Under the pieces are notes generated by a model. That model ran no database searches. It worked only from the letters and a program-made list of their open reading frames with translations, and was not told where the DNA came from. DNA of 64,000 nucleotides. It comes from Glycomyces salinus. Its GTDB lineage: Bacteria; Actinomycetota; Actinomycetes; Mycobacteriales; Micromonosporaceae. The stretch covers positions 1-64,000 of the forward strand of contig NZ_JAELXW010000010.1 in NCBI RefSeq assembly GCF_016428645.1, given 5' to 3'. Of this stretch, positions 1 to 64,000 are shown piece after piece. Made by a program: the position numbers and the translations under genes. How positions within the stretch are numbered: position 1 is the stretch's first letter; every line of letters starts with the position of its first letter.

Positions 1-118
1 AAACACCCTGTTGAGTTCTCAAACAACACGCCACAACCAAGACGATCCGAAACTTCTCAGATCGGCGCTTGGCCGGAGCAACCTGACTAAGCTAGCAGTC
101 CCAATTCGTGCCGTCTAA
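1..118 (-). promoter_or_regulatory. Probable promoter and leader of an rRNA operon running off the left edge
   Basis: Read on the minus strand, a candidate -35 TTAGAC (118-113) and -10 TAGCTT (94-89) are separated by 18 bp. They are followed at 24-6 by GTTTGAGAACTCAACAGGG. Strings of the form TTTGAGAACTCAA are typical of actinobacterial 16S rRNA leaders, where they act as boxA-like antitermination and processing signals. The inference is that a 16S gene begins just left of base 1 on the minus strand. No rRNA coding sequence is visible inside the window. Confidence 0.6.
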
Positions 119-481
119 TCCGGGGCCAGTGGCCTCGGCAACAGCCGAACGAGCCTCCATCGAGTCTCAGGTGATTCCCGCGCTTCGATCTGCGGTCCGC
201 GCCATATTGCTTGTCGCGAATCTCCGCTGCGATCTCCGGACCAGCCTCTCGGCTGTTCCGTTCCCCCGCGGGCAGAGATAAATATACACACCCCGGCCAA
301 GGCCCGATCGAGGGGGTCCGCCTCCGTACCCAAGGTACTCTTGACCTGCGGAGACTTCAAGATCTGCGCCCGGTTTCCCCTGTCGGTCGACCTGGCCGGC
401 ACGAGCGCGCACCATCTCTCCGCGACAGGTTCGGCTGTTAGCCTGCGAGCACCAGCAACTCCGCGAATCAGAGGAGAAGGC
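119..481. other. Intergenic stretch between rRNA leader and osmC-like gene
   Basis: About 360 bases with no convincing gene on either strand. Short open frames here lack ribosome-binding sites and family resemblance. A TTGACC at 341-346 could be a -35 for the following gene, but no good -10 lies at the right distance. Nothing else is supported. Confidence 0.5.
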
Positions 482-907
482 ATGTCAGTCACTCGCAACG
501 CACGCACTCGTTGGACCGGCGACCTCCAGGACGGCGGCGGTACGACCAGCTTCGTGTCGTCAGGCCTCCCGGACACTCCAGTGACCTGGGCCGCGCGCTC
601 CAACGAGCCCGAGGGCAAGACCAGCCCAGAGGAGCTCATCGCCGCAGCTCACGCCTCCTGCTACTCCATGGCCCTGTCCGGCAGTCTCGGCAAGGCGGGG
701 TACACGGCCGACGAGATCGTCACTGAAGCCGCGGTCGACTTCAAGCCCGGTACGGGGATCACCGGAGTCGCGCTTAGCGTCCGCGCGACGATCCCCGGCA
801 TCGGTGCCGAGGAGTTCGACGAGATCGCCGCGGCCACCAAGGACGGCTGCCCCGTCAGCCAGGCGCTCAAGGCGGTCCCGATCACGCTGGAGGCGAAGCT
901 CGGCTAG
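482..907 (+). CDS. OsmC-family peroxiredoxin (organic hydroperoxide reductase)
   Basis: A 141-residue protein of the OsmC/Ohr family, cytosolic thiol peroxidases that reduce organic hydroperoxides. The two family cysteines are visible in AAHASCYSMAL (about residue 59) and DGCPVSQAL (about residue 123), and the length is normal for OsmC. The ATG at 482 is preceded by GAGGAGAAGG (471-480), a good ribosome-binding site. A longer in-frame extension upstream has none. In mycothiol-using actinomycetes the electron donor may be lipoyl-linked or mycothiol-linked, which the sequence does not settle. It stands alone, upstream of a KamA-family enzyme on the same strand. Confidence 0.88.
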   Translation: MSVTRNARTRWTGDLQDGGGTTSFVSSGLPDTPVTWAARSNEPEGKTSPEELIAAAHASCYSMALSGSLGKAGYTADEIVTEAAVDFKPGTGITGVALSVRATIPGIGAEEFDEIAAATKDGCPVSQALKAVPITLEAKLG

Positions 908-1120
908 GGTCGAGCGCAAAGTCGAGAAAACTTCATATAGATCGCACACTGTGCGCGAAGGCAGCAGGTGCACCAGCCGTGACGGCAAGATCACGGGCCA
1001 GGTCCGAGGATGTGGTCCATCTGGCGGATCGGTGTGGTGATTGTTGGTTTCGCGCACGATTTGTAGCGATGCCTCATCGCCCAGTTTGAAAACTCATACC
1101 GTAAGGAGGTCGAGTCCGTC

Positions 1121-2413
1121 GTGACTACTCCAGAAAGCAGCGGCCGGCGATTCCGCGCGTACACCATCCGTCACCTTGACGACTTGTTGAAGCGCGCCCC
1201 GTTGACCGAGGAGCAGCGGCTCAGGACGAAGGCGGTCGCATCCGTGCTGCCGTTCCGCACCAACACCTACGTAGTCGATGAGCTCATCGACTGGGACAAC
1301 GCGGTCGACGATCCCATGTTCCGGCTGGTGTTCCCGCAGGAGGACATGCTGCCGCCCGAGGACGTCGATCATCTCGCTGAGCTGCTCCAGAAGGAAGCTC
1401 CCAAGCAGGAGATCACCGCGGCCGCGAACCAGATCCGCTTCAAGCTCAATCCGCATCCCGCCGGCCAGATCCAGCTCAACATCAAGGGCAAAGAGGATGC
1501 GGTCGAGGGTCTCCAGCACAAGTACAAGGAGACGGTGCTGTTCTTCCCCCAACAGGGGCAGACCTGCCACGCCTACTGCACTTACTGCTTCCGCTGGGCG
1601 CAGTTCGTGGGCATCGACGAGCTCAAGATGGCCAACAACGACATCGAAGAGCTCACCGGCTATGTGGGCCGGCACCCGGAGGTCACCAGCGTGCTGCTGA
1701 CCGGCGGCGATCCCATGATCATGGGTGAGACGGTCCTGCGGCGCTACGTCGAGCCGCTGCTGGAGATGGACCACGTCGAGTCGATCCGGATCGGTTCGAA
1801 GGCTCTGGCCTACTGGCCGCAGCGCTTCGTGACCGACCCCGACGCCGACGCCACGCTCCGGCTGTTCGAACAGGTCGTCAAGTCCGGCAGGAACCTGGCG
1901 TTCATGGCGCACTTCTCGCACCACAAGGAGCTCGAGCCCGAGATCGTCCAGGAGGCGGTGCGGCGCATCCGCGACACCGGCGCCGTGATCCGCACCCAGG
2001 CGCCGCTGATCCGCACCATCAACGACAGCGCCGAGCAGTGGGCGGGCATGTGGCGGACCCAGCACAAGCAGGGCATGGTCCCCTACTACATGTTCGTCGA
2101 GCGCGACACCGGCCCGCAGGACTACTTCTCGGTCCCGCTGGTACGCGCCTGGGAGATCTTCCGGGACGCGTTCAGCCAGGTCTCGGGCCTGTGCCGCACA
2201 GTCCGGGGGCCGTCGATGTCGGCCACGCCCGGCAAGGTGACCTTGGACGGAGTCACCGAGATCAATGGCGAGAAGGTTTTCGCGCTGCGGATGCTCCAGG
2301 CGCGGAACCCGGATATCGTCGGCCGTCCGTTCTTCGCCAAGTACGACGAGAACGCGGTCTGGGTCGACGACCTGAAGCCGGCGTTCGCCGACAAGTTCCC
2401 GTTCGACGCGTAG
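1121..2413 (+). CDS. KamA-family radical SAM / PLP aminomutase
   Basis: A 430-residue member of the lysine 2,3-aminomutase (KamA) radical SAM family. The CxxxCxxC cluster motif is CHAYCTYC (Cys149, 153, 156), followed by the SAM-binding LTGGDP. A lysine in ATPGK (about residue 370) lies where KamA proteins carry their PLP-binding lysine. Start is GTG at 1121 with a strong TAAGGAGGT at 1102-1110. The sequence after the cluster (CFRWAQFVG) differs from both classical KamA and EpmB, so the substrate is uncertain. It is clearly distinct from the second KamA at 40.8 kb, which sits in a lysine-degradation cluster. This copy has no pathway partners nearby, and a terminator follows it at 2521-2550. 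Confidence 0.85.
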   Translation: MTTPESSGRRFRAYTIRHLDDLLKRAPLTEEQRLRTKAVASVLPFRTNTYVVDELIDWDNAVDDPMFRLVFPQEDMLPPEDVDHLAELLQKEAPKQEITAAANQIRFKLNPHPAGQIQLNIKGKEDAVEGLQHKYKETVLFFPQQGQTCHAYCTYCFRWAQFVGIDELKMANNDIEELTGYVGRHPEVTSVLLTGGDPMIMGETVLRRYVEPLLEMDHVESIRIGSKALAYWPQRFVTDPDADATLRLFEQVVKSGRNLAFMAHFSHHKELEPEIVQEAVRRIRDTGAVIRTQAPLIRTINDSAEQWAGMWRTQHKQGMVPYYMFVERDTGPQDYFSVPLVRAWEIFRDAFSQVSGLCRTVRGPSMSATPGKVTLDGVTEINGEKVFALRMLQARNPDIVGRPFFAKYDENAVWVDDLKPAFADKFPFDA

Positions 2414-2520
2414 CAGAGAACGACCGACCCCGCGACCACTTGTGATCGCCTGAGGCCGCGCGGCCTCTCCCCCGGAGTCTTTTCGCCCGGTAGCCCGAAT
2501 GGCAGGATAGAACTTCACGA

Positions 2521-2550
2521 GCCGGAGCGGCCTCTCGCCGCTCCGGCTTT
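2521..2550. terminator. Bidirectional rho-independent terminator
   Basis: A perfect 10-bp inverted repeat, GCCGGAGCGG (2521-2530) and CCGCTCCGGC (2538-2547), with a 7-nt loop and TTT after it on the plus strand. It lies between two convergent genes (KamA-family enzyme and quinone reductase) and can serve both. Confidence 0.8.
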
Positions 2551-2557
2551 CGCGTGC

Positions 2558-3310
2558 TCAGGCTATGTGGAGATCGAAGCCGGTCGTGCCGGGGCGCTCT
2601 CGGCCGGGCTTGAGGCGCTTGGACTGGTCGTAGTCGCCGCCGGCCTGCTTGCGGTAGGCGATCGGCTCGGTCGTCTCGAGGGTCTCGAGGTGTTCGCGGA
2701 GGCGTCGGGCCGCGGCCGCGTAGTCGTCTTCGTCGAACTTCACGGTCGAGGGGATGAGCAGCGGCGGCAGGACGTCCATGCCGGTGTAGAAGAAGATCCC
2801 GTGGTTGATCGGGAACATCAGGTCGTCGAAGCTGCCGTTGACGCCGCGGTCGGACAGGTGGGCTTCGGCGGCGCCGGTGGTGACGACGGCCATGGCGCGT
2901 TTGCCGGCGAGCCTGCCGTCGCCGTACCGCTTCCAGCCGCGGCCGCTGCCGTAGCCGAAGCCGTTGGCGAGGACTCGGTCGACCCAGCCCTTCATGATGG
3001 CCGGCATCGAGAACCACCAGAGGGGGAACTGGAAGAGGATCGCGTCGGAGGCCAGGAGTTTCTCCTGTTCGGCCAGGATGTCGGCGCTGAGGGATCCGGC
3101 TTCGAACGCCTGGCCGGAGGCGGCCATGAAGTTGCCGTCCTCGACCGGGCCGAGGTCGTCGTAGTCGGCGGTGGCCTTCCAGTTCATCGCGTACAGGTCG
3201 GAGACGGTGACCTGGTGGCCGAGTTCATCGAGGGCCTTGACCGCCTCGTCGCGCAGGGAGGCGTTGAGTGACGTGGCGGACGGGTGGGCGTAAACGATGT
3301 GGATGTTCAT
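2558..3310 (-). CDS. NAD(P)H dehydrogenase (quinone), flavodoxin-fold
   Basis: A flavodoxin-like FMN/FAD quinone reductase of the NQO1/MdaB/YwrO type, about 250 residues. The N-terminus IHIVYAHPS gives the flavin phosphate-binding loop, and FQFPLWWFSMPAIMKGWVDRV is the hallmark active-site stretch of this family. Such enzymes carry out two-electron reduction of quinones and other electrophiles in the cytosol. Two ATGs are possible (3319 and 3310). I chose 3310 because the fold begins immediately after it; neither has a clear Shine-Dalgarno. It is divergent from an MmyB-type regulator, a common arrangement for oxidoreductases in actinomycetes, and is probably controlled by it. Confidence 0.85.
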   Translation of the reverse strand: MNIHIVYAHPSATSLNASLRDEAVKALDELGHQVTVSDLYAMNWKATADYDDLGPVEDGNFMAASGQAFEAGSLSADILAEQEKLLASDAILFQFPLWWFSMPAIMKGWVDRVLANGFGYGSGRGWKRYGDGRLAGKRAMAVVTTGAAEAHLSDRGVNGSFDDLMFPINHGIFFYTGMDVLPPLLIPSTVKFDEDDYAAAARRLREHLETLETTEPIAYRKQAGGDYDQSKRLKPGRERPGTTGFDLHIA

Positions 3311-3375
3311 GGCGACCATGCTGCTGCGGTTCCGGCGGTGCCGCCAGACGTCTGTTCGACCACGGGTTGTTCCAC

Positions 3376-3396
3376 CCTAGGACTGACAGACCTAGG
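3376..3396. promoter_or_regulatory. Candidate operator: two CCTAGG boxes between divergent genes
   Basis: CCTAGG occurs at 3376-3381 and again at 3391-3396, 15 bp apart. Each box is self-palindromic. They lie in the 132-bp gap between the quinone reductase (minus) and the MmyB-type regulator (plus). The position suggests a binding site for that regulator; this is inference from location and symmetry. Confidence 0.4.
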
Positions 3397-3442
3397 CAGG
3401 TCGTCGAGGTTTTGGTGATACTTGGCGCGGAGGTGTTGTGGG

Positions 3443-4300
3443 ATGTCATCTGATGCTGCTGAGATTCACAAACTCGACGATGTCGTCGATTTGGGGAAAT
3501 TCCTTCAGGCCCGCCGGGCCCGGATCAATCCGGAGGATGTCGGGCTTTCCGACGGCGCGCGTCGGCGCGTGCCCGGGCTGCGGCGCGAGGAGTTGGCGCT
3601 GCTGGCGGGGGTGAGCGTGGACTACTACACGCGTCTGGAGCAGGGCCGCGCGAAGCGGCCTTCCGATCAGGTGCTCGACGCGGTGGCGCGGGCGCTGCGG
3701 CTCGATGCGACCACGCGGGCGCACCTGCATCGGCTGGCGGGGACCACTCGGCGGGGTCCGGCGCATCCGAGCGCGGCGGTGCGGCCGTCGCTTGAGACGA
3801 TGCTGGCGCAGATCACCGCGTTCCCGGCCCTGATCATGAACCACCGGCAGGACGTGTTGGCCTCGAACCGGATGGCGCGCCTGCTGTACGGGGGGTTCGG
3901 CTGGGATCTGGAGGCCGGGCCGAACTTCGTGCGGTTGATGTTCGAGGACGATTCGCGGCAGTACTTTCCCGATTGGGAGGACGTGTGCTCGGCCGAGTCG
4001 GTGGCGCAGTTGCGGAAGACGGCGGCGCTGTTCCCCGAGGACCGGGAGTTGACGTCGATGATCGGTGAGTTGTCGGTGGCGCACCGGTTGTTCGCGGAGT
4101 TGTGGGCTCGGGCCGAGGTGATGGATTGCAATGTCGGTTCGGTGCGGTTCGACCATCCGATGGTGGGGCGCTTGGAGCTTTACAAGGACCAGTTCCGGGT
4201 GGCCGACGGGAGCGGTCAGATGCTGGTGACGTTGACGGCGTCTCCGGGCACGGACGACTACGACCGGATGCGGTTGCTGGAGTCGAGCCGGGCGGCCTGA
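3443..4300 (+). CDS. XRE-type HTH regulator with MmyB-like ligand domain
   Basis: A 285-residue cytosolic transcription factor. Residues about 12-80 form an XRE helix-turn-helix (LRREELALLAGVSVDYYTRL, preceded by RRRVPG). The rest (ITAFPALIMNHRQDVLASN, then PNFVRLMF) is the MmyB-like PAS-type ligand domain typical of actinomycete regulators next to oxidoreductases. The ATG at 3443 follows GCGGAGG (3427-3433); an in-frame start at 3422 would precede that site. It faces the quinone reductase and probably represses it and itself through the CCTAGG boxes. Its ligand is unknown. Confidence 0.85.
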   Translation: MSSDAAEIHKLDDVVDLGKFLQARRARINPEDVGLSDGARRRVPGLRREELALLAGVSVDYYTRLEQGRAKRPSDQVLDAVARALRLDATTRAHLHRLAGTTRRGPAHPSAAVRPSLETMLAQITAFPALIMNHRQDVLASNRMARLLYGGFGWDLEAGPNFVRLMFEDDSRQYFPDWEDVCSAESVAQLRKTAALFPEDRELTSMIGELSVAHRLFAELWARAEVMDCNVGSVRFDHPMVGRLELYKDQFRVADGSGQMLVTLTASPGTDDYDRMRLLESSRAA

Positions 4301-4314
4301 CTCCAGCGGGTCCG

Positions 4315-5184
4315 CTAGCGGATGGTGAGCGATTCGACGATGCTCACCCAGTCGCTGTCGCCGCGGCCGGTGGCGGCGAGTTCGTCGAGGAGTTTCTTGC
4401 CGGTCTCGAGGAAGTCGGCCTTGATGCCCTGTTCGCGGCTGGCGGCGATGAGGGAGGCGACGGCGGGCCGGGTGAAGTTCACGTCTTGGCCTTGTGCCGG
4501 GTGGTAGGCGCCGCTGTCGATGATCGCTCCGAAGCCGGGCAGGTGGCCCATGATGGCGCCGAGCCAGTCGCCGACGGCTTCGGCGGTGTCGGTGGCGCTG
4601 ACGCCGACGGTGCGCATCATGGCGGCGGCCTGGAGGTATCCGCTGAGCATCAGGTACATCGATGAGAGCAGCGCCATGTCCTTGAGTGCGGCGACGCCGG
4701 GGTCGGTGCCTTCGAACCGGGTCGTGCCGAGCGGTTCGAGTGCGGGTCCGGCGAGCGTGAAGGCGTTCTCACTGCCCGAGTAGAGGAAGAGGGATTCGGG
4801 CTTGCCGATCATGTCGGGTGTGGCCATGATGGCGCCGTCGAGGTAGTCGATGCCGTGTTCGGTGGCCCATGCGGCGGTGGTTCGGGCTTCGTTCGGTGTG
4901 GTGGTGGTCAGGTTGACCAGGGTTTTGCCGCGCAGTCGTTCGGCGGCCGGTTCGAGGTTCTGGTGGACGCTGGCGTGGTCGAGCAGGACGGCGATGACGA
5001 TGTCGGAGGCGTCGGCGGCTTCGGTGATGGTGGTCGCGGCGGTGGATCCGGCTTTGACGTGCGGTTCGGTCTTGGCGGTGGTGCGGTTCCACACGGTGGT
5101 GGTGAGGCCGGTCTCGCGGAGGCGTTCGGTGATGGCCGAGCCCATGGCGCCGAGGCCGAGGATGGTCATGTCGCTTTGTGGCAT
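4315..5184 (-). CDS. Imine reductase-like NAD(P)-dependent oxidoreductase
   Basis: A 289-residue protein of the beta-hydroxyacid dehydrogenase/imine reductase superfamily. The N-terminal Rossmann motif is LGLGAMGSAI, and the NADPH-type motif VWNRTTAK supports NADPH use. The C-terminal half is the all-helical dimerisation domain that forms the active site between subunits. It lies 15 nt downstream of a second enzyme of the same length and architecture, so the pair look like an old tandem duplication forming one operon under the HxlR regulator. Known relatives reduce cyclic imines or iminium ions; the natural substrate here cannot be inferred. Confidence 0.83.
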   Translation of the reverse strand: MPQSDMTILGLGAMGSAITERLRETGLTTTVWNRTTAKTEPHVKAGSTAATTITEAADASDIVIAVLLDHASVHQNLEPAAERLRGKTLVNLTTTTPNEARTTAAWATEHGIDYLDGAIMATPDMIGKPESLFLYSGSENAFTLAGPALEPLGTTRFEGTDPGVAALKDMALLSSMYLMLSGYLQAAAMMRTVGVSATDTAEAVGDWLGAIMGHLPGFGAIIDSGAYHPAQGQDVNFTRPAVASLIAASREQGIKADFLETGKKLLDELAATGRGDSDWVSIVESLTIR

Positions 5185-5199
5185 GGTCCTTGCTTTCTT

Positions 5200-6069
5200 T
5201 CAGGCGGCGTCGCCGCGGATGATCCGGTAGACGGGGACGGGGTGTCCGGCTTTGTCTGTGGCTTCGATGGCGCGCCGGTAGTAGTCCTGGACGGTCCTGG
5301 TGAGTCGGGCGTCGACGCCGAGGTCTTCGCTGGCGTCGATGACGTGTTGGGCGCCGGCGTGCATCATCTTGAAGCTGTGAAGGTCGCCCCAGCCGCCGTG
5401 TTTGGCGCCTTCGGCGAATTCGCGCATGAAGTCGCGGTAGCTGTTCGGGTGGCCGGAGGCTCCGGCGACGAAGCGGTCGAGGTCGGCGCCGGAGCGGTCG
5501 ACGATGGCCAGCGCCTGTTCCCAGCCGATGAGGAAGGCGTGGAAGAGGGCGAGTTCGGCCTGGTAGAAGACCTGTGCGAGGCCGTAGTCGTCGCCGAGGT
5601 ACTCCTGGCGGCTGAGGGGTCGAAGGAGGTCCCGGTGGGCTTCGAAGACGTCCTTGGGTCCGCTGAGGTAGAGGTATGAGTCGGGGTGCTTGATGTCGTC
5701 GCCTTGGGACATGAAGCCGCCGACGAGGTATTGGGCGCCGTGCTCGGTGGCCCAAGCGGCGCCTTCGCGGGTGTTCTCGGGCGAGTCCGAGGAGAGGTTG
5801 GCGATGACCTTGCCTCGGAGGTGGTCGGCGGCCGGACCGAGGATGTCGTACATGGCCTGGTAGTGGGTGAGGCTGAGGATGATGACCCGGTTGGCGTCGA
5901 GGGCTTCGGCGGCGGTTTCGGCGCGGTGGGCGCCGAGTTCGGCCATGGCTTCGGCTTTGGCGGCGGTGCGGTTCCATACGGTGACCTCGATGCCGGCCTC
6001 GATGAGGGCCTTGACCATGGCCTGGCCCATCGGGCCCAGGCCGATGACGGTCAGGGATTGCTGTGACAT
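5200..6069 (-). CDS. Imine reductase-like NAD(P)-dependent oxidoreductase (paralogue)
   Basis: A 289-residue enzyme with Rossmann motif IGLGPMGQAM and NADPH-type motif VWNRTAAKAE. The C-terminal helical domain includes the conserved FYQAELALFHAF helix. The ATG at 6069 (protein begins MSQQSLTVIG) is preferred over an in-frame start at 6147, because the fold begins directly after it and AAGGGG lies about 7 nt upstream. It is the first gene of the two-gene operon, so the promoter probably lies between 6070 and 6208, shared with the divergent HxlR gene. Relatedness to the next gene is obvious but diverged, so different substrates are likely. Confidence 0.83.
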   Translation of the reverse strand: MSQQSLTVIGLGPMGQAMVKALIEAGIEVTVWNRTAAKAEAMAELGAHRAETAAEALDANRVIILSLTHYQAMYDILGPAADHLRGKVIANLSSDSPENTREGAAWATEHGAQYLVGGFMSQGDDIKHPDSYLYLSGPKDVFEAHRDLLRPLSRQEYLGDDYGLAQVFYQAELALFHAFLIGWEQALAIVDRSGADLDRFVAGASGHPNSYRDFMREFAEGAKHGGWGDLHSFKMMHAGAQHVIDASEDLGVDARLTRTVQDYYRRAIEATDKAGHPVPVYRIIRGDAA

Positions 6070-6208
6070 GCGGTGCCCCTTGGTAGGTGGTGTCTTGCGG
6101 GTTTCGGCGCCGGGGTCAATGGTCGGTCGGCGCGGATAGGCTTGCAAGACCGCACTTTCGGGTGGGGTTACTTACCTCGTGGTTCGAAATATGGTCGGGA
6201 GGAATCCG

Positions 6209-6547
6209 ATGCACATCGCTGGTGACGCAGATCAACTCTGCGGGATGGCGGTCGCCATCGACGTGGTCGGCGGGAAGTGGAAGCTGCACCTGATGTGGGT
6301 GCTGGCCGAGGGCCCGCAGCGCTTCGGGCGGATCCGGCGGATGCTCGATGGGGTGAGCGAGAAGGTCCTGGCCGAGAATCTGCGCCGGCTCGAGGCGGCC
6401 GGGATCGTGCACCGGGAGCTCTACCCGGAGGTGCCCCCGCGGGTGGAGTATTCGCTGACGCCGCTGGGGCGTGACCTCAATGAGGCGCTGGCGCCCCTGG
6501 AGGAGTGGGGCGACCGGAACCGGGAGATCTTGACGGCGCGAGGCTAG
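6209..6547 (+). CDS. HxlR-family winged-helix regulator
   Basis: A 112-residue HxlR/YodB-type MarR-like repressor. The family core is seen as CGMAVAIDVVGGKWKLHLMW, RFGRIRRMLDGVSEKVLAENLRRLEAAGIVHR and RVEYSLTPLG. A cysteine close to the N-terminus, as in redox- and electrophile-sensing members, is present (about residue 10). The ATG at 6209 has GGGAGGA at 6197-6203; in-frame starts at 6179 and 6191 lie upstream of or overlap that site. It is divergent from the two imine-reductase-like genes and is their likely regulator. Its stop overlaps the stop of the convergent DUF2087 gene by CTAG. Confidence 0.85.
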   Translation: MHIAGDADQLCGMAVAIDVVGGKWKLHLMWVLAEGPQRFGRIRRMLDGVSEKVLAENLRRLEAAGIVHRELYPEVPPRVEYSLTPLGRDLNEALAPLEEWGDRNREILTARG

Positions 6548-7053
6548 AGCGGCGGGGCTTGGCGGCGGCGGTATTCGCGGCCGCCGGCGGTTCGTTCGAG
6601 GAGGAGTTCGTCGATCATGTCGCGGCGCAGTTGGAGCGGGTCGTCGTACTCGGCGGCCAGGGCTTCGGTGATCTCGCGTTCGGTGTAGGCGCGGTCGAAC
6701 TCGAAGAGGCGTCCGGCGAGGTCGTGCAGGAGGGCGACGCGGGTGCGGCGGTTGACGGGCCGTTCGGTGATGTGGCCTTCGGAGTAGAGCGCGGCGAGGT
6801 CGGGGGTGACGTCGGCGGGGGCGTCGGGGATGGCCTCGCGGGCGGCCTTGGCGGCGCGTTGGAAGGCGGCGGGGTCGGCGTGTACGCGGCCGTCGGCGCG
6901 TTGGACGAGCCCGGATTTGAGTAGGCGCGGCAGGGTCTTCGCGTCGATCTGGGAGGGGTGGAGCCCGTCTGGTCCGGCCAGGGCGATCTGGGCGAACGCG
7001 CGGAGGCGTTCGGGGTCGGCGAGGGCCTTGACGATGGCGTGGCTCGGTTCCAT
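6544..7053 (-). CDS. DUF2087 domain protein with N-terminal HTH-like region
   Basis: A 169-residue protein. Residues 1-60 (IVKALADPERLRAFAQIAL) resemble the winged-helix region of ArsR-like regulators. The C-terminal 70 residues match the DUF2087 pattern: YTEREITEALAAEYDDPLQL followed by RRDMIDELLLERTAGG. Proteins with this architecture are thought to be transcriptional regulators, but targets are not known. Start is ATG at 7053. The stop shares CTAG (6544-6547) with the convergent HxlR gene. Confidence 0.75.
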   Translation of the reverse strand: MEPSHAIVKALADPERLRAFAQIALAGPDGLHPSQIDAKTLPRLLKSGLVQRADGRVHADPAAFQRAAKAAREAIPDAPADVTPDLAALYSEGHITERPVNRRTRVALLHDLAGRLFEFDRAYTEREITEALAAEYDDPLQLRRDMIDELLLERTAGGREYRRRQAPPL

Positions 7054-7100
7054 GGGCCCAGCCTGGTGCCCGGAGGCGGGCCGGTCAAGGCGTTTTCGGG

Positions 7101-7760
7101 TCAGTCGCGGAGGGTTCGCAGGTAGGCGAGGTCGACGCCTTCGAGGGTGTTCAGGCGCGTGACCTCGAGGTCGTCGGGGAGGGGGACTTCGCTGGGGACT
7201 GCCAGGGTGACCGCTCCGGCGGCGAGAGCGGAGCCGACGCCGGACAGGGAGTCCTCGAAGACGACGCTGCGGGTGATGTCGACGCCGAGTTTGGCCGCGG
7301 CGGTCAGGTACGGCTCGGGGTGGGGTTTCTTCTCTTCGACCTCGTCGCCGCAGATGGTGAGGTGGAAGTTGTCGGGGCCGAGCTGGTTGATGATGATGTC
7401 GGACAGCTCGCGCGGGGTGGAGGTGACCAGGGCGGTGGGCAGGCCGGCGGCGCGGGATTCGAGCAGGAGTTCGCGGGCGCCGGGCTTCCATGCGACGCCT
7501 TGGGCGAACAGTTCTCTCATGCGTGTGCGCAGCCATTGCTGGTGCTCGGGGGCGTTCTCGAGCGGCAGGCCGAGGCTTTCGAGGAGCAGGATGACCGAGG
7601 CGCCCTCGTTGGTGCCGACCATGCGGGCGCGGACGTCGGGGTCGAGGGTGCCGCCGAGGGTGACGGCCAGTTCTTCGATGCCGATGTCCCAGATGACCTC
7701 GCTGTCGACGAGGGTGCCGTCCATGTCGAAGAGCACGGCTTGCGGAAAGTCAGTCGTCAC
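7101..7760 (-). CDS. HAD-superfamily phosphatase (beta-PGM/phosphoglycolate-type)
   Basis: A 219-residue HAD hydrolase. Motif I is LFDMDGTLVDSE (nucleophilic Asp and general acid Asp), motif II is the threonine in ALVTSTP, motif III is the lysine in EEKKPHPEPY, and motif IV is VVFEDSLSGV. The helical cap domain is inserted after motif I, as in the beta-phosphoglucomutase/phosphoglycolate phosphatase subfamily. It should dephosphorylate a small sugar or metabolite phosphate in the cytosol; the substrate is not predictable. It is transcribed away from the thymidine kinase gene with a 75-bp gap, possibly the same transcript. Confidence 0.85.
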   Translation of the reverse strand: MTTDFPQAVLFDMDGTLVDSEVIWDIGIEELAVTLGGTLDPDVRARMVGTNEGASVILLLESLGLPLENAPEHQQWLRTRMRELFAQGVAWKPGARELLLESRAAGLPTALVTSTPRELSDIIINQLGPDNFHLTICGDEVEEKKPHPEPYLTAAAKLGVDITRSVVFEDSLSGVGSALAAGAVTLAVPSEVPLPDDLEVTRLNTLEGVDLAYLRTLRD

Positions 7761-7835
7761 CCCTGCAACGGTACGGGGGTGGCGGGTGTTGCCGACGGGT
7801 TCGCGCGGCTCGGGCGAGCGGGCTCACACGGAGGG

Positions 7836-8393
7836 TCAGGCGAGTCCGGCGCGGTGGTGGCGGCGGCACAGGACGGTGTAGGTGTCCATGTCGCCGACTT
7901 CGACGACGTCTCCGGAGAAGACCATGACGCCGTCGCGGACGCGGGCGTTGTGGGTGCCGCGGGCGCCGCACCAGCAGTTGACGCGTACGGGCAGTTCCTC
8001 GACGCGGTCGGCCAGTTCGAGCAGGCGCTGGGAGGCCGGGAAGAGGCGGCCGAGGAAGTCGGTGCGCAGTCCGAAGGCGTAGACGTCGAGTCCGAGGCCG
8101 TCGACGGCGTCGGCGAGGTGGTTGACCTGTTTGGGGGCGGTGAGGAACTGGACTTCGTCGACGACGACGTAGGGCGGTTTGAGTTCGGCGAGCTCGTCGT
8201 AGAGGTCGATGTCGGGGGTCACTTCCCGGGCTTCGTGAGCCAGGCCGAGGCGGCTGGAGATGACGCCGCTGCCGCCGCGGTCCATGCAGGTGTAGAGGAT
8301 GCCCTCGCCGCCGAGCGAGTGGTGGAACTGGAGGGCGAGGGTTGACTTGCCGGCGTCCATGACACCGAGGTAGGCGACGAGTTCGTATGACAT
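7836..8393 (-). CDS. tdk: Thymidine kinase (type II)
   Basis: A 185-residue type II thymidine kinase, which phosphorylates thymidine to dTMP in nucleoside salvage. The P-loop reads GVMDAGKST rather than the usual GPMFSGKST. The Walker B region VVDEVQFL corresponds to the DEAQF motif. The zinc-binding lasso is recognisable from CWCGARGTHNAR and the C-terminal CRRHH. The start is ATG 8393 (MSYELVAYLG); an ATG three codons upstream at 8402 is also possible, and neither has a strong Shine-Dalgarno. Many actinomycetes lack this gene. Confidence 0.88.
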   Translation of the reverse strand: MSYELVAYLGVMDAGKSTLALQFHHSLGGEGILYTCMDRGGSGVISSRLGLAHEAREVTPDIDLYDELAELKPPYVVVDEVQFLTAPKQVNHLADAVDGLGLDVYAFGLRTDFLGRLFPASQRLLELADRVEELPVRVNCWCGARGTHNARVRDGVMVFSGDVVEVGDMDTYTVLCRRHHRAGLA

Positions 8394-8449
8394 GGGCGCC
8401 ATGATGCCATGTGGGGCCAGTTCACACTTTGGGCCAGGTTGAGCGGTCT

Positions 8450-11400
8450 TTATTTGGCGTTGAAGTAGCTGGCTTCGGGGTGGTGGAGGACGATCGCGTC
8501 GGTGGACTGCTCGGGGTGGAGCTGGTCGCCTTCGGAGAGTTCGACGCCGATGCGGTCGGCGCCGAGCAGGTCGACGAGGGTGGCGCGGTCGGCCAGTTCG
8601 GGGCAGGCCGGGTAGCCGAAGGAGTACCGGCAGCCGCGGAAGTCGACGTCGAGGATGCCCTTGAGGTCGCCGGGGTCGGCGTCGCCGACGGTCGATCCCG
8701 AGGGGAGCTTCCATTCGCGGCGGATGCGGCGGTGCCAGTATTCGGCCAGCGACTCGGTCAGCTGCACGGTGAGGCCGTGGACTTCGAGGTAGTCGCGGTA
8801 GGCGTTGGCCTCGAACAGTCGGTTGGTGTATTCGGAGACCTTCGAGCCGAGGGTGACCAGCTGCATGCCGAGCACGTCGAGCTGCTCGCCGTCCTTGGCG
8901 CGGAAGAAGTCGGACAGGCAGAGGCGGCGGTCGCGGCGCTGCCGGGGGAAGGTGAAGCGGGCCCGCTCGGCGTGGCCGTTCTCGTCGAGGACGACCAGGG
9001 AGTTGCCCTCGGAGTAGGCCGGCAGGTAGCCGTAGACGACCTTGGCCTCCAGGACGTTGTCGGTGGCGAGCCGGTCGAGCCAGTAGCGCAGGCGCGGGCG
9101 GCCCTCGGTCTCGACCAGTTCCTCGTAGGAGGGGCCGTCGTCGCCGCGGGTCGGTTTGAGGCCCCACTGGCCCAGGAAGGTGGCGCGCTCGTCGAGCATC
9201 GCGGCGTATTCGGCCAGCGCGACCCCCTTGACCACCCGCGAGCCGTAGAACGGCGGGACGGGGATCTCGGCGTCGGTGGCGACGTCGCTGCGCACGGAGG
9301 TGTCGTCGAGGTCGGGGAGTTTCTCGGCGACCATGGTGGCCTGCTTGGCGCGGCGGGCCTGGCGCTTGGCGATCTTCTCCTCTTGGGCGGGGTCGATGAC
9401 CGGTCCGCCCTCGCCGCGCCGGGCGGCCATGACCTTGTCCATGAGCGCGAGCCCTTCGAAGGCGTCGCGGGCGTAGTGGACCTGGCCGCCTTCGAACATG
9501 CCGCGCAGGTCGCCTTCGACGTAGGCGCGGGTGAGGGCGGCGCCGCCGAGCATGACCGGCCAGCGCCGGTGGAGGCTGCGGGCCATCATCTCGGCGAGGT
9601 TGTCCTTCATGATGACCGTGGACTTGACCAGCAGGCCGCTCATGCCGATGACGTCGGCGTCGTGTTCTTCGGCGGCGTCGAGGATGGCGTTGATGGGCTG
9701 CTTGATGCCGAGGTTGACCACGGTGTAGCCGTTGTTGGACAGGATGATGTCGACGAGGTTCTTGCCGATGTCGTGGACGTCGCCGCGGACGGTGGCGAGC
9801 ACGATGGTGCCCTTGCCTGCGCCGTCGTCCTTGTCCATGTGCGGTTCGAGGTGGGCGACGGCGAACTTCATGGCCTCGGCCGACTGGAGGACGAACGGCA
9901 GCTGCATCTGGCCGGAGCCGAAGCGGTCGCCGACGACCTTCATGCCTTCGAGGAGGTGGTCGTTGATGATGTCGAGGGGCCGCTTGCCTTCGGCGAGGGC
10001 GGCGTCGAGGTCGGTGTCGAAGCCGTTCTTGTCGCCGTCGATGATGCGCTGGGCGAGGCGTTCGCCGAGCGGGAGCGCGGCGAGGGCCTCGGCACGGGCC
10101 TCCTTGGAGCTGGCGAGGCTGACGCCGTCGAAGATCTCGATGAGCTTCTGGAGCGGGTCGTAGTCCTCGGTGCGCCGGTCGTAGACCATGTCGAGGGCGG
10201 CCTGCTTCTGTTCCTCGGGGATCGAGGCCATGGGCAGGATCTTCGAGGAGTGGACGATGGCGCTGGTGACTCCGGCTTCGACGCATTCGTTGAGGAACAC
10301 GGAGTTGAGGACCTGGCGGGCGGCCGGGTTGAGGCCGAAGGAGATGTTGGAGACGCCGAGGGTGAAGTTGACGCCGGGGTAGCGGCGGGCGATCTCGCGG
10401 ATGGCCTCGATGGTCTCGATGCCGTCGCGGCGGGTCTCCTCCTGGCCGGTGGAGATGGGGAAGGTGAGGGTGTCGATGAAGATGTCCTCGACCCTCATCC
10501 CCCAGCGTTCGACGAGGTCGTCGATGGTGCGGGAGGCGACGCGGACCTTCCAGTCGCGGTCGCGGGCCTGGCCGTCCTCGTCGATGCACATTACGACGAC
10601 GCCGGCGCCGTGTTCGACGATGAGGGGCATGACGCGCGCGTACCGCGAGTTCGGGCCGTCGCCGTCTTCGAAGTTGACCGAGTTGACGATGCAGCGCCCG
10701 CCGAGGGCCTCCAGTCCGGCCTCGATGACCTGGGGTTCGGTGGAGTCGAGCATGATCGGCAGGGTCGAGGCCGTGGCGAAGCGGGAGGCGAGGACCCGCA
10801 TGTCCTCGGCGCCGTCGCGGCCGACGTAGTCGACGCACAGGTCGAGCAGGTGGGAGCCGCCGCGGGTCTGCTCGCGGGCGATCTCGACGCAGCGGTCGTA
10901 GTCGGCGGCGAGCATGGCTTCGCGGAAGGCTTTGGAGCCGTTGGCGTTGGTGCGCTCGCCGACGTTGAGGATCGAGGCGTCCTGCTTGAAGGGGACATGG
11001 TGGTAGGAGGAGGAGACGCCCGGTTCGAGGACCGGCCGGCGCTCGGCGGGGGCGACGCCGTCGAGGCGGTCGCGGACGGCTCGGATGTGGTCGGGGGTGG
11101 TGCCGCAGCAGCCGCCGACGAGGCTGACGCCGAAGTTCGTGACGAAGTCTTCGTGGGCGTCGGCCAGTTCGTCGGGGGTGAGCGGGTAGACCGCGCCGTC
11201 GGGGCCGAGTTCGGGCAGTCCGGCGTTGGGCATGACCGAGATGGGGACCGGCGAGTGGCGGGAGAGGTAGCGGATGTGCTCGCTCATCTCGGCCGGGCCG
11301 GTGGCGCAGTTGAGGCCGATGAGGTCGACCTCGAGGGCGGCGAGGCTGGTGAGGGCGGCGCCGATCTCGCCGCCGACGAGCATGGTGCCGGTGGTCTCGA

Positions 11401-11980
11401 CCGTGACCTGGGCGATGATCGGGATCTCGGTGCCGAGTTCGGTGTTGGCCCGCTTGGCGCCGATGACGGCGGCCTTGGCTTGGAGGAGGTCCTGGCTGGT
11501 CTCGACGAGGATGGCGTCGGCGCCGCCTTCGATGAGACCGAGGACGCATTCGCGGTAGTGGTCGCGCAGGGTCGCGTAGGGGGCGTGGCCGAGGGTGGGC
11601 AGGCGGGTGCCGCCGCCCATGGAGCCGAGGACGAAGCGGAGGTGCTCGGGCGTGGCGTACTCGTCGCATTTCTGGCGGGCGAGTCGCGCGGCGGCGCCGG
11701 CGAGTTCGCGGACGCGGTCGGTGATGCCGTATTCGACCAGGCCGCCGTAGTTGGCGTTGAAGCTGTTGGTCTCGACGCAGTCGGCCCCGGCGGCCAGGTA
11801 GGCGTCGTGGATGCCCAGGACGATGTCGGGGCGGGTCAGGCACAGGATGTCGGACAGGCCCTCGTAGCCGTCGTAGTCCTCGAGCGTGGGGTCGAAGGTC
11901 TGCAGCATGGTGCCCATGCCCCCGTCGGCGATCACGACGCGTCGGGACAGGGTTTCCAGGAAGCGGTTCGGCGCAGACAC
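8450..11980 (-). CDS. metH: Cobalamin-dependent methionine synthase
   Basis: About 1,176 residues, the full four-module MetH. The homocysteine-binding barrel has VIADGGMGTMLQ and the zinc ligands GGCCGTTPDHI. Next comes a pterin-binding barrel (NVGERTNANGSKAF). The B12 module carries the His-on motif in RGDVHDIGKNLV at about residue 730. The C-terminal activation domain binds SAM (EYWHRRIRREWKLPSG, FGYPACPEL). It transfers the methyl group of 5-methyltetrahydrofolate to homocysteine. I prefer GTG 11980 (first residues MSAPNRFLETLSRRV) on similarity of the N-terminus; GTG 12028 would add 16 residues, and neither has a Shine-Dalgarno. Divergent from a small membrane protein gene. Confidence 0.95.
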   Translation of the reverse strand: MSAPNRFLETLSRRVVIADGGMGTMLQTFDPTLEDYDGYEGLSDILCLTRPDIVLGIHDAYLAAGADCVETNSFNANYGGLVEYGITDRVRELAGAAARLARQKCDEYATPEHLRFVLGSMGGGTRLPTLGHAPYATLRDHYRECVLGLIEGGADAILVETSQDLLQAKAAVIGAKRANTELGTEIPIIAQVTVETTGTMLVGGEIGAALTSLAALEVDLIGLNCATGPAEMSEHIRYLSRHSPVPISVMPNAGLPELGPDGAVYPLTPDELADAHEDFVTNFGVSLVGGCCGTTPDHIRAVRDRLDGVAPAERRPVLEPGVSSSYHHVPFKQDASILNVGERTNANGSKAFREAMLAADYDRCVEIAREQTRGGSHLLDLCVDYVGRDGAEDMRVLASRFATASTLPIMLDSTEPQVIEAGLEALGGRCIVNSVNFEDGDGPNSRYARVMPLIVEHGAGVVVMCIDEDGQARDRDWKVRVASRTIDDLVERWGMRVEDIFIDTLTFPISTGQEETRRDGIETIEAIREIARRYPGVNFTLGVSNISFGLNPAARQVLNSVFLNECVEAGVTSAIVHSSKILPMASIPEEQKQAALDMVYDRRTEDYDPLQKLIEIFDGVSLASSKEARAEALAALPLGERLAQRIIDGDKNGFDTDLDAALAEGKRPLDIINDHLLEGMKVVGDRFGSGQMQLPFVLQSAEAMKFAVAHLEPHMDKDDGAGKGTIVLATVRGDVHDIGKNLVDIILSNNGYTVVNLGIKQPINAILDAAEEHDADVIGMSGLLVKSTVIMKDNLAEMMARSLHRRWPVMLGGAALTRAYVEGDLRGMFEGGQVHYARDAFEGLALMDKVMAARRGEGGPVIDPAQEEKIAKRQARRAKQATMVAEKLPDLDDTSVRSDVATDAEIPVPPFYGSRVVKGVALAEYAAMLDERATFLGQWGLKPTRGDDGPSYEELVETEGRPRLRYWLDRLATDNVLEAKVVYGYLPAYSEGNSLVVLDENGHAERARFTFPRQRRDRRLCLSDFFRAKDGEQLDVLGMQLVTLGSKVSEYTNRLFEANAYRDYLEVHGLTVQLTESLAEYWHRRIRREWKLPSGSTVGDADPGDLKGILDVDFRGCRYSFGYPACPELADRATLVDLLGADRIGVELSEGDQLHPEQSTDAIVLHHPEASYFNAK

Positions 11981-12081
11981 GCAGTCAAGGGTACTGGCGC
12001 GTGCCGGGAGGTGGGAGGCGGGTTTCACCTGTTGAGAGGTGTGATCTGCGCCGGAAGCCGGGTTCCCCCTAGGGTGACGAT

Positions 12082-12189
12082 ATGGGAACTCTCGTCATGT
12101 TCGTGTTCTATGCGATCGGCATCTACATCCTCTACTGGACGATCCGGCTCGCGGTGCGCCACGCCCTCCAGGACCACCGCGAGCGCTGA
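12082..12189 (+). CDS. Small single-pass membrane protein (35 aa)
   Basis: A 35-residue open frame starting at ATG 12082, with a GGGTGA-like site upstream (12072-12077). It encodes one hydrophobic helix (TLVMFVFYAIGIYILYW) followed by a basic tail (RLAVRHALQDHRER). The aromatic-rich helix, positive-inside tail and position in the gap between divergent metH and the PPOX gene all favour a real small membrane protein. I believe proteins of this style recur in actinomycetes, but cannot verify it. Function unknown. Confidence 0.6.
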   Translation: MGTLVMFVFYAIGIYILYWTIRLAVRHALQDHRER

Positions 12190-12271
12190 GCGGTGCCGGA
12201 ATCGAACTGGCCCCGCGGCCGAGCGGCGGCGTAGCCTGAGGCGGAATACCCCCTGCCTTGAAAGGATGCGG

Positions 12272-12907
12272 ATGGGCACCATCGAGTCTCGCGAGTGGGT
12301 GGAAGTCACCGACGCCGCGAAGCTGCGCGAGCTGGTCGGAGAGGTCAAGCCGCGCGCGGCCACCAAGGAGCGGGCGAAGCTCCATCCGCGGGACCGCCAG
12401 TGGTTGGCGGCCTCGCCGTACTGCGTGATCGCCACCGCCGACGCCGAGGGCAACTGCGACGCCTCCCCCAAGGGGGACCCGCCCGGGTTCGTCCGGCCGC
12501 TGGACGATTCCACGATCGCGATCCCCGAACGCAAAGGCAACCACCGGGTCGACGGCTATCACAACGTCTTGTCCAACCCGCACGTCGGGCTGCTGTCGAT
12601 CGTCCCGGACCGGCGGGAGACCCTGCGGATCAACGGCCGGGCCAGGATCGTCTCGGAGGCGCCGTTCTTCGACGACATGGTCGTCAAGGGCCACCGGCCC
12701 GTCCTGGCGCTCGTCGTCGAGATCGACACGATCTTCTTCCACTGCGGGAAGGCGTCCATGCGCTCGGGGCTGTGGAAGCCCGAGACGTGGGACCCGGAGG
12801 CGCTGCCCTCGCACGCGTGCATGGTCAAGGACACCCAGGCGGTCGCCGAGACCATCGACCAGCTCACCGAGTACTACGGCGCGCAGTACGAGCGGCAGCT
12901 CTACTAG
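12272..12907 (+). CDS. Pyridoxamine 5'-phosphate oxidase-family flavoprotein
   Basis: A 211-residue split-barrel FMN-binding protein of the PPOX superfamily, DR2398/MSMEG-type subgroup. Characteristic segments are SPYCVIATADAEGNCDASPK, GFVRPLDDSTIAIPERKGN and HRVDGYHNVLSNPHVGLL. These proteins bind FMN or F420 and reduce or oxidise small substrates; a true PdxH role is unlikely. AAAGG (12261-12265) precedes two ATGs. The one at 12272 has the better spacing; 12266 would add two residues. The stop overlaps the convergent hypX-like stop by CTAG. Confidence 0.82.
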   Translation: MGTIESREWVEVTDAAKLRELVGEVKPRAATKERAKLHPRDRQWLAASPYCVIATADAEGNCDASPKGDPPGFVRPLDDSTIAIPERKGNHRVDGYHNVLSNPHVGLLSIVPDRRETLRINGRARIVSEAPFFDDMVVKGHRPVLALVVEIDTIFFHCGKASMRSGLWKPETWDPEALPSHACMVKDTQAVAETIDQLTEYYGAQYERQLY

Positions 12908-14568
12908 ACGAGGCCGGGGAAGCGCAGCTTGGCCGGGGTCCCGGCCGGCGCGGCCTTGCCGAGGAAGGCGCGGCGCTTGGCCTCGAACCCGTGCCGGTCG
13001 TCGAACAGGTCGCGGGCCATCTCGGCCAGCTCGATGGTCTGGTAGTAGGACATCGGCTTCGACTCGGCGCGGCGCCGCTCCTTGGCCGCGAACATGCGGC
13101 CGAGGGTGGCCGGTTCGCTGTAGCCGACGGCCACGGCCCGCAGCCAGGTGCCGAACGACTCCCAGTCGCGCGGGCCCACCGCGCCGATCAGGCCGAGCGT
13201 CGCGGCCCCGCGGGCGGCGATCGGGAGCTTGTCCCCCAGCAGGCGGGTGGCGCGCTCGGGCCCGATCCGGCTGGCGACCGACCAGGTGTGCAGTTCGGAG
13301 CCGAATATGCCCATGTCGTAGTACGGGTTGAGGACGACGCCGTCGCGGGCGACGGTGACGTCGGCGCACAGCCCGGTCATGACCCCGCCGGCTCCGGCGT
13401 TGGCGGTGAAAGCGGCGACGGTGAGCTGGTCGGCCCCGGCGATGGCGCCGCACAGCTCGTCGATGGCCCGGATGTTGGCCCAGGCTTCGGCGGCCGGGTC
13501 GGCGGCGGCGTCGATGACGCCCAGGTGGATGCCGTTGGAGAAGGCGTGCTCGGTGCCGGCGATGACGAGGAGGCGCGTGTCCTCGGTGAGGGCCTTCTCG
13601 ACCGCTCCGGTCAGGCGGCGGCACTGCTCGGTGTGCATCGCGCCGTTGTAGGAGCGGATGGTGAGGTAGCCGATGTCGCCGTCTCGGGTGTAGGCGGTCT
13701 CGGCCAGCCGCTCGGGCAGCGGCAGGTACGGGGCGTCTTCGGCGTCGATGATCATCGAGGCCGGGAGCTTGGGGCCCTTTCGGCGTTCGAGCACGGCGGC
13801 GTAGCCGATCCACAGGGTGCCTCGGCCGCAGGCGACGGCGACCGCTTCGAGGTTGCGGCCCACGACGGTGCCGGGGTCCGCGCCGTGGTCGTCGTCGGTG
13901 GCGGCGACGTCGTAGAGGCACAGGGTGCGCCCGGCCAGGTCGACCGGGGCGCCGGGGGCGCCGTCGGCGGCGTTGACGCGGCGCTCGAGTTCGGCGGCGT
14001 CGGCCCTCCAGTCCAGTTCGAAGCCCTTGCGGCGCAGCAGCGGCAGCTCGCCGGTGCCGGGGACCTCTCGGGGGTGATCGTCGGCCGGGAGCGGTCGGCC
14101 TCCGGCCTCGAACTTGCGGATGGTGCGGTCGACGCATTCCATGGCCGCGTCGGCGACGCGGCTGTTGTAGAGCTCGCTCTTGGCCGTGTGCGAGGGGACC
14201 TCGAAGGTGGCGGTGGCCCAGATGGGCCCGGCGTCCATCTCCTCGACCGCCGAGAGCGCGGTCACGCCCCAGCGGGCCCTGCCTTCGAGGATGGCGTGGT
14301 CCAGTGAGGACGGCCCGCGGTCACCGGCCGGGCCGGGGTGGACGATGACGGTGGTCCAGCGCCCCCACACCGCTTCGGGCACGCGGTGTTTGAGGAACGG
14401 GCACACGATCAGGTCGGGGTCTATGCGGGCTACGGCGGCGGTCAGCGCTTCGGGCGACTCGAAGGCCGGTGCGAGTTCCACACCGACCTCGTGTCCCTGT
14501 TCGCGCAGGGAACACCAGACTCGCTGTGTCAGACCGTTGAAGGCCGACGCCAGCAGCAGGATTTTCAA
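12904..14568 (-). CDS. hypX: HypX/HoxX-like hydrogenase maturation protein
   Basis: About 554 residues in two parts. The N-terminal 280 residues are a formyl-tetrahydrofolate-binding formyltransferase-like module with the family signature HPGPAGDRGPSSLDHAILEG. The C-terminal half is an enoyl-CoA hydratase/isomerase-like module (IGYLTIRSYNGAMHTEQ, AGTEHAFSNGIHLG, GAGGVMTGLCAD). HypX is known to make CO for the NiFe-hydrogenase active site from formyl-tetrahydrofolate. Start is TTG 14568 (LKILLLASAFNGL), supported by AGGAG six bases upstream; an in-frame codon at 14643 would run through the promoter. No hydrogenase or other hyp gene lies in the window. Confidence 0.85.
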   Translation of the reverse strand: MKILLLASAFNGLTQRVWCSLREQGHEVGVELAPAFESPEALTAAVARIDPDLIVCPFLKHRVPEAVWGRWTTVIVHPGPAGDRGPSSLDHAILEGRARWGVTALSAVEEMDAGPIWATATFEVPSHTAKSELYNSRVADAAMECVDRTIRKFEAGGRPLPADDHPREVPGTGELPLLRRKGFELDWRADAAELERRVNAADGAPGAPVDLAGRTLCLYDVAATDDDHGADPGTVVGRNLEAVAVACGRGTLWIGYAAVLERRKGPKLPASMIIDAEDAPYLPLPERLAETAYTRDGDIGYLTIRSYNGAMHTEQCRRLTGAVEKALTEDTRLLVIAGTEHAFSNGIHLGVIDAAADPAAEAWANIRAIDELCGAIAGADQLTVAAFTANAGAGGVMTGLCADVTVARDGVVLNPYYDMGIFGSELHTWSVASRIGPERATRLLGDKLPIAARGAATLGLIGAVGPRDWESFGTWLRAVAVGYSEPATLGRMFAAKERRRAESKPMSYYQTIELAEMARDLFDDRHGFEAKRRAFLGKAAPAGTPAKLRFPGLV

Positions 14569-14614
14569 TTGCGACTCCTCTTGCGGCGTGGGGAGTCGGT
14601 GACGCTCGGTATTT

Positions 14615-14643
14615 AGCGTACCCAGACTCGGCAATTCGCACAA
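14615..14643 (-). promoter_or_regulatory. Candidate promoter of the hypX-like gene
   Basis: Minus-strand -35 TTGTGC (14643-14638) and -10 TACGCT (14620-14615) with a 17-bp spacer, in the 75-bp gap after mshC. This would start transcription about 40 nt before the TTG codon at 14568. Confidence 0.5.
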
Positions 14644-15885
14644 TCAGCGAGAGCAGTCTATTCCGAGCATTCCTCCGATAGTGTCCCGGGCCAGAGCCGG
14701 AGCGGACGGGTCGTCACCGCTGTCGGCGAGAGTCTGCGTGGCCCACTTGTCCACTGCCGCAAGCGCGCCGGGCGTGTCCAGGTCATCGGCCAGGCGCTCG
14801 CGGACGGCGTTGAGCATCGCCCCGGCAGGGATCGCCGTCTCGCGGGCGACGGCCTCGCGCCAGCGGCCCAGGCGCAGTTCGGCCTCGGCCAAGAGCTCCC
14901 GGGTCCACTGCCGGTCGGCGCGGTAGTGGCCGGCCATGAGCGCCAGGCGGATCGCGGCCGGGTCGACCCCTTCGGCGCGGAGCTTGGAGACGAACATCAG
15001 GTTGCCCAGCGATTTCGACATCTTCTCGCCGTCGAGGCCGATCATGCCGGTGTGGACGTAGGTCGCGGCGAACGGGCTGCGGCCGGTCAGCGATTCGGCG
15101 TGGGCGGCCGACATCTCGTGGTGGGGGAAGATCAGGTCCGAGCCGCCGCCCTGCACGTCGATCTGGGCGCCCAGGTACTCCAAGGCGATGCAGGCGCACT
15201 CGATGTGCCAGCCGGGGCGGCCGCGGCCGACCGGCGACTCCCAGGACGGCTCGCCGCCCTTGGGGACGTTCCACAGGATCGGGTCCAGCGGGTCGCGCTT
15301 GCCCTCGCGGTCGGGGTCGCCGCCGCGCTCGGCCGAGTAGCGCAGCATCGTCTCGCGGTCGTAGTTCGACTCCGAGCCGAACGCCGGATTCGACCCGACC
15401 GAGTAGTAGATGTCGCCCTCGTCGTGCCGATAGGCGTGCCCTGACTCACAGAGCTGGGCGACGGCCTTGCCCACCAGCGGGATGGACTCGACCGCGCCGA
15501 CGAAGTGGTCGGGCGGGACCACCCGCAGCGCCTCCATGTCCTCGCGGAACAGGGCCGTCTCGCGCAGGCCCAGGACCTGCCAGTCGGTGCCGTCGCGGTC
15601 GGCCCGTTCGAACAGCGGCTCGTCGACGTCGGTGACGTTCTGGGCGTAGTCGACCTCCAGGCCCTGATCGCGCCAGTAGCGGCCCACCAGGTCGAAGGTG
15701 ATGTATGTCGCGGCGTGGCCCAGATGCGTCGCGTCGTAGGGAGTGATGCCGCAGACGTACATCGAGGCGCGCTCGGCGCCGTCCCGGACGGTGGGCCGGG
15801 GCGATCCCGAGGCGGTGTCGTGCAGGCGCAGGACGGGCCCGCGGCCGGGCAGGGCGGGAACGTCGGGTGCGGTCCAGGAATCCAT
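14644..15885 (-). CDS. mshC: Mycothiol ligase (cysteine--GlcN-Ins ligase)
   Basis: A 413-residue ATP-dependent ligase that joins cysteine to 1-D-myo-inositol 2-amino-2-deoxy-glucopyranoside in mycothiol synthesis. It derives from cysteinyl-tRNA synthetase. The zinc/HIGH region is [16 protein letters not shown], the KMSKS motif is EKMSKSLGN, and [13 protein letters not shown] and [12 protein letters not shown] are also family segments. Length matches MshC rather than full CysRS, because the anticodon-binding domain is replaced by a short helical C-terminus. The gene marks the organism as an actinomycete. It lies downstream of uppP in the same direction. Confidence 0.95.
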
Positions 15886-15931
15886 GACCGCGATCCTATT
15901 TCGCGAGCGGCCGAGCGGCCAGCGCCTCCGG

Positions 15932-16753
15932 TCAGGAGGCGTCGACGATCCCGGCCAGCAGCAGGAGCGCCAGGACGGCGCCGAAGCCGAGGCGGTACCA
16001 CACGAACGGCATGAAGGTGTGGTTGGAGACGAACTTCATCAGCCACACGATGCACGCGTAGGCGGTGACGACGGTGGTCACCAGCCCGGCGACGAGCGAG
16101 GCCATCGGCACCGAGCCGTCGAAGGCGTCGCCGACGGTCAGCACCGCGGCCCCGGTGATCGCGGGGATGCCGAGGAAGAACGACAGCCGGGTGGCGGCGG
16201 TGCGGTTGAGGTCGCGCAGCAGGCCCGCCGTGATCGTCGCCCCGGCGCGGGAGACGCCCGGGATGAGCGGAAGGACCTGGAAGACGCCGACGAAGATCGC
16301 GTCCTTCATGTTGACGTGGCCCTCGCTGCGCTGGTGCGTGGCGGCGCGCTCGGCGAACCACATCACGAACGCGAAGAAGAACATCCCGCCCGCGATGGCC
16401 CACAGGTTGTAGGCGCCGGCGATGAGATCCCTGGTGGCGAAGCCCACCACCATGATCGGGATCGAGCCGACGATGACGTACCAGCCGAACCGGTAGTCGT
16501 GGTCGCGCCTGTCGCGGTTGAACACCCCGGCCGTCCAGGCGCCGGCGATCCGCACGATGTCCTTGAAGAAGTACGTCAGGACGGCGATGATCGCACCCGA
16601 CTGAGTGAGGGCGCTGAACGCGATCATGGACTCGTCGGAGGGGTCGAGTCCGAGGAACTCGGCCACGATCGCGACGTGCCCTGTCGAGGAGATCGGAAGG
16701 TACTCGGTGATCCCCTGCACGATGCCCAGCAGGACCGCTTGCCAGATTTCCAA
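15932..16753 (-). CDS. uppP: Undecaprenyl-diphosphatase
   Basis: A 273-residue integral membrane phosphatase (BacA/UppP family) that recycles undecaprenyl pyrophosphate for cell-wall synthesis and can give bacitracin tolerance. The catalytic motifs are visible: [16 protein letters not shown] near the N-terminus and [14 protein letters not shown] in the middle, with several membrane helices. The second motif reads PGVSRAGAT instead of the more common PGTSRSG. The start is a TTG at 16753 preceded by GAAGGGA about 7 nt upstream. It probably forms one transcription unit with mshC. Confidence 0.93.
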
Positions 16754-16950
16754 AACGCGTCCCTTCAGATTCGCCGTCCGACAGCCTAGCGGGCATCCCG
16801 GCCCCGCCGCTCAACGAGGCTAGACGGAAGCGAGCGCCGCCGCCTTCGGACGAATGGCCGATCCCAGGCGCCGGAATCGGCCGCACGACCGGTGCCGTCG
16901 AAGGAAAGGGCATAGCTTCACGAGGCTCGCTCAATGTAACCTCCGTGTTC

Positions 16951-17925
16951 ATGGAACGCCGACCACTTGGACGCAGCGGCATCGAGGTCTCCTCGATCGG
17001 GCTGGGCACGATGACCTGGACCACCGACGAGGCCGGGCTCGAGGACGCCGCCGCGCAGCTCCAGACCTTCGTGGAGTCCGGGGGCACCCTCGTGGACACC
17101 GCGGACGTGTTCGGGCAGGGCGCGTCCGAGGCCGCAATCGGCCAGCTCATCGGGAAGGTGGTCGCGCGCTCGGAGATCCACATCGCCACCAAGGCCGGCG
17201 TCCGCACCGACGGCTCGGACCGCAAGCGCGACACTTCGCGCGGCTGGCTGATGCGGTGCCTGGAGCATTCGCTGCGGCGGCTCGGCACCGACTACATCGA
17301 CCTGTGGCTCCTGCACGTCTACGACCCGGACACGCCGATCGAGGAGACCATGGGCACCCTGGACGCGGCGGTCGCCAGCGGCAAGGTGCGGTACGCGGGG
17401 GTGTCCAATCACACCGGCTGGCAGACGGCGAGGGCGATGGCCTGGCAGCAGGCGTGGCCGGGCCGGACCCCGATCGTGGCCAGCGAGGTGGAGTACTCGC
17501 TGCTCCAGCGCGGCATCGAGCGCGAGGTGCTGCCGGCGTGCCTGGCGATGGAGCTGGGCGTGCTGGCATGGTCGCCGCTGGGACGGGGGGTGCTGACCGG
17601 CAAGTACCGCTATGGGCGGCCCTCGGAGTCACGGGCGGCCTCGGCGCAGTGGGCCAGGTTCGCCGCAACGTATCTGGACGAGCGGTCGGCCGGGATAGTG
17701 GAGGCGGTGGCGACCGCCGCCGACGGACTGGGCGTCAGCCCCCTGGAGGTGGCGCTGGCGTGGGTGCGTGACCAGCCGGGGGTGGCCAGCGCGATCGTGG
17801 GTGCCCGCAACGCGACGCAGCTGCGGGCGTCCCTGGCGGCCGAGCAGTTGTTCCTGCCGCCGGAGATCCGGCTGGCGCTCGACGACGTGTCGGCCCCGGC
17901 GGTCGGCTACCCGGAGAGCTACTGA
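16951..17925 (+). CDS. Aldo/keto reductase
   Basis: A 324-residue NADPH-dependent aldo/keto reductase with a TIM-barrel fold. The N-terminal LGRSGIEVSSIGLGTMTW, the DTADVFGQGASE segment and DYIDLWLLHVYDPDTPIEE are family signatures, and the C-terminal SAIVGARNATQL binds the cofactor. In the catalytic tetrad the usual tyrosine position (DTADVYG in most members) is phenylalanine here, VFGQG, which is unusual and may alter activity. ATG 16951 is chosen over GTG 16945. The stop overlaps the convergent VOC gene by 7 nt. Confidence 0.88.
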   Translation: MERRPLGRSGIEVSSIGLGTMTWTTDEAGLEDAAAQLQTFVESGGTLVDTADVFGQGASEAAIGQLIGKVVARSEIHIATKAGVRTDGSDRKRDTSRGWLMRCLEHSLRRLGTDYIDLWLLHVYDPDTPIEETMGTLDAAVASGKVRYAGVSNHTGWQTARAMAWQQAWPGRTPIVASEVEYSLLQRGIEREVLPACLAMELGVLAWSPLGRGVLTGKYRYGRPSESRAASAQWARFAATYLDERSAGIVEAVATAADGLGVSPLEVALAWVRDQPGVASAIVGARNATQLRASLAAEQLFLPPEIRLALDDVSAPAVGYPESY

Positions 17926-18404
17926 CCGCCTTCGCCCATGGAGGCGATCCACTCGTCGACGCGGCGCTCGGCCTCTTGTCGGGAGACGTCCTCGACGCGG
18001 GTCATGATCGCCCAGCGGCGCCCGAACGGGTCGGCGATGGAGGCGTAGCGGTCGCCGGTGAGGAACACGCTCGGCTCCTCGCGGACCCGCGCTCCGGCCT
18101 CGACGGCCTTGGCGTAGACGGCGTCCATGTCCGGGACGTAGAGGACGAGGCTGGCGGTGATCATCTCGGGGTCGGGAGAGGCCATGCCCCAGCGTTCGTC
18201 GGCGTCGCCGAGTTGGAGGATCGAGTCGCCGATCTGGATCTCGCAGTGCATCAGCTTGCCGTCGGGGCCGTCGTTGCGGCTGAGGACCCGCGCGCCGAAG
18301 ACACGCTCATACCATTCGACGGCCTTGGCACCGTCGTTGACGACAATGAACGGCGTGATCGAGTGGTAGCCCTCGGGAATCGAATTGACCTTGGTTTCGC
18401 TCAT
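17919..18404 (-). CDS. VOC-superfamily protein (glyoxalase/PhnB-like)
   Basis: A 161-residue protein of the vicinal oxygen chelate superfamily, PhnB-like subgroup. It has the pattern YHSITPFIVVNDGAKAVEWY, then VFGARVLSR and HCEIQIGDSILQLGD, and ends in DPFGRRWAI. These proteins include metal-dependent lyases and dioxygenases as well as antibiotic-binding proteins. Ligand and reaction are not predictable here. The start ATG 18404 (MSETKVNSIPEG) is favoured over an in-frame upstream codon at 18539. It is divergent from an AraC-type regulator 73 bp away. Confidence 0.85.
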   Translation of the reverse strand: MSETKVNSIPEGYHSITPFIVVNDGAKAVEWYERVFGARVLSRNDGPDGKLMHCEIQIGDSILQLGDADERWGMASPDPEMITASLVLYVPDMDAVYAKAVEAGARVREEPSVFLTGDRYASIADPFGRRWAIMTRVEDVSRQEAERRVDEWIASMGEGGQ

Positions 18405-18477
18405 GCCCTCAGTCTCGCGGCCGACCGGACCGCGCGCTTGTAAAAAAGCGACGTACCCCGGATCTAGCATCGAGGGC

Positions 18478-19314
18478 GTGGAAGGACCTACCGCCAGCGA
18501 TAAGGGGATACTGCGGCCCGCCGAGGCGGCCGAGTACATCGACCTGCGGCGCTACCCGGCCGAGGGCGCGCTGTCGTGGTACGTGGAGCGGTTCTGGGCG
18601 GTCCACTGGGACCTGCCGGAGGGCGCTTCGTACGAGTCGGTGGTGATCCCCCATCCGTGCGTCAACCTCAGCTTCATGCCGATCCTCGGCACCGAGGTGC
18701 ACGGCCCTGGCACCGCCGTCTCGCGGCATCCCCTCACCGGGACCGGCCGGGTGTTCGGCGTCAAGTTCCGTCCCGGCGGGTTCAGCGCCTTCACCGGTCG
18801 GGACGACGCCGACTTCGCCGATTGGACCGTGGGTGCGGTGGCCGTGTTCGGGCCCGAGGTCGAGGAGTTGAACTCGATCGTGCTCTCGGGTCCGGACGAG
18901 GTCGCGGCCGGGGTCGTGTCCCGGTTCCTGACCGACCGGATGCCCGAGCGGGTCGACCGGCGCTACGAGCGCCTGCTCGAGATCGTCGCGGCCATGCTCG
19001 CGGATCGGACGATCACCAAGGTCGAGCAGGTCGCCGCCCGGTTCGCGACCACCCCGAAGAGTCTCCAGCGGCTGTTCCAGGCCTACATCGGCCTGGGCCC
19101 GAAGTGGCTGATCCGCCGCTACCGCCTGCACGACGCGGCCGACCGGCTCGCGGCCGAGCGTGATGTGGACCTGGCCCGGCTCGCGGTCGAGCTGGGCTGG
19201 TCGGACCAGGCCCACTTCACGCACGACTTCAAGGCCGTGATCGGGCTGCCCCCGGCCGAGTACGCAGCGCAGTGCGCCTCGCCCGCGCGGGAGCTGGTCA
19301 TGGACATTCGGTGA
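18478..19314 (+). CDS. AraC-family regulator with N-terminal DUF6597-like domain
   Basis: A 278-residue regulator. The N-terminal half (YVERFWAVHWDLPEG, VIPHPCVNLSFMP, VFGVKFRPGGF) is the domain seen in many actinomycete AraC proteins. The C-terminal 100 residues form the double helix-turn-helix (QVAARFATTPKSLQRLFQAY, LAVELGWSDQAHFTHDFKAV). GTG 18478 is the likely start. A TAGCAT at 18465-18470 ends 7 nt before it, consistent with a leaderless transcript. It faces the VOC gene and could regulate it. Its stop overlaps the convergent ABC-F gene by 17 nt. Confidence 0.84.
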   Translation: MEGPTASDKGILRPAEAAEYIDLRRYPAEGALSWYVERFWAVHWDLPEGASYESVVIPHPCVNLSFMPILGTEVHGPGTAVSRHPLTGTGRVFGVKFRPGGFSAFTGRDDADFADWTVGAVAVFGPEVEELNSIVLSGPDEVAAGVVSRFLTDRMPERVDRRYERLLEIVAAMLADRTITKVEQVAARFATTPKSLQRLFQAYIGLGPKWLIRRYRLHDAADRLAAERDVDLARLAVELGWSDQAHFTHDFKAVIGLPPAEYAAQCASPARELVMDIR

Positions 19315-20920
19315 TCGCGCCGGAGTCCATGACCACGTGCCGCCCGGCGAAGAGCTCGCGCAGCCGCCGGTCGTGGCTGACCAGGATCATCGTCCCGGTG
19401 TACGCGGCCAGGGCCTGCTGGAGCTGCTCGGCCAGCAGCGGGGACAGATGGTTGGTCGGCTCGTCCAGCAGCAGTATGTCTACCGGTGCTGTGACAAGAC
19501 GGGCGAGTTCGAGGCGGCGGCGCTGCCCGACCGAGAGTGCCGACACCGGCACTTCGAATTGATCGTCTGTGAACAGCCCCAGGCGGGAGAGTGCTTCGGC
19601 GTGTTCGTCGACCGTGCCGACCCTATCCTCGGCGAACGCCTGGAGTACGGTTCTCCGCTTCGCGTCGGGTTCTGAGAGCTGCCTCAGATGGCCAAGCGTG
19701 CCATTGCATTCGACCTTGCCTTCGTCGGGCTCCAGTTCACCCCCGATCACCCGCATCAGTGTGGTCTTTCCGGCGCCGTTCGCGCCGGTGACCAGGATTC
19801 GGTCGCCGTGCACGACGGTCAGCTCCGGCACCTTCAGCCGGTCGCCGACCACTACTCCGTCGATCTCCACCGCCGGGACCTCCTCGGACACGTCGGTGGT
19901 GGCTATCGCGGCGTTGAACCGCAGCGGTTCCGGCGGCGGGGCAACCGGGTTCACTCGAAGTCGCTCAAGCTGCTGTTTCGCCACCTTGATGCGGCTGGCC
20001 GCGCCGTGGCCGCGGTCCCGCAGGCGGTGAGCTCCGGTGCCCATGCCTGCCTTCTCCATCTTGCGGGGGATCGCGTTCATGCGTCCGGCGTTCGCGTCCA
20101 CGAGTGCCTGCTGGCGCTCGACCTCGGCGTTCCAGTGATCGTAAGCGTCCTGGTGCTGTCGGCGTTCGACCTCCTTGGCGGCCAGGTACCCGTTGTATCC
20201 GTCGCCGTAGCGGCGGGCATTGCGGTCGGCGACCTCGACCATGGTGGTCGTGATCGACTCCAGGAAGGCGCGGTCGTGAGTGACTGTCACGACGGTTCCC
20301 GGCCAGTCTCGGAGCTGCGCTTCGAGCCAGGTGACCGCCTCGTCGTCGAGGTCGTTCGACGGCTCGTCGAGCAGCAGCAGGGCGGGACGGGCGGCGAGGG
20401 TCGCGGCCAGCATCAGACGTGACCGCTCACCTCCGGAGAGGGTGCCGAGCGGCCGCTCCGGTTCGAGTCGGGGCAGTCCGAGGGCCCCGCGAGCCCGTTC
20501 GACGCGCCGATCGGCCTCCCAGCCGCCGCGTGCCTCGAAGCGGGCCAGGAGGTCAGCGTATTCGTCGGCGGCCTCCTCGTCATCGGGGATCCGCCGCTCG
20601 CACTCGCGCATGGCCGCTTCGATCTCGCGCAGGTCGGCCAGTGCGAGATCGATCGCGTCGGCGACGGTGTCCCCGTCAGGCAAGTCGAGGGTCTGCGGCA
20701 GGTAGCCGACGCCGCCGGGCGAGCGGACGGTGAGTTCGCCGTTGTCGGGCGCTTCGACTTCGGCCAGTAGCCGCAGCAGCGTGGACTTGCCGGAGCCGTT
20801 GTCGCCGATGACGCCGACCTTCTCCCCTGGCGCCACGGACAGTGAGGTCCGATCGAGGACGAGGTTGTCGCCGTAGCGCTTCGTTATTTCTACAATAGAT
20901 AGTTGGGTTTCGCGGAACAT
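19298..20920 (-). CDS. ABC-F ATPase, antibiotic-resistance type
   Basis: A 540-residue soluble protein with two ABC ATPase domains and no membrane segments. Domain 1 has GDNGSGKST, LSGGERSRL and LLLLDEPSNDLD. A charged linker (about residues 235-320) contains RRQHQDAYDHWNAEVERQQA. Domain 2 has GANGAGKTT, LSVGQRRRLE and LLLDEPTNHL. ABC-F factors bind the ribosomal E site and displace peptidyl-transferase-targeting antibiotics. ATG 20920 has GGAGG five bases upstream; 29 upstream in-frame codons are not needed. The roughly 180-nt leader with a hexapeptide frame points to ribosome-mediated attenuation. Which drugs it protects against is not predictable. Confidence 0.86.
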   Translation of the reverse strand: MFRETQLSIVEITKRYGDNLVLDRTSLSVAPGEKVGVIGDNGSGKSTLLRLLAEVEAPDNGELTVRSPGGVGYLPQTLDLPDGDTVADAIDLALADLREIEAAMRECERRIPDDEEAADEYADLLARFEARGGWEADRRVERARGALGLPRLEPERPLGTLSGGERSRLMLAATLAARPALLLLDEPSNDLDDEAVTWLEAQLRDWPGTVVTVTHDRAFLESITTTMVEVADRNARRYGDGYNGYLAAKEVERRQHQDAYDHWNAEVERQQALVDANAGRMNAIPRKMEKAGMGTGAHRLRDRGHGAASRIKVAKQQLERLRVNPVAPPPEPLRFNAAIATTDVSEEVPAVEIDGVVVGDRLKVPELTVVHGDRILVTGANGAGKTTLMRVIGGELEPDEGKVECNGTLGHLRQLSEPDAKRRTVLQAFAEDRVGTVDEHAEALSRLGLFTDDQFEVPVSALSVGQRRRLELARLVTAPVDILLLDEPTNHLSPLLAEQLQQALAAYTGTMILVSHDRRLRELFAGRHVVMDSGAITECP

Positions 20921-21102
20921 TCGCGCCTCCAGACAGCCGTTGGCGGGTAAATGGATACCGGTCGGCGGCGCACGCGCCAGTGCGGTGCAGAGAGCACGAT
21001 GCAGCACTGGAGTTGAGAGATGAGGATGCGTGCGCCAATTCCCTGCGGAGCTCGGCTCGACGCGAGGGCTGCTCGGCTACTAGAGGAAGTAAAGCAACAT
21101 CG
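20921..21102 (-). promoter_or_regulatory. Putative attenuator leader of the ABC-F gene
   Basis: Minus-strand untranslated leader of about 180 nt with alternative pairings. GGCGCACGC (21036-21028) can pair perfectly with GCGTGCGCC (20975-20967). That second segment is also part of a local hairpin GGCGC-GT-GCGCC (20978-20967). The leader begins with a hexapeptide frame at 21100-21080. Mutually exclusive stems behind a short peptide are the architecture of drug-inducible attenuation. No uridine run follows the local hairpin. Confidence 0.5.
21080..21100 (-). CDS. Putative leader peptide MLLYFL
   Basis: A six-codon frame, ATG TTG CTT TAC TTC CTC followed by tandem TAG TAG. Its ATG lies 9 nt downstream of the last base of a good -10, so it would be translated from the first or second nucleotide of the mRNA. 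TTG and CTT are uncommon leucine codons in a genome this GC-rich. It sits 160 nt ahead of an ABC-F gene, and stalling on it could remodel the downstream leader. Existence as a translated peptide is inference. Confidence 0.5.
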   Translation of the reverse strand: MLLYFL

Positions 21103-21108
21103 TTCGCA

Positions 21109-21138
21109 ACTATAGTGAGCAGACGGGTCGTGTGTCCA
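21109..21138 (-). promoter_or_regulatory. Promoter of the ABC-F transcription unit
   Basis: Minus-strand -35 TGGACA (21138-21133), 18-bp spacer, -10 TATAGT (21114-21109). Predicted start about 21102, immediately before the ATG of the hexapeptide frame. Confidence 0.6.
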
Positions 21139-21150
21139 GAGGGTTCGGAA

Positions 21151-21184
21151 GGCGGGCGCGGTGAGCACGCTCACCGCGCCCGCC
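21151..21184. terminator. Strong stem-loop after the M20 peptidase gene
   Basis: A perfect 16-bp inverted repeat: GGCGGGCGCGGTGAGC (21151-21166), spacer AC, then its exact complement (21169-21184). It begins 8 nt after the peptidase stop and separates that gene from the ABC-F promoter. There is no T run, as is common for actinomycete terminators. Confidence 0.7.
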
Positions 21185-21192
21185 GTCGCCGG

Positions 21193-22515
21193 TCAGACCT
21201 GCTGGAGGAAGCGGTGCATGGCGGTGACGCCGAATTGGAGGCCGTCGATGGGGACGCGCTCGTCGATGCCGTGGAACAGGGCGGTGAAGTCCAGGTCCGC
21301 GGGGAGTTTGAGCGGTGCAAAGCCGAAGCAGCGGATGCCGATCGAGGCGAACGCCTTGCCGTCGGTGCCGCCGGAGAGCATGTACGGCACCGTCTTCGCG
21401 CCGGGATCGCAGCGCTTGATCGCATCGGCCATCGCGTCGACCAGGGGCCCGTCGAAGGAGGTCTCGATGCCCGGCTGGCGGATCTCGTAGTCGAAGTCGA
21501 TGCCTTCGCCCGCGAGTTCGCGCAGTTTCTCTTCCAGCTCGTCGTTGCGGCCCGGCAGGGACCGGCAATCCAGGACGGCCTCGGCGCTGGAGGGGATGAC
21601 GTTGGTCTTGTAACCGGCGCTCAATCGGGTCGGGTTGGCGGTGTTGCGCAGCGTGGCGCCCACCAGGCGGGCCACCGGGCCGAGCTTCGCGACCGTCTTG
21701 TCGGGGTTGTCGGGGTCGAACTCGATGCCGGTGAGCTCCGAGACCGAATCGAGGAACTGGCGGACGGTGGGGGTCATCTCGACCGGGAACTCGTGCTGGC
21801 CGATGTTGGCGACGGCGCGGGCCAGGCGGGTGACGGCGTTGTCGTCGTGCAGCATCGAGCCGTGCCCGGGGCGGCCGGAGGCGCGCAGCCGCAGCCAGTC
21901 CAGGCCCTTCTCGGCGGTCTGGACCAGATAGATTCGCAGGTCGTTGCCGACAGTCATGGAGAAGCCGCCGACCTCGCCGACCGCCTCGGTGACCCCTTCG
22001 AAGACCTCGCGGTGCTCCTCGACCATGAACCGGGCCCCGTAGTCCGAGCCGGCCTCCTCGTCGGCGGTGAACAGCAGCACCAGGTCGCGCGGCGGCACCG
22101 TCCCGGCGCGCCGCCAGGAGCGGACGACGGCCAGCAGCATCGCGTCGAAGTCCTTCATGTCGACCGCGCCGCGCCCCCACAGGTAGCCGTCCATGATCTC
22201 GCCGCTGAAGGGGTCGACGCTCCACTCGCTCGCCTCGGCCGGGACCACGTCCAGGTGGCCGTGCAGGAGCAGCGCACCGCGCTCGCGGTCGGCACCCGGG
22301 TAGCGGGCGGCCACGGACGCGCGCCCCGGCAGGGACTCGTAGATCGTCGGTTCGAGGCCGACCTCGGCGAGCTTCTCGGCCACGTACTCGGCGGCGGCGC
22401 GTTCCCCTTTCGCGGTCGACGGGTCTCCGGTGTTGGTGGTGTCGATTCGGATGAGGTCGCGGGCGATGTCGACGACCTCGTCCGCGGGACGGGGCGGGTT
22501 CGCGGTTTCTGGCAT
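21193..22515 (-). CDS. M20-family metallopeptidase/amidohydrolase
   Basis: A 440-residue member of the M20 (ArgE/DapE/CPG2) family. Visible metal-ligand regions are LLLHGHLDVVPAE (His and Asp), GAVDMKDFDAM (bridging Asp), LLFTADEEAGSDYGARF (general base Glu and metal Glu) and the C-terminal HGIDERVP. A dimerisation domain is inserted in the middle. It hydrolyses an acyl or peptide bond in a small substrate in the cytosol; the exact one is unclear. Start is ATG 22515. Several actinomycete proteins of this type are annotated as acetylornithine deacetylase-like, but context does not support arginine synthesis. Confidence 0.88.
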   Translation of the reverse strand: MPETANPPRPADEVVDIARDLIRIDTTNTGDPSTAKGERAAAEYVAEKLAEVGLEPTIYESLPGRASVAARYPGADRERGALLLHGHLDVVPAEASEWSVDPFSGEIMDGYLWGRGAVDMKDFDAMLLAVVRSWRRAGTVPPRDLVLLFTADEEAGSDYGARFMVEEHREVFEGVTEAVGEVGGFSMTVGNDLRIYLVQTAEKGLDWLRLRASGRPGHGSMLHDDNAVTRLARAVANIGQHEFPVEMTPTVRQFLDSVSELTGIEFDPDNPDKTVAKLGPVARLVGATLRNTANPTRLSAGYKTNVIPSSAEAVLDCRSLPGRNDELEEKLRELAGEGIDFDYEIRQPGIETSFDGPLVDAMADAIKRCDPGAKTVPYMLSGGTDGKAFASIGIRCFGFAPLKLPADLDFTALFHGIDERVPIDGLQFGVTAMHRFLQQV

Positions 22516-22547
22516 TGTTGATTTCTATCAAGCCGCTCGCGCGGATC

Positions 22548-23753
22548 TCATCCCGCGGTGCCGTCGACCACCGCGGACCTCGCTCGGCGGGCCCGCATCC
22601 GTCTGCGGCGCTTGGCCGAGATCGGGTCGGCCAGGCGCGGGGCGACCGGGCCGATCGCGGCCATGATGAGCACGTAGGCCGCGGCCAGCGACCCCAGCTG
22701 CGGATCGAGCCCGGCGGCGACGCCCAGTCCGGCGATGACGATCGAGAACTCCCCGCGCGGCAGCAGCACCATTCCGGCGCGCAATCGCCCGGTGAAGGCC
22801 GACCCGGCGCGCCGGGCGGCCCACCATCCGGTGGCGAACTTCGTCGCGATCGTCACCGCCGCCAGTCCGAGTGCCACGGCCAGCACCGGCGGCAGGTCCT
22901 GCGGATTGGTCTGGAGGCCGAAGTTGACGAAGAAGACCGCCGCGAACAGGTTCTTCAGCGGTTCGAGCGTGCGTTCGGCCTGGTGGGAGACGTCCCCGGA
23001 GAGGGCGATCCCGACGAAGAACGCGCCCACGGCCGCCGAGACGTGCACCTGCTCGGCCAGGCCGGCCACGATCAGGATGCTGCCCAGGACCTTCAGCATG
23101 AGGATCTCGTCGCTGGGCGAGGCCAGGAACCGCGACAGGTAGGTGCCGCCACGGGAGGCGACGATGAAGGCCGCGCCGACCGCGAGCAGTGCCAGCGCCA
23201 GGCCCCAGGCGGCCTCCGAAAGAGCGAGCCCGGCCAGGATGGTGGTCACCACCGGCAGGTACAGCGCCATCACCAGGTCCTCTGCCACCAGGAGCGACAG
23301 CACGGTCGGGGTCTCCCGGTTGCCGAGCCAGCCCAGGTCGGACAGCACCTTCGCGATGATCCCCGAAGAGGAGATGTAGGTGACCCCGCCCATGACGACG
23401 GCGGCCAGCGGGCCCCAGCCGAGCAGGAGGGCGACCGCGACGCCGGGGGCCGCGTTGAGCGCCAGGTCGACCAGGGCTCCGGCCCAGGAGGTCCGCATGG
23501 TGCCCAGCAGCTCGCGCGGGGTGTATTCGAGGCCGAGGGTGAACAGCAGCAGCACGATGCCGATCTCGGCGCCGATGTCGAGGAAGCTCTCGATGGCCTC
23601 CAGGTCGTGGATTCCGCCGTCGCCGAACGCGAGGCCGGCCAGCAGATAGAGGGGGATCGCGGAGACGCCGAACCGGCCGGCGACCGCCCCCAGGACGCCG
23701 AGGGACCCGATCACCAGGCCGAGCTGGAGGAACACCTCAACGAGATGGTCCAT
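22548..23753 (-). CDS. CPA2-type cation/proton antiporter (KhtU/KefB-like)
   Basis: A 401-residue membrane protein with about 12 hydrophobic helices. LYLLAGLAFGD, ELGIVLLLFTLGLEY-like and HVSAAVGAFFVGIALSGD segments are those of the Kef/CPA2 antiporter family. It is preceded by 5 nt by a gene for a KhtT-like subunit with a TrkA-C domain. The pair therefore resembles the KhtTU K+/H+ antiporter, which exports potassium under alkaline or osmotic stress. The antiporter lacks its own C-terminal RCK domain, consistent with regulation by the separate subunit. Confidence 0.86.
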   Translation of the reverse strand: MDHLVEVFLQLGLVIGSLGVLGAVAGRFGVSAIPLYLLAGLAFGDGGIHDLEAIESFLDIGAEIGIVLLLFTLGLEYTPRELLGTMRTSWAGALVDLALNAAPGVAVALLLGWGPLAAVVMGGVTYISSSGIIAKVLSDLGWLGNRETPTVLSLLVAEDLVMALYLPVVTTILAGLALSEAAWGLALALLAVGAAFIVASRGGTYLSRFLASPSDEILMLKVLGSILIVAGLAEQVHVSAAVGAFFVGIALSGDVSHQAERTLEPLKNLFAAVFFVNFGLQTNPQDLPPVLAVALGLAAVTIATKFATGWWAARRAGSAFTGRLRAGMVLLPRGEFSIVIAGLGVAAGLDPQLGSLAAAYVLIMAAIGPVAPRLADPISAKRRRRMRARRARSAVVDGTAG

Positions 23754-23758
23754 ACGCG

Positions 23759-24244
23759 CTACTCGAGCCCGCGCAGTATGCGGTCGACCTGGTCCACCGC
23801 TTCCTCAGTGCCGATGGTGACCAGGCGGTCCCCGACGTGGAGGACCGAGGACGGCGACGGCCCGGTCTCGACGTGGTCGTCCCGGACGACGGCCACGATC
23901 GAGGCGCCGGTGCGGGTGCGGGCGCGCGTGTCGCCCAGCGGCCGGTCGGCGTACGGGCTCGTGGCGCCGACCTTGACCTGTCGGGAGACGAGGTTGTCGA
24001 TCTCGTGGTGCAGCCGGTTGAGCTTCTCGACGATGCGGGCGCCGCCGAGCAGCTCCCCCACCGAGGCCGACTCGTCGGCGTCGAGCACGACGCACTCCAG
24101 CGCGGAGTCGGGGTCGTCGGGGTCGTAGAGGATGAAGTCGCGGCGCCCCTCACGGTGCGCGACCACGCCGAGGTGGACCCCCCGTTTGGTCTCGAATTCG
24201 AATCGGACGCCGATGCCGGGCAACTCGGTGCGCTCCACGTCCAA
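23759..24244 (-). CDS. KhtT-like regulatory subunit with TrkA-C domain
   Basis: A 161-residue soluble protein. The N-terminus (ELPGIGVRFEFETKRGVHLG) is typical of KhtT-like antiporter subunits. The C-terminal 70 residues (GASIVAVVRDDHVETGPSPS, VLHVGDRLVTIGTEEAVDQV) form an RCK_C/TrkA-C nucleotide-binding domain, which in KhtT binds cyclic di-AMP. It gates the antiporter encoded 5 nt downstream. The start is TTG 24244 or GTG 24238; GGAG lies 9 nt before the TTG. Confidence 0.85.
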   Translation of the reverse strand: MDVERTELPGIGVRFEFETKRGVHLGVVAHREGRRDFILYDPDDPDSALECVVLDADESASVGELLGGARIVEKLNRLHHEIDNLVSRQVKVGATSPYADRPLGDTRARTRTGASIVAVVRDDHVETGPSPSSVLHVGDRLVTIGTEEAVDQVDRILRGLE

Positions 24245-24310
24245 GGCGGGTCACTCCATTCGTTCGTCTTGTACGCAGAGAACCGTATCTCAACGCGGAC
24301 AGTAGCCGTC

Positions 24311-25195
24311 TCAGGCCGCGGTCAGTGCCTCTTCGCGGTCGAGTATGAAGTTGTAGACGCGCTCGGGGACTCGGAGGCGCTCGTCGGCCTCGTAGAGGTC
24401 TCTGACCTCGGCGGCGGTCTCGGGATCGGCGGTGATCGCCGCGAGGCGGTCGAGCAGTTCGCCGAGCTCGTCGCCGACCGGTTCGCCGGGCCGGGGCATG
24501 GCGCCCCAGAAGTCCCAGGGCAGGAGCTCCAGGTCGGAGAGCGCGGCAGTGTCGCGGATGAGGTCGCCGACGACGAACAGTTCGCCGTACATGTCGGCGC
24601 CGTTGAAGCCGTAGCGGTTCGGGTCGTCGCCTTTCCGGCAGCGGTTCCAGGCGTCGCCGGCGACGAGGAACTGGTCTCGCGGGATGTCGGTGAAGTCGAG
24701 GTCGACTTCGAAGTCGGCGCGTTGGATCGGGTCGATCTGGGCGTCGCCGAGGACCCAGCGGGCCTGGTCGGTGCTCCAGTATTCGACGACCCAGTGGTCT
24801 TCGAGGTTGGGGACCGGGAAGTAGGCGGCGAAGCCGCAGCGGGCCCGGGCGGGGACGCCGTGGGCGCGGAGGGCGGCGACGGCGAGGATGGTGAAGTGGC
24901 GGCAGCAGCCGCCGAAGCGGTCCTGCGGCTCGCGCGACTCGGTCAGGGGGCGCCCGTCGGACAGGAGCCGGTCGGCGATCTGCTCGGCAGACCTGAGGTG
25001 GGCGGTGTCGGTGTATCCGGGTTCGCGGTCGAGCCCGTAGAGCCAGGGCAGGTACTCGTGGATGACCAGGCCCTGGACGGTCCTGAAGAGTTCGGGGACC
25101 GTGTCCGGCAGGGCCCGGAGCGCTTCGAGGTGGGGTCCGGGCGAGGTGAAGCGTCCGGGGCGGGTGTAGAAGGCGAGGGTTTCGGTGTCGGTCAT
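24311..25195 (-). CDS. Transglutaminase-like cysteine protease-fold protein
   Basis: A 294-residue protein with the transglutaminase core triad: Cys in FGGCCRHFTILAVAAL, His in LEDHWVVEYW, and Asp in WVLGDAQID. Bacterial members usually act as proteases, amidases or peptide cyclases. There is no signal peptide, so it is likely cytosolic. The reaction is unknown. It is monocistronic between the antiporter operon and the beta-lactamase-like gene. The upstream sequence (GGAGGAGACC before ATG 25195) is a strong ribosome-binding site. Confidence 0.83.
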   Translation of the reverse strand: MTDTETLAFYTRPGRFTSPGPHLEALRALPDTVPELFRTVQGLVIHEYLPWLYGLDREPGYTDTAHLRSAEQIADRLLSDGRPLTESREPQDRFGGCCRHFTILAVAALRAHGVPARARCGFAAYFPVPNLEDHWVVEYWSTDQARWVLGDAQIDPIQRADFEVDLDFTDIPRDQFLVAGDAWNRCRKGDDPNRYGFNGADMYGELFVVGDLIRDTAALSDLELLPWDFWGAMPRPGEPVGDELGELLDRLAAITADPETAAEVRDLYEADERLRVPERVYNFILDREEALTAA

Positions 25196-25293
25196 GGTCT
25201 CCTCCGGAGGGAACGGGTTGTGTGGCAGCCTAATGCAAATCCGCGATGAAGCGGTACCACCGGAGGTGAGGGGCGTGGACCTGCGTTCGGTCG

Positions 25294-26307
25294 CTATTGG
25301 CCGTCGGGGTCCTGGAGGTCGATGCCGGCGGCCGGCGGGGCGGCCAGTTCGGTCCGGTCGAGGGCGTCGATGATCTGGCGGCCCATGGCGGCCTTGGCCT
25401 CGACGGCCGGGTGGGTGGCGCCGTAGTCGTCCTCGTGGCCCTCGGTCTGGGTGGTGAAGGCGTAGACCACGGCGGGGGCGCCGTCGGCGGTGTAGACGAC
25501 GCCGGCCTCGTTGCGGTCGGGTCCGTCGGCGCCGTACTTCATGGCGATGCGGGACCGCTGGGCCGAGGACATGTTGCGGCGGAAGCCGTCATGGTAGCCG
25601 GACAGGCCGCGCAGGATGCCGAGCATGGCGCCGGTGCCGGTCTCGGAGAGCAGTTCGCCGAGCGCGAGCCGGTGGAGCAGGTCGTTGAGTTCGTGCGCGG
25701 TGGTGTCGCCCAGCCACATCCGGTCGGGGTTGTCCTCGCTGGGGATGACGCGGGTGTCGGTGAAGCCCTTGGCTTCGAGGGTCTGGTTGATCTCGGCGGG
25801 CGGGCACACGAGCCCGCACAGGCGCACGGCGGTGTTGTCGGAGACCAGGAGGAGGGCGACCAGGATGTTGGCGACGGTCAACTCGTCGCCGAAGGCGGCC
25901 TGGTGGAAGTAGAGGCCGGAGCCGCCGAGGATGATGTCCTGGTCGAGGGTGATGCGGTCGTCGAGGGCGGCTTCGCCGCGGTCGACCTTGTCGAGTACGC
26001 CGAGGGCGATCGCGAGCTTGTTCATGCTGGCGGCGGTCTGGACGCTGCCGGAGTCGGCGTCGACGGCGGGGATGGGCGGGTCGTCGCCGTCGAGGACGGT
26101 GATCTCGGCCTGCCAGGTCCCTCCGGCGCGCTCGGACTCAGCCTCGTAGATGTCCTTGATCCGTCCGGCGAGTTCGCGGGCGTTCAGGGTGTCCTGTTCG
26201 GCCTGGGCCGGCGGCTGGTTCTCGGCGCTGGCCGCGGCGGTGCCGACGATGATCGCGCCTCCTGCCGTCAGGCCCGCCCCGATTCTGATCACTCCGCGTC
26301 GTTCCAT
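25294..26307 (-). CDS. Class A beta-lactamase-like serine hydrolase, secreted
   Basis: A 337-residue protein with an N-terminal export signal (RRGVIRIGAGLTAGG, twin-arginine style, cleavage near AASA). The serine beta-lactamase fold is shown by S94-M-N-K97 (SxxK) and VSDN (SDN motif). KYG occurs where class A enzymes carry KTG, and TTAHELNDLL fits the omega-loop region. The Glu of ExxLN is not obvious, so hydrolysis of beta-lactams is uncertain; it may be a beta-lactamase-related esterase or transpeptidase-like enzyme. ATG 26307 has AAAGG six bases upstream. It is divergent from a DrrA-like ABC gene. Confidence 0.82.
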   Translation of the reverse strand: MERRGVIRIGAGLTAGGAIIVGTAAASAENQPPAQAEQDTLNARELAGRIKDIYEAESERAGGTWQAEITVLDGDDPPIPAVDADSGSVQTAASMNKLAIALGVLDKVDRGEAALDDRITLDQDIILGGSGLYFHQAAFGDELTVANILVALLLVSDNTAVRLCGLVCPPAEINQTLEAKGFTDTRVIPSEDNPDRMWLGDTTAHELNDLLHRLALGELLSETGTGAMLGILRGLSGYHDGFRRNMSSAQRSRIAMKYGADGPDRNEAGVVYTADGAPAVVYAFTTQTEGHEDDYGATHPAVEAKAAMGRQIIDALDRTELAAPPAAGIDLQDPDGQ

Positions 26308-26441
26308 CGTGGCCTTTCGTTGAGCGCCAATGGATATGCGTGAGTTCAACGTATATGAGCGTTTGACGCGGGCACGGGCGGCCCCCGCCGGTGAGAGCGA
26401 GCTGTGAGCGGTCTGTGAGCGTCGCGCGGAGCCTTCCGGGC

Positions 26442-27401
26442 ATGGCATTTGCATTCGAAACAGAAGGGCTGGTCAAGCGCTTCGGCAGAACCGAAGCGCT
26501 GGCCGGAGTGGACTTGGCGGCGCGGCCGGGCACGGTGTTGGGGGTGCTCGGTCCCAACGGCGCGGGCAAGACGACCGCGATCAGGATCCTGGCGACCCTG
26601 CTGCGCCCGGACGGCGGGAGGGCGGAGGTCGGCGGGATCGACGTCGTGCGGCACGCGGCCGAGGTGCGGCGCCTGATCGGGCTGACCGGGCAGTACGCGT
26701 CGGTCGACGAGGAGCTGACCGGGCGGGAGAACCTGGTCCTGCTCGGGCGGCTGCTCGACCTGGGCTGGGAGCGGGCGAAAGTCCGGGCCGACGAGCTGCT
26801 GGAGCGGTTCGGTCTGGCCGAGGCCGCCTCGCGGCGGGCCTCGACGTACTCGGGAGGGATGCGCCGCCGCCTGGATCTGGCCGCGGGCATGGTCGGCGAT
26901 CCGCAGATCCTGTTCCTGGACGAGCCGACCACGGGCCTGGACCCCGGCAAGCGGGACGAGCTGTGGCGGACCATCAGGGAGCTGGTCGCCGAAGGCCGCA
27001 CGGTGCTGCTGACCACGCAGTACATGGAGGAGGCCGACGCACTGGCCGACGAGATCACGGTGATCAACCGCGGCGAGGTGATCGCACACGGCACCCCGGC
27101 CCAGCTCAAGCAGGTCGTGGGGGGTCAGGCGGTCGCCGTGCGGCCCGTCGACCCGGCGCATACGGCTCTGGCGGCGAAGGTGCTGCGGGCGGTCAGCGGG
27201 CACGAGCCGGACGAGTCGGGCGGCGTGGCGAGCGCTCCAGTCGACTCACCGCGACTGCTAAGTGAGATCACCGCCGGTCTGGATGCCGCGGAGGTGGAGG
27301 TCGCCGAGTTGTCGCTGCGGCTGCCGAGCCTGGACGACGTCTTCTTCGCCCTCACCGGGCACCACGACTCCCGAACCGACGCGGAGGTGGACGCGGCATG
27401 A
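26442..27401 (+). CDS. DrrA-type ABC exporter, ATP-binding subunit
   Basis: A 319-residue ABC ATPase of the daunorubicin-resistance (DrrA) type. It has Walker A GPNGAGKTT, Q-loop LTGQYASVDEELTG, signature YSGGMRRRLDLAAG, Walker B ILFLDEPTTGLDP and the DrrA-type C-terminal extension. It energises the permease encoded next, with which it overlaps by ATGA. Exporters of this kind remove hydrophobic drugs or export natural products or lipids; the cargo is unknown. ATG 26442 is selected because the fold starts right after it; the Shine-Dalgarno is weak. Confidence 0.9.
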   Translation: MAFAFETEGLVKRFGRTEALAGVDLAARPGTVLGVLGPNGAGKTTAIRILATLLRPDGGRAEVGGIDVVRHAAEVRRLIGLTGQYASVDEELTGRENLVLLGRLLDLGWERAKVRADELLERFGLAEAASRRASTYSGGMRRRLDLAAGMVGDPQILFLDEPTTGLDPGKRDELWRTIRELVAEGRTVLLTTQYMEEADALADEITVINRGEVIAHGTPAQLKQVVGGQAVAVRPVDPAHTALAAKVLRAVSGHEPDESGGVASAPVDSPRLLSEITAGLDAAEVEVAELSLRLPSLDDVFFALTGHHDSRTDAEVDAA

Positions 27402-28189
27402 CCGCTTCGACGATTCCGGCCCGCAGGCCGTGGGGCTTGATGCGGCATTCGCTCGCGCTCACCGGTCGCAATCTCACCAAGGTCCGGCGCAATCCGGGGA
27501 TCTTCCTGGACGCCCTGTTCATGCCGGTGATGTTCCTGCTCATGTTCGTCTACCTGTTCGGCGGCGCGGTCTCGGGTTCGACCGGCGAGTACCTGCGGTA
27601 CCTGTTCCCGGGGATCCTCGTGATGACCACCGTGCTGGCCGGACTGCTGTCGACCGGGCTGAGCATCAACCGGGACATCAAAAAGGGCGTGTTCGACCGG
27701 TTCAGGTCGCTGCCGATCGGCCGTTCGGCGCCGCTGATCGGATCGGTGCTGTCGGACTCGGCCCGCTACCTGGTCACGCTGGTGACGCTGTTCGCCGTCG
27801 GCTTCCTGATGGGCTTCCGGGTGGAGACCGGGCCGGTGGAGGCATTGGCGGCCTGCGCTCTGGCGGTACTGCTTGGCTTCGCGCTCAGTTGGATCACTGT
27901 CGTGGTGGGGGTGCTCATCAAGGAGGAGGCGATCGTGCAGACGGTGGCGTTCCTGGGGATCTTCCCGCTGGCGTTCGGCACTTCGATGGTCGCGCCGACC
28001 GACACGTTGCCCGGCTGGCTCCAGTCCTGGGTCGAGATCAATCCGGTGACGCACGCGGTCGAGGCGGTGCGGGGGTTGCTGCTGGGAGGACCGGTCGCGG
28101 AGGCGGCTACGGCGACGGTGCTGTGGTCGGTCGCGTTCCTGGTGGTGTTGGTGCCGCTGTCGGTCTGGGCGTATCAGCGGCGGGTGTGA
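27398..28189 (+). CDS. DrrB-type ABC-2 permease
   Basis: A 263-residue ABC-2 type permease with six predicted membrane helices, for example GIFLDALFMPVMFLLMFVYL and TVLAGLLSTGLSINRDIKKG. The latter is followed by the family EGI-like segment VFDRFRSLPIGR. It starts inside the last codon of the ATPase gene (ATGA at 27398-27401), showing translational coupling. The 3' end overlaps the convergent BTAD regulator gene by 16 bp. Confidence 0.9.
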   Translation: MTASTIPARRPWGLMRHSLALTGRNLTKVRRNPGIFLDALFMPVMFLLMFVYLFGGAVSGSTGEYLRYLFPGILVMTTVLAGLLSTGLSINRDIKKGVFDRFRSLPIGRSAPLIGSVLSDSARYLVTLVTLFAVGFLMGFRVETGPVEALAACALAVLLGFALSWITVVVGVLIKEEAIVQTVAFLGIFPLAFGTSMVAPTDTLPGWLQSWVEINPVTHAVEAVRGLLLGGPVAEAATATVLWSVAFLVVLVPLSVWAYQRRV

Positions 28190-31125
28190 GCCTCGACCAG
28201 GGCGAGCACGCCCGGTCCGTCGAGGCCGGCTCCGCGGTCGAAGGCCGCGGTGAAGGCGCGCTCGCCCATCTCCTCGCGCAGGAGCCGGGTCAGGCGGCGG
28301 TTGTCCAGGCTGGAGGCGCCCATTTCCCATGGGGAGGCGGCGCCGAGCAGTTCGGCCGCGGGAGCGGTCTCGCCCTGGCGGTGCAGCCGCATGGCGGTTC
28401 CGACCGCGATCATCGCGACCAGGCCCATGTCACCGGATCGGCTCGCCATCTTGAACGCTGCGGCGGCGCGGTCGGCCGCGGCCGTCAGTCGTCCGGTCTC
28501 GGTGAGGAGCCGCGCGGACCCGTCCATGGCCATGGCCTCGAGGATCGGGTCGGTTTCGGCATGGGCCGACGCGCGAGCGATGCGCTCGGCGGCCTCGTCG
28601 AGGTCTCCGGCGTGCCGGGCGATCTCGGCGAGCGTCGTCTCACCCATGACCGCCGGGAGTCCGGCGGTGGTGCCGAGCAGGGCGGTCAGTTCGTCGCGGG
28701 CTCGCTCGGTCTCGCCCGCCGCGACGCGGATCATCGACAGGGTCACGCGGTGGTAGGCGTCCGAGCCGAGTTCGGCGGCGACTTCGATCGCCTCCTCGAT
28801 CTGCTGGATCCCGGTCCGGTAGTCGCCGGTGGCGGTGCTGGCGAGCGCGGCGTACGAGAGCGCGTTGGCCCGGCCCCAGCGGTCGCCGGATCGGCGGAAC
28901 TCTGCGGCCGAGGCGACCAGTTCGCGGCCCATTTCAGCCATGTCGCCCATGTCGCCGTAGAACAGGGAGCGGGTCATCGCGTACATGCCGCGCTTCCAGG
29001 GGTCGGCGGGTTCGGTGCCCAGCTCGGGCGGCGCCGACCGAGAGTGGTCCTCGCCCACGAGCATCAGCAGTGCGCGGCCGAGCGGCCCTTCAGGCCGAAG
29101 GGGCGGGTCGGCGTCGCGGGCGAGGTCCGGTTTCCCTGCGAAGATGGCATGGAACAGGAGTGTGGTCGCGGCCGACTCGCGGGCTGCTTCGGGGGCGGTG
29201 CCCTTGATCGAGAGGGCGGCGCGGAGACGGTTCGCGGCGGCGTCGTGTTCGCCTTGGATCGCCCAGAACTGGGCGAGGGCGGCGGTCAGGCGTACGGCGG
29301 TGTCGGCGTCGCCGGACTCGCAGGCGAAGTCGACGGCCGCGTTGAGGTTCTCCCTTTCGGGGAGGAGGCGGGCGAGCCAGGTCAGCTGTTCGGGTGCGCA
29401 CAGGTGCGGTTCGGCGCGCTCGGCCAGGTCGAGGAAGTACACGGCGTGCGCCACTCGGTCCCGATCCGGTTCGCCGGACCTGGCCAGGACGAACTCGCGG
29501 ATGGTCTCGAACATGCGGTAGCGGTCGCCGTCGAACTGGACGAGCGACTTGTCCACTAGGGATTCGACGGGAGCCCCGACGTGCTCGGCGGCTTCGGCGG
29601 TGAATCCGCCGGTGAAGACCGCGAGGCGTTCGGCAGCGTCGCGCTCGGAGTCGGTGAGGAGGTCCCAGCTCCAGGCGACGACCGCCTGCATGGTCTTGTG
29701 GCGGGGCAGGCTGGTGCGGTCGCCGCCGCGCAGGAGCGCGAAGCGGTCGTCGAGTTTGGATGCCATCGTCTCCAGTGACATCGAGCGGAGGCGGGCGGCG
29801 GCCAACTCGACCGCAAGCGGCAGGCCGTCGAGCCGTCGGCACAGTTCGGTGACGGGTCCGGAGGGTTCGAAATCGGGTCTGACGGCTTTGGCACGTTCGA
29901 TGAAGAGCCTCGTGGCGGACTCGGTGTCGAGCGGGAGCACCGGGAAGAGCAGTTCACCGGTGATGCCGATCGGTTCGCGGCCGGTGGCCAGGATCGTCAG
30001 GTCCCGGCAGGGGCCCAGGAGCGCCGCGACCAGGTCGGCGGCGGCGTCGATGATGTGCTCGCAGTTGTCGAGCACCAGCAGCGCCGGTTCGGCGCCGAGT
30101 GCCTCGACCAGGCGGCTGACCGCGTCTCCGGGTCGGGCGACCTCGCGGAGGCCCAGTGCGGCGGCAGCGGCGCGGGCGACGTCGCCGGGGTCGGTCACGG
30201 AGGCCAGTTCGACCATCCAGACGCCGCCGGAGCGTCGGGCCTCGGCGGCGACGGTCGCTGCCAGGCGGGTCTTGCCGACGCCGCCCGGTCCGACGAGGGT
30301 GACCAGGCGTCCCTCGGTCAAGCGCTCGGCGATTCGGTTTCGTTCGGCTTCGCGTCCGATAAGGCTGCCCAAGGGGACCTTGAGGTTGCCGCGGTGCAGA
30401 GCCGGTTCGGCGCGGAGCGCGGCGAGGTGGGCCTCGCGGAGTGCAGGGCCGGGGTCGGCGCCGAGGTGGACGGCCAGGTGCTCGCGGATGGTCTCGAATG
30501 CGGCCAGGGCCTCGGCTTGGCGGCCGGCGAGTCGGAGGGCGTCGATGAGGAGGGCGTGAAGGCGTTCGCGGGTGGGGTGGGCGGCTGCGAGCCCGGTGAG
30601 TTCGGGAATGTGCGCGGCCGGGTCGTCGGGCAGTTCGGCGGTGACTCGGTCTTCGATCGCGGCCTGGCGCAGTTCCTTCAGGCGCGTGGCAGCGGCGGTC
30701 TGGTCGGGCAGGGCGGTGAGCGGCTCGCCTCTCCACAGGTCCAGGGCCCGGTGCAGGAGCCGGGCGGCTTCGGCGCGGTCGCCCGCTTCGAGAGCGCGGC
30801 GGCCCTGGGCGGCGAGGCGTTCGAAGCGGTGGACGTCTACGGCTTCGGCGGGGATTGCGAGACGGTATCCGTCGGCGGTGGCCCGGACTTCGGCGGCGTC
30901 GGGCAGGACCGCTCGCAGGCGGGAGACGAGAGCCTGGAGGGCGTGCTTGGGGTCGGCCGGCTCCCGGTCGGGCCAGACGGCAGCTCCGAGCGCGGTCGCC
31001 GAGACCGTCCGGTCGGCGTCGAGGGCGAGGCGGGTCAGCAGTGCGCCGAGACGCCTTCCCCCGATGGGGATGGTCCGGTCGCGGTCGTCGCGCACCGTCA
31101 AGGACCCCAGGATGTCCACTCGCAT
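28174..31125 (-). CDS. AfsR/SARP-type BTAD regulator with NB-ARC and TPR-like domains
   Basis: A 983-residue regulator. Residues 1-90 are an OmpR-type winged helix (VDILGSLTVRDDRDRTIPIG, ALLTRLALDADRTVS). About 95-240 is the bacterial transcriptional activation domain. About 280-560 is an STAND/NB-ARC ATPase with Walker A GPGGVGKTRL, then LLVLDNCEHII and RLDGLPLAVELAAAR. The remainder is helical TPR-like repeats. Such proteins activate secondary metabolism or respond to small ligands through the ATPase/TPR part. No biosynthetic cluster is adjacent. The nearest candidate target is the convergent DrrAB-like exporter. Confidence 0.88.
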   Translation of the reverse strand: MRVDILGSLTVRDDRDRTIPIGGRRLGALLTRLALDADRTVSATALGAAVWPDREPADPKHALQALVSRLRAVLPDAAEVRATADGYRLAIPAEAVDVHRFERLAAQGRRALEAGDRAEAARLLHRALDLWRGEPLTALPDQTAAATRLKELRQAAIEDRVTAELPDDPAAHIPELTGLAAAHPTRERLHALLIDALRLAGRQAEALAAFETIREHLAVHLGADPGPALREAHLAALRAEPALHRGNLKVPLGSLIGREAERNRIAERLTEGRLVTLVGPGGVGKTRLAATVAAEARRSGGVWMVELASVTDPGDVARAAAAALGLREVARPGDAVSRLVEALGAEPALLVLDNCEHIIDAAADLVAALLGPCRDLTILATGREPIGITGELLFPVLPLDTESATRLFIERAKAVRPDFEPSGPVTELCRRLDGLPLAVELAAARLRSMSLETMASKLDDRFALLRGGDRTSLPRHKTMQAVVAWSWDLLTDSERDAAERLAVFTGGFTAEAAEHVGAPVESLVDKSLVQFDGDRYRMFETIREFVLARSGEPDRDRVAHAVYFLDLAERAEPHLCAPEQLTWLARLLPERENLNAAVDFACESGDADTAVRLTAALAQFWAIQGEHDAAANRLRAALSIKGTAPEAARESAATTLLFHAIFAGKPDLARDADPPLRPEGPLGRALLMLVGEDHSRSAPPELGTEPADPWKRGMYAMTRSLFYGDMGDMAEMGRELVASAAEFRRSGDRWGRANALSYAALASTATGDYRTGIQQIEEAIEVAAELGSDAYHRVTLSMIRVAAGETERARDELTALLGTTAGLPAVMGETTLAEIARHAGDLDEAAERIARASAHAETDPILEAMAMDGSARLLTETGRLTAAADRAAAAFKMASRSGDMGLVAMIAVGTAMRLHRQGETAPAAELLGAASPWEMGASSLDNRRLTRLLREEMGERAFTAAFDRGAGLDGPGVLALVEAHTRR

Positions 31126-31151
31126 CGTGGCACCATCGTATCCGCGGGCGG

Positions 31152-32336
31152 TCAGTGCTGTGCGGTGCGCAGGGCTTCGCGGTGGTTGACGGTGACGGTC
31201 CATGCCACCAGGGCGGCGAGGAGGATCGCGGTGACGACGACCGGCTGGGGTGCGAACGCCGCGAGGGCGGCCAGGACGGCGCAGGCCGGGTAGGCCCATC
31301 GCAGGGGCACGTCGTCGCGCGGGAGGATTTGGAGCGCCCAGACGCTGAGGATGTAGACGGCCACGGCGATCGTCAACGGCGCGGCGGCGGCCGTGTCGCT
31401 GAGGTGGGATTCGCCCTCGACGTTGCCCAGGATCACTTCCAGGCCCGCGCCGACGGCCGCGGCAGATCCGAAGACCACGTAGTGGCCGTAGCCCCAGCGG
31501 AACGCCATGCGCAGGTTGGTGAGCAGGTCGTGGGCGGGCCTGTCGAAGTAGAGCCACCACATGGAGAACACGGTCACCAGTCCGGCCACGGCGATCACGA
31601 GTACCTGGGTCCGGTCGTGGCCGATCTCCAGGGCGCTGTGGACGCCCATGGTGGCGGCCAGGACGGTCTCGCCCAGGACGATGATCGTCAGCAGGCCGTA
31701 CCGTTCGGTGATGTGGTGGGCGTGCCAGGTGGTGGGCGCGGCGCGCTCGGCGTGGACCGGGACCGCCATGTCGACGGCGACCAGGACGAGCCAGACGAAG
31801 ATGAAGGCGGTCCCCTCCACGGTCAGCCCGGCGGTGATCCACAGGAGCTGGACGACGATGAGGCCGACGGCGTAGCGCAGGCAGGTGGTGCGCCGTTCGG
31901 GGTCGGAGCGGGCGGCGCGGAACCATTGGGCCACCATCGCCGCGCGGATCACGGAGTATCCGATGATGACTGTCATGAAGTCCTGGTCCTCGAAGGCCGG
32001 TTCTACGCCGGCGGCGAGGATGAGCGCGCCGGCCATCTGGACCATGACCGCTATGCGGTAGGGGGTGTCGTCGGTGTCGTAGGCGGAGGCGAACCAGGCG
32101 AAGTTGAGCCAGGTCCACCAGATCGCGAAGAACACCATGGCGTAGCCGAGCAGCCCGGACTGCCAGTGGTCTTCGGCCAGGGCGTGGTGGAGGCCGACCG
32201 CGGCCTGGGCGATCGCGACGACGAAGACGAGATCGTAGAACAGTTCCAGCGGGGTAGCGGCGCGGTGCTCCTGGTCGGGGCGCCGGGCGAGCATCGGCTT
32301 GTACCAGCGCGGCGGCGCCGGGGCATCGGCGGACAT
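31152..32336 (-). CDS. Low temperature requirement A (LtrA) family membrane protein
   Basis: A 394-residue polytopic membrane protein with about ten hydrophobic segments. LtrA signatures are TPLELFYDLVFVVAIAQA near the N-terminus, WTWLNFAWFASAYDTDD, and HITERYGLLTIIVLGE in the centre. The family is widespread in actinomycetes; its molecular function is unknown. ATG 32336 is supported by GAGGAG six bases upstream. It lies 26 nt from the start codon of the BTAD regulator and reads in the same direction, so the two may be cotranscribed. Confidence 0.86.
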   Translation of the reverse strand: MSADAPAPPRWYKPMLARRPDQEHRAATPLELFYDLVFVVAIAQAAVGLHHALAEDHWQSGLLGYAMVFFAIWWTWLNFAWFASAYDTDDTPYRIAVMVQMAGALILAAGVEPAFEDQDFMTVIIGYSVIRAAMVAQWFRAARSDPERRTTCLRYAVGLIVVQLLWITAGLTVEGTAFIFVWLVLVAVDMAVPVHAERAAPTTWHAHHITERYGLLTIIVLGETVLAATMGVHSALEIGHDRTQVLVIAVAGLVTVFSMWWLYFDRPAHDLLTNLRMAFRWGYGHYVVFGSAAAVGAGLEVILGNVEGESHLSDTAAAAPLTIAVAVYILSVWALQILPRDDVPLRWAYPACAVLAALAAFAPQPVVVTAILLAALVAWTVTVNHREALRTAQH

Positions 32337-33128
32337 GCGGGTCTCCTCGGACTCGGGCGACGACCGGACCCCAGTAGTTCTACCGCACCGCGCGATGGTG
32401 CGCGCCGGGAGTGAACGGTAGCGATTGGTCGGGGTGCCGGGTCTGGGTGCGTTGGCGGGAACGGCGCCGGTGCGTGGCCGCTGTACCAACGGCATCGCCG
32501 ACGGCGAGGGCGAGGCGGGACTTGGCGGCCGCGCCCGGCATCCGGCATCGAATGTCGCCTCCCTCGGGCACGGTTGTGTCGGGGGATTCGCGGCCTCGAC
32601 ATGCCCGGCCGCGGGGCGCGGAGGGGACCGGTTCCCTTGCCGCCGTGCAGGCCCGGCGCGGAACATGAAGGTATTCGCCCCGGTCGGGTGATGCGGACCG
32701 GGTCTGGAGGGTGGATAATGGAGATACGCACAGGGATATGGCATTCGATCAGGAGTCGGACAGGTGCAAGCAGACTGCGACAAGCCTCTGGCCGAGCCGG
32801 CAACCTGACCGATGCCGAGACCACCGGCCCCCGAGATGAAGAGGGGCACGGGGGTTGCAGTCCCCTGGTGCTATCGGGTCCCGCAGCGTTCTACGCCGAA
32901 CCCGGCGTGATCGGGTGGGAGACGGCCCGGTCGGGATCACCCCGACCCGGCCGCGAGTGCTCCGAACGAGGCACACCGGACGCGCGGCGCAACGCCGACC
33001 ATAGCCGGAACCGCGCGACCAACCAGCAAACGCACGCCGAGCTGTTCCGCCTGCGCGGGGTTCGCGCCCGGTCACCTGCGATCTTCTATGCCACTTGGGT
33101 TATATAACGATCGTGGTATGTTAGATTC
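32337..33128. other. 790-bp non-coding region with dense inverted repeats
   Basis: No gene can be supported. Open frames here have random-looking composition on both strands. The plus strand from about 32755 to 32980 is rich in potential stems. GTCGGACAGGT (32755-32765) pairs with ACCTGACCGAT (32803-32813) with a single A-A mismatch. It encloses GCA-GAC-TGC (32770-32778) and overlapping GCC-TCT-GGC / GGC-CGA-GCC stems (32784-32798). A hairpin GGGGG-TTGCAGT-CCCC follows near 32850-32870. This may be a structured RNA or the remnant of an intron. Only the last 35 bp carry the promoter of the ArsR gene. Confidence 0.4.
33095..33122 (+). promoter_or_regulatory. Leaderless promoter with embedded operator for the ArsR-SRPBCC operon
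   Basis: Candidate -35 TTGGGT (33095-33100) and -10 TATGTT (33117-33122) with a 16-bp spacer. The ATG of the regulator is at 33129, so the transcript is probably leaderless. A perfect palindrome GTTATATAAC (33099-33108) sits in the spacer and is a good place for autorepression. Confidence 0.5.
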
Positions 33129-33452
33129 ATGCTGTCGATCTTCGAGGTGCTGGCGCTGCCGGTTCGGCGGGACATCGTCGGGCGGTTGCGGCTCGGCCCC
33201 AAGACGGTCGGCGAGCTGGCCACCGAGCTGGGCCTGAGCCAGCCGCTCACGTCGAAACATCTTCGGGTCCTCCGGGATTCGGGATTCGTCCGCGTCCGGG
33301 CCGACGCCCAGCGACGCTGGTACGAGCTGCGACCGGAGCCGCTTCGCGAGGTCGACGAGTGGCTGGAGCCCTACCGCTGGATGTGGGAGGACCGCCTCGA
33401 CAGGCTCGGTGACCGGCTCGATGCCATCCGCGACGAAGAGGAGGACCGGTGA
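33129..33452 (+). CDS. ArsR-family winged-helix repressor
   Basis: A 107-residue ArsR/SmtB-like regulator: FEVLALPVRRDIVGRLRLGP, VGELATELGLSQPLTSKHLRVL, then the wing RVRADAQRRWYEL. It lacks the cysteine pairs of metal-sensing ArsR proteins. It belongs to the subgroup that ends in DEWLEPYRWMWEDRLDRL and is paired with SRPBCC proteins. No ribosome-binding site precedes ATG 33129, in keeping with leaderless translation. It is coupled by a GTGA overlap to the SRPBCC gene. Confidence 0.87.
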   Translation: MLSIFEVLALPVRRDIVGRLRLGPKTVGELATELGLSQPLTSKHLRVLRDSGFVRVRADAQRRWYELRPEPLREVDEWLEPYRWMWEDRLDRLGDRLDAIRDEEEDR

Positions 33453-34327
33453 ACGATCCCGAACTGATCAACGACCGCGCACGACCGGCGATCCGCGTGG
33501 AGCGCCATTACGACCATCCGATCGACCGCGTCTGGAGGGCCGTGACCGAGCCTGAGCGCCTGTCGCAGTGGTTCCCGTTCGAGGCCGAGTTCGAGCTGCG
33601 CCAGGGCGGGCGGGCCCGATTCGGCGGCGATGAGGGCATGATCGGTGAGGTCCTCGCGGTCGACCCGCCACGGCATCTCGCCTTCACTTGGGAGGGCGAC
33701 AGGTTCGAGTTCGACCTGCACGAGGAGGCGGGCGGGACGCGGTTCGTCCTCACGCACGGCTTCGACGACCTCCCGGGCGCGGCCAGTTTCGCGACCGGCT
33801 GGGAGCAGTGCATGGCCGCCATGGCCGAGGTCATCGTCGGCCGGACGCCGGTGGATCCGGGCCGCGCCGTCGAGCGACACGAGGAGCTGGTGGCGCGCTT
33901 CGGCATCGACCGGCCACGGATCGACCGGACCGCCGACGGATGGCGCGCCCGGTTCGAACGGCAGCTGACCTGCCCGGTGCAGACCGCCTGGGACCTGTTC
34001 TTCGGCCCCGACCCCGACTCCGGCGAGCGGCGCTCCGCGCCGGGAGTCGGTGAGCGGTTCCGCGCCCCAGAGACGCCGGAAGTCCTACTCGGCACGGTCA
34101 CCGAGGTCGACGAGCCGAACCTCTTCGCGTTCGCCGTGGCCGAGGAGGAGCCGGGAGACGAACTGCGCCTGCGGTTCGGCGAGGGCACCGGACACGGCGC
34201 GCGCCTCATCCTGGAGGTCAGCGGCGGCGACCCGACCGAGCTCGACGCCGCGATCGAGCAGTGGGGCGAGGGCGTCATCGCACACGTGGCCCGGGAGGGA
34301 GCCCGACTCGCATTGAAGGAATCCTGA
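33449..34327 (+). CDS. SRPBCC (AHSA1-type) protein with two tandem domains
   Basis: A 292-residue protein containing two START/AHSA1-like hydrophobic-ligand domains. The first (residues 12-140) has YDHPIDRVWRAVTEPERLSQ, WFPFEAEFELRQGGRARFGG and FVLTHGFDDLPGAASFATGW. The second (about 155-290) has RQLTCPVQTAWDLFFGP and LLGTVTEVDEPNLFAF. Most AHSA1-like proteins of ArsR operons are single-domain, so the tandem form is worth noting. The ligand is unknown. GTG 33449 overlaps the stop of the ArsR gene by 4 nt. Confidence 0.85.
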   Translation: MNDPELINDRARPAIRVERHYDHPIDRVWRAVTEPERLSQWFPFEAEFELRQGGRARFGGDEGMIGEVLAVDPPRHLAFTWEGDRFEFDLHEEAGGTRFVLTHGFDDLPGAASFATGWEQCMAAMAEVIVGRTPVDPGRAVERHEELVARFGIDRPRIDRTADGWRARFERQLTCPVQTAWDLFFGPDPDSGERRSAPGVGERFRAPETPEVLLGTVTEVDEPNLFAFAVAEEEPGDELRLRFGEGTGHGARLILEVSGGDPTELDAAIEQWGEGVIAHVAREGARLALKES

Positions 34328-34336
34328 CCGCCGGTC

Positions 34337-35179
34337 TCATCGAGTTCGGCGGGAGGACCGGGGCCGGTGGCCGTATCGCTCCTCGAGCCAGGCCACGGCG
34401 AACGCCGTCATCCCCGGCGCGTCCACCAGGACGCTGTCCGCCATGCCGACCTTGCCGCGCCGGCCGGCTCCCGTGTCCAGGTAGTCGGCCACGATGAGCC
34501 CGAAGTAGTCCTCATCCGGCCCGGCCACGACCGGATTCCCGGTGTCGAATTCCTCGACCACGCGCCACTCGACACCCCGCGGCGTCGCGATCGGGTACTC
34601 GACCTCGATCCGGCGTTTGCCCGGAAGGTCCGCCAGGTGTTCGGCGTGGTGCAGGAGCGTCATCGTGTCCAGGGGTGCTCCGACCATCAGCACTTTTCCT
34701 TCGGCGTCCACCAGCCGGGCGAACGGCGAGTCGTCACCGTAGCCGTAGTCCAGCGGGTGGTCCGCGGTGAACTGTTCGGCGCGGGCGCCGAGCGCCGCCA
34801 CCGACGCCCCGGGGTTGCCGCTGCGGCGGGCCCCCTGCCGAGTGCCGACCGTCGCCGCGATGATCCCGTGGTCGCGGGCCGGGCGGGCCGTCCTCGGGTC
34901 GAACGGCGGGACGTGGTCGCGGAATTCGTCTCTGATCCGGCCATCGCCGTCCCAGACGTCGACGCTCAGCTCCCAGTCCTGGTAGCTCAGGAGGGTTCCG
35001 GTCCCGCGGACCACGTCCAGCACGGCGTCGACGAGCGTGTCCGGTCCGCCGATGACCGGGCCCACCCGCCCGAACGCGGCGTGGATCATCACTGCGTCGT
35101 CCTCGGCCAGGCCGAGCCCGCGCAGGTCGGAGGCCAGGCTCGAACACGTCGACACCTTCGCTTCGGAAGTCGAGTCCAT
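34337..35179 (-). CDS. Aminoglycoside 3-N-acetyltransferase (AAC(3)) family
   Basis: A 280-residue acetyl-CoA-dependent acetyltransferase of the AAC(3)/YokD (antibiotic_NAT) family. Segments matching AAC(3)-II/III-type enzymes are VMIHAAFGRVGPVIGG, PPFDPRTARPARDHG, GARRSGNPGASVAALG, SPFARLVDAEGKVLMVGAPL and LHHAEHLADLPGKRR. It would transfer acetyl to the 3-amino group of 2-deoxystreptamine aminoglycosides. Chromosomal actinomycete copies are often silent or have other amine substrates. Start ATG 35179. It is convergent with the SRPBCC gene, 9 nt apart. Confidence 0.86.
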   Translation of the reverse strand: MDSTSEAKVSTCSSLASDLRGLGLAEDDAVMIHAAFGRVGPVIGGPDTLVDAVLDVVRGTGTLLSYQDWELSVDVWDGDGRIRDEFRDHVPPFDPRTARPARDHGIIAATVGTRQGARRSGNPGASVAALGARAEQFTADHPLDYGYGDDSPFARLVDAEGKVLMVGAPLDTMTLLHHAEHLADLPGKRRIEVEYPIATPRGVEWRVVEEFDTGNPVVAGPDEDYFGLIVADYLDTGAGRRGKVGMADSVLVDAPGMTAFAVAWLEERYGHRPRSSRRTR

Positions 35180-35228
35180 CGACCCATTCTCTTCCGAAGC
35201 TCGGCCAGAGGCCAGGCGTTATCGGACC

Positions 35229-35579
35229 TCAGTTCAGCAGGTTCGGCTGGTCGATCGCCCACCGCCAGGTGCCGTCGGGCTGGCGGCGCGCGACCTCTAC
35301 GGTGACGGTGCCATCGGCGAGCCGGGCGCCGGTCAGCGCGAGGTCCCCGCTGCGGAGCACCGGCAGCGGCACCCCCGGTTCGAACCGCGGCTCGTCGGCG
35401 GTGATCCGCTCGTACACCATCCGGATCTCCACCTGGCCCTTGGCGACGCCTCCGTGCGGGAGCGCGAGCACGGCGTCCGGTTCGTACAGCTCGACCAGGC
35501 CGTCCACGTCGCCCGCGTTGAGCCGCTCCAGAACCAGGCGGCCGAGCTCCTCTGGACCTGTTGCCGGTTCTCGCTCCAT
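35229..35579 (-). CDS. NTF2-like / SnoaL-type protein
   Basis: A 116-residue protein with the cone-shaped NTF2/SnoaL/YybH fold. LVLERLNAGDVDGLVELYEP forms the N-terminal helices, and DAVLALPHGGVAKGQVEIRM and QPDGTWRWAIDQPN form the sheet. Such proteins are small-molecule isomerases, dehydratases or binding proteins; this one has no assignable reaction. It follows the lysine-cluster operon (35597 onward) by 17 nt in the same direction and may be its last cistron. Confidence 0.78.
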   Translation of the reverse strand: MEREPATGPEELGRLVLERLNAGDVDGLVELYEPDAVLALPHGGVAKGQVEIRMVYERITADEPRFEPGVPLPVLRSGDLALTGARLADGTVTVEVARRQPDGTWRWAIDQPNLLN

Positions 35580-35596
35580 GGGCGCCCCTGTCTGAC

Positions 35597-36937
35597 TCAG
35601 CGGAATGCGGCTCTCAGCAGGCGGTGGGCCGCCGTCCGGTAACCGTTGGCGGCCAAGAGGCCTGCTGGTGCAAGAGCGTAGTCGGCGTCTACGACAGTCT
35701 CGGCGTCCTTCGGGGGCCGGAAACCCCCGGAAGTGTGTTCGCACACCGCTTCCCGCAGCCACTTCCGCGCTTTCTCGGGGGCGCGGCGCAGCACTCCCCC
35801 GGAGCCGACGACCAGCCCCACGGCCGCCAGGTCCTTGCCGCCTCGCAGCGGCTCGGCGGGGCCGCCGATGCGTTCGCCGCGCGCGTGGCGGCCGACCGCG
35901 ACCTTGGCCGCGAGCGCGCTGAGTTCGGCGTCGTCGGCGAGCGCTCGGGCGGTCTCGGACCGGAATTCGGGGACCGCGGCGCGGTGGCGGGCGGCCTCGG
36001 GCAGTCCGGTGCTCAGTTCGAGGTCGTCGGCCTCGGCGGCCTCGACGATCCCGACGGCGGTGTGCCGGACGCCGAGGTCGCCCTCCACCGTCCTGGAGCG
36101 CCAGGCGGTTCCGGCGACCTCGGCCCTCGGTCCGCTCAGTTCGGCGTCCGGGGTGAGCACCGAGTACACGTCGGTGGTCGCGCCGCCGACGTCGACCACG
36201 AGCAGGTCCCGTCCGAGCAGGTCGGCGAGGGCTTCGACTCCGGTCAGCACCGCGTCGGGGGTCGCGGCCTTGACCAGCTCGGTGAAGCCCTCGCGGGCTG
36301 AGAGGTGCTTTCCGGCGATCACGTGCCGCAGGAAGACCTCTCTGAGCGCGGTCCTGGCCGGGACCGGGTTGAGGGCGCCGATGCGCGGCAGGACGTTCTC
36401 CACGCAGGTCACCGCGAAGCCCGCTTCGGTCAGGAGGGTGCGGATGTCGTCGGTGGCCTCGCGGTTGCCCGCGAACACCACCGGGGCGCGGATGGCCGTG
36501 GCGGCCAGGGCCTCGGCGTGGGCGTGCAGCGCCGTCCGGTCGCCGCCGTCGGTGCCGCCGGCCAGCAGCAGCACGTCCGGTCGGGCCTCGGCCATGGCGC
36601 GCCAGTCGGCCTCGCCCATGTCTCCGGCGCACACGTGGACCACCTTGGCGCCGGCCGAGAGCCCGGCCCGGTAGGCGGCCCTGGCGGTCACCAGCGGCTC
36701 GTTGCCGACCACGCCCAGGCGCAGGCCGCCGCCGGCCGAGGAGCACACCAGGGTCCGGGCAGCCGTCGCCCCTTCGGGGAGCGCGTCCGCGACGGCCGCG
36801 CCGAGGCCGTCCATGACGTCGGTCTCCAACGTGGTCGGGTGCGAGGCGGTGCCTCGGAGCGCGCCGGTCTCGGCGTCGACGGCGGCGGCCTTGGTGTAGG
36901 TCGAGCCGACGTCGACGCAGACGACGACCTCGTTCAC
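35597..36937 (-). CDS. MutL/GlmL-type reactivating factor for B12-dependent aminomutase
   Basis: A 446-residue ASKHA ATPase-fold protein of the glutamate mutase MutL/ornithine-lysine aminomutase accessory family. The two phosphate-binding motifs are VDVGSTYTKAAAVD near the N-terminus and VDVGGATTDVYSV in the middle. It is last of the five overlapping genes kdd-kamD-kamE-kal-this gene, which implies it keeps the KamDE lysine 5,6-aminomutase active by exchanging damaged cobalamin. The GTG start at 36937 overlaps the kal stop (GTGA). It is unrelated to DNA-repair MutL. Confidence 0.88.
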   Translation of the reverse strand: MNEVVVCVDVGSTYTKAAAVDAETGALRGTASHPTTLETDVMDGLGAAVADALPEGATAARTLVCSSAGGGLRLGVVGNEPLVTARAAYRAGLSAGAKVVHVCAGDMGEADWRAMAEARPDVLLLAGGTDGGDRTALHAHAEALAATAIRAPVVFAGNREATDDIRTLLTEAGFAVTCVENVLPRIGALNPVPARTALREVFLRHVIAGKHLSAREGFTELVKAATPDAVLTGVEALADLLGRDLLVVDVGGATTDVYSVLTPDAELSGPRAEVAGTAWRSRTVEGDLGVRHTAVGIVEAAEADDLELSTGLPEAARHRAAVPEFRSETARALADDAELSALAAKVAVGRHARGERIGGPAEPLRGGKDLAAVGLVVGSGGVLRRAPEKARKWLREAVCEHTSGGFRPPKDAETVVDADYALAPAGLLAANGYRTAAHRLLRAAFR

Positions 36938-37329
36938 GGCACCACGACCGTGCCGGTCGCGGTCGTGGCCACGATCGGCTCGGTCAGGACCGCGGCGGCC
37001 GATTCTCCTCGTCCGGGCTCGGCGCGGCAGACGACGGCGAGGGTGAACTCGATGGTCCTGGAGCGGTTGCCGGTGCGAGTGACCGTCCCGGTCGCCTCCA
37101 CTACGTCCCCGGCTCTGATCGCGGCCTTGAACTGGACGTCGGCGTAGGAGGCGAACAGGCCCTCGTCGCCGTCGGTGCGGACGCAGATCTCGGTGGCGAC
37201 GTCGCCGAACATGGCGAGCGCGTAGGCGCCGTCGACCAGGTCGCCGCCGTAGTGGGCGTGGCTGTAGGGGATGTAGCGGCGGTGGGTGACGGTGGTGCCG
37301 TCGTGCCGGCCTTGCTGCGCTGCGCTCAT
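36934..37329 (-). CDS. kal: 3-aminobutyryl-CoA ammonia lyase
   Basis: A 131-residue hotdog-fold protein. In lysine fermentation Kal removes ammonia from L-3-aminobutyryl-CoA to give crotonyl-CoA. RRYIPYSHAHYGGDLVDGAY is the substrate-facing N-terminal segment, and VQFKAAIRAGDVVEATGTVT contains the hotdog helix-strand pair. The assignment rests on fold plus position between kamE and the reactivase; a generic thioesterase-like hotdog would look similar. Both ends overlap the neighbours by 4 nt. Confidence 0.85.
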   Translation of the reverse strand: MSAAQQGRHDGTTVTHRRYIPYSHAHYGGDLVDGAYALAMFGDVATEICVRTDGDEGLFASYADVQFKAAIRAGDVVEATGTVTRTGNRSRTIEFTLAVVCRAEPGRGESAAAVLTEPIVATTATGTVVVP

Positions 37330-38078
37330 GCGGGCTCCTCGCTGGGTGCGGCGGTGACGATGCGGTGGACGAGGTAGGAGGCGACGTCGGAGGGCGTGGT
37401 GCCGCGCGAGAAGATCCGGTCGACGCCGAGTTCGGCGGCCGAGTTCTCGTCGAAGCGGGGGCCGCCGACGACCAGGAGCGGTCGTCTTCCGGGCGGGAGC
37501 GCCTCGCGGAAGGCCGCCGACATCTCGCGGGTGTTGTGCAGGTGGGCGTCCTTCTGGGTGACGACCTGGCTGACCAGGACCGCGTCGGCTTCCTCGTCGA
37601 CGGCCCGGTTGACCAGGTCGGGGACGGCGACCTGGGCACCGAGGTTGACCACGCGCAGCTCGCGGTAGTACTCCAGGCCCTTCTCCCCCGCCACGCCCTT
37701 GATGTTGAGGATGGCGTCGATGCCGACGGTGTGGGCGTCGGTGCCGATGCAGGCGCCGACGACGCAGAGCTTGCGGCCGAGCTTCTCCTTGACGGCCTCG
37801 TTGACCTCCTTGGGGTTGAGCAGCGGGTAGTCGCGTTCGACGACTTTGACTTCGTCGAGGTTGATCAGGTGGGTGGCCGCGCCGTAGACCACGAAGAATG
37901 TGTGCGCCTCTCCGATGGGTTTGGCGTGGACGAGCATGGCCGCGTCGATGCCCATCTTGGAGGCCAGTTGGAGGGCGGCTCCTTCGGCGCGCTTGTCATG
38001 CGGGACCGGGAGGGTGAAGGAGAGCTGCACCATGCCGTCGCCGGTGGTGTCGCCGTAGGGGCGGACGATGCGGGTCAT
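37326..38078 (-). CDS. kamE: Lysine 5,6-aminomutase beta subunit (B12- and PLP-binding)
   Basis: A 250-residue B12-binding subunit. The base-off/His-on motif DxHxxG is D114-A-H116-T-V-G119 within GACIGTDAHTVGIDAIL. The lysine that forms the PLP aldimine is likely K127 in NIKG. With KamD it moves the terminal amino group of beta-lysine (or D-lysine) from carbon 6 to carbon 5 using adenosylcobalamin. Upstream residues (MTRIVRPYGDTTGDGMVQLS) match the KamE dimerisation domain. ATGA overlap with kamD. Confidence 0.93.
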   Translation of the reverse strand: MTRIVRPYGDTTGDGMVQLSFTLPVPHDKRAEGAALQLASKMGIDAAMLVHAKPIGEAHTFFVVYGAATHLINLDEVKVVERDYPLLNPKEVNEAVKEKLGRKLCVVGACIGTDAHTVGIDAILNIKGVAGEKGLEYYRELRVVNLGAQVAVPDLVNRAVDEEADAVLVSQVVTQKDAHLHNTREMSAAFREALPPGRRPLLVVGGPRFDENSAAELGVDRIFSRGTTPSDVASYLVHRIVTAAPSEEPA

Positions 38079-39646
38079 GCGGCATCGCCTCCGTCGAGGG
38101 CTTCGACGGCCGGGTTGTAGTAGTCCTCGGCCCGTTCGGCGACGCCTTCGAGGCCGCGTCCGCCGTCCGGCGGTCGTTTCATGATGCCGAAGGTGCCGTC
38201 GGCGATGGCGTCGAGCAGTCCGTCGTCGACGATCTTCCCGAGCAGGTCGACCGCCTCGCCCAGGACCTCGTTCGCGCGGCGGGCGATGAAGCCGTCAGCG
38301 GGAGGGTGGAAGTCCTCGGTGAGTCCTCCGGCGGCGTCGAGGACGTAGCGGACGTTCTGGAGTGCGATGTCGCGGTCGGACAGCCAGGGGGTGACGACCG
38401 CTTCGGTCATCATGCCGACCAGGAGGATGGACTGGCCTGTCATGACGCCGGCGAGGTTGAAGAAGCCGTCGAGGAGGTTGCCGCGGAAGACGTCGCCGGT
38501 CATGTGGCGGGTCGGCGGCATCCACTTCAGGGGCGCGTCTGGGAACAGCTGGCGCGCCAGGAGCGCGTGGGCCAGTTCCAGGCGGAACGACTGCGGCACT
38601 TCGGGGTTGATCTCGAAGGCGTGGCCGAGGCCGAGGAGTCCGTCGGGCAGTCCGGCCTCGTGCGCGAAGTATTCGTTGAGCAGTTGGGAGACGGTGACGG
38701 TGTGGGCGGCCTCGACGGCGTCGGCGGTGGTGAGGTAGTTGTCCTCGCCGGTGTTGATGATGATGCCGGCGCGGGCGTGGATCTGGCGGCTGAAGCGCTG
38801 GTCGACGAAGGTGCGGACGGGGTTGATGTCGCGGAAGAGGATGCCGTACATGCAGTCGTTGAGCATCATGTCGAGCCGGTTCATCCCGGCGAGCGCGGCG
38901 ATCTCGGGCATGCACAGGCCCGAGGCGTAGTTGCACAGGCGCACGTACCGGCCGACCTCGCGGGAGGTCTCGTCGAGGGCGGCGCGCATGAGCCGGAAGT
39001 TCTCGCCAGTGGCGTAGGTCCCGGCGAAGCCTTCGCGGGTGGCGCCTTCGGGGACGTAGTCGAGCAGGGACTGGCCGGTGGAGCGGATGACGGCGATGAT
39101 GTCGGCTCCGGCGCGGGCGGCGGCCTGGGCCTGCGGGATGTCCTCGTAGATGTCCCCGGTGGCGACGATGAGGTAGATCCAGGGGCGCTGGGGCGGGTCG
39201 CCGATGGTGTCGACCATGTCGGACCTGGTGCGTCGCTGGGCGTCGATCCGGTCGAAGCCGGAGGCGACGGCGGCTCGGGCGAGGTTCCGGGCAGTCGTGC
39301 GGGCGGTGCCGGTGGGCGGTTCGAATTCGACGCCTCCGGCGGCGCTCGCGTGGGCCAGGCGGGTCAGGTCGGGGTGGTCGCCCGCGGCGAGCGCGGCGAA
39401 GACGGGGAGGGCGACGCCGTGTTCGAGGCCGGTCTGCTCGGCGACGGCGTCGACGAGGCGGTTGACCCAGGGGATGCCTTCGGGGTCGGCGCCGGTGAGT
39501 CCGGCCAGGCGGAGGGTGGCGCGCTCGACCGAGACGGTGGTGTGGCCGCGGGCCATGTCGACCACGGGGCCGGCGGCGCGTTCGGCGAGGCTTCGGGCGC
39601 GGGCGACCTGGTCGGGGTCGAGCCTCAGCAGGGGCGCGGCGCTCAT
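38075..39646 (-). CDS. kamD: Lysine 5,6-aminomutase alpha subunit
   Basis: A 523-residue TIM-barrel subunit carrying the substrate and PLP-phosphate site. Family segments are RRTRSDMVDTIGDPPQRPWI, ATGDIYEDIPQAQAAARAGA, DIIAVIRSTGQSLLDYVPEG and LKWMPPTRHMTGD. Length is normal for KamD. It works as an alpha2beta2 enzyme with KamE. It overlaps kdd by ATGA at its start and kamE at its end. Confidence 0.94.
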   Translation of the reverse strand: MSAAPLLRLDPDQVARARSLAERAAGPVVDMARGHTTVSVERATLRLAGLTGADPEGIPWVNRLVDAVAEQTGLEHGVALPVFAALAAGDHPDLTRLAHASAAGGVEFEPPTGTARTTARNLARAAVASGFDRIDAQRRTRSDMVDTIGDPPQRPWIYLIVATGDIYEDIPQAQAAARAGADIIAVIRSTGQSLLDYVPEGATREGFAGTYATGENFRLMRAALDETSREVGRYVRLCNYASGLCMPEIAALAGMNRLDMMLNDCMYGILFRDINPVRTFVDQRFSRQIHARAGIIINTGEDNYLTTADAVEAAHTVTVSQLLNEYFAHEAGLPDGLLGLGHAFEINPEVPQSFRLELAHALLARQLFPDAPLKWMPPTRHMTGDVFRGNLLDGFFNLAGVMTGQSILLVGMMTEAVVTPWLSDRDIALQNVRYVLDAAGGLTEDFHPPADGFIARRANEVLGEAVDLLGKIVDDGLLDAIADGTFGIMKRPPDGGRGLEGVAERAEDYYNPAVEALDGGDAA

Positions 39647-40692
39647 GCGGTCACCTCCGTGCGGTCGGCGAAGAGGTCTTTCAGGCCGGGGTTGTCGCGC
39701 ATCAGGCCGAGTGCGTAATCGGCGTGGCCGGGGACGTAGCCGTTGCCGATGAGCATCTCGACGTCGGCGGCCAGGCCCTCGGCGCCGAGGGCGGCTGCCG
39801 GGAAGGAGGTGGCCATGGAGAAGAAGACGACGGTGCCGTGGGAGGCGGTGGAGAGGATGGCGCCGTGTTCGCAGCCGGGGACGTCGACGCAGACGACGGT
39901 GACGTCGGCGCCGCGGCCGTCGAGGGCGGCGATGACGGTCTCGGCGAGGCCGAGGGGGTCGGTCGCGTCGGCCACGGCGGTGTGGTCGGCCAGGCCGGAC
40001 CGCTCCAGGCGGTCGGCTTCGGCTTCGTCGCGGACGATGCCGAGGACGGTGGCGGCGTGGGCGTCGCGGGCGGCGGCCAGGGACAGGGAGCCGGACTTGC
40101 CGGCGGCGCCGAGGACGGCGACGGTGCTGGTCGCGTGGGTGCGGCGGGCGACGACGCGGCGGACGAGGGCGGGGGCGCCGCAGACGTCGAAGACGGCCAG
40201 GGCGACCGGTTCGGGGAGGTCGTCGGGGAGGACGGCGGCGATGGAGCGGGCGAAGAGGATGGCGGTGCCGGTGGTGGGGATCTGCTCGGTGAGGCCGTCC
40301 CAGTGGGCCAGGTCGTCGTCGATGCGGAGCGGGGTGAGGGTCAGGGAGACGAGGGTGGCGATCTTCTGTCCGGGACGCAGGCCGAGGGGCGAGCGGGGTC
40401 CGACGGCCTCGACGGTGCCGATGAGCATGCCGCCGGAGCCGGTGGCGGGGTTGTGCATCTTGCCGCGTTCGGCGATGATGCCGCGGACGGTCTCCCGGAT
40501 GGCCGCTCCGTCGCCGCCGTGGGCGGTGCTGAGCTGCCGGAAGGAGGCGGCGTCGAGGTTGAGGCGCTCGACGCGGACGCGTACTTCGTCGTCTTCTATG
40601 TCGGGTGTGGCGTCGAGCCGGTCGGCCGCTTGTGGCAGGACTCCGGCCGGGCTGACGACTCGGTGCGATCCGACCGGTGAGCCTGTCGACAT
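39643..40692 (-). CDS. kdd: L-erythro-3,5-diaminohexanoate dehydrogenase
   Basis: A 349-residue NAD(P)-dependent dehydrogenase that oxidatively deaminates 3,5-diaminohexanoate to 5-amino-3-oxohexanoate. The Rossmann motif is VAVLGAAGKSGSLSLAAA, and the N-terminal HRVVSPAGVLPQAADRLDAT is typical of Kdd. First gene of the minus-strand arm, so its promoter lies in the 153-bp gap shared with kamA. The ATG start is at 40692. Confidence 0.91.
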   Translation of the reverse strand: MSTGSPVGSHRVVSPAGVLPQAADRLDATPDIEDDEVRVRVERLNLDAASFRQLSTAHGGDGAAIRETVRGIIAERGKMHNPATGSGGMLIGTVEAVGPRSPLGLRPGQKIATLVSLTLTPLRIDDDLAHWDGLTEQIPTTGTAILFARSIAAVLPDDLPEPVALAVFDVCGAPALVRRVVARRTHATSTVAVLGAAGKSGSLSLAAARDAHAATVLGIVRDEAEADRLERSGLADHTAVADATDPLGLAETVIAALDGRGADVTVVCVDVPGCEHGAILSTASHGTVVFFSMATSFPAAALGAEGLAADVEMLIGNGYVPGHADYALGLMRDNPGLKDLFADRTEVTA

Positions 40693-40723
40693 CGTTGCCG
40701 CCCTTCAGGTTGTGAAGAATTCT

Positions 40724-40748
40724 CTATATCTCGGTATGTGAGATCTAG
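40724..40748. promoter_or_regulatory. Candidate operator of the lysine-catabolism cluster
   Basis: An inverted repeat with 9-bp arms, CTATATCTC (40724-40732) and GAGATCTAG (40740-40748), one mismatch, 7-bp spacer GGTATGT. It sits in the middle of the divergent kdd/kamA intergenic region, 32 bp from the kdd start codon, where one regulator could control both arms. No regulator gene is adjacent. Confidence 0.5.
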
Positions 40749-40845
40749 CCAACAACTGTAACTGAAGGTTATCCTCGTCACAAGACGGGTATCCGCCGTC
40801 CTGAAGCTTCCCCGGGGCAACATCCCGGGCAAGGAGGTACAGAAC

Positions 40846-42318
40846 GTGTCCGACCGACCGATCGGTGACCAACCGACCAGCCTGATCGAGCAGCCGTACC
40901 AGTACCAGCGCCGCACCCTCGTCGAGCCGGACTGGACCCGGTTCCCCGGGTGGCGGGACGCGACCGCCGAGGAATGGGCCACCGCCCAATGGCAGCGCGC
41001 GCACTGCGTCAAGAGCATCGGGCAGCTCCGCGCCGTCATGGGCGACCGGCTGCACGAGGACTTCTACGACGACCTCGAGGCCGACATGAGCACCTCGGCG
41101 ACGATGTCGATGCTGCTGCCTCCGCAGATGCTCAACACGATGGCCCCCGACGCCGACGAGACCGCCCCCGGCTCGTGGACCGACGCCTTCTACGCCGACC
41201 CGGTGCGCCGCTACATGCTCCCGGTCGCCTCCGACCGCCGCGACGACTGGCCCTCCCACCCGTTCGCGACGCGCGACTCCCTCCACGAGCACGACATGTG
41301 GGCCGTGGAGGGCCTCACCCACCGCTACCCCACCAAGGTTCTCGCCGAACTGCTCTCGACCTGCCCCCAGTACTGCGGCCACTGCACCCGCATGGACCTG
41401 GTCGGCAAGTCCACGCCCGCGGTCGACAAGCGCCGCCTGGCGCTCAAGCCGGTCGACCGGCAGACCGCCATCCTCGACTACCTGCGCGCCCACGAGGGCG
41501 TGCGGGACGTGGTCGTCTCCGGCGGCGACGTCGCCAACCTGCCGTGGCACCAGCTCGAGCGGTTCCTGGACGCGCTGCTGGAGATCGAGACCATCCGCGA
41601 CATCCGGCTGGCCACCAAGGCGCTCATGGGCCTGCCGCAGCACTGGCTCCAAGACGAGATCGTCGACGGCATGGGCCGGGTCGCCAAGCGGGCCGCCGAA
41701 CAGGGCGTCAACCTGGCGATCCACACCCACATCAACCACGTGAACTCGGTGACCCCGGCCGTGGCGGCCGCGGCGGCGGCGATGCTGGACGCGGGCGTGC
41801 GGGACGTGCGCAACCAGGGCGTGCTCATGCGCGGGGTCAACGACTCCCCCGAGGCCCTGCTGGACCTGTGCTTCGCCATGCAGGGCGAGGCCGGCATCCT
41901 GCCGTACTACTTCTACATGTGCGACATGATCCCCAACTCCGAGCACTGGCGCACCTCGGTGGCCGCCGCCCAGGACCTCCAGCACGCCATCATGGGCTAC
42001 CTGCCCGGCTACGCCACCCCCAGGATCATCTGCGACGTGCCGATGGTCGGCAAGCGCTGGGTCCACCAGCTGTCCGAATACGACCGGGAGCTGGGCATCT
42101 CCTACTGGACCAAGAACTACCGGACCAGCATCGAGGCCGACGAGCCCGACGCGCTCACCCGGCGCTACCCGTTCTACGACCCGATCGACTCCCTGCCGAA
42201 GGCCGGCCAGGAGTGGTGGCGGAACATGCACCCGCCCGAGCGGACCAGGGAGGCCGGCGACGCGGCGGCCGTCCGGTCCCGGCGGGCCAGCGAGCGCGAA
42301 CAGCACAGCGAGGTCTGA
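40846..42318 (+). CDS. kamA: L-lysine 2,3-aminomutase
   Basis: A 490-residue radical SAM/PLP enzyme converting L-lysine to L-beta-lysine, the entry step of the pathway. The cluster cysteines are in CPQYCGHC (about residues 172-179), followed by VVVSGGDVAN. The probable PLP lysine is in PMVGKRW (about residue 405), where classical KamA carries its PLP lysine in a PGGGGK loop. GTG 40846 has an ideal AAGGAGGT at 40831-40838. A CCCGGG-N7-CCCGGG stem (40811-40829) ends just before that site and could affect access to it. Its sequence is well diverged from the clostridial type. Confidence 0.9.
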   Translation: MSDRPIGDQPTSLIEQPYQYQRRTLVEPDWTRFPGWRDATAEEWATAQWQRAHCVKSIGQLRAVMGDRLHEDFYDDLEADMSTSATMSMLLPPQMLNTMAPDADETAPGSWTDAFYADPVRRYMLPVASDRRDDWPSHPFATRDSLHEHDMWAVEGLTHRYPTKVLAELLSTCPQYCGHCTRMDLVGKSTPAVDKRRLALKPVDRQTAILDYLRAHEGVRDVVVSGGDVANLPWHQLERFLDALLEIETIRDIRLATKALMGLPQHWLQDEIVDGMGRVAKRAAEQGVNLAIHTHINHVNSVTPAVAAAAAAMLDAGVRDVRNQGVLMRGVNDSPEALLDLCFAMQGEAGILPYYFYMCDMIPNSEHWRTSVAAAQDLQHAIMGYLPGYATPRIICDVPMVGKRWVHQLSEYDRELGISYWTKNYRTSIEADEPDALTRRYPFYDPIDSLPKAGQEWWRNMHPPERTREAGDAAAVRSRRASEREQHSEV

Positions 42319-42320
42319 GC

Positions 42321-43157
42321 ATGTCGACCGTCATCACCGTCGCCACCACCGGCGCCGAGGTCGACAAGCGACGCGTCCCGGCCCTGCCGGTGACGCTCGA
42401 CGAGCTGGTCGGCACCGCCGTCGAATGCGAGAGGCGGGGCGCCTCGGTCGTCCACGTCCACATCCGCGGCGAGGACGCCGAGCCCACGCTCGACCTGGGG
42501 CGGCTGCGCGAGACCGTCGCGGCGCTGCGGGAGTCGACCGGCCTGGTCGTGCAGCTGTCGACCGGCGGCGCGGTCGCCGATCCCGAACAGGACCGCCTGA
42601 GGGTCCTCGATGCCGAACCCGACATGGCCTCCTGCACGATGGGGACGGTCAACTTCGGCGACGACGTGTTCATGAACCGTCCGGCGTTCATCGCGGAGCT
42701 CCACGAGCGGATGCGGGAGCGGCGGATCGTGCCCGAGTACGAGCTGTTCGACCTCGGGCACCTCCCGGCGCTGGGGCGGCTGCTGGACGAGCGCGGGCTG
42801 CCGTTCGGCGGCCACGTGCACGTGGACTTCGTGCTCGGCGTGCCCGGCGGCGCGGCCGGGGACGCCTCGACGGTGACGGCCTTCGCCGAGGCGGTGCGGC
42901 GGTACCTGCCGGAGGGGACGACCTTCTCGGCCACCGGCATCGGGCGCACCACGCTGCCGGTCATGTTCGCGTCCCTGGCCCACGGGGGCCACCTTCGGGT
43001 GGGCATGGAGGACACGACCTCGTTCGCGAGGAGGCAGCCGGTCACCGGCAACCCGCAGCTGGTCGAGCGCGCCGCCGAGGCGGCCGCGCTGGCCCAGCGC
43101 CCGGCGATGACGGCCGCGGAGGCCCGCAAGCTGCTGTGCGTCCGCGACTCCGGTTGA
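42321..43157 (+). CDS. kce: 3-keto-5-aminohexanoate cleavage enzyme (BKACE)
   Basis: A 278-residue TIM-barrel metalloenzyme of the beta-keto acid cleavage family. The zinc ligands are in SVVHVHIRG and FGGHVHVDF. TGLVVQLSTGG, YELFDLGHL and EDTTSFARRQPVTGN are also family segments. Kce reacts 5-amino-3-oxohexanoate with acetyl-CoA to give L-3-aminobutyryl-CoA and acetoacetate. It starts 2 nt after the kamA stop, so the two are one operon. The BKACE family has other substrates, but the kam context fixes the assignment. Confidence 0.91.
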   Translation: MSTVITVATTGAEVDKRRVPALPVTLDELVGTAVECERRGASVVHVHIRGEDAEPTLDLGRLRETVAALRESTGLVVQLSTGGAVADPEQDRLRVLDAEPDMASCTMGTVNFGDDVFMNRPAFIAELHERMRERRIVPEYELFDLGHLPALGRLLDERGLPFGGHVHVDFVLGVPGGAAGDASTVTAFAEAVRRYLPEGTTFSATGIGRTTLPVMFASLAHGGHLRVGMEDTTSFARRQPVTGNPQLVERAAEAAALAQRPAMTAAEARKLLCVRDSG

Positions 43158-43177
43158 GGCGCCGGACCGGCCCGTCG

Positions 43178-43666
43178 CTATGACTCCAGGTCGCGTTCGT
43201 AGCGGCGGGTCGGGACGTCGACCTTGCCGCCGGGTATCTCGGCGCGGTACTCGAACGGCCCGGTGTCGCTCCAGCCGGCCCGTTCGTAGAACGCCCGCGC
43301 CCTCGCGTTGCCCTCGACGACCGCGAGCCACGCCCGCCGGTGGCCCGAGCCGCGGATGATCGCCTCGGCGTCGCGCAGCAGTTCCAGGGCCACCCCGGTG
43401 CCGCGCGCCGAGCGGTCGACGAAGACCTGCTCCACCTCGTCGCCATCCACAGTGGTGAAACCGAGGATCGCGCCGTCGCCCTCGGCGACCCGCGTGGTCG
43501 CGATGCGGGCCTGGACTCGCGGCAGGAAAGAGCCGCCGGTGCGGTACTCGTAGAGCTCGTCGGGCACGTGCCCGACGTGGCCGTCGCCCCAGCCCTCGTG
43601 CCAGATCTCGGCGATGCGCGCCGCGTCCTCCGGTCGGGCCGACCGGATCCTCCCGTTGAATTCCAC
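43178..43666 (-). CDS. GNAT-family N-acetyltransferase
   Basis: A 162-residue GNAT acetyltransferase. Motif A for acetyl-CoA binding is VEQVFVDRSARGTGVALELL, and motif B is ARAFYERAGWSDTG near the C-terminus. N-terminal RSARPEDAARIAEIWHEG is typical. The acceptor amine is unknown. Start is GTG 43666. The next gene upstream, an exporter, ends 3 nt away and runs the same way, so cotranscription is likely. Confidence 0.86.
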   Translation of the reverse strand: MEFNGRIRSARPEDAARIAEIWHEGWGDGHVGHVPDELYEYRTGGSFLPRVQARIATTRVAEGDGAILGFTTVDGDEVEQVFVDRSARGTGVALELLRDAEAIIRGSGHRRAWLAVVEGNARARAFYERAGWSDTGPFEYRAEIPGGKVDVPTRRYERDLES

Positions 43667-43669
43667 GCC

Positions 43670-45151
43670 CTACAGGCTACGAGTCCCCCGACGCCGCAGC
43701 GTCACCGCGGCCGCCGCCGCGCAGGCGAGGACGACGGCGGCCCCGACGAGCGCGGCGAGGCCGAACCCGTCGGTGTAGGCGGCGAACGCCTGCTCCCGGA
43801 GTGCGTCCGCGGCCTCGCCGGGCTGGTTCGCGGCCTCGGTGACGGCCCCGGCGACCGTGTCGGAGGCGCCGTCGAAGCCCGCGTCGAACACGGCGGTCGC
43901 GACGGTGCCGAGAGCGGCGATGCCGAGCGCGGCCCCGAGTTCCTGCCCGGTCTCGGAGATCCCGGCCGCCGCCCCGGCCCGCTCGGGCGGCGCGGCCCCG
44001 AGCACGAGGGTGTTCGCCAGGGTGCCGACGACGCCGGTCCCGAGCGTCAGCAGGGAGTATCCGGCGATCACCCACGGCAGGGGCGTGTCCGGTCCGACCT
44101 GGCCGAGCGAGGTGAAGCCGGCGGCCACGACGGTCAGTCCGCCGCCGATGCCGACCGCGGGGCTCAGGCGCACGACGGACGCGACGGCGGCGCCGATGAA
44201 GGTGCCCGCGAAGGTCGGCAGGGCCCACAGCGCGGCATCCAGGGGGCTGAGTCCGTGCACGGTCTGGAGGAGGGTGAAGGCCAGCAGGCCGATGCCCGCG
44301 GCGGCGAACGCGACGGCGGTGACGGCCGCGACCGAGCCGGTGAAGGCCCGGATTCGGAACAGGGAGAGGTCGATCAGCGGGTGGGCGGCGCGGCGCTGGC
44401 GGTGCGCGAACAGCCCCACCCCGACCGCTCCGACGATCGCCGCGGCGGCGAAGTGGCCGTCGGGGCCGTATTCGACCAGGTGCTTGACCGCGTAGACGGA
44501 AGAAACGATCGCGATCAGGGAGATTGCCGCGCCCGGGAGGTCGAAGCCCGCGGCGGCGGGGTCCTTCGATTCGGGGATGAGGAACGGGACGGTGGCGAGC
44601 AGGAGCGCCATGACCGGGATGTTGATCAGGAACACCGAGCCCCACCAGAAGCGCTCGAGCAGGACGCCGCCGACGATCGGTCCGGCGACCGCGCCGCCGG
44701 TGAAGGCGACGGTCCAGGCGCCTACGGCGAGGCGCCGGGCGCGTTCGGCGGTGAACAGGCCGCGGATGATCGAGAGCGTCGAGGGCGCGAGGGTCGCGGC
44801 GCCGATGCCGAGCAGGGCCCGCGCCGCGATGAAGGCCACGGGGTCCGAGGCGAGCATGATCGCGGCCGAGGCGGCGCCGAACAGGATCGATCCGGTCAGG
44901 AGCAGCCGCTTGCGGCCGAAGCGGTCGCCGAGTCCGCCCATGGTGATGAGCAGGCCGGCCATGACGAAGCCGTAGACGTCCATCATCCACAGCCACTGGG
45001 CGGCCGAGGGGGCCAGATCCGCGGTGATCGCCGGCGAGGCGACGAAGAGGATCGAGATGTCCATCGAGACCAGCAGGGCCGGGAGCAGCAGGAACGGGAG
45101 TCCGATCCAGTTTCGGGAGGTCCGCTGCCGCACGGGAGGCGTAGTAGTCAT
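43670..45151 (-). CDS. DHA2-family MFS drug exporter (EmrB/QacA-like)
   Basis: A 493-residue membrane protein with 14 predicted helices, typical of DHA2 proton-driven multidrug exporters. The N-terminal helix holds LPALLVSMDISILFVASPAI (motif D-type). Motif A is GGLGDRFGRKRLLLTGS, and motif C lies in AFTGGAVAGPIVGGVLL. It faces a TetR gene across a 71-bp gap that contains two copies of an inverted operator, so expression is probably induced by a substrate of the pump. Confidence 0.91.
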   Translation of the reverse strand: MTTTPPVRQRTSRNWIGLPFLLLPALLVSMDISILFVASPAITADLAPSAAQWLWMMDVYGFVMAGLLITMGGLGDRFGRKRLLLTGSILFGAASAAIMLASDPVAFIAARALLGIGAATLAPSTLSIIRGLFTAERARRLAVGAWTVAFTGGAVAGPIVGGVLLERFWWGSVFLINIPVMALLLATVPFLIPESKDPAAAGFDLPGAAISLIAIVSSVYAVKHLVEYGPDGHFAAAAIVGAVGVGLFAHRQRRAAHPLIDLSLFRIRAFTGSVAAVTAVAFAAAGIGLLAFTLLQTVHGLSPLDAALWALPTFAGTFIGAAVASVVRLSPAVGIGGGLTVVAAGFTSLGQVGPDTPLPWVIAGYSLLTLGTGVVGTLANTLVLGAAPPERAGAAAGISETGQELGAALGIAALGTVATAVFDAGFDGASDTVAGAVTEAANQPGEAADALREQAFAAYTDGFGLAALVGAAVVLACAAAAAVTLRRRGTRSL

Positions 45152-45159
45152 GGACTTGA

Positions 45160-45204
45160 TTGTACGTACGTCAAAATCACTCTGTAAGACTGACGTACGT
45201 TCAA
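45160..45204. promoter_or_regulatory. Twin TetR operator between exporter and repressor
   Basis: TTGTACGTACGTCA (45160-45173) and TGACGTACGTTCAA (45191-45204) are inverted copies of one another with a single mismatch. Each carries a self-symmetric ACGT core. The spacing places both on one face between the two divergent start codons (45151 and 45223). Confidence 0.72.
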
Positions 45205-45222
45205 GGCGGTTAGGATCCTTCC

Positions 45223-45801
45223 ATGAGCCAACGCGAGGACCTCCTGGAGGGCGCGAAGCGCTGCCTGATCGAGAAGGGATACCGGCGCACGACCGCGCGC
45301 GACATCGTCACGGCCTCGGGGGCCCACCTGGCCTCGATCGGCTACCACTTCGGGTCGAAGGACCGGCTGATGAACACCGCGGTGCTCGAACTCAGCAGCG
45401 AGTGGGGCGACCGGCTGGAGCAGCGGATGCGGGCCGCCGCGCCCTCCGGTCCGGCGCAGCGGATCGAACTGCTCGTCCAGGCCGTGGTCGAATCGGGGCC
45501 CGAGGAGCGCGATCTGATGGTCGCGAGCCTGTACGCCTACGCCGAGGTGCAGTTCGACGAGCGGATGCGGGCCGAGCTGGCCGCGCAGATGCGCGAGGCG
45601 CGGACGGTGATGGCCGCGATCGTGCTCGGCGTCCCCGAGTCCGAGGCCGACGACGAGCGCGGGCAGGCGCTCGGCGCCGCCGTCTACGCCCTCCTGACCG
45701 GGCACCTGGTCCAGGCGCTGGCCGACCCGGGTGCGATCCCCCCGGCCGGGCGCGTGCTGGACGCCCTGGGGGCGGTCCTCTCGGAGCCGGCGGCGGACTG
45801 A
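45223..45801 (+). CDS. TetR-family repressor of the adjacent exporter
   Basis: A 192-residue TetR regulator. The N-terminal helix-turn-helix is KGYRRTTARDIVTASGAHLA followed by SIGYHFGSKDRLMNTAV. The remainder is a helical ligand-binding domain. It is divergent from the DHA2 exporter with a duplicated palindrome between them, so it almost certainly represses both genes. The inducing ligand is unknown. Confidence 0.9.
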   Translation: MSQREDLLEGAKRCLIEKGYRRTTARDIVTASGAHLASIGYHFGSKDRLMNTAVLELSSEWGDRLEQRMRAAAPSGPAQRIELLVQAVVESGPEERDLMVASLYAYAEVQFDERMRAELAAQMREARTVMAAIVLGVPESEADDERGQALGAAVYALLTGHLVQALADPGAIPPAGRVLDALGAVLSEPAAD

Positions 45802-45807
45802 GCGGGC

Positions 45808-46245
45808 TCAGCGGGGTTTGCGCAGGGACCGTTCGATGTTGGCGGACATGACCGACAGGACCCGGATGGTCTCGGCGTACTCCTCGGCGCTCAGCCCGGC
45901 CATGATGGTGGCCCTGGTGCGGTCGATGCGGGCGGCCACCTCCCGGTATGCCTCGTAGCCGTCGTCGCTCAGGCTCAGCAGCAGCGGGCCGCGCTTGACC
46001 CAGCCGCAGGTGACCAGGCCGTCGCGGCCGTCGAGGATCGTCTCCAGGGTCGGGCCGTCGCCCTCCCAGAACGGTTCGAGGGCCAGGTCCAGCTCGTCGG
46101 GCGTGCGCGCGCCGCCGTAGAGGACGTTGAGCACCTGCCAGTGCCGTCTCCCCATGTCCAGGTCGGCGAGCGCGGCCTCGAACTGCCGCTCCATCAGGTT
46201 GTGGAGGTGTTTGAGCCAGTAGCCGATGGGTTTGGGGGTGTCCAT
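45808..46245 (-). CDS. MarR-like winged-helix protein
   Basis: A 145-residue protein with an N-terminal helix PIGYWLKHLHNLMERQFEAA and core RRHWQVLNVLYGGARTPDEL as in MarR-family regulators. The wing region (LVTCGWVKRGPLLLSLSDDG) is short. The C-terminal helices include IDRTRATIMAGLSAEEYAET, the usual MarR dimerisation pattern. Target unknown. It is convergent with the TetR gene 7 nt away. Confidence 0.78.
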   Translation of the reverse strand: MDTPKPIGYWLKHLHNLMERQFEAALADLDMGRRHWQVLNVLYGGARTPDELDLALEPFWEGDGPTLETILDGRDGLVTCGWVKRGPLLLSLSDDGYEAYREVAARIDRTRATIMAGLSAEEYAETIRVLSVMSANIERSLRKPR

Positions 46246-46403
46246 GCGATCACGGTATCCGAGGAGTCTTCGAGGATCTGGAGCGGCCGGAGGAGACCGG
46301 ACTTTTCCGACGGCCGGTGCACTCGATCGGGTCGGGTGTTCGGCGCGCTCGCACCGGGCTCCGGCGGGCCGGGCCGGGCGGCGGCATCGGATAGAGTTCG
46401 CTC

Positions 46404-47039
46404 ATGAGCGCCTCTCCCGTATCGGCCGACGACGTGGACTTGGCCGTGCATTCGGCCATCACGCTGCTGCGCAGGGCGGAGACCGACGCTTGGGACTACC
46501 GCGCCGGCAGGCTCAAGTGGACGTGCTGGGAGACCGTCGAGCACATCGCCGACGACCTGTTCTTCTTCGCGACGCAGCTGGGTCCGCGCATCCCGCCGCT
46601 GGAGGGGCCGGTGCCGTTCGCGTGCGAGGCGAAGCGCAGCGGCGGGCCCGCCGTCTCGCTGCGCGCCGAGCGCACGGCGGGGTCCGAGGGCCTGCTCATG
46701 GTGCTGGAGTCGTGCGGCGCGCTACTGAGCGCGATGGTGCGGACGAAGCCGAACCTGCTGCGGGCCTACCACGCCGCAGGCGTGTCGGACCCGGAGGGAT
46801 TCGCGGCCATGGGCGTGGTCGAGGTGCTCGTGCACACCCACGACCTGGCCGAGGGCCTCGGACTGGACTTCACTCCGTCGCCGGATCTGTGCGAGCGGGT
46901 TCTGGCGCGGCTGTTCCCGGGCGCTCCGGACGACGTGGGCCCGTGGTCGGCGCTGCTGTGGTCGACCGGCCGCGTCAAGCTGCCCGGTCGTCCGCGCCGG
47001 GGCGAATGGCAGTGGAGCCTCGCCCCGGTCGAACGGTGA
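46404..47039 (+). CDS. MDMPI-N/DinB-like protein, paralogue 1
   Basis: A 211-residue protein resembling the metal-binding N-terminal region of mycothiol-dependent maleylpyruvate isomerases (DinB-like four-helix bundle). Putative metal-site residues are in WTCWETVEHIADDLFFF and VLVHTHDLAEGLGL. The latter supplies the histidine pair that usually binds zinc. Together with mshC in the window this suggests a mycothiol-linked transferase or binding role, but the reaction is unknown. It starts at ATG 46404. A second copy follows 49 nt downstream. Confidence 0.72.
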   Translation: MSASPVSADDVDLAVHSAITLLRRAETDAWDYRAGRLKWTCWETVEHIADDLFFFATQLGPRIPPLEGPVPFACEAKRSGGPAVSLRAERTAGSEGLLMVLESCGALLSAMVRTKPNLLRAYHAAGVSDPEGFAAMGVVEVLVHTHDLAEGLGLDFTPSPDLCERVLARLFPGAPDDVGPWSALLWSTGRVKLPGRPRRGEWQWSLAPVER

Positions 47040-47088
47040 CCGGATGGGCCCCGGGCCCGTTGTCGGCTCCGGGCGGTACGGTTCGTCC

Positions 47089-47706
47089 ATGTCGAGACCC
47101 CCAGTGACCGCCGACCACGTCGAGCGGACCGTGCGACTCGCGGTCGACGCCCTGCGGCCCGCGCCGATCGAGCGGTGGGACCGCCGGGCCGGGCCCATGG
47201 ACTGCTCCTGCTGGGAGGCCGCGGACCACCTGTGCTCGGCCCTGTTCAGATACGCCTCCAGGTTCGGCCTGCGTACTCCGCCGACCGACCGCTCTGTCGC
47301 CATCGACCCCGGACCGCGGGATCAGATCGTCCTCGACCGGAAAGTCGGCGCGCCGCTGGAGGGCGTCGAGTCGATGGGGAGTCTGCTGGTCGCGATGCTC
47401 GGCACCGCCGGACCGGAGTGGCGCGCCTGGCACATCTGGGGCGTCGCCGACCCCGAGGGGTTCGCGGCCATGGGCGTGGTCGAGACGGGCGTCCACGCCT
47501 GGGACCTCGCGCAGGGGCTCGGCCTGGAGTGGAGGCTGCCGGACGAATTGGGAGCTCCGGCCTTGGCGCGGCTGTTCCCCGAGGCGCCCTCGGCGACCGA
47601 CCCGTGGGCGACGCTGCTGTGGGCCACCGGCCGGGGCGACCTGCCCGGGCATGGGCGTCGCGACCCGGACTGGAGCTGGCACTCGGCGCCGCTGTCAGTC
47701 GGCTAG
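47089..47706 (+). CDS. MDMPI-N/DinB-like protein, paralogue 2
   Basis: A 205-residue paralogue of the preceding gene. Both share the order WDxRxG-CWE-DPEGFAAMGVVE, DLAxGLGL and PWxxLLWxTGR. Here the candidate metal-site segments are SCWEAADHLCSALF and TGVHAWDLAQGLGLEW, so one of the two histidines of HTHD in copy 1 is replaced (HAWD). ATG 47089 begins MSRPPVTADHV; an in-frame upstream extension has no support. The 3' end overlaps the convergent serpin gene by 12 nt. Confidence 0.7.
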   Translation: MSRPPVTADHVERTVRLAVDALRPAPIERWDRRAGPMDCSCWEAADHLCSALFRYASRFGLRTPPTDRSVAIDPGPRDQIVLDRKVGAPLEGVESMGSLLVAMLGTAGPEWRAWHIWGVADPEGFAAMGVVETGVHAWDLAQGLGLEWRLPDELGAPALARLFPEAPSATDPWATLLWATGRGDLPGHGRRDPDWSWHSAPLSVG

Positions 47707-48906
47707 CTCTGGTTCGGCGACCCAGCCGGCGACCAGGATCAGGCCCGAGGGGCGGTGGCGGGCGGCGTAGGCGAAGGGCCGGTCGAAGTTGATCGAGACG
47801 CGCCGGTGCACGTACTCGGTGGCGGGAACGAAGGCCCCGGTCGGGGTCATGCCGATGGCGGTCACCGCCGCGGCCTTGAAGCCGGTGGCGCTGAAGACGG
47901 CCGTGCACGACTGCCTCGCCTGGCTGACGTAGGTCCGCTGGGCGGCCAGGCGGGTGAATTCGGCCTCGTGCTCCTGGGAGGCGGAGACCAGGCCGAAGAC
48001 CGAGGCGTCCTCGAGCAGGTCGAGGTCGGAGGAGACGGAGAACCGGACGGTCTGGATCTGCACTTCGGGGCGCTGCTGCGGGCGGCCGTCGCGGTATTCG
48101 GTGACGGCCACGCCCGGGGCCCGCTCCCCCACGGCCAGGTCGGCGGCGGCCGAACGGCCCCAATCCCGGTCGCCCGCGGCGTCGACCAGTTCGGAGACGA
48201 CCTGCTGCGGGCTCAGGTCCTCCCGGCCCAGCGCCAGCAGGACGTCGATGTCGCCGGAGCCGGGCACGGTCAGCACCGAGGCCCGATCGGTCACGCGCAG
48301 CACGTCGTCGTGGACGGTGACCCGCAGGACCCGGCACGGTCCGAGCTCGGACCACGGCCCCGAACGAAAATCGAGATCGGCGTCGGTGAACGAGGTGCCC
48401 CAGGTCGTCTCGACCATGAGCGCGCTGGCCAGGAGCAGGTCGACCGGTTCGGTGAGGTCGATCGGCATCCGCTCGATCATGCCATCGGTGTGCTCGGCGG
48501 CCCAGCGGTCGACCATGCGCTTGTCGGCCTCGGCGTCGCCGGTGAGGGCGCCGATGGCCTCGGCCGGGAGCCGATCGATCCAGTCGGGGTCGAGGGTGAT
48601 GAAGGCGCCGGCCCACACGGCGAGGGCCAGGCGGATGTCGGGGGTCGAGGCGGCGGCGCCGAGCAGGGCTCCGGCGAGCCGTTCGGTGCGGGCGTCGTCG
48701 ACTCCGGCCGCGTCGGTCAGTTCGGTGCGGGTGCGTCCGATCGCGCCGGAGGCCAGGGCCGTCAGCAGCGGCCAGACTCCGAGGGCGGAGGCGGAGGCGG
48801 GGACGTCGTCGCGGGAGGCGAGCCAGCGGCGGGTCAGTTCGTTGGCCGCTGTGATCTCCTCGGCCGACAGCGCCTTCTCGATACGAGTGGTGCCATCTGT
48901 GCCCAT
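47695..48906 (-). CDS. Serpin-family protein
   Basis: A 403-residue serine protease inhibitor-like protein without an obvious signal peptide. The family C-terminus is clear: VSINFDRPFAYAARHRPSG then LILVAGWVAEP, matching the serpin DRPF and gate region. The hinge of the reactive loop is probably GFKAAAVTAIGMT, with a loop sequence TPTGAFVPATEY. An N-terminal helix region LTRRWLASRDDVPASASALG and the TTWGTSF shutter strand also fit. Bacterial serpins are sporadic. A cytosolic one might protect against internal proteases. The target is unknown. Confidence 0.8.
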   Translation of the reverse strand: MGTDGTTRIEKALSAEEITAANELTRRWLASRDDVPASASALGVWPLLTALASGAIGRTRTELTDAAGVDDARTERLAGALLGAAASTPDIRLALAVWAGAFITLDPDWIDRLPAEAIGALTGDAEADKRMVDRWAAEHTDGMIERMPIDLTEPVDLLLASALMVETTWGTSFTDADLDFRSGPWSELGPCRVLRVTVHDDVLRVTDRASVLTVPGSGDIDVLLALGREDLSPQQVVSELVDAAGDRDWGRSAAADLAVGERAPGVAVTEYRDGRPQQRPEVQIQTVRFSVSSDLDLLEDASVFGLVSASQEHEAEFTRLAAQRTYVSQARQSCTAVFSATGFKAAAVTAIGMTPTGAFVPATEYVHRRVSINFDRPFAYAARHRPSGLILVAGWVAEPELAD

Positions 48907-48947
48907 GCTGGGACTCTAGCGCCTCCGCGCCCGGCGCGGTAATTCGG

Positions 48948-48977
48948 TTGCGTCCGCTCGGGTGGCGGGGATACCGT
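48948..48977 (+). promoter_or_regulatory. Promoter of the ribosomal-protection GTPase gene
   Basis: -35 TTGCGT (48948-48953), 18-bp spacer, -10 TACCGT (48972-48977). This gives a leader of about 100 nt before ATG 49087. Confidence 0.45.
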
Positions 48978-48990
48978 GCGGGCCAGTCCA

Positions 48991-49082
48991 GTTCGAAGCG
49001 AAAGGATCGGGATTCCGACATGCGCCAACTTTCGAAGTTCCACACGATCGGCCATACCACTCTCGACCCGAGGACTTCGAAC
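48991..49082 (+). promoter_or_regulatory. Leader with three TTCGAA repeats able to sequester the start region
   Basis: GTTCGAAG (48991-48998) is the exact complement of CTTCGAAC (49075-49082), which directly follows the GAGGA ribosome-binding site (49070-49074). A local palindrome AACTT-TCG-AAGTT (49027-49039) shares the TTCGAA core and could compete for pairing. A short frame beginning ATG 49020 runs through this region and overlaps the GTPase start. This resembles translational attenuation; no experimental basis. Confidence 0.4.
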
Positions 49083-49086
49083 GCAT

Positions 49087-50991
49087 ATGGACTTTCTCAA
49101 CCTGGGCATCGTCGCACACGTCGACGCCGGTAAGACCAGCCTGACCGAGCGGCTGCTGTTCAACGCCGGGATTCTCGACCGCGTCGGCAGCGTCGACGAC
49201 GGCAGCACCCAGACCGACTCCATGGAGTTGGAGCGGCGGCGCGGGATCACCATCCAGTCGGCGGTCGTGGCGTTCGCGCTCGGCGGCTCGACGGTCAACC
49301 TCATCGACACGCCCGGCCACACCGACTTCGTCGCCGAGGTCGAGCGTGCTCTGCACGTCCTGGACGGGGCGGTCCTGGTCGTCTCGGCCGTCGAGGGCGT
49401 CCAGGCGCAGACGCGGGTGCTCATGCGCACACTGCGCCGTTTGGCGGTACCGACGGTCCTGTTCGTCAACAAGATCGACCGGGCCGGTGCACGCGAGGCC
49501 GGTCTGCTGCGGGAGGTGGCCGAGCACCTGGCCCCGGCGATCGTGCCGATGACGACCGTGCGCGGCATCGGGACCGCCGAGGCGGCGACCGAGCCGGTGG
49601 ACCTGTCGGCGCCGGATGCCTTCGAGCCGGCCGCCGAGATCCTGGCCGACGGCAGCGACGAGTTCATGGCCGCCTATCTGGAGGACCCCGCCGGAGTCGA
49701 CATCGCCGCCGAACTGGCCGCGCAGACCCGCCGCGGCCTGGCGCACCCGGTCTTCTTCGGGTCGGCCGTGACCGGGGCGGGCGTGGAGGCGCTGACGGCG
49801 GGCATCCGACATTTCCTGCCGTCGCCTCGCCGGTCGTCCGAAGGCGGGCCGCGCGGGACGGTGTTCAAGGTCGAGCACGCCGCCTCGGGCCGCAAGATCG
49901 CCTACATCCGAGTGCGCGGCGGTACCCTCGTCGCCCGCGAGCACCTGGAGGTGCACCGGCGTGGGCCGGAGGGGACGGTCGCCCTCGACGCGGGCAAGGT
50001 GACCTCGGTCGAGGTGTTCGAATCCGGGACGGCCACGGTCGCCGAGGCGGCGCCGCCCGGCAGCATCGCGAAGGCATCGGGTCTGACCGATGTCCGGATC
50101 GGCGACGCGGTCGGCTCGGCCGAAGAGCTGCCGGAGCGCGGCCTGTTCACGCCGCCGACCCTGGAAACGGTGGTGCGGCCGGTCGACCGGAACGAGCGGA
50201 TCGCCCTGGCCAAGGCGCTGACCAGCCTCTCCGAGCGCGACCCGCTGGTCGACCCGCACCTGGACGAGGTGTCGGGCCAGACGGCGGTGCGGCTGTACGG
50301 GGACGTCCAGAAGGAGGTCGTGGCCTCGCTGCTGGACGAGGAGTTCGGGATCGCCGTCAGGTTCGAGAAGACCCGTGCGATCCACATCGAACGGCCGTAC
50401 GCCGTCGCCGAGGCGCTGCACGAGATGGGCCGGTGGGCGCCCACCTCTCACGCGGTGACACTTGGGCTGAGGATCGAACCGGCCGAGCCGGGGTCGGGGG
50501 TCCTGTACGAGCTGGAGGTCGAGCGCGGCTCGCTGACGAAGGCGTACCGCAACGCGGTCGAGGGGACCGTCCGCAGAAGGCTGCGCCGCGGCCCCTATGG
50601 CTGGGAGATCACCGACTGCCGGGTGGCGGTGACCGCCTCCGGATACCTCGGGCCGGTGAAGCCGGGCCAGTTCCGCGAGGTGGCCGAGCTGCTGCTGGAC
50701 CAGCTGATCGACGAGGCCGGGACCACCGTGTACGCGCCGGTCAACAGCTTCCAGCTGGAGTTCCCCGACCGGTCCTCGGGGAAGATCGTGGCCGCGCTGA
50801 TCGATTCGAGGGCACTGATCAAGGGCCAGTTCTCGGGCGGCGGCGTCGGCTACATCAGGGGGCTGATGGACGCCGAGTCCGTGCACGGTTTCGAGTCGCG
50901 GCTGCCGGGGCTGACGCGTGGGAGGTCGGTGTTCATCACCGAGCTCGACCACTATCGGCCGGTTCGCACGAATCCGCCTCGGAGGAACTGA
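49087..50991 (+). CDS. Tet(M)/OtrA-like ribosomal protection GTPase
   Basis: A 634-residue translation-factor GTPase, close in length to Tet(M) (about 640). G1 is AHVDAGKTSLTERLL, followed by RRRGITIQSAV (switch I), DTPGHTDFVAEVERAL (G3) and NKIDRAGA (G4). The EF-G-like domains follow: domain III/IV (ERPYAVAEALHEMG, GYLGPVKPGQFREV) and the C-terminal region (RALIKGQFSGGGVGY). Such proteins release tetracycline from the ribosome; actinomycete producers use OtrA for self-protection. Many non-producers carry such homologues with unproven resistance function. ATG 49087, with GAGGA 12 nt upstream. Confidence 0.87.
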   Translation: MDFLNLGIVAHVDAGKTSLTERLLFNAGILDRVGSVDDGSTQTDSMELERRRGITIQSAVVAFALGGSTVNLIDTPGHTDFVAEVERALHVLDGAVLVVSAVEGVQAQTRVLMRTLRRLAVPTVLFVNKIDRAGAREAGLLREVAEHLAPAIVPMTTVRGIGTAEAATEPVDLSAPDAFEPAAEILADGSDEFMAAYLEDPAGVDIAAELAAQTRRGLAHPVFFGSAVTGAGVEALTAGIRHFLPSPRRSSEGGPRGTVFKVEHAASGRKIAYIRVRGGTLVAREHLEVHRRGPEGTVALDAGKVTSVEVFESGTATVAEAAPPGSIAKASGLTDVRIGDAVGSAEELPERGLFTPPTLETVVRPVDRNERIALAKALTSLSERDPLVDPHLDEVSGQTAVRLYGDVQKEVVASLLDEEFGIAVRFEKTRAIHIERPYAVAEALHEMGRWAPTSHAVTLGLRIEPAEPGSGVLYELEVERGSLTKAYRNAVEGTVRRRLRRGPYGWEITDCRVAVTASGYLGPVKPGQFREVAELLLDQLIDEAGTTVYAPVNSFQLEFPDRSSGKIVAALIDSRALIKGQFSGGGVGYIRGLMDAESVHGFESRLPGLTRGRSVFITELDHYRPVRTNPPRRN

Positions 50992-51022
50992 GCGGTCAGT
51001 ACGCTTTGCTCGCCCCGTGCCC

Positions 51023-51073
51023 TTGACAGTGGCACGGGGTGTTGCGTACATTACTTCTGACTACGTAGTCAGA
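51023..51073 (+). promoter_or_regulatory. Promoter and palindromic operator of the galactoside operon
   Basis: -35 TTGACA (51023-51028), 18-bp spacer, -10 TACATT (51047-51052). A perfect 18-bp palindrome TCTGACTACGTAGTCAGA (51056-51073) with a central CG, as in LacI-family operators, begins 3 nt after the -10. It should block transcription when bound by the LacI-type repressor encoded just downstream. Confidence 0.8.
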
Positions 51074-51111
51074 GCCGGTGCGGCCATCGGACCGGAACGC
51101 GAGGAGGCGCC

Positions 51112-52203
51112 GTGGAGCACCCGAGACCGGGAACCGAGCCCGACCGCCGCAGGCCGCCCGGCATGCACGACGTCGCCCGGCTGGCCGGAGTCTCCCAGAA
51201 GACCGTCTCACGCGTGGTCAACGACGAGCGCTACGTCAGCGCCGGAGCCCGCGAGAAGGTCCTGGCCGCCGCCAGGGAACTCGGATACCGGCCCAACTCG
51301 GCCGCGCGCGCCCTGATCACCGGGCGCTTCCAGCGCATCGGCGTGGTCTCGCTCGGCACCGCTCTCTACGGTCCGACCGCGCTGCTGGTCGCCCTCGAGC
51401 GCGCCACCCGGGCCGCCGGGTTCTCGCTCATCGTCGCCAACACCGCCGAAGGCGATCCCGACTCGATCCAGGGCGGCGTGGACTGGCTCCTCGAACAGGG
51501 CGTGGACGGCGTCGTCCTGTCGGAGCCGATCGACGAGGGCCAGCACCTGCGGCTGTCCTCAGACGTCCCGGTCATCAGCTTCGGGCGCGCCCCCGGGCTG
51601 CCCGACTCGCAGGTCGTGCTCGCGCGGGAATCCGCCGTGGCCTCGAGCCGCGAGGCCACCGAGCACCTCCTCGACCTGGGGCACCGGCGGGTCTGGCACC
51701 TGGCCGGCCCGCAGCGGTGGTGGACCTCCCGCGAGCGCCTCGAAGGCTGGCGGCAGGCCCACCTCGCCCGGGACGCCGAACCCCCGCCGTACCTCGAAGG
51801 CGACTGGACGCCCGCCTCCGGACACCGTCTGGGCCGGCGGCTGGCCGCCGACCCCGAGGTGACGGCCGTGTTCAGCGCCAACGACGACATGGCGATCGGA
51901 CTGGTCCGGGCCCTGGCCGAGACCGGCCGGGCCGTCCCCGGCGACGTCTCCGTGGTCGGCTTTGACGACATTCCGTCCGCGGCCTACCTCAACCCCCCGC
52001 TGACCACCGTTCGGCAGGACTTCGAGTCCCACGCGATCCGCGGACTCGACCTGCTGCTCCAGCACATGGAGGGGGCGCCGACCGGCGCCCCCGAGACTTC
52101 GGGCGCCTTCCAGCTCGAACGACGCCTGATCGTCCGCGCCTCGACGGCGCGACCCCCCTCGCCAAGCGCAACGAAGCGACTTGAAAGGACGCACCGCGAA
52201 TGA
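51112..52203 (+). CDS. LacI-family repressor
   Basis: A 363-residue LacI/GalR regulator. The N-terminal helix-turn-helix is MHDVARLAGVSQKTVSRVVN, followed by the hinge helix RPNSAARALITG. The periplasmic-binding-protein-like sugar domain covers residues 75-340 (VFSANDDMAIGLVRALAETG, DVSVVGFDDIPSAAYLNPPL). GTG 51112 has GAGGAGG upstream. The gene is first in the operon with the sugar importer and a GH42 beta-galactosidase, so the inducer should be a galactoside or galacto-oligosaccharide. Confidence 0.93.
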   Translation: MEHPRPGTEPDRRRPPGMHDVARLAGVSQKTVSRVVNDERYVSAGAREKVLAAARELGYRPNSAARALITGRFQRIGVVSLGTALYGPTALLVALERATRAAGFSLIVANTAEGDPDSIQGGVDWLLEQGVDGVVLSEPIDEGQHLRLSSDVPVISFGRAPGLPDSQVVLARESAVASSREATEHLLDLGHRRVWHLAGPQRWWTSRERLEGWRQAHLARDAEPPPYLEGDWTPASGHRLGRRLAADPEVTAVFSANDDMAIGLVRALAETGRAVPGDVSVVGFDDIPSAAYLNPPLTTVRQDFESHAIRGLDLLLQHMEGAPTGAPETSGAFQLERRLIVRASTARPPSPSATKRLERTHRE

Positions 52204-53555
52204 ATCCGAGATTCAGACGGCGCACCGCCCTCAAGGGTCTGGCCGCCGCCGCGGCCGGCCCCGCGGGCTTGGCGGCCTGCGCGAACGAACCTCCCGCGCC
52301 GCCGACCAACCTCACGCAGGCCGACATCGACGAGGCCATGTCGACGCCCACCGACCTGACCTTCTGGACCTGGGTGCCCGACATCCAGAACGAGGTGGCG
52401 CTGTTCGAGGCGGCCTACCCGGCCATCAAGGTCGAGGTCGTCAACGCCGGGCAGGGCGACGCCCACTACCAGAAGCTCCGCACCGCCCTGCGCGCCGGAA
52501 ACGGCGGGCCCGACGTGGCCCAGATGGAGTTCCAGATGATCCCCACCTTCTCGATCACCGACTCCCTGGTGGACCTGGGGCCCTACCTCGACGCGGGCAT
52601 GGGCGAGAAGTTCGTGGACTGGACCTGGAGCCAGGTCACCGGCACCGGCGGCGAGATCTGGGCGATCCCGCAGGACACCGGTCCGCTCGGCATGCTGTAC
52701 CGCGCCGACCTGTTCGAGCAGCACGGGATCGACGTCCCGGGCACCTGGGACGAGTTCGCCGAGGCCGCCGCCGCGATCCACGAGGCCGACCCGGACCTGT
52801 ACCTGACGAACCTGCCGCCCAACCAGGGAGCGTTCTTCTCGGGGCTGCTGTGGCAGGCCGGGGCCGATCCCTTCGCGGGCACCGCCGACGAGGTCCTCCA
52901 GGTCGACCTCCAGTCCGACACCGCCAAACGGGTGGCGTCCTACTGGGGCGACCTGGCCCAGCGGGACCTGGTCTCGACCGACCCCGACTTCACCGACCAG
53001 TGGTACCAGTCGTTCAACCAGGACCGCTACGCCACGTGGCTGACCGCCGCCTGGGGCCCGGTCTTCCTCTCGGGCGCCGCCGAGTCCACCAGCGGGAAGT
53101 GGCGGGCCGCTCCCCTGCCGCAGTGGGACTCCGACGCCGACCCCGTCTCGGGCAACTGGGGCGGCTCGACATCGGCGGTCATGGCCACCACCCAGAATCC
53201 GATCGTGGCCGCCAAGTTCGCCGAATGGCTCAACACCGACAGCGAGTCGGCGAACATGATGGCCACCGAGCAGTTCCTCTACCCGCCGACCCTCGAGATC
53301 CTCGACGACCCCGACTTCACCGGCCAGGAACTGGACTTCTACGGCGGGCAGCAGGTCAACGAGGTGTTCGCCCAGATCACCGACACGGTCACCGAGGACT
53401 TCCAGTGGTCGCCGTTCCAGAGCCAGGTCTACGCCTACTACAACGAGACCGTCGGGACCTCCTTCACCGAGAAGGGCGACGCCGTGGCGGCCCTGGCCGA
53501 ATGGGAGTCGCGCATCGAGACCTACGCCGACTACCAGGGATTCACGGTGAAGTAG
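52200..53555 (+). CDS. ABC sugar importer, solute-binding lipoprotein
   Basis: A 451-residue extracellular substrate-binding protein of the carbohydrate family 1 type. The signal RFRRRTALKGLAAAAAG has a twin-arginine motif and ends in lipobox LAAC with Cys27, so it is a Tat-exported lipoprotein. Domains carry DLTFWTWVPDIQNEVALFEA, GGPDVAQMEFQMIPTF and WAIPQDTGPLGMLYRADLFE. It feeds the two permeases encoded next. Its ATGA overlaps the lacI-type stop, giving tight coupling. Confidence 0.91.
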   Translation: MNPRFRRRTALKGLAAAAAGPAGLAACANEPPAPPTNLTQADIDEAMSTPTDLTFWTWVPDIQNEVALFEAAYPAIKVEVVNAGQGDAHYQKLRTALRAGNGGPDVAQMEFQMIPTFSITDSLVDLGPYLDAGMGEKFVDWTWSQVTGTGGEIWAIPQDTGPLGMLYRADLFEQHGIDVPGTWDEFAEAAAAIHEADPDLYLTNLPPNQGAFFSGLLWQAGADPFAGTADEVLQVDLQSDTAKRVASYWGDLAQRDLVSTDPDFTDQWYQSFNQDRYATWLTAAWGPVFLSGAAESTSGKWRAAPLPQWDSDADPVSGNWGGSTSAVMATTQNPIVAAKFAEWLNTDSESANMMATEQFLYPPTLEILDDPDFTGQELDFYGGQQVNEVFAQITDTVTEDFQWSPFQSQVYAYYNETVGTSFTEKGDAVAALAEWESRIETYADYQGFTVK

Positions 53556-53557
53556 CC

Positions 53558-54493
53558 ATGGCGACGACGACATCCGAGACCCAGGCTCCCGGGGCCCGCC
53601 CCGGGACGGCCCGCGGGCGCGAATCGAAGCGCTACGCCGCGGCCGGGTACGCCTTCATCGCGCCGTTCATGATCGTGTTCACCGCGATGATCCTCGTCCC
53701 GCTGGCATATGCCGCCTACACGAGCCTGTTCCGCGAGCAGATCATCGGCGGCAGCGTGTTCGTGGGATTCGAGAACTACTCCCGCGCCTTCACCGACCCG
53801 CAGCTGCTCGAGGGCATCGGGCGCGTGGCGCTGTTCTTCCTCATCCAGGTACCGATCATGCTGGCGGTGGCGCTGTTCATCGCCCTGGCCCTGGACAGCG
53901 GCCTGATGCGGCTCTCGAAGTTCGTCCGCATCGGCGTGTTCATGCCCTACGCGGTCCCCAGCGTGGTGGCCGCCCTCATGTGGGGATTCCTGTACGGACC
54001 CGACTTCGGGCCGTTCGCGCAGCTGGCCGAGATGATCGGGGCGGCCGCCCCGGACTTCCTGGCATCGAACGTCATGCTCGGGTCCCTGGCCAACATCGTG
54101 TTCTGGGAGTTCACCGGCTACAACATGGTGATCCTCTACGCCGCGCTCCGCTCGGTGCCCACCGAGCTGTACGAGGCGGCGGCCGTGGACGGGGCCGGGC
54201 CGTGGCGGACCGCCTGGTCGATCAAGATCCCGTCGCTGCGGCCGGCGCTGATGCTGTGCATGGTCTTCTCGATCATCGGCAGCTTCCAGCTGTTCAACGA
54301 GCCGAAGCTGCTCCAGGCACTGGCGCCCAACGTGATCGACAACGCCTACACGCCGAACCTGTACGCCTACAACCTGGCGTTCGTCGGCCAGGAATACAAC
54401 TACGCGGCCGCGGTCTCGTTCATTCTCGGCCTGGTCATCTTCGTCGGATCGTACCTGTTCATGTACCTCTCGACCCGCAGGAGCCGGTCATGA
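53558..54493 (+). CDS. ABC sugar importer permease (MalF-like)
   Basis: A 311-residue permease with six predicted membrane helices. The EAA loop that contacts the ATPase is YEAAAVDGAGPWRTAWSIKI. The first transmembrane segment is GYAFIAPFMIVFTAMILVPL. The ATPase subunit is not encoded in this operon, which is normal in actinomycetes, where a shared MsiK-type ATPase serves many sugar importers. Confidence 0.92.
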   Translation: MATTTSETQAPGARPGTARGRESKRYAAAGYAFIAPFMIVFTAMILVPLAYAAYTSLFREQIIGGSVFVGFENYSRAFTDPQLLEGIGRVALFFLIQVPIMLAVALFIALALDSGLMRLSKFVRIGVFMPYAVPSVVAALMWGFLYGPDFGPFAQLAEMIGAAAPDFLASNVMLGSLANIVFWEFTGYNMVILYAALRSVPTELYEAAAVDGAGPWRTAWSIKIPSLRPALMLCMVFSIIGSFQLFNEPKLLQALAPNVIDNAYTPNLYAYNLAFVGQEYNYAAAVSFILGLVIFVGSYLFMYLSTRRSRS

Positions 54494-55404
54494 CCACCAC
54501 CGCACCGCCAAAGGGAACGCCCGAGCGCCGGACCGCCCCGCGCCCGAAGCAGCAGCGCTCGGGCGGCGGCTACGTGCTCACCGTCGCCATGCTCGCCGTG
54601 CTGGCCTACTTCCTGCTGCCGCTGTTCTGGTTGCTGGTGTCGTCCACCAAGACCACCGGCGACCTGTTCTCCACGTTCGGGCTGTGGTTCGGCGGGGAGT
54701 TCAACCTGTTCGACAACATCGGCCGGACCCTGACCGAGCAGGACGGGGTGTTCGTCCGCTGGCTCGGCAACACCCTGCTGTACGCCGTCACCGCCGCCGG
54801 AGGCGGGGCGCTGCTGGCCGCCCTGGGCGGCTACGGCTTCGCCAAGTACCGCTTCAAGGGCAACCGGGCGATGTTCATGCTGGTGCTCGGGGCGCTGATG
54901 GTCCCGGCCACGGCCCTGGCCATCCCGACCTACCTGGTGTTCAGCGAGATCGGACTGGCCAACACGCCGTGGGCGATCATCCTGCCGTCCCTGGCGCACC
55001 CGTTCGGGCTGTACCTGATGCGGATCTACACCGAGAGCGCCGTGCCCGACACCATGATCGAGGCCGCGCGCATCGACGGCGCCGGGGAGATGCGGATCTT
55101 CTTCCAGGTGACGCTGCGGCTGCTCGCGCCCGGCTTCGCGACGGTCCTGCTGTTCACCCTGGTGCAGACCTGGAACAACTACTTCCTACCGCTGATCATG
55201 CTCAACGACCCGGACCTGTATCCGATCACCGTGGGCCTGGCGCAGTGGCAGGCGCAGGCCGCGGCCTCCGGCGGCGCCAGCGGCGACCTGGTGCCGCTGG
55301 TCGTGACCGGGGCGCTGCTGTCGATCCTGCCGCTGATCGTGGCGTTCCTGTTCCTCCAGCGCTACTGGCAGACGGGACTGGCCGCGGGCAGCGTCAAGCA
55401 GTGA
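54490..55404 (+). CDS. ABC sugar importer permease (MalG-like)
   Basis: A 304-residue permease, partner of the preceding gene, with which it overlaps by ATGA. The EAA motif is IEAARIDGAGEMRIFFQVTL. The N-terminal helix is VLTVAMLAVLAYFLLPLFWL, and a conserved periplasmic loop has FVRWLGNTLLYAVTAAGGGA. A strong stem-loop (55412-55438) follows directly, before the GH42 gene. Confidence 0.92.
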   Translation: MTTTAPPKGTPERRTAPRPKQQRSGGGYVLTVAMLAVLAYFLLPLFWLLVSSTKTTGDLFSTFGLWFGGEFNLFDNIGRTLTEQDGVFVRWLGNTLLYAVTAAGGGALLAALGGYGFAKYRFKGNRAMFMLVLGALMVPATALAIPTYLVFSEIGLANTPWAIILPSLAHPFGLYLMRIYTESAVPDTMIEAARIDGAGEMRIFFQVTLRLLAPGFATVLLFTLVQTWNNYFLPLIMLNDPDLYPITVGLAQWQAQAAASGGASGDLVPLVVTGALLSILPLIVAFLFLQRYWQTGLAAGSVKQ

Positions 55405-55411
55405 CCGCACC

Positions 55412-55438
55412 GGGCCGGGCGGGTTCCCCGCCCGGCCC
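55412..55438 (+). other. Intra-operon stem-loop
   Basis: Perfect 12-bp stem GGGCCGGGCGGG (55412-55423) and CCCGCCCGGCCC (55427-55438) with loop TTC. It lies between the second permease and the beta-galactosidase gene. No T run follows. It may partially terminate transcription or stabilise the upstream transporter mRNA. Confidence 0.6.
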
Positions 55439-55467
55439 ACTCCACCACAGAGCGAAGGAAACCACCC

Positions 55468-57546
55468 ATGAGCGACTGGCCGAACCCCGTCCTGTTCGGG
55501 GCCGCCTACTACCACGAGTACCAGCCGTACGACCGCCTCAAGGACGACCTGGACCTGATGGCCGAGGCCGGGTTCTCGGTCATCCGCGTCGGCGAGTCGG
55601 TGTGGTCGACCTGGGAGCCCGAGAACGGCCGGTTCGACCTCGACTGGCTCCAGCCGGTCCTCGACGGGGCGCACGAGAAGGGCATCGCGGTCGTGCTCGG
55701 CACCCCGACCTACGCGGTGCCGCCGTGGCTGGCCAGGCTGTACCCCGAGATCGCCGGGGAGCACCGCACCGGGGAGCGGATCCCGTGGGGCGGGAGGCAG
55801 GAGGTCGACTACACCCACCCGGGCTTCAGGTTCCACGCCGAGCGCGTCATCCGCGGGATCGCGGCCCGCTACGCCGGGCACCCGGCCGTGATCGGCTGGC
55901 AGGTCGACAACGAGCCGGGCCTCCAGCTGTTCCACAACGAGGGCGTCTTCCAGAGGTTCGTCGACCACCTTCGGCACACCTACGGGGACGTCGAGACGCT
56001 CAACCGCGAATGGGGGCTGGTGTACTGGTCGCACCGGCTCTCGACCTGGGCGGACCTGTGGCGGCCGGACGGGAACGCGCAGCCGCAGTACGCGCTCGCG
56101 TGGCGGCGGTTCCAGGCCGAGCTGACCACGGAGTTCATCGGCTGGCAGGCCGACATCGTCGGCGAGTACGCGCGCGAGGACCAGTTCGTGACCACGTGCA
56201 TCTCGTATCCGCGGCCGGCCGTGGACGACCGGGGCGTCTCCGAGCGGCTGTCGATCACCGCCGGGAACCCGTACTACCGGATGCAGGACGCCTTCGAGCT
56301 GCCGCAGCACGGCGGCGGCTCCTCGCACTGGCGGACCGACGGGGTGTGGGCGCTGTACCACTCGGCCGACCGCATGTACTCCTCGCGGCAGGCGCCGTTC
56401 CTGGTCACCGAGACCAACGCGCAGGCGATCGGAGAGCCGTGGTTCAGCGAGCCGGCCTTCGACGGGCAGTGGCGGCAGGCGGCGTGGGCGCTGGTCTCGC
56501 GCGGGGCCCGCATGGTCGAGTACTGGCACTGGCACACGCTCCACTACGGGACCGAGACGTACTGGGGCGGCATCCTTCCTCACAGCCTCAAGCCGGGCCG
56601 GGTCTACCGGGAGCTGGCCGGGATCGGCGCCGAGCTGCGGCGGGCCGGGAGCGCCCTGGAGGGGTTCGAACCGGACGCCGACGTGGCGGTCCTGTACTCC
56701 AAGGACAGCCAGTGGGCGCTGGAGACGCACCCGCAGATCGCCGCCGAGGACGGCGGTCCCGAGCGCGGCGGGTTCGAGGCGATATCGAGCGCGTTCTACC
56801 GCGGCGCCTTCGAAGCCGGACTCCAGGCCCGGATCGTGCACTTGGAGCAGTTGGAGGCCCCCGAGGCGGTGGCCGAGCGGTATCCGGTGCTGGTCGCGGC
56901 CGGGCTCTACACCGCCGACGACGCGACCCTGGACTGGCTGGCCGCCTACGCGGCCGCGGGCGGGCACCTGATCGCGGGGCCGCGCACCGGTTACGGCGAC
57001 GCCGAGGCGCGGGCCCGCACCGACGTCAAGCCAGCGCGGCTGGCCGAGGCGGCGGGGGCCTGGTACGACGAGTTCGCGAACCTGCGCGCCGAGGTGGAGG
57101 TCCGCGCGGCCGCGGACTCGGAGGTGGCGCTCGCCGAGGACGCGGCGGCCACGCGCTGGGCCGACGGGGTGCGGCTTGCCGGGGCGCGGCCGCTGGTGGA
57201 GTACGTCCACCCGCACTACGGGCAGTTCGCGTGCGCGTCCACGGCCGAGCACGGGGCGGGCCGGGTGACCTATGTGGGCACGGTGCCGAACCCGGCGCTG
57301 GCGAAGTCGCTGTTCGAGTGGGCCGCTCCGGAGAGCGCGCGGCGGGACTCGGGCCCGAGCGTGACGGTCACCAGCGGGCGCAACGGCGCGGGCCGGACGC
57401 TCCGGTTCGTCCACAACTGGTCGTGGGACGAGACCGAGTACGTCGTGCCGGCCGCCGCGACCGACGCGGTCGACGGCACCGGCCACGCCGAGGGCGAGCC
57501 GCTGCGGCTGGGGGCCTGGGACGTGCGGGTCCTGGTCGAGGACTGA
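55468..57546 (+). CDS. Beta-galactosidase, glycoside hydrolase family 42
   Basis: A 692-residue GH42 enzyme, probably a homotrimer in the cytosol since no signal peptide is present. The acid/base is E149 in WQVDNEPG and the nucleophile E315 in FLVTETNAQ. GAAYYHEYQPYDRLKDDLDL opens the barrel. A trimerisation domain (DADVAVLYSKDSQWALE) and a small C-terminal beta domain complete it. It would hydrolyse galactosides brought in by the upstream importer. AAGGA precedes ATG 55468. Confidence 0.93.
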   Translation: MSDWPNPVLFGAAYYHEYQPYDRLKDDLDLMAEAGFSVIRVGESVWSTWEPENGRFDLDWLQPVLDGAHEKGIAVVLGTPTYAVPPWLARLYPEIAGEHRTGERIPWGGRQEVDYTHPGFRFHAERVIRGIAARYAGHPAVIGWQVDNEPGLQLFHNEGVFQRFVDHLRHTYGDVETLNREWGLVYWSHRLSTWADLWRPDGNAQPQYALAWRRFQAELTTEFIGWQADIVGEYAREDQFVTTCISYPRPAVDDRGVSERLSITAGNPYYRMQDAFELPQHGGGSSHWRTDGVWALYHSADRMYSSRQAPFLVTETNAQAIGEPWFSEPAFDGQWRQAAWALVSRGARMVEYWHWHTLHYGTETYWGGILPHSLKPGRVYRELAGIGAELRRAGSALEGFEPDADVAVLYSKDSQWALETHPQIAAEDGGPERGGFEAISSAFYRGAFEAGLQARIVHLEQLEAPEAVAERYPVLVAAGLYTADDATLDWLAAYAAAGGHLIAGPRTGYGDAEARARTDVKPARLAEAAGAWYDEFANLRAEVEVRAAADSEVALAEDAAATRWADGVRLAGARPLVEYVHPHYGQFACASTAEHGAGRVTYVGTVPNPALAKSLFEWAAPESARRDSGPSVTVTSGRNGAGRTLRFVHNWSWDETEYVVPAAATDAVDGTGHAEGEPLRLGAWDVRVLVED

Positions 57547-57547
57547 G

Positions 57548-57940
57548 GCGCTGGTCGTCGAAGGCGATCAGTTCGAACCGGTCGATCGAGGCCGGGTCGG
57601 CGGCGAACTCGATGCCGGTGACCCGGCCGCCCTCGATGGTGAAGGAGATGACCGATCGCGGCGATCCGCCCGGGGCCCACATCGCGCCCGCGTCGCCGTC
57701 GATGAGCACCGGGACCACGGCGGCGGGCGCGGCTGGCCAGTTGCCTGGCGGTCTCCGGGGTGCGTTGGACGATCGGGGCGATGCGGTCGAAGGGAACGGC
57801 GGACATGTCGTGGAGGACGAAGGCGAGCCGCTCGGGCGGGCTGAGCTTGTCGAGCACGACCAGCATGGCGCGCCCGACCGAGTCGGCCATGACCGCTTCG
57901 CGTTCGGGGTCGACGCCTCCGGCGAGCTCGGCCGGGGCGT
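57548..57940 (-). pseudogene. Remnant of a SigJ-type ECF sigma factor gene
   Basis: Two sigma-factor fragments in different minus-strand frames abut. Fragment A (57938-57720) reads GGVDPEREAVMADSVG, LSPPERLAFVLHDMSAVPFD and APIVQRTPETARQLASRARR, which is the sigma-4 region of SigJ-like factors. Fragment B (about 57727-57550) reads VPVLIDGDAGAMWAPGG, RSVISFTIEGGRVTGIEFAA and DPASIDRFELIAFDD, the SnoaL-like C-terminal end. The N-terminal sigma-2 region, the middle of the SnoaL-like domain and the stop codon are missing, and there is a frameshift at the junction. The gene cannot make a working factor. Confidence 0.75.
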
Positions 57941-58098
57941 CCCGGTCGCGGTCATCGCTCGCCCTCCCGCCGGTCGCCGGTCGCCGCTCGCTGGGTGCAA
58001 GCGCGACAATACAGGTTCCACCGCTCCCGGAGGCGGGTCGAGGGCGGTCCGCTCGATAGGATCCGAGCGCACGACCACGACATCGGAGGCCGCCTCAC

Positions 58099-58956
58099 AT
58101 GATCGGGATAACCGGTTCCACCGGCGGCGTCGGCTCGCGCACGGTGCGTCACCTCCTCGCCGAGCCGGACTGCCCTCCGCTGGTCGCGATCGCCCGCCGT
58201 CCCCGGGCGGTGCCTCGCCGGGACGGGCTGACGGCGCGCGGCGCGGACTACGACGACCCGGCGTCCTTGGAGCGGGCCTTCGCGGGCCTGGAGACGCTGG
58301 TGTTCGTCTCCAGCGACGGCAGGGCCGAGACCATGGCGCGGCACCACCGGAACGTGATCGCGGCGGCCGTCGGGGCCGGGGTGGGCCATGTGGTCTACAC
58401 GAGCATCCTCGACGTCGAGCCCGACTCCCGGTTCTACTACTCCCCCGCCCACCGGGAGACCGAGGCGCGGCTGGCCGCGGCGGGGATCGACCACTGTCTG
58501 GCCCGGACCTCGATCTTCGCCGACTTCTTCACCGAGACCTGGCTGGCTCCGGCCCTCGCGTCGGGCGAGCTGGCGCTGCCGATCGGCGGTTCGAGGATGT
58601 CCTTGGTCTCCCGCGAGGACGTGGCGAAGGCGCTGGCTTCGGCCGCTCGGCGGCGGTCGGAAGGTGTCGTGGAGCTGACCGGCCCGGCCGCGTTGACCGG
58701 TGGGGAGAGCTGCGCGGCCGCCGCCGCGGCGGCGGGTCGGCCGCTGCGCTTCTCCGACCTCGACGCGAGCGAGTACCGCTCCGGGCTACGGGCAGAGGGC
58801 GAACCCGAATGGCTGGTCGATGCCTATGCGACGATGTTCGACTCGTGCCGGGAGGGACGGTTCTCGACCGTCTCGCCCGATATCGAGGAGCTGACCGGCC
58901 GGCCGCAGGAGACGTTCGCGGAGTTCCTACGTCGCTCCGGCATCCCGGTCGGCTGA
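58099..58956 (+). CDS. NmrA-like NAD(P)-binding protein
   Basis: A 285-residue atypical short-chain dehydrogenase of the NmrA/QOR2 type. The dinucleotide-binding loop is GITGSTGGVGSRTVRHLL, and LETLVFVSSDGRAETMARHH and VGHVVYTSILDV are family segments. It may be a quinone-reducing enzyme or a redox sensor rather than a true dehydrogenase, because the SDR catalytic tyrosine motif YxxxK is not evident. Start is ATG 58099 after a GGAGG-type site. It overlaps the convergent MFS gene by 30 bp. Confidence 0.83.
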   Translation: MIGITGSTGGVGSRTVRHLLAEPDCPPLVAIARRPRAVPRRDGLTARGADYDDPASLERAFAGLETLVFVSSDGRAETMARHHRNVIAAAVGAGVGHVVYTSILDVEPDSRFYYSPAHRETEARLAAAGIDHCLARTSIFADFFTETWLAPALASGELALPIGGSRMSLVSREDVAKALASAARRRSEGVVELTGPAALTGGESCAAAAAAAGRPLRFSDLDASEYRSGLRAEGEPEWLVDAYATMFDSCREGRFSTVSPDIEELTGRPQETFAEFLRRSGIPVG

Positions 58957-60225
58957 GGCTTCGTCGGACCGCGGCAGCTCCCGCATGTTCCGCAGCGGCG
59001 AGAAGAACGTCGGCAGGAACGCCAGGCACATGGCGCTCGCGGCGATCCACAGGGTCGCCCGGGCACCGAGCAGCTCTCCGAGCAGCCCGCCGCCGAGCGC
59101 GCCTATCGCGTTGACGCCCCACACGACGCATCGGACGGTCGCGTTCATCCGGCCGAGCATCCGGTCGGGTGTCAGACGCTGGCGGAAGCTCAACTGGTTG
59201 ACGTTGTAGACGACCGCCCCCAGGCCCGTCAGTCCCATGCCGACGGCGGCGATCCAGACGCGCCATCCGGGTTCTGCGGCCGGCATCAGCAGCAGCGCCG
59301 GGGCGCTCGCGGCCAGCGAGATCCACACGATGCGTCCCTCGCCCAGGAGCGCCGCCAGGGGCCGGGCGGTGAAGGCGCCGACAACGCCGCCGACGCCGAA
59401 CAGCGCGAACACCAGCCCGATCTGGCCGGCGCTCAGACCGATGTCGCGGGGCAGGAAGACCACGATCATCGTCATGTAGGCGCCCGACCACATGTTGAAC
59501 CAGCCCGCGGCCGCGACGATCGAGGCCAGCAGCCGGTTGCGGAAGACGAAGGCGAGCCCCTCCTTTATCTCGACGGCGATGCTCGTGCCGGGACCGGGTT
59601 CTGGCGGCGGCTCGCGGCGGCGGATGCGCACCACGAACAGGGCCGACGCGCCCATGGCGACCGCGTCGAAGGCCAGGGCGACCGGAGCCGTCAGCCATTC
59701 GATGAGCTGCCCGGCCAGGACCGGGCCGCTCATCTGGGCCGTGGAGCCCACCGTCTCGAGCTTGGCGTTCCCCTCGACCAGGCGGGTGCGGCCGACCAGG
59801 TGCGGCAGGTAGCTCTGGTAGGAGACGTCGAAGAACACGGTGAACACGCCCAGGGTCAGGGCCACGGCGTACAGCTGCCAGATGGTCAGGACCCCGGCCC
59901 ACCAGGCGAGCGGGACCGTCAGCAGGACGGCGGCGCGGACCAGGTCGGCGACGATGAGCACGGGGCGGCGGCGCATCCGGTCGATCCAGGCGCCCGCGGG
60001 CAGGCCGATGAGCAGGAACGCGAGCATGGTCATCGAGTTGAGGACGCCGACCTCGAACTCCCCCGCTTCCAGAGCGAGGACGGCGGCCAGCGGCAGTGCC
60101 AGCATGGTGATCTGCTGACCGAACCGGCTGACGGTGGTCGACAGGAACAGTCCTCGGAAGTCCCGGTCGCGGAGGAGTCCGAGCCGGTCTTCGCGCTCGG
60201 GAGGCGGTTGCAGGAGGGTTCCCAT
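58927..60225 (-). CDS. MFS exporter (12-helix, MFS_3/macrolide-type)
   Basis: A 432-residue transporter with 12 predicted helices: RGLFLSTTVSRFGQQITMLA opens helix 1, GLPAGAWIDRMRRRPVLIVA is motif A, and VFFDVSYQSYLPHLVGRTRL is typical of MFS_3 proteins. The family includes macrolide and other drug exporters in actinomycetes. ATG 60225 follows a GGAGGGTT-like region on its own side. It faces the winged-helix regulator across a 61-bp gap filled by a large palindrome. Confidence 0.88.
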   Translation of the reverse strand: MGTLLQPPPEREDRLGLLRDRDFRGLFLSTTVSRFGQQITMLALPLAAVLALEAGEFEVGVLNSMTMLAFLLIGLPAGAWIDRMRRRPVLIVADLVRAAVLLTVPLAWWAGVLTIWQLYAVALTLGVFTVFFDVSYQSYLPHLVGRTRLVEGNAKLETVGSTAQMSGPVLAGQLIEWLTAPVALAFDAVAMGASALFVVRIRRREPPPEPGPGTSIAVEIKEGLAFVFRNRLLASIVAAAGWFNMWSGAYMTMIVVFLPRDIGLSAGQIGLVFALFGVGGVVGAFTARPLAALLGEGRIVWISLAASAPALLLMPAAEPGWRVWIAAVGMGLTGLGAVVYNVNQLSFRQRLTPDRMLGRMNATVRCVVWGVNAIGALGGGLLGELLGARATLWIAASAMCLAFLPTFFSPLRNMRELPRSDEASADRDAGAT

Positions 60226-60227
60226 GC

Positions 60228-60263
60228 GATTGAGTATTCCCAATCGATTGGGAAAAGTCAATC
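60228..60263. promoter_or_regulatory. 36-bp palindromic operator between MFS pump and regulator
   Basis: The core TTCCCAATCGATTGGGAA (60237-60254) is a perfect 18-bp palindrome. Outside it, after 3 unpaired bases on each side, GATTGA (60228-60233) and TCAATC (60258-60263) are again perfect complements. The whole is one nested dyad. It covers the region just before the MFS start codon (60225) and ends 11 bp before the -10 of the regulator gene. Confidence 0.8.
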
Positions 60264-60286
60264 ACTGCGATCGCTACTATGATCTC

Positions 60287-60835
60287 GTGGCAGATCGAGG
60301 CGAGTCCGGACCGGCCCCGGACGAGGAGCGGCCGCTGGCGACCGAGGCCGAGGCCAAGGCGCTGGCCTCGGCGGTGCGGCTGCGGATCATCCGGCTGTGC
60401 CGGGACCGGGCCCTGACCAACAAGGAGTTGGCCGAGCGACTGGAGGCGAACCCGGCGACCGTGCTCCACCACGTCCGCAAGCTGGTCGAGACCGGGTTCC
60501 TCGAAGCGCAGGACGCGCGGACCGGGGCCCGGGGAGCGCGGGAGATCCCCTACCGGTCGACGCGGAAGTCATGGACGCTCCAGTACGGCGACCGGTTCCG
60601 GGCGAACCTGTCGACCGCGATCATGGAGGCGTACGCCGACGAGGTCGCCAAGGTCGACGACCCCTCGCAGGTGGACACCTCAAGACTGGGACTGCTGCTC
60701 AACGAGGAGCAGCACCGGACGGTCGTCCGGCGCCTCAAGGAGCTGCTCGACGAGCTCGAGGCGACCGAGCCCGGTCCGGGGGCCCGGCCGTACTCGCTGT
60801 TCCTGTCGGTCCACCCCGACATCGACCGGGGCTGA
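60287..60835 (+). CDS. ArsR-like winged-helix regulator of the MFS pump
   Basis: A 182-residue regulator with the ArsR/HTH_20-type winged helix ALASAVRLRIIRLCRDRALT, NKELAERLEANPATVLHHVR and KLVETGFLEAQDAR, plus a C-terminal helical dimerisation part. GTG 60287 is probably read from a leaderless mRNA: TACTAT (60275-60280) ends 6 nt before it. No Shine-Dalgarno is present. It most likely binds the 36-bp palindrome to repress both itself and the exporter. Confidence 0.85.
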   Translation: MADRGESGPAPDEERPLATEAEAKALASAVRLRIIRLCRDRALTNKELAERLEANPATVLHHVRKLVETGFLEAQDARTGARGAREIPYRSTRKSWTLQYGDRFRANLSTAIMEAYADEVAKVDDPSQVDTSRLGLLLNEEQHRTVVRRLKELLDELEATEPGPGARPYSLFLSVHPDIDRG

Positions 60836-60860
60836 GCCTGCCCTCCGGGCCCGCGAACGT

Positions 60861-62474
60861 TCAGCGCTGGTCGAGCACCGCCTGGACCCGCGAGCGGATC
60901 TCGGGGGTGTCCAGGCCGCGGATGGTCAGGGTCGTGCGACGGCGCAGCACGTCGTCGACGGTCTGGGCCCATTCATTGTCGCGGGCGTAGACCACCTGCG
61001 CCCAGATCTCGGGCGCGTCGGGGTGGACGCGCTCGGCCAGCCGCGGGTCGGCGGCGGCCAGGCGGGTGATCTCGAACGCCAGCGATCCGTAGTGGGTCGC
61101 CAGGTGGGAGGCGGTGTCGGTGCCGAGCTCCGGCCCCGGGACGGCGCCGTCGGCCAGCAGGCGGTGCCGCACGGCGTGCGGGCTGGCGATGCCCGGGAGC
61201 GGCAGCATCTTGGGCAGCCGGTCCAGCGGCACCATCTCGGAGCCGATCGGGTGGCCGGGCATGGCGGCGAGCTTGTCCATGACGGTCCGCCCGATGTGGC
61301 GGAAGGTCGTCCACTTGCCTCCGGCGACCGACAGCATCCCGCCCTTGCCCTCGGTGACCACGGTCTCCCGCTTGGCCTTCGAGGTGGCTCCGGGCCCTCC
61401 GGGGAGGACCCGGAGCCCGGCGAAGGAGTACGTGATCAGGTCCCGGTCGAGCTGGCGGTCGCGGACCGACAGGCTCGCCTCGCCGAGGATCTGGTCGACG
61501 TCGGCGTCGGTGACGGCCACGTCGGCCGGGTCGCCCTCGTAGATCTCGTCGGTGGTGCCCAGCAGGAGCATGTCCTCCCAGGGCAGTGCGAAGGTGATGC
61601 GGTACTTGTCGATCGGGGTCGCCAGCGCGGCCCGCCAGTGCGAGGTGCGCTTGAGCACCAGGTGGGCGCCCTTGGACAGCCGCACCGACGGGTCGGCCCC
61701 GGCGTCCTCCATGCGCCGCAGGCGGTCGACCCACGGGCCGGTGGCGTTGAGGACCACGCGGGCGTCGACGCCGAACTCGGTGCCGTCGCCGCGGTCGCGG
61801 ACGTCGGCCCCGCTGACGCGCCCGCCGGTGAACCGCAGCCCGGCGACCTCGGCGTGGTTGAGCACGGTCGCGCCGGCGGCGACCGCGGCCCGGACGGTCA
61901 TCAGGGCCATGCGGGCGTCGTTCATCTGGCTGTCGCCGTAGACGGCGACCGACTTCAGGCCCTCGGTGCGCAGCTCGGGCACGTCGACGCGGGCCTTGGC
62001 CGGGTTCAGCAGGTGGCCGACGCCGTCGCCGAAGCCCGACAGCGCCGAGTAGGCGAACACGCCCGCGCCGAGCTTGGCCCGCCCGTGCGGCCCGCCCTTG
62101 TAGACCGGCAGGTAGAAGGTCAGCGGCCGGGACAGGTGCGGGGCGACCTGGCGGGTGAGTGCGCGGCGCTCGAAGTGGTTCTCGGCCACCAGCTTCACCG
62201 CGCCGGTCTGGAGGTACCGCAGTCCCCCGTGGAGGAGCTTGGAGGATGCCGAGGAGGTGGCCCCGGCGAAGTCGCCGGCGTCGACCACGGCCACCCGCAG
62301 CCCCGACTGGGCGGCGTGCCAGGCGGTGGAGATGCCCAGGATGCCGCCCCCGATGACCAGCAGGTCGAAGACGCCCTTCGAGAGCCGGTCGCGCATCTGC
62401 GGGCGGCTGGTGGCCGCGGCGTCGTGCGCGATCGGGAAGTCGCCGGTCCCCCGGGTGGGCTGCAAGGTGGTCAT
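60861..62474 (-). CDS. glpD: Aerobic glycerol-3-phosphate dehydrogenase
   Basis: A 537-residue FAD flavoprotein that oxidises glycerol-3-phosphate to dihydroxyacetone phosphate and passes electrons to menaquinone at the membrane. The FAD site is LLVIGGGILGISTAWHAAQS. SSASSKLLHGGLRYLQ is the GlpD signature, and TSKAKRETVVTEGKGGMLSV and the C-terminal DUF-type helical domain (YARDNEWAQTVDDVLRRRT) also fit. It lies 16 nt downstream of glpK in the same operon. Start ATG 62474. Confidence 0.94.
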   Translation of the reverse strand: MTTLQPTRGTGDFPIAHDAAATSRPQMRDRLSKGVFDLLVIGGGILGISTAWHAAQSGLRVAVVDAGDFAGATSSASSKLLHGGLRYLQTGAVKLVAENHFERRALTRQVAPHLSRPLTFYLPVYKGGPHGRAKLGAGVFAYSALSGFGDGVGHLLNPAKARVDVPELRTEGLKSVAVYGDSQMNDARMALMTVRAAVAAGATVLNHAEVAGLRFTGGRVSGADVRDRGDGTEFGVDARVVLNATGPWVDRLRRMEDAGADPSVRLSKGAHLVLKRTSHWRAALATPIDKYRITFALPWEDMLLLGTTDEIYEGDPADVAVTDADVDQILGEASLSVRDRQLDRDLITYSFAGLRVLPGGPGATSKAKRETVVTEGKGGMLSVAGGKWTTFRHIGRTVMDKLAAMPGHPIGSEMVPLDRLPKMLPLPGIASPHAVRHRLLADGAVPGPELGTDTASHLATHYGSLAFEITRLAAADPRLAERVHPDAPEIWAQVVYARDNEWAQTVDDVLRRRTTLTIRGLDTPEIRSRVQAVLDQR

Positions 62475-62490
62475 GGCCGCTGCTCCATCT

Positions 62491-64000
<1,510 letters not shown>

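Follow-up and report, generated by a model that had tools for sequence, protein, structure and literature searches.

A divergent two-arm gene cluster in Glycomyces salinus with a predicted route from L-lysine to acetyl-CoA

A seven-gene cluster of Glycomyces salinus probably serves to break L-lysine down to acetyl-CoA for respiration, as a variant of a known pathway. The cluster lies at positions 35597-43157 of the window, the 64,000-nt stretch of DNA that was analysed. The initial annotation had described kamA, kamD, kamE, kdd, kce, kal and a MutL-type reactivator in two divergent arms, and all seven genes were recovered:

35597..36937, minus strand: mutL/glmL-type reactivator (GTG start at 36937; 446 aa; PF13941 MutL, TIGR01319)
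36934..37329, minus strand: kal, 3-aminobutyryl-CoA ammonia lyase (131 aa; NF052388 190 bits, cut-off 160; 4HBT superfamily)
37326..38078, minus strand: kamE, lysine 5,6-aminomutase beta subunit (NF052385 347 bits, cut-off 280)
38075..39646, minus strand: kamD, lysine 5,6-aminomutase alpha subunit (NF052384 690 bits, cut-off 600; 1xrs chain A, E 4.4e-160)
39643..40692, minus strand: kdd, L-erythro-3,5-diaminohexanoate dehydrogenase (NF052381 257 bits, cut-off 200; 7dl3, E 8e-66)
40846..42318, plus strand: kamA, divergent lysine 2,3-aminomutase homologue, radical SAM (490 aa; 2a5h, E 1.4e-37; below curated cut-offs)
42321..43157, plus strand: kce (NF052387 262 bits, below the cut-off of 382; best solved match 2y7d, E 2.1e-56)

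Cluster composition and active-site residues

The minus arm has the order kdd-kamD-kamE-kal-mutL with a 4 bp overlap at every junction, and the plus arm consists of kamA and kce spaced by 2 bp. The arms are separated by 153 bp, with the divergence point between 40692 and 40846, and the cluster is without a transporter or regulator gene. In agreement with the annotated lack of a butyryl-CoA dehydrogenase, CoA transferase or amino-acid permease nearby, none was detected among the window ORFs scanned, a set without a few small called ORFs (e.g., 6179-6547 and 12559-12867).

KamD, KamE, Kdd and Kal pass their curated NCBIfam cut-offs, which KamA and Kce miss. KamA scored 168 bits with the KamA family model TIGR00238 (cut-off 199) and 164 bits with the lysine 2,3-aminomutase model TIGR03820 (cut-off 525). 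For the structural comparison, sequence matches to solved homologues were used. The sole solved-structure match of KamA is the lysine 2,3-aminomutase 2a5h, and its cysteine motif and the equivalents of R134, D293, D330 and K337 are invariant in 72/72 aligned rows; the cysteines, R134, D293 and D330 were placed by the 2a5h alignment, K337, which lies beyond the alignment end, by motif. In their presumed roles, the cysteines hold the Fe-S cluster, K337 binds PLP, and D293 and D330 bind lysine. Both aspartates are missing from a second KamA-like protein of the window. Similarly, the DxHxxG motif and PLP lysine of KamE, presumably its cofactor residues, match those of solved chains and are invariant in 80/80 aligned rows.

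For Kce, 2y7d was the best of 14 solved-structure matches. Seven checked residues, which we assume to be those of the active site, are invariant in 36/36 aligned rows, and one invariant glutamate is absent from the aligned 3chv and 3fa5. A Kce homologue was found in 45 of 46 kamD genomes searched versus none of 14 control genomes (kamD-free actinomycetes are outside this set), and none in the 46 related kamD genomes exceeded the curated NF052387 cut-off. The mutL product matched PF13941 with 423 bits (longer ORF) and, as trimmed ORF, the GlmL-family subfamily model TIGR01319 with 257 bits (cut-off 204), without reaching two narrower GlmL equivalogs (330 and 261 bits, cut-offs 475 and 600). MutL was present in 36 of the 37 genomes searched, a set without kamD-free actinomycetes, and its role would be ATP-dependent reactivation of the KamDE mutase. 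The gene set for the predicted upper pathway is complete, which supports the annotation of a complete-looking beta-lysine degradation cluster.

The five upper steps are shared with the lysine fermentation (kamA-kamDE-kdd-kce-kal) of Clostridium sticklandii, Fusobacterium nucleatum and Intestinimonas, and KamD, KamE, Kdd and Kal fit the curated models. In contrast to the fermenters, the Glycomyces cluster has two divergent arms, KamA and Kce fall below the curated cut-offs, and no CoA transferase matching TIGR02429 is present in the genome. A mutS gene is named among the clusters drawn in the figure 2 legend of PMC3149608, whereas none of the seven Glycomyces genes is MutS-like. The Cloacamonas variant with the aminotransferase Kat (PMC3149608) has the steps up to 3-aminobutyryl-CoA in common with the cluster, but Glycomyces carries a kal over cut-off and no aminotransferase among the seven genes.

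Related actinomycete loci and the position of kce

The annotation could be taken to describe something special to this actinomycete. This was not supported: among the 394 genomes sampled from the class, 73 have a kamD over its cut-off, and NCBI curated models exist for several of the enzymes. Among 80 related loci, kamA and kdd were divergent in all 71 where both were seen, whereas kce adjoined kamA in 18/18 Glycomyces-type loci and in none of the 62 others (within fetched flanks). Because no exception occurred among these 71 loci, the divergent kamA/kdd arrangement is not due to chance. The 62 non-Glycomyces loci contained kal (61), kamE (61), kdd (57) and kamA (54), and those of Kribbella, Nocardioides, Knoellia, Stackebrandtia, Asanoa and others resemble the Glycomyces cluster in having kamA divergent from kdd, followed by kamD, kamE and kal (where seen), but differ in that kce is outside the fetched flanks in 62/62.

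An Amidohydro_3 gene is present in 36 of the 62 non-Glycomyces loci, but in 0/18 Glycomyces-type loci. Because it occurred only in loci without kce, replacement of kce by this amidohydrolase was suspected; it was rejected because a search of 43 non-Glycomyces genomes yielded a Kce homologue in 42, and the 17 that were inspected retain the checked residues. Wherever the neighbourhood of kce was retrieved from such genomes (17 cases), the gene lies at a separate site. The Kce tree, whose midpoint root serves drawing only, follows host families, and Glycomyces Kce is placed next to Stackebrandtia (100/98) within a Micromonosporaceae-type set. This placement argues against horizontal gain and makes relocation the simpler explanation, which suggests that Glycomyces kce is an inherited gene that moved to the kam locus.

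Six loci of the Knoellia/Phycicoccus type carry, between kdd and kamD, a gene identified by eye as pta-like, and an adjoining ackA was confirmed in L044, the only locus tested. No paper on the pathway in aerobic actinomycetes was among the matches listed, and an earlier notice is possible in Kreimeyer 2007 or Bastard 2014.

Predicted lysine route, genome-wide sinks and alternatives

With substrates and direction predicted from the gene families, KamA would convert L-lysine to beta-lysine, which the adenosylcobalamin- and PLP-dependent KamDE, reactivated by MutL, would turn into 3,5-diaminohexanoate. Kdd would oxidise the latter to 3-keto-5-aminohexanoate, Kce would use acetyl-CoA to yield acetoacetate and 3-aminobutyryl-CoA, and Kal would release ammonia to give crotonyl-CoA. 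Acetoacetate would then be activated by acetoacetate-CoA ligase, and crotonyl-CoA would be hydrated and oxidised to acetoacetyl-CoA rather than reduced to butyrate.

The genome encodes an acetoacetate-CoA ligase (737 bits, cut-off 521), a 3-hydroxybutyryl-CoA dehydrogenase-like protein, a FadB/FadJ-like protein and a haem-copper oxidase. The ligase gene is not linked to the kam cluster, so its assignment to the route is circumstantial. No match to TIGR02429, used for a SCOT/Ato-family CoA transferase such as butyryl-CoA:acetoacetate CoA transferase, was found in the genome (five of 14 control genomes pass), and no crotonyl-CoA carboxylase/reductase (Ccr) exceeded its cut-off; the ethylmalonyl-CoA route for crotonyl-CoA was dismissed, as its 27 weak matches included none over the Ccr cut-off. 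The annotated view that the products feed general metabolism in an aerobic catabolic variant thus gains an oxidative-looking sink, although not as a trait peculiar to this actinomycete. CobN was not found in the genome search, so B12 may be imported.

The same enzymes could instead serve fermentation or survival under oxygen shortage, with crotonyl-CoA passing to butyryl-CoA or acetyl-CoA to acetate and ATP. The pathway is fermentative where studied, according to PMC4697335 and PMC3149608, and the pta-like genes, with ackA in L044, would suit such a role. However, the absence of a TIGR02429 transferase from the genome and of a butyryl-CoA dehydrogenase from the scanned window ORFs, together with the presence of a ligase that spends ATP on acetoacetate make this reading unlikely. 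Use of another diamino acid by the mutases, e.g., ornithine or D-lysine, would be in line with the divergent KamA and Kce, both below curated cut-offs, but is very improbable given the lysine versus ornithine model scores of KamD (690 versus 126) and KamE (347 versus 114) and the invariant lysine-binding aspartates of KamA. Beta-lysine serves as an osmolyte or antibiotic precursor elsewhere, and a GNAT acetyltransferase gene is located at 43178-43666. That KamA produces beta-lysine for such a purpose, with the remaining genes only clearing surplus, is nevertheless the most improbable of these alternatives: the downstream steps are conserved together with kamA, the seven NCBIfam matches of the GNAT include no beta-lysine acetyltransferase model, and tblastn detected neither the GNAT nor the adjoining MFS gene across all 18 Glycomyces-type loci, a set that includes short ones.

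Extended to the class, the respiratory reading becomes only somewhat more probable than its opposite: a widespread pathway with a distinct, possibly air-tolerant KamA branch and KamDE, which would convert lysine to net three acetyl-CoA by our count without an oxygen-using step, and with a cleavage enzyme that is encoded at a separate locus and, in Glycomyces alone, has become part of the kam locus. Counting against the respiratory reading of the cluster are the below-cut-off scores of KamA and Kce, the unlinked ligase gene, the undetected CobN, the cluster's lack of a transporter or regulator gene, the one genome in 46 without Kce and the one in 37 without MutL, and the pta-like genes in the loci of six relatives.

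Aerobic lysine breakdown is usually pictured via cadaverine, aminoadipate or saccharopine. If the predicted pathway works under air, supposedly anaerobic chemistry, dependent on B12 and probably on the reactivator, would be common in actinomycetes and would provide a source of aerobe versions of radical aminomutases, a cleavage enzyme and an amine dehydrogenase. Moreover, surveys that take kamA-kamD-kce as butyrate production could include organisms without the butyrate-forming end.

Conserved elements between the two arms

A B12 riboswitch between the arms was considered and rejected, as there was no Rfam match at the gathering threshold and only two chance-level microRNA matches at a relaxed one. 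No consensus promoter or terminator was found between the arms or after kce. Comparison with the Glycomyces-type loci revealed the following features:

40693..40845, no strand assigned: divergent intergenic region, aligned with 18 Glycomyces-type loci
40729..40743, plus strand: candidate operator, inverted repeat TCTC-N7-GAGA, with a single occurrence in the window
40764..40784, plus strand: invariant 21-base block, candidate regulatory or promoter element

The pattern TCTC..TATG.G.GA is invariant in 19/19 aligned intergenic regions, and the right arm of the repeat is therefore not always perfect. The 21-base block is identical in the window and in 18/18 Glycomyces-type loci.

A complete lysine degradation cluster and its residues

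The lysine catabolic cluster in the window is real, complete and conserved. As the initial annotation had claimed, kamA, kamD, kamE, kdd, kce, kal and a MutL-type reactivator gene form two divergent arms, and all seven genes were located at 35597-43157.

Features of the window
Cluster, minus strand: kdd, kamD, kamE, kal and mutL in that order, with 4-bp overlaps at 4/4 junctions
Cluster, plus strand: kamA then kce, 2 bp from kamA stop to kce start
1121-2413, plus strand: second KamA-family radical SAM protein, keeping the cysteines, arginine and PLP lysine
8450-12028: B12-dependent MetH-type methionine synthase
12904-14643, minus strand: formyltransferase and enoyl-CoA hydratase domain fusion
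34337-35179, minus strand: gene adjoining the cluster, assigned to the aminoglycoside 3-N-acetyltransferase family with a score above the curated cut-off
47695-50991: bacterial serpin beside an EF-G-like GTPase

KamD, KamE, Kdd and Kal passed their curated profile cut-offs, and MutL exceeded that of the GlmL subfamily model and stayed under those of both narrower GlmL equivalogs. KamA (164 bits vs 525) and Kce (262 bits vs 382) scored below their curated cut-offs. KamA could be aligned to the lysine 2,3-aminomutase structure 2a5h, and its three cluster cysteines, arginine, two aspartates and PLP lysine were identical in 72/72 aligned rows (the window's protein and 71 relatives, one more being dropped as too short); the PLP lysine, just beyond the end of the local alignment to 2a5h, was placed by motif. 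We take the arginine to bind the carboxylate, the aspartates the far amino group and the lysine PLP. The second KamA-family protein offers a useful contrast at the lysine-binding aspartates, where it has R and M, suggesting that it is perhaps an aminomutase acting on a different substrate. For Kce, 2y7d gave the best structural alignment and seven checked residues were invariant in 36/36 rows; the glutamate close to the N-terminus has no counterpart in the alignments to 3chv and 3fa5.

Distribution of the cluster and placement of kce and mutL

Scanning genome contigs for kamD yielded at least 594 stretches, at least 581 of them confirmed. The best 80 loci, which are the most similar and no random sample, comprised 18 Glycomyces-type loci (L008, from a MAG, with the other 17 named Glycomyces) and 62 others; the closest kamD matches among those listed were Glycomyces (85-90% identical), so these genes, rather than rRNA, suggest that genus for the window. 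Across 394 genomes sampled evenly from the class, 77 matched kamD and 73 exceeded the cut-off, so that the cluster is ordinary for the class, widespread and not exceptional; the figure for the controls was 0/14. Among the best 80, all seven genes were seen in 18/18 Glycomyces-type loci, and the 62 others contained kal (61), kamE (61), kdd (57), kamA (54) and mutL (12), some genes being missed because several loci stop at contig edges. Regarding the gene order, which the initial annotation had proposed to look for in actinomycetes, kamA and kdd diverge in 71/71 of these loci showing both; kce was found at 0/62 non-Glycomyces loci. An Amidohydro_3 protein gene lies in 36/62 non-Glycomyces and 0/18 Glycomyces-type loci, mostly between kdd and kamD (for instance L044:6531-8159 and L028:8412-9995, plus 34 further loci).

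Kce matched in 45/46 genomes from the best 80 kamD loci (three being Glycomyces; best scores 253-284 bits, the cut-off reached in 0/46) and in 0/14 controls, with a single match in the window's genome. In 17 fetched non-Glycomyces neighbourhoods (Kce genes recovered in 16 by labelling, in 17 by tblastn), surrounding genes recurred between genomes and no other kam genes were recognised beside Kce. The Kce tree tracks host families, Glycomyces adjoining Stackebrandtia. Because Kce is separate outside Glycomyces and its tree follows host families, we read an inherited kce as having moved next to kamA in Glycomyces, which would independently tie both functions together.

The link between MutL and kamD in actinomycetes is an association only: PF13941 exceeded its cut-off in 36/37 non-Glycomyces genomes and in 0/14 controls (2/14 matched). 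mutL adjoins kamD in 7/37 loci and is present, apparently at another site, in 29/30 remaining genomes. The MetH-type enzyme makes it very likely that the cell uses cobalamin; although this enzyme and KamDE are encoded, CobN (TIGR02257) had no match in the whole genome, and B12 import would be our guess.

Fate of acetoacetate and crotonyl-CoA

The window's genome encodes a confirmed acetoacetate-CoA ligase, a haem-copper oxidase, and 3-hydroxybutyryl-CoA dehydrogenase-like and FadB/FadJ-like proteins, both over Pfam and under NCBIfam cut-offs. It gave no TIGR02429 CoA transferase and no Ccr match over cut-off; with an assembly of 211 contigs and 98.8% completeness, single absences are no proof. 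In contrast, Intestinimonas on lysine reportedly employs an AtoDA CoA transferase (PMC4697335), and PMC3149608 describes the final enzymes of the fermenters' pathway as butyryl-CoA dehydrogenase, CoA transferase, thiolase, Pta and AckA. Since the genome's sink set contrasts with both, it favours oxidation of the lysine products. The aerobic catabolic variant put forward by the initial annotation keeps an oxidative-looking sink, the cluster being most likely a respiration-feeding variant of the known pathway, but not its exceptional standing. Elsewhere, a pta-like gene (by eye) lies between kdd and kamD at L044:3246-6508, L048, L049, L067, L071 and L075. In L044 the neighbouring gene was confirmed as ackA, a hint that acetate may be formed there.

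Intergenic region and neighbouring genes

A 21-base intergenic block is identical in 18/18 Glycomyces-type loci among the best 80, and a TCTC/GAGA inverted repeat in the region is perfect in the window and imperfect in some relatives. No regulator gene lies within the cluster; an Lrp-type gene recurs in 31 kam loci of other actinomycetes (by clustering, with one member identified). Outside the cluster, the domain fusion has a HypX/HoxX-like layout. Among the 18 Glycomyces-type loci of the best 80, the acetyltransferase gene had no tblastn match and the serpin matched in seven.
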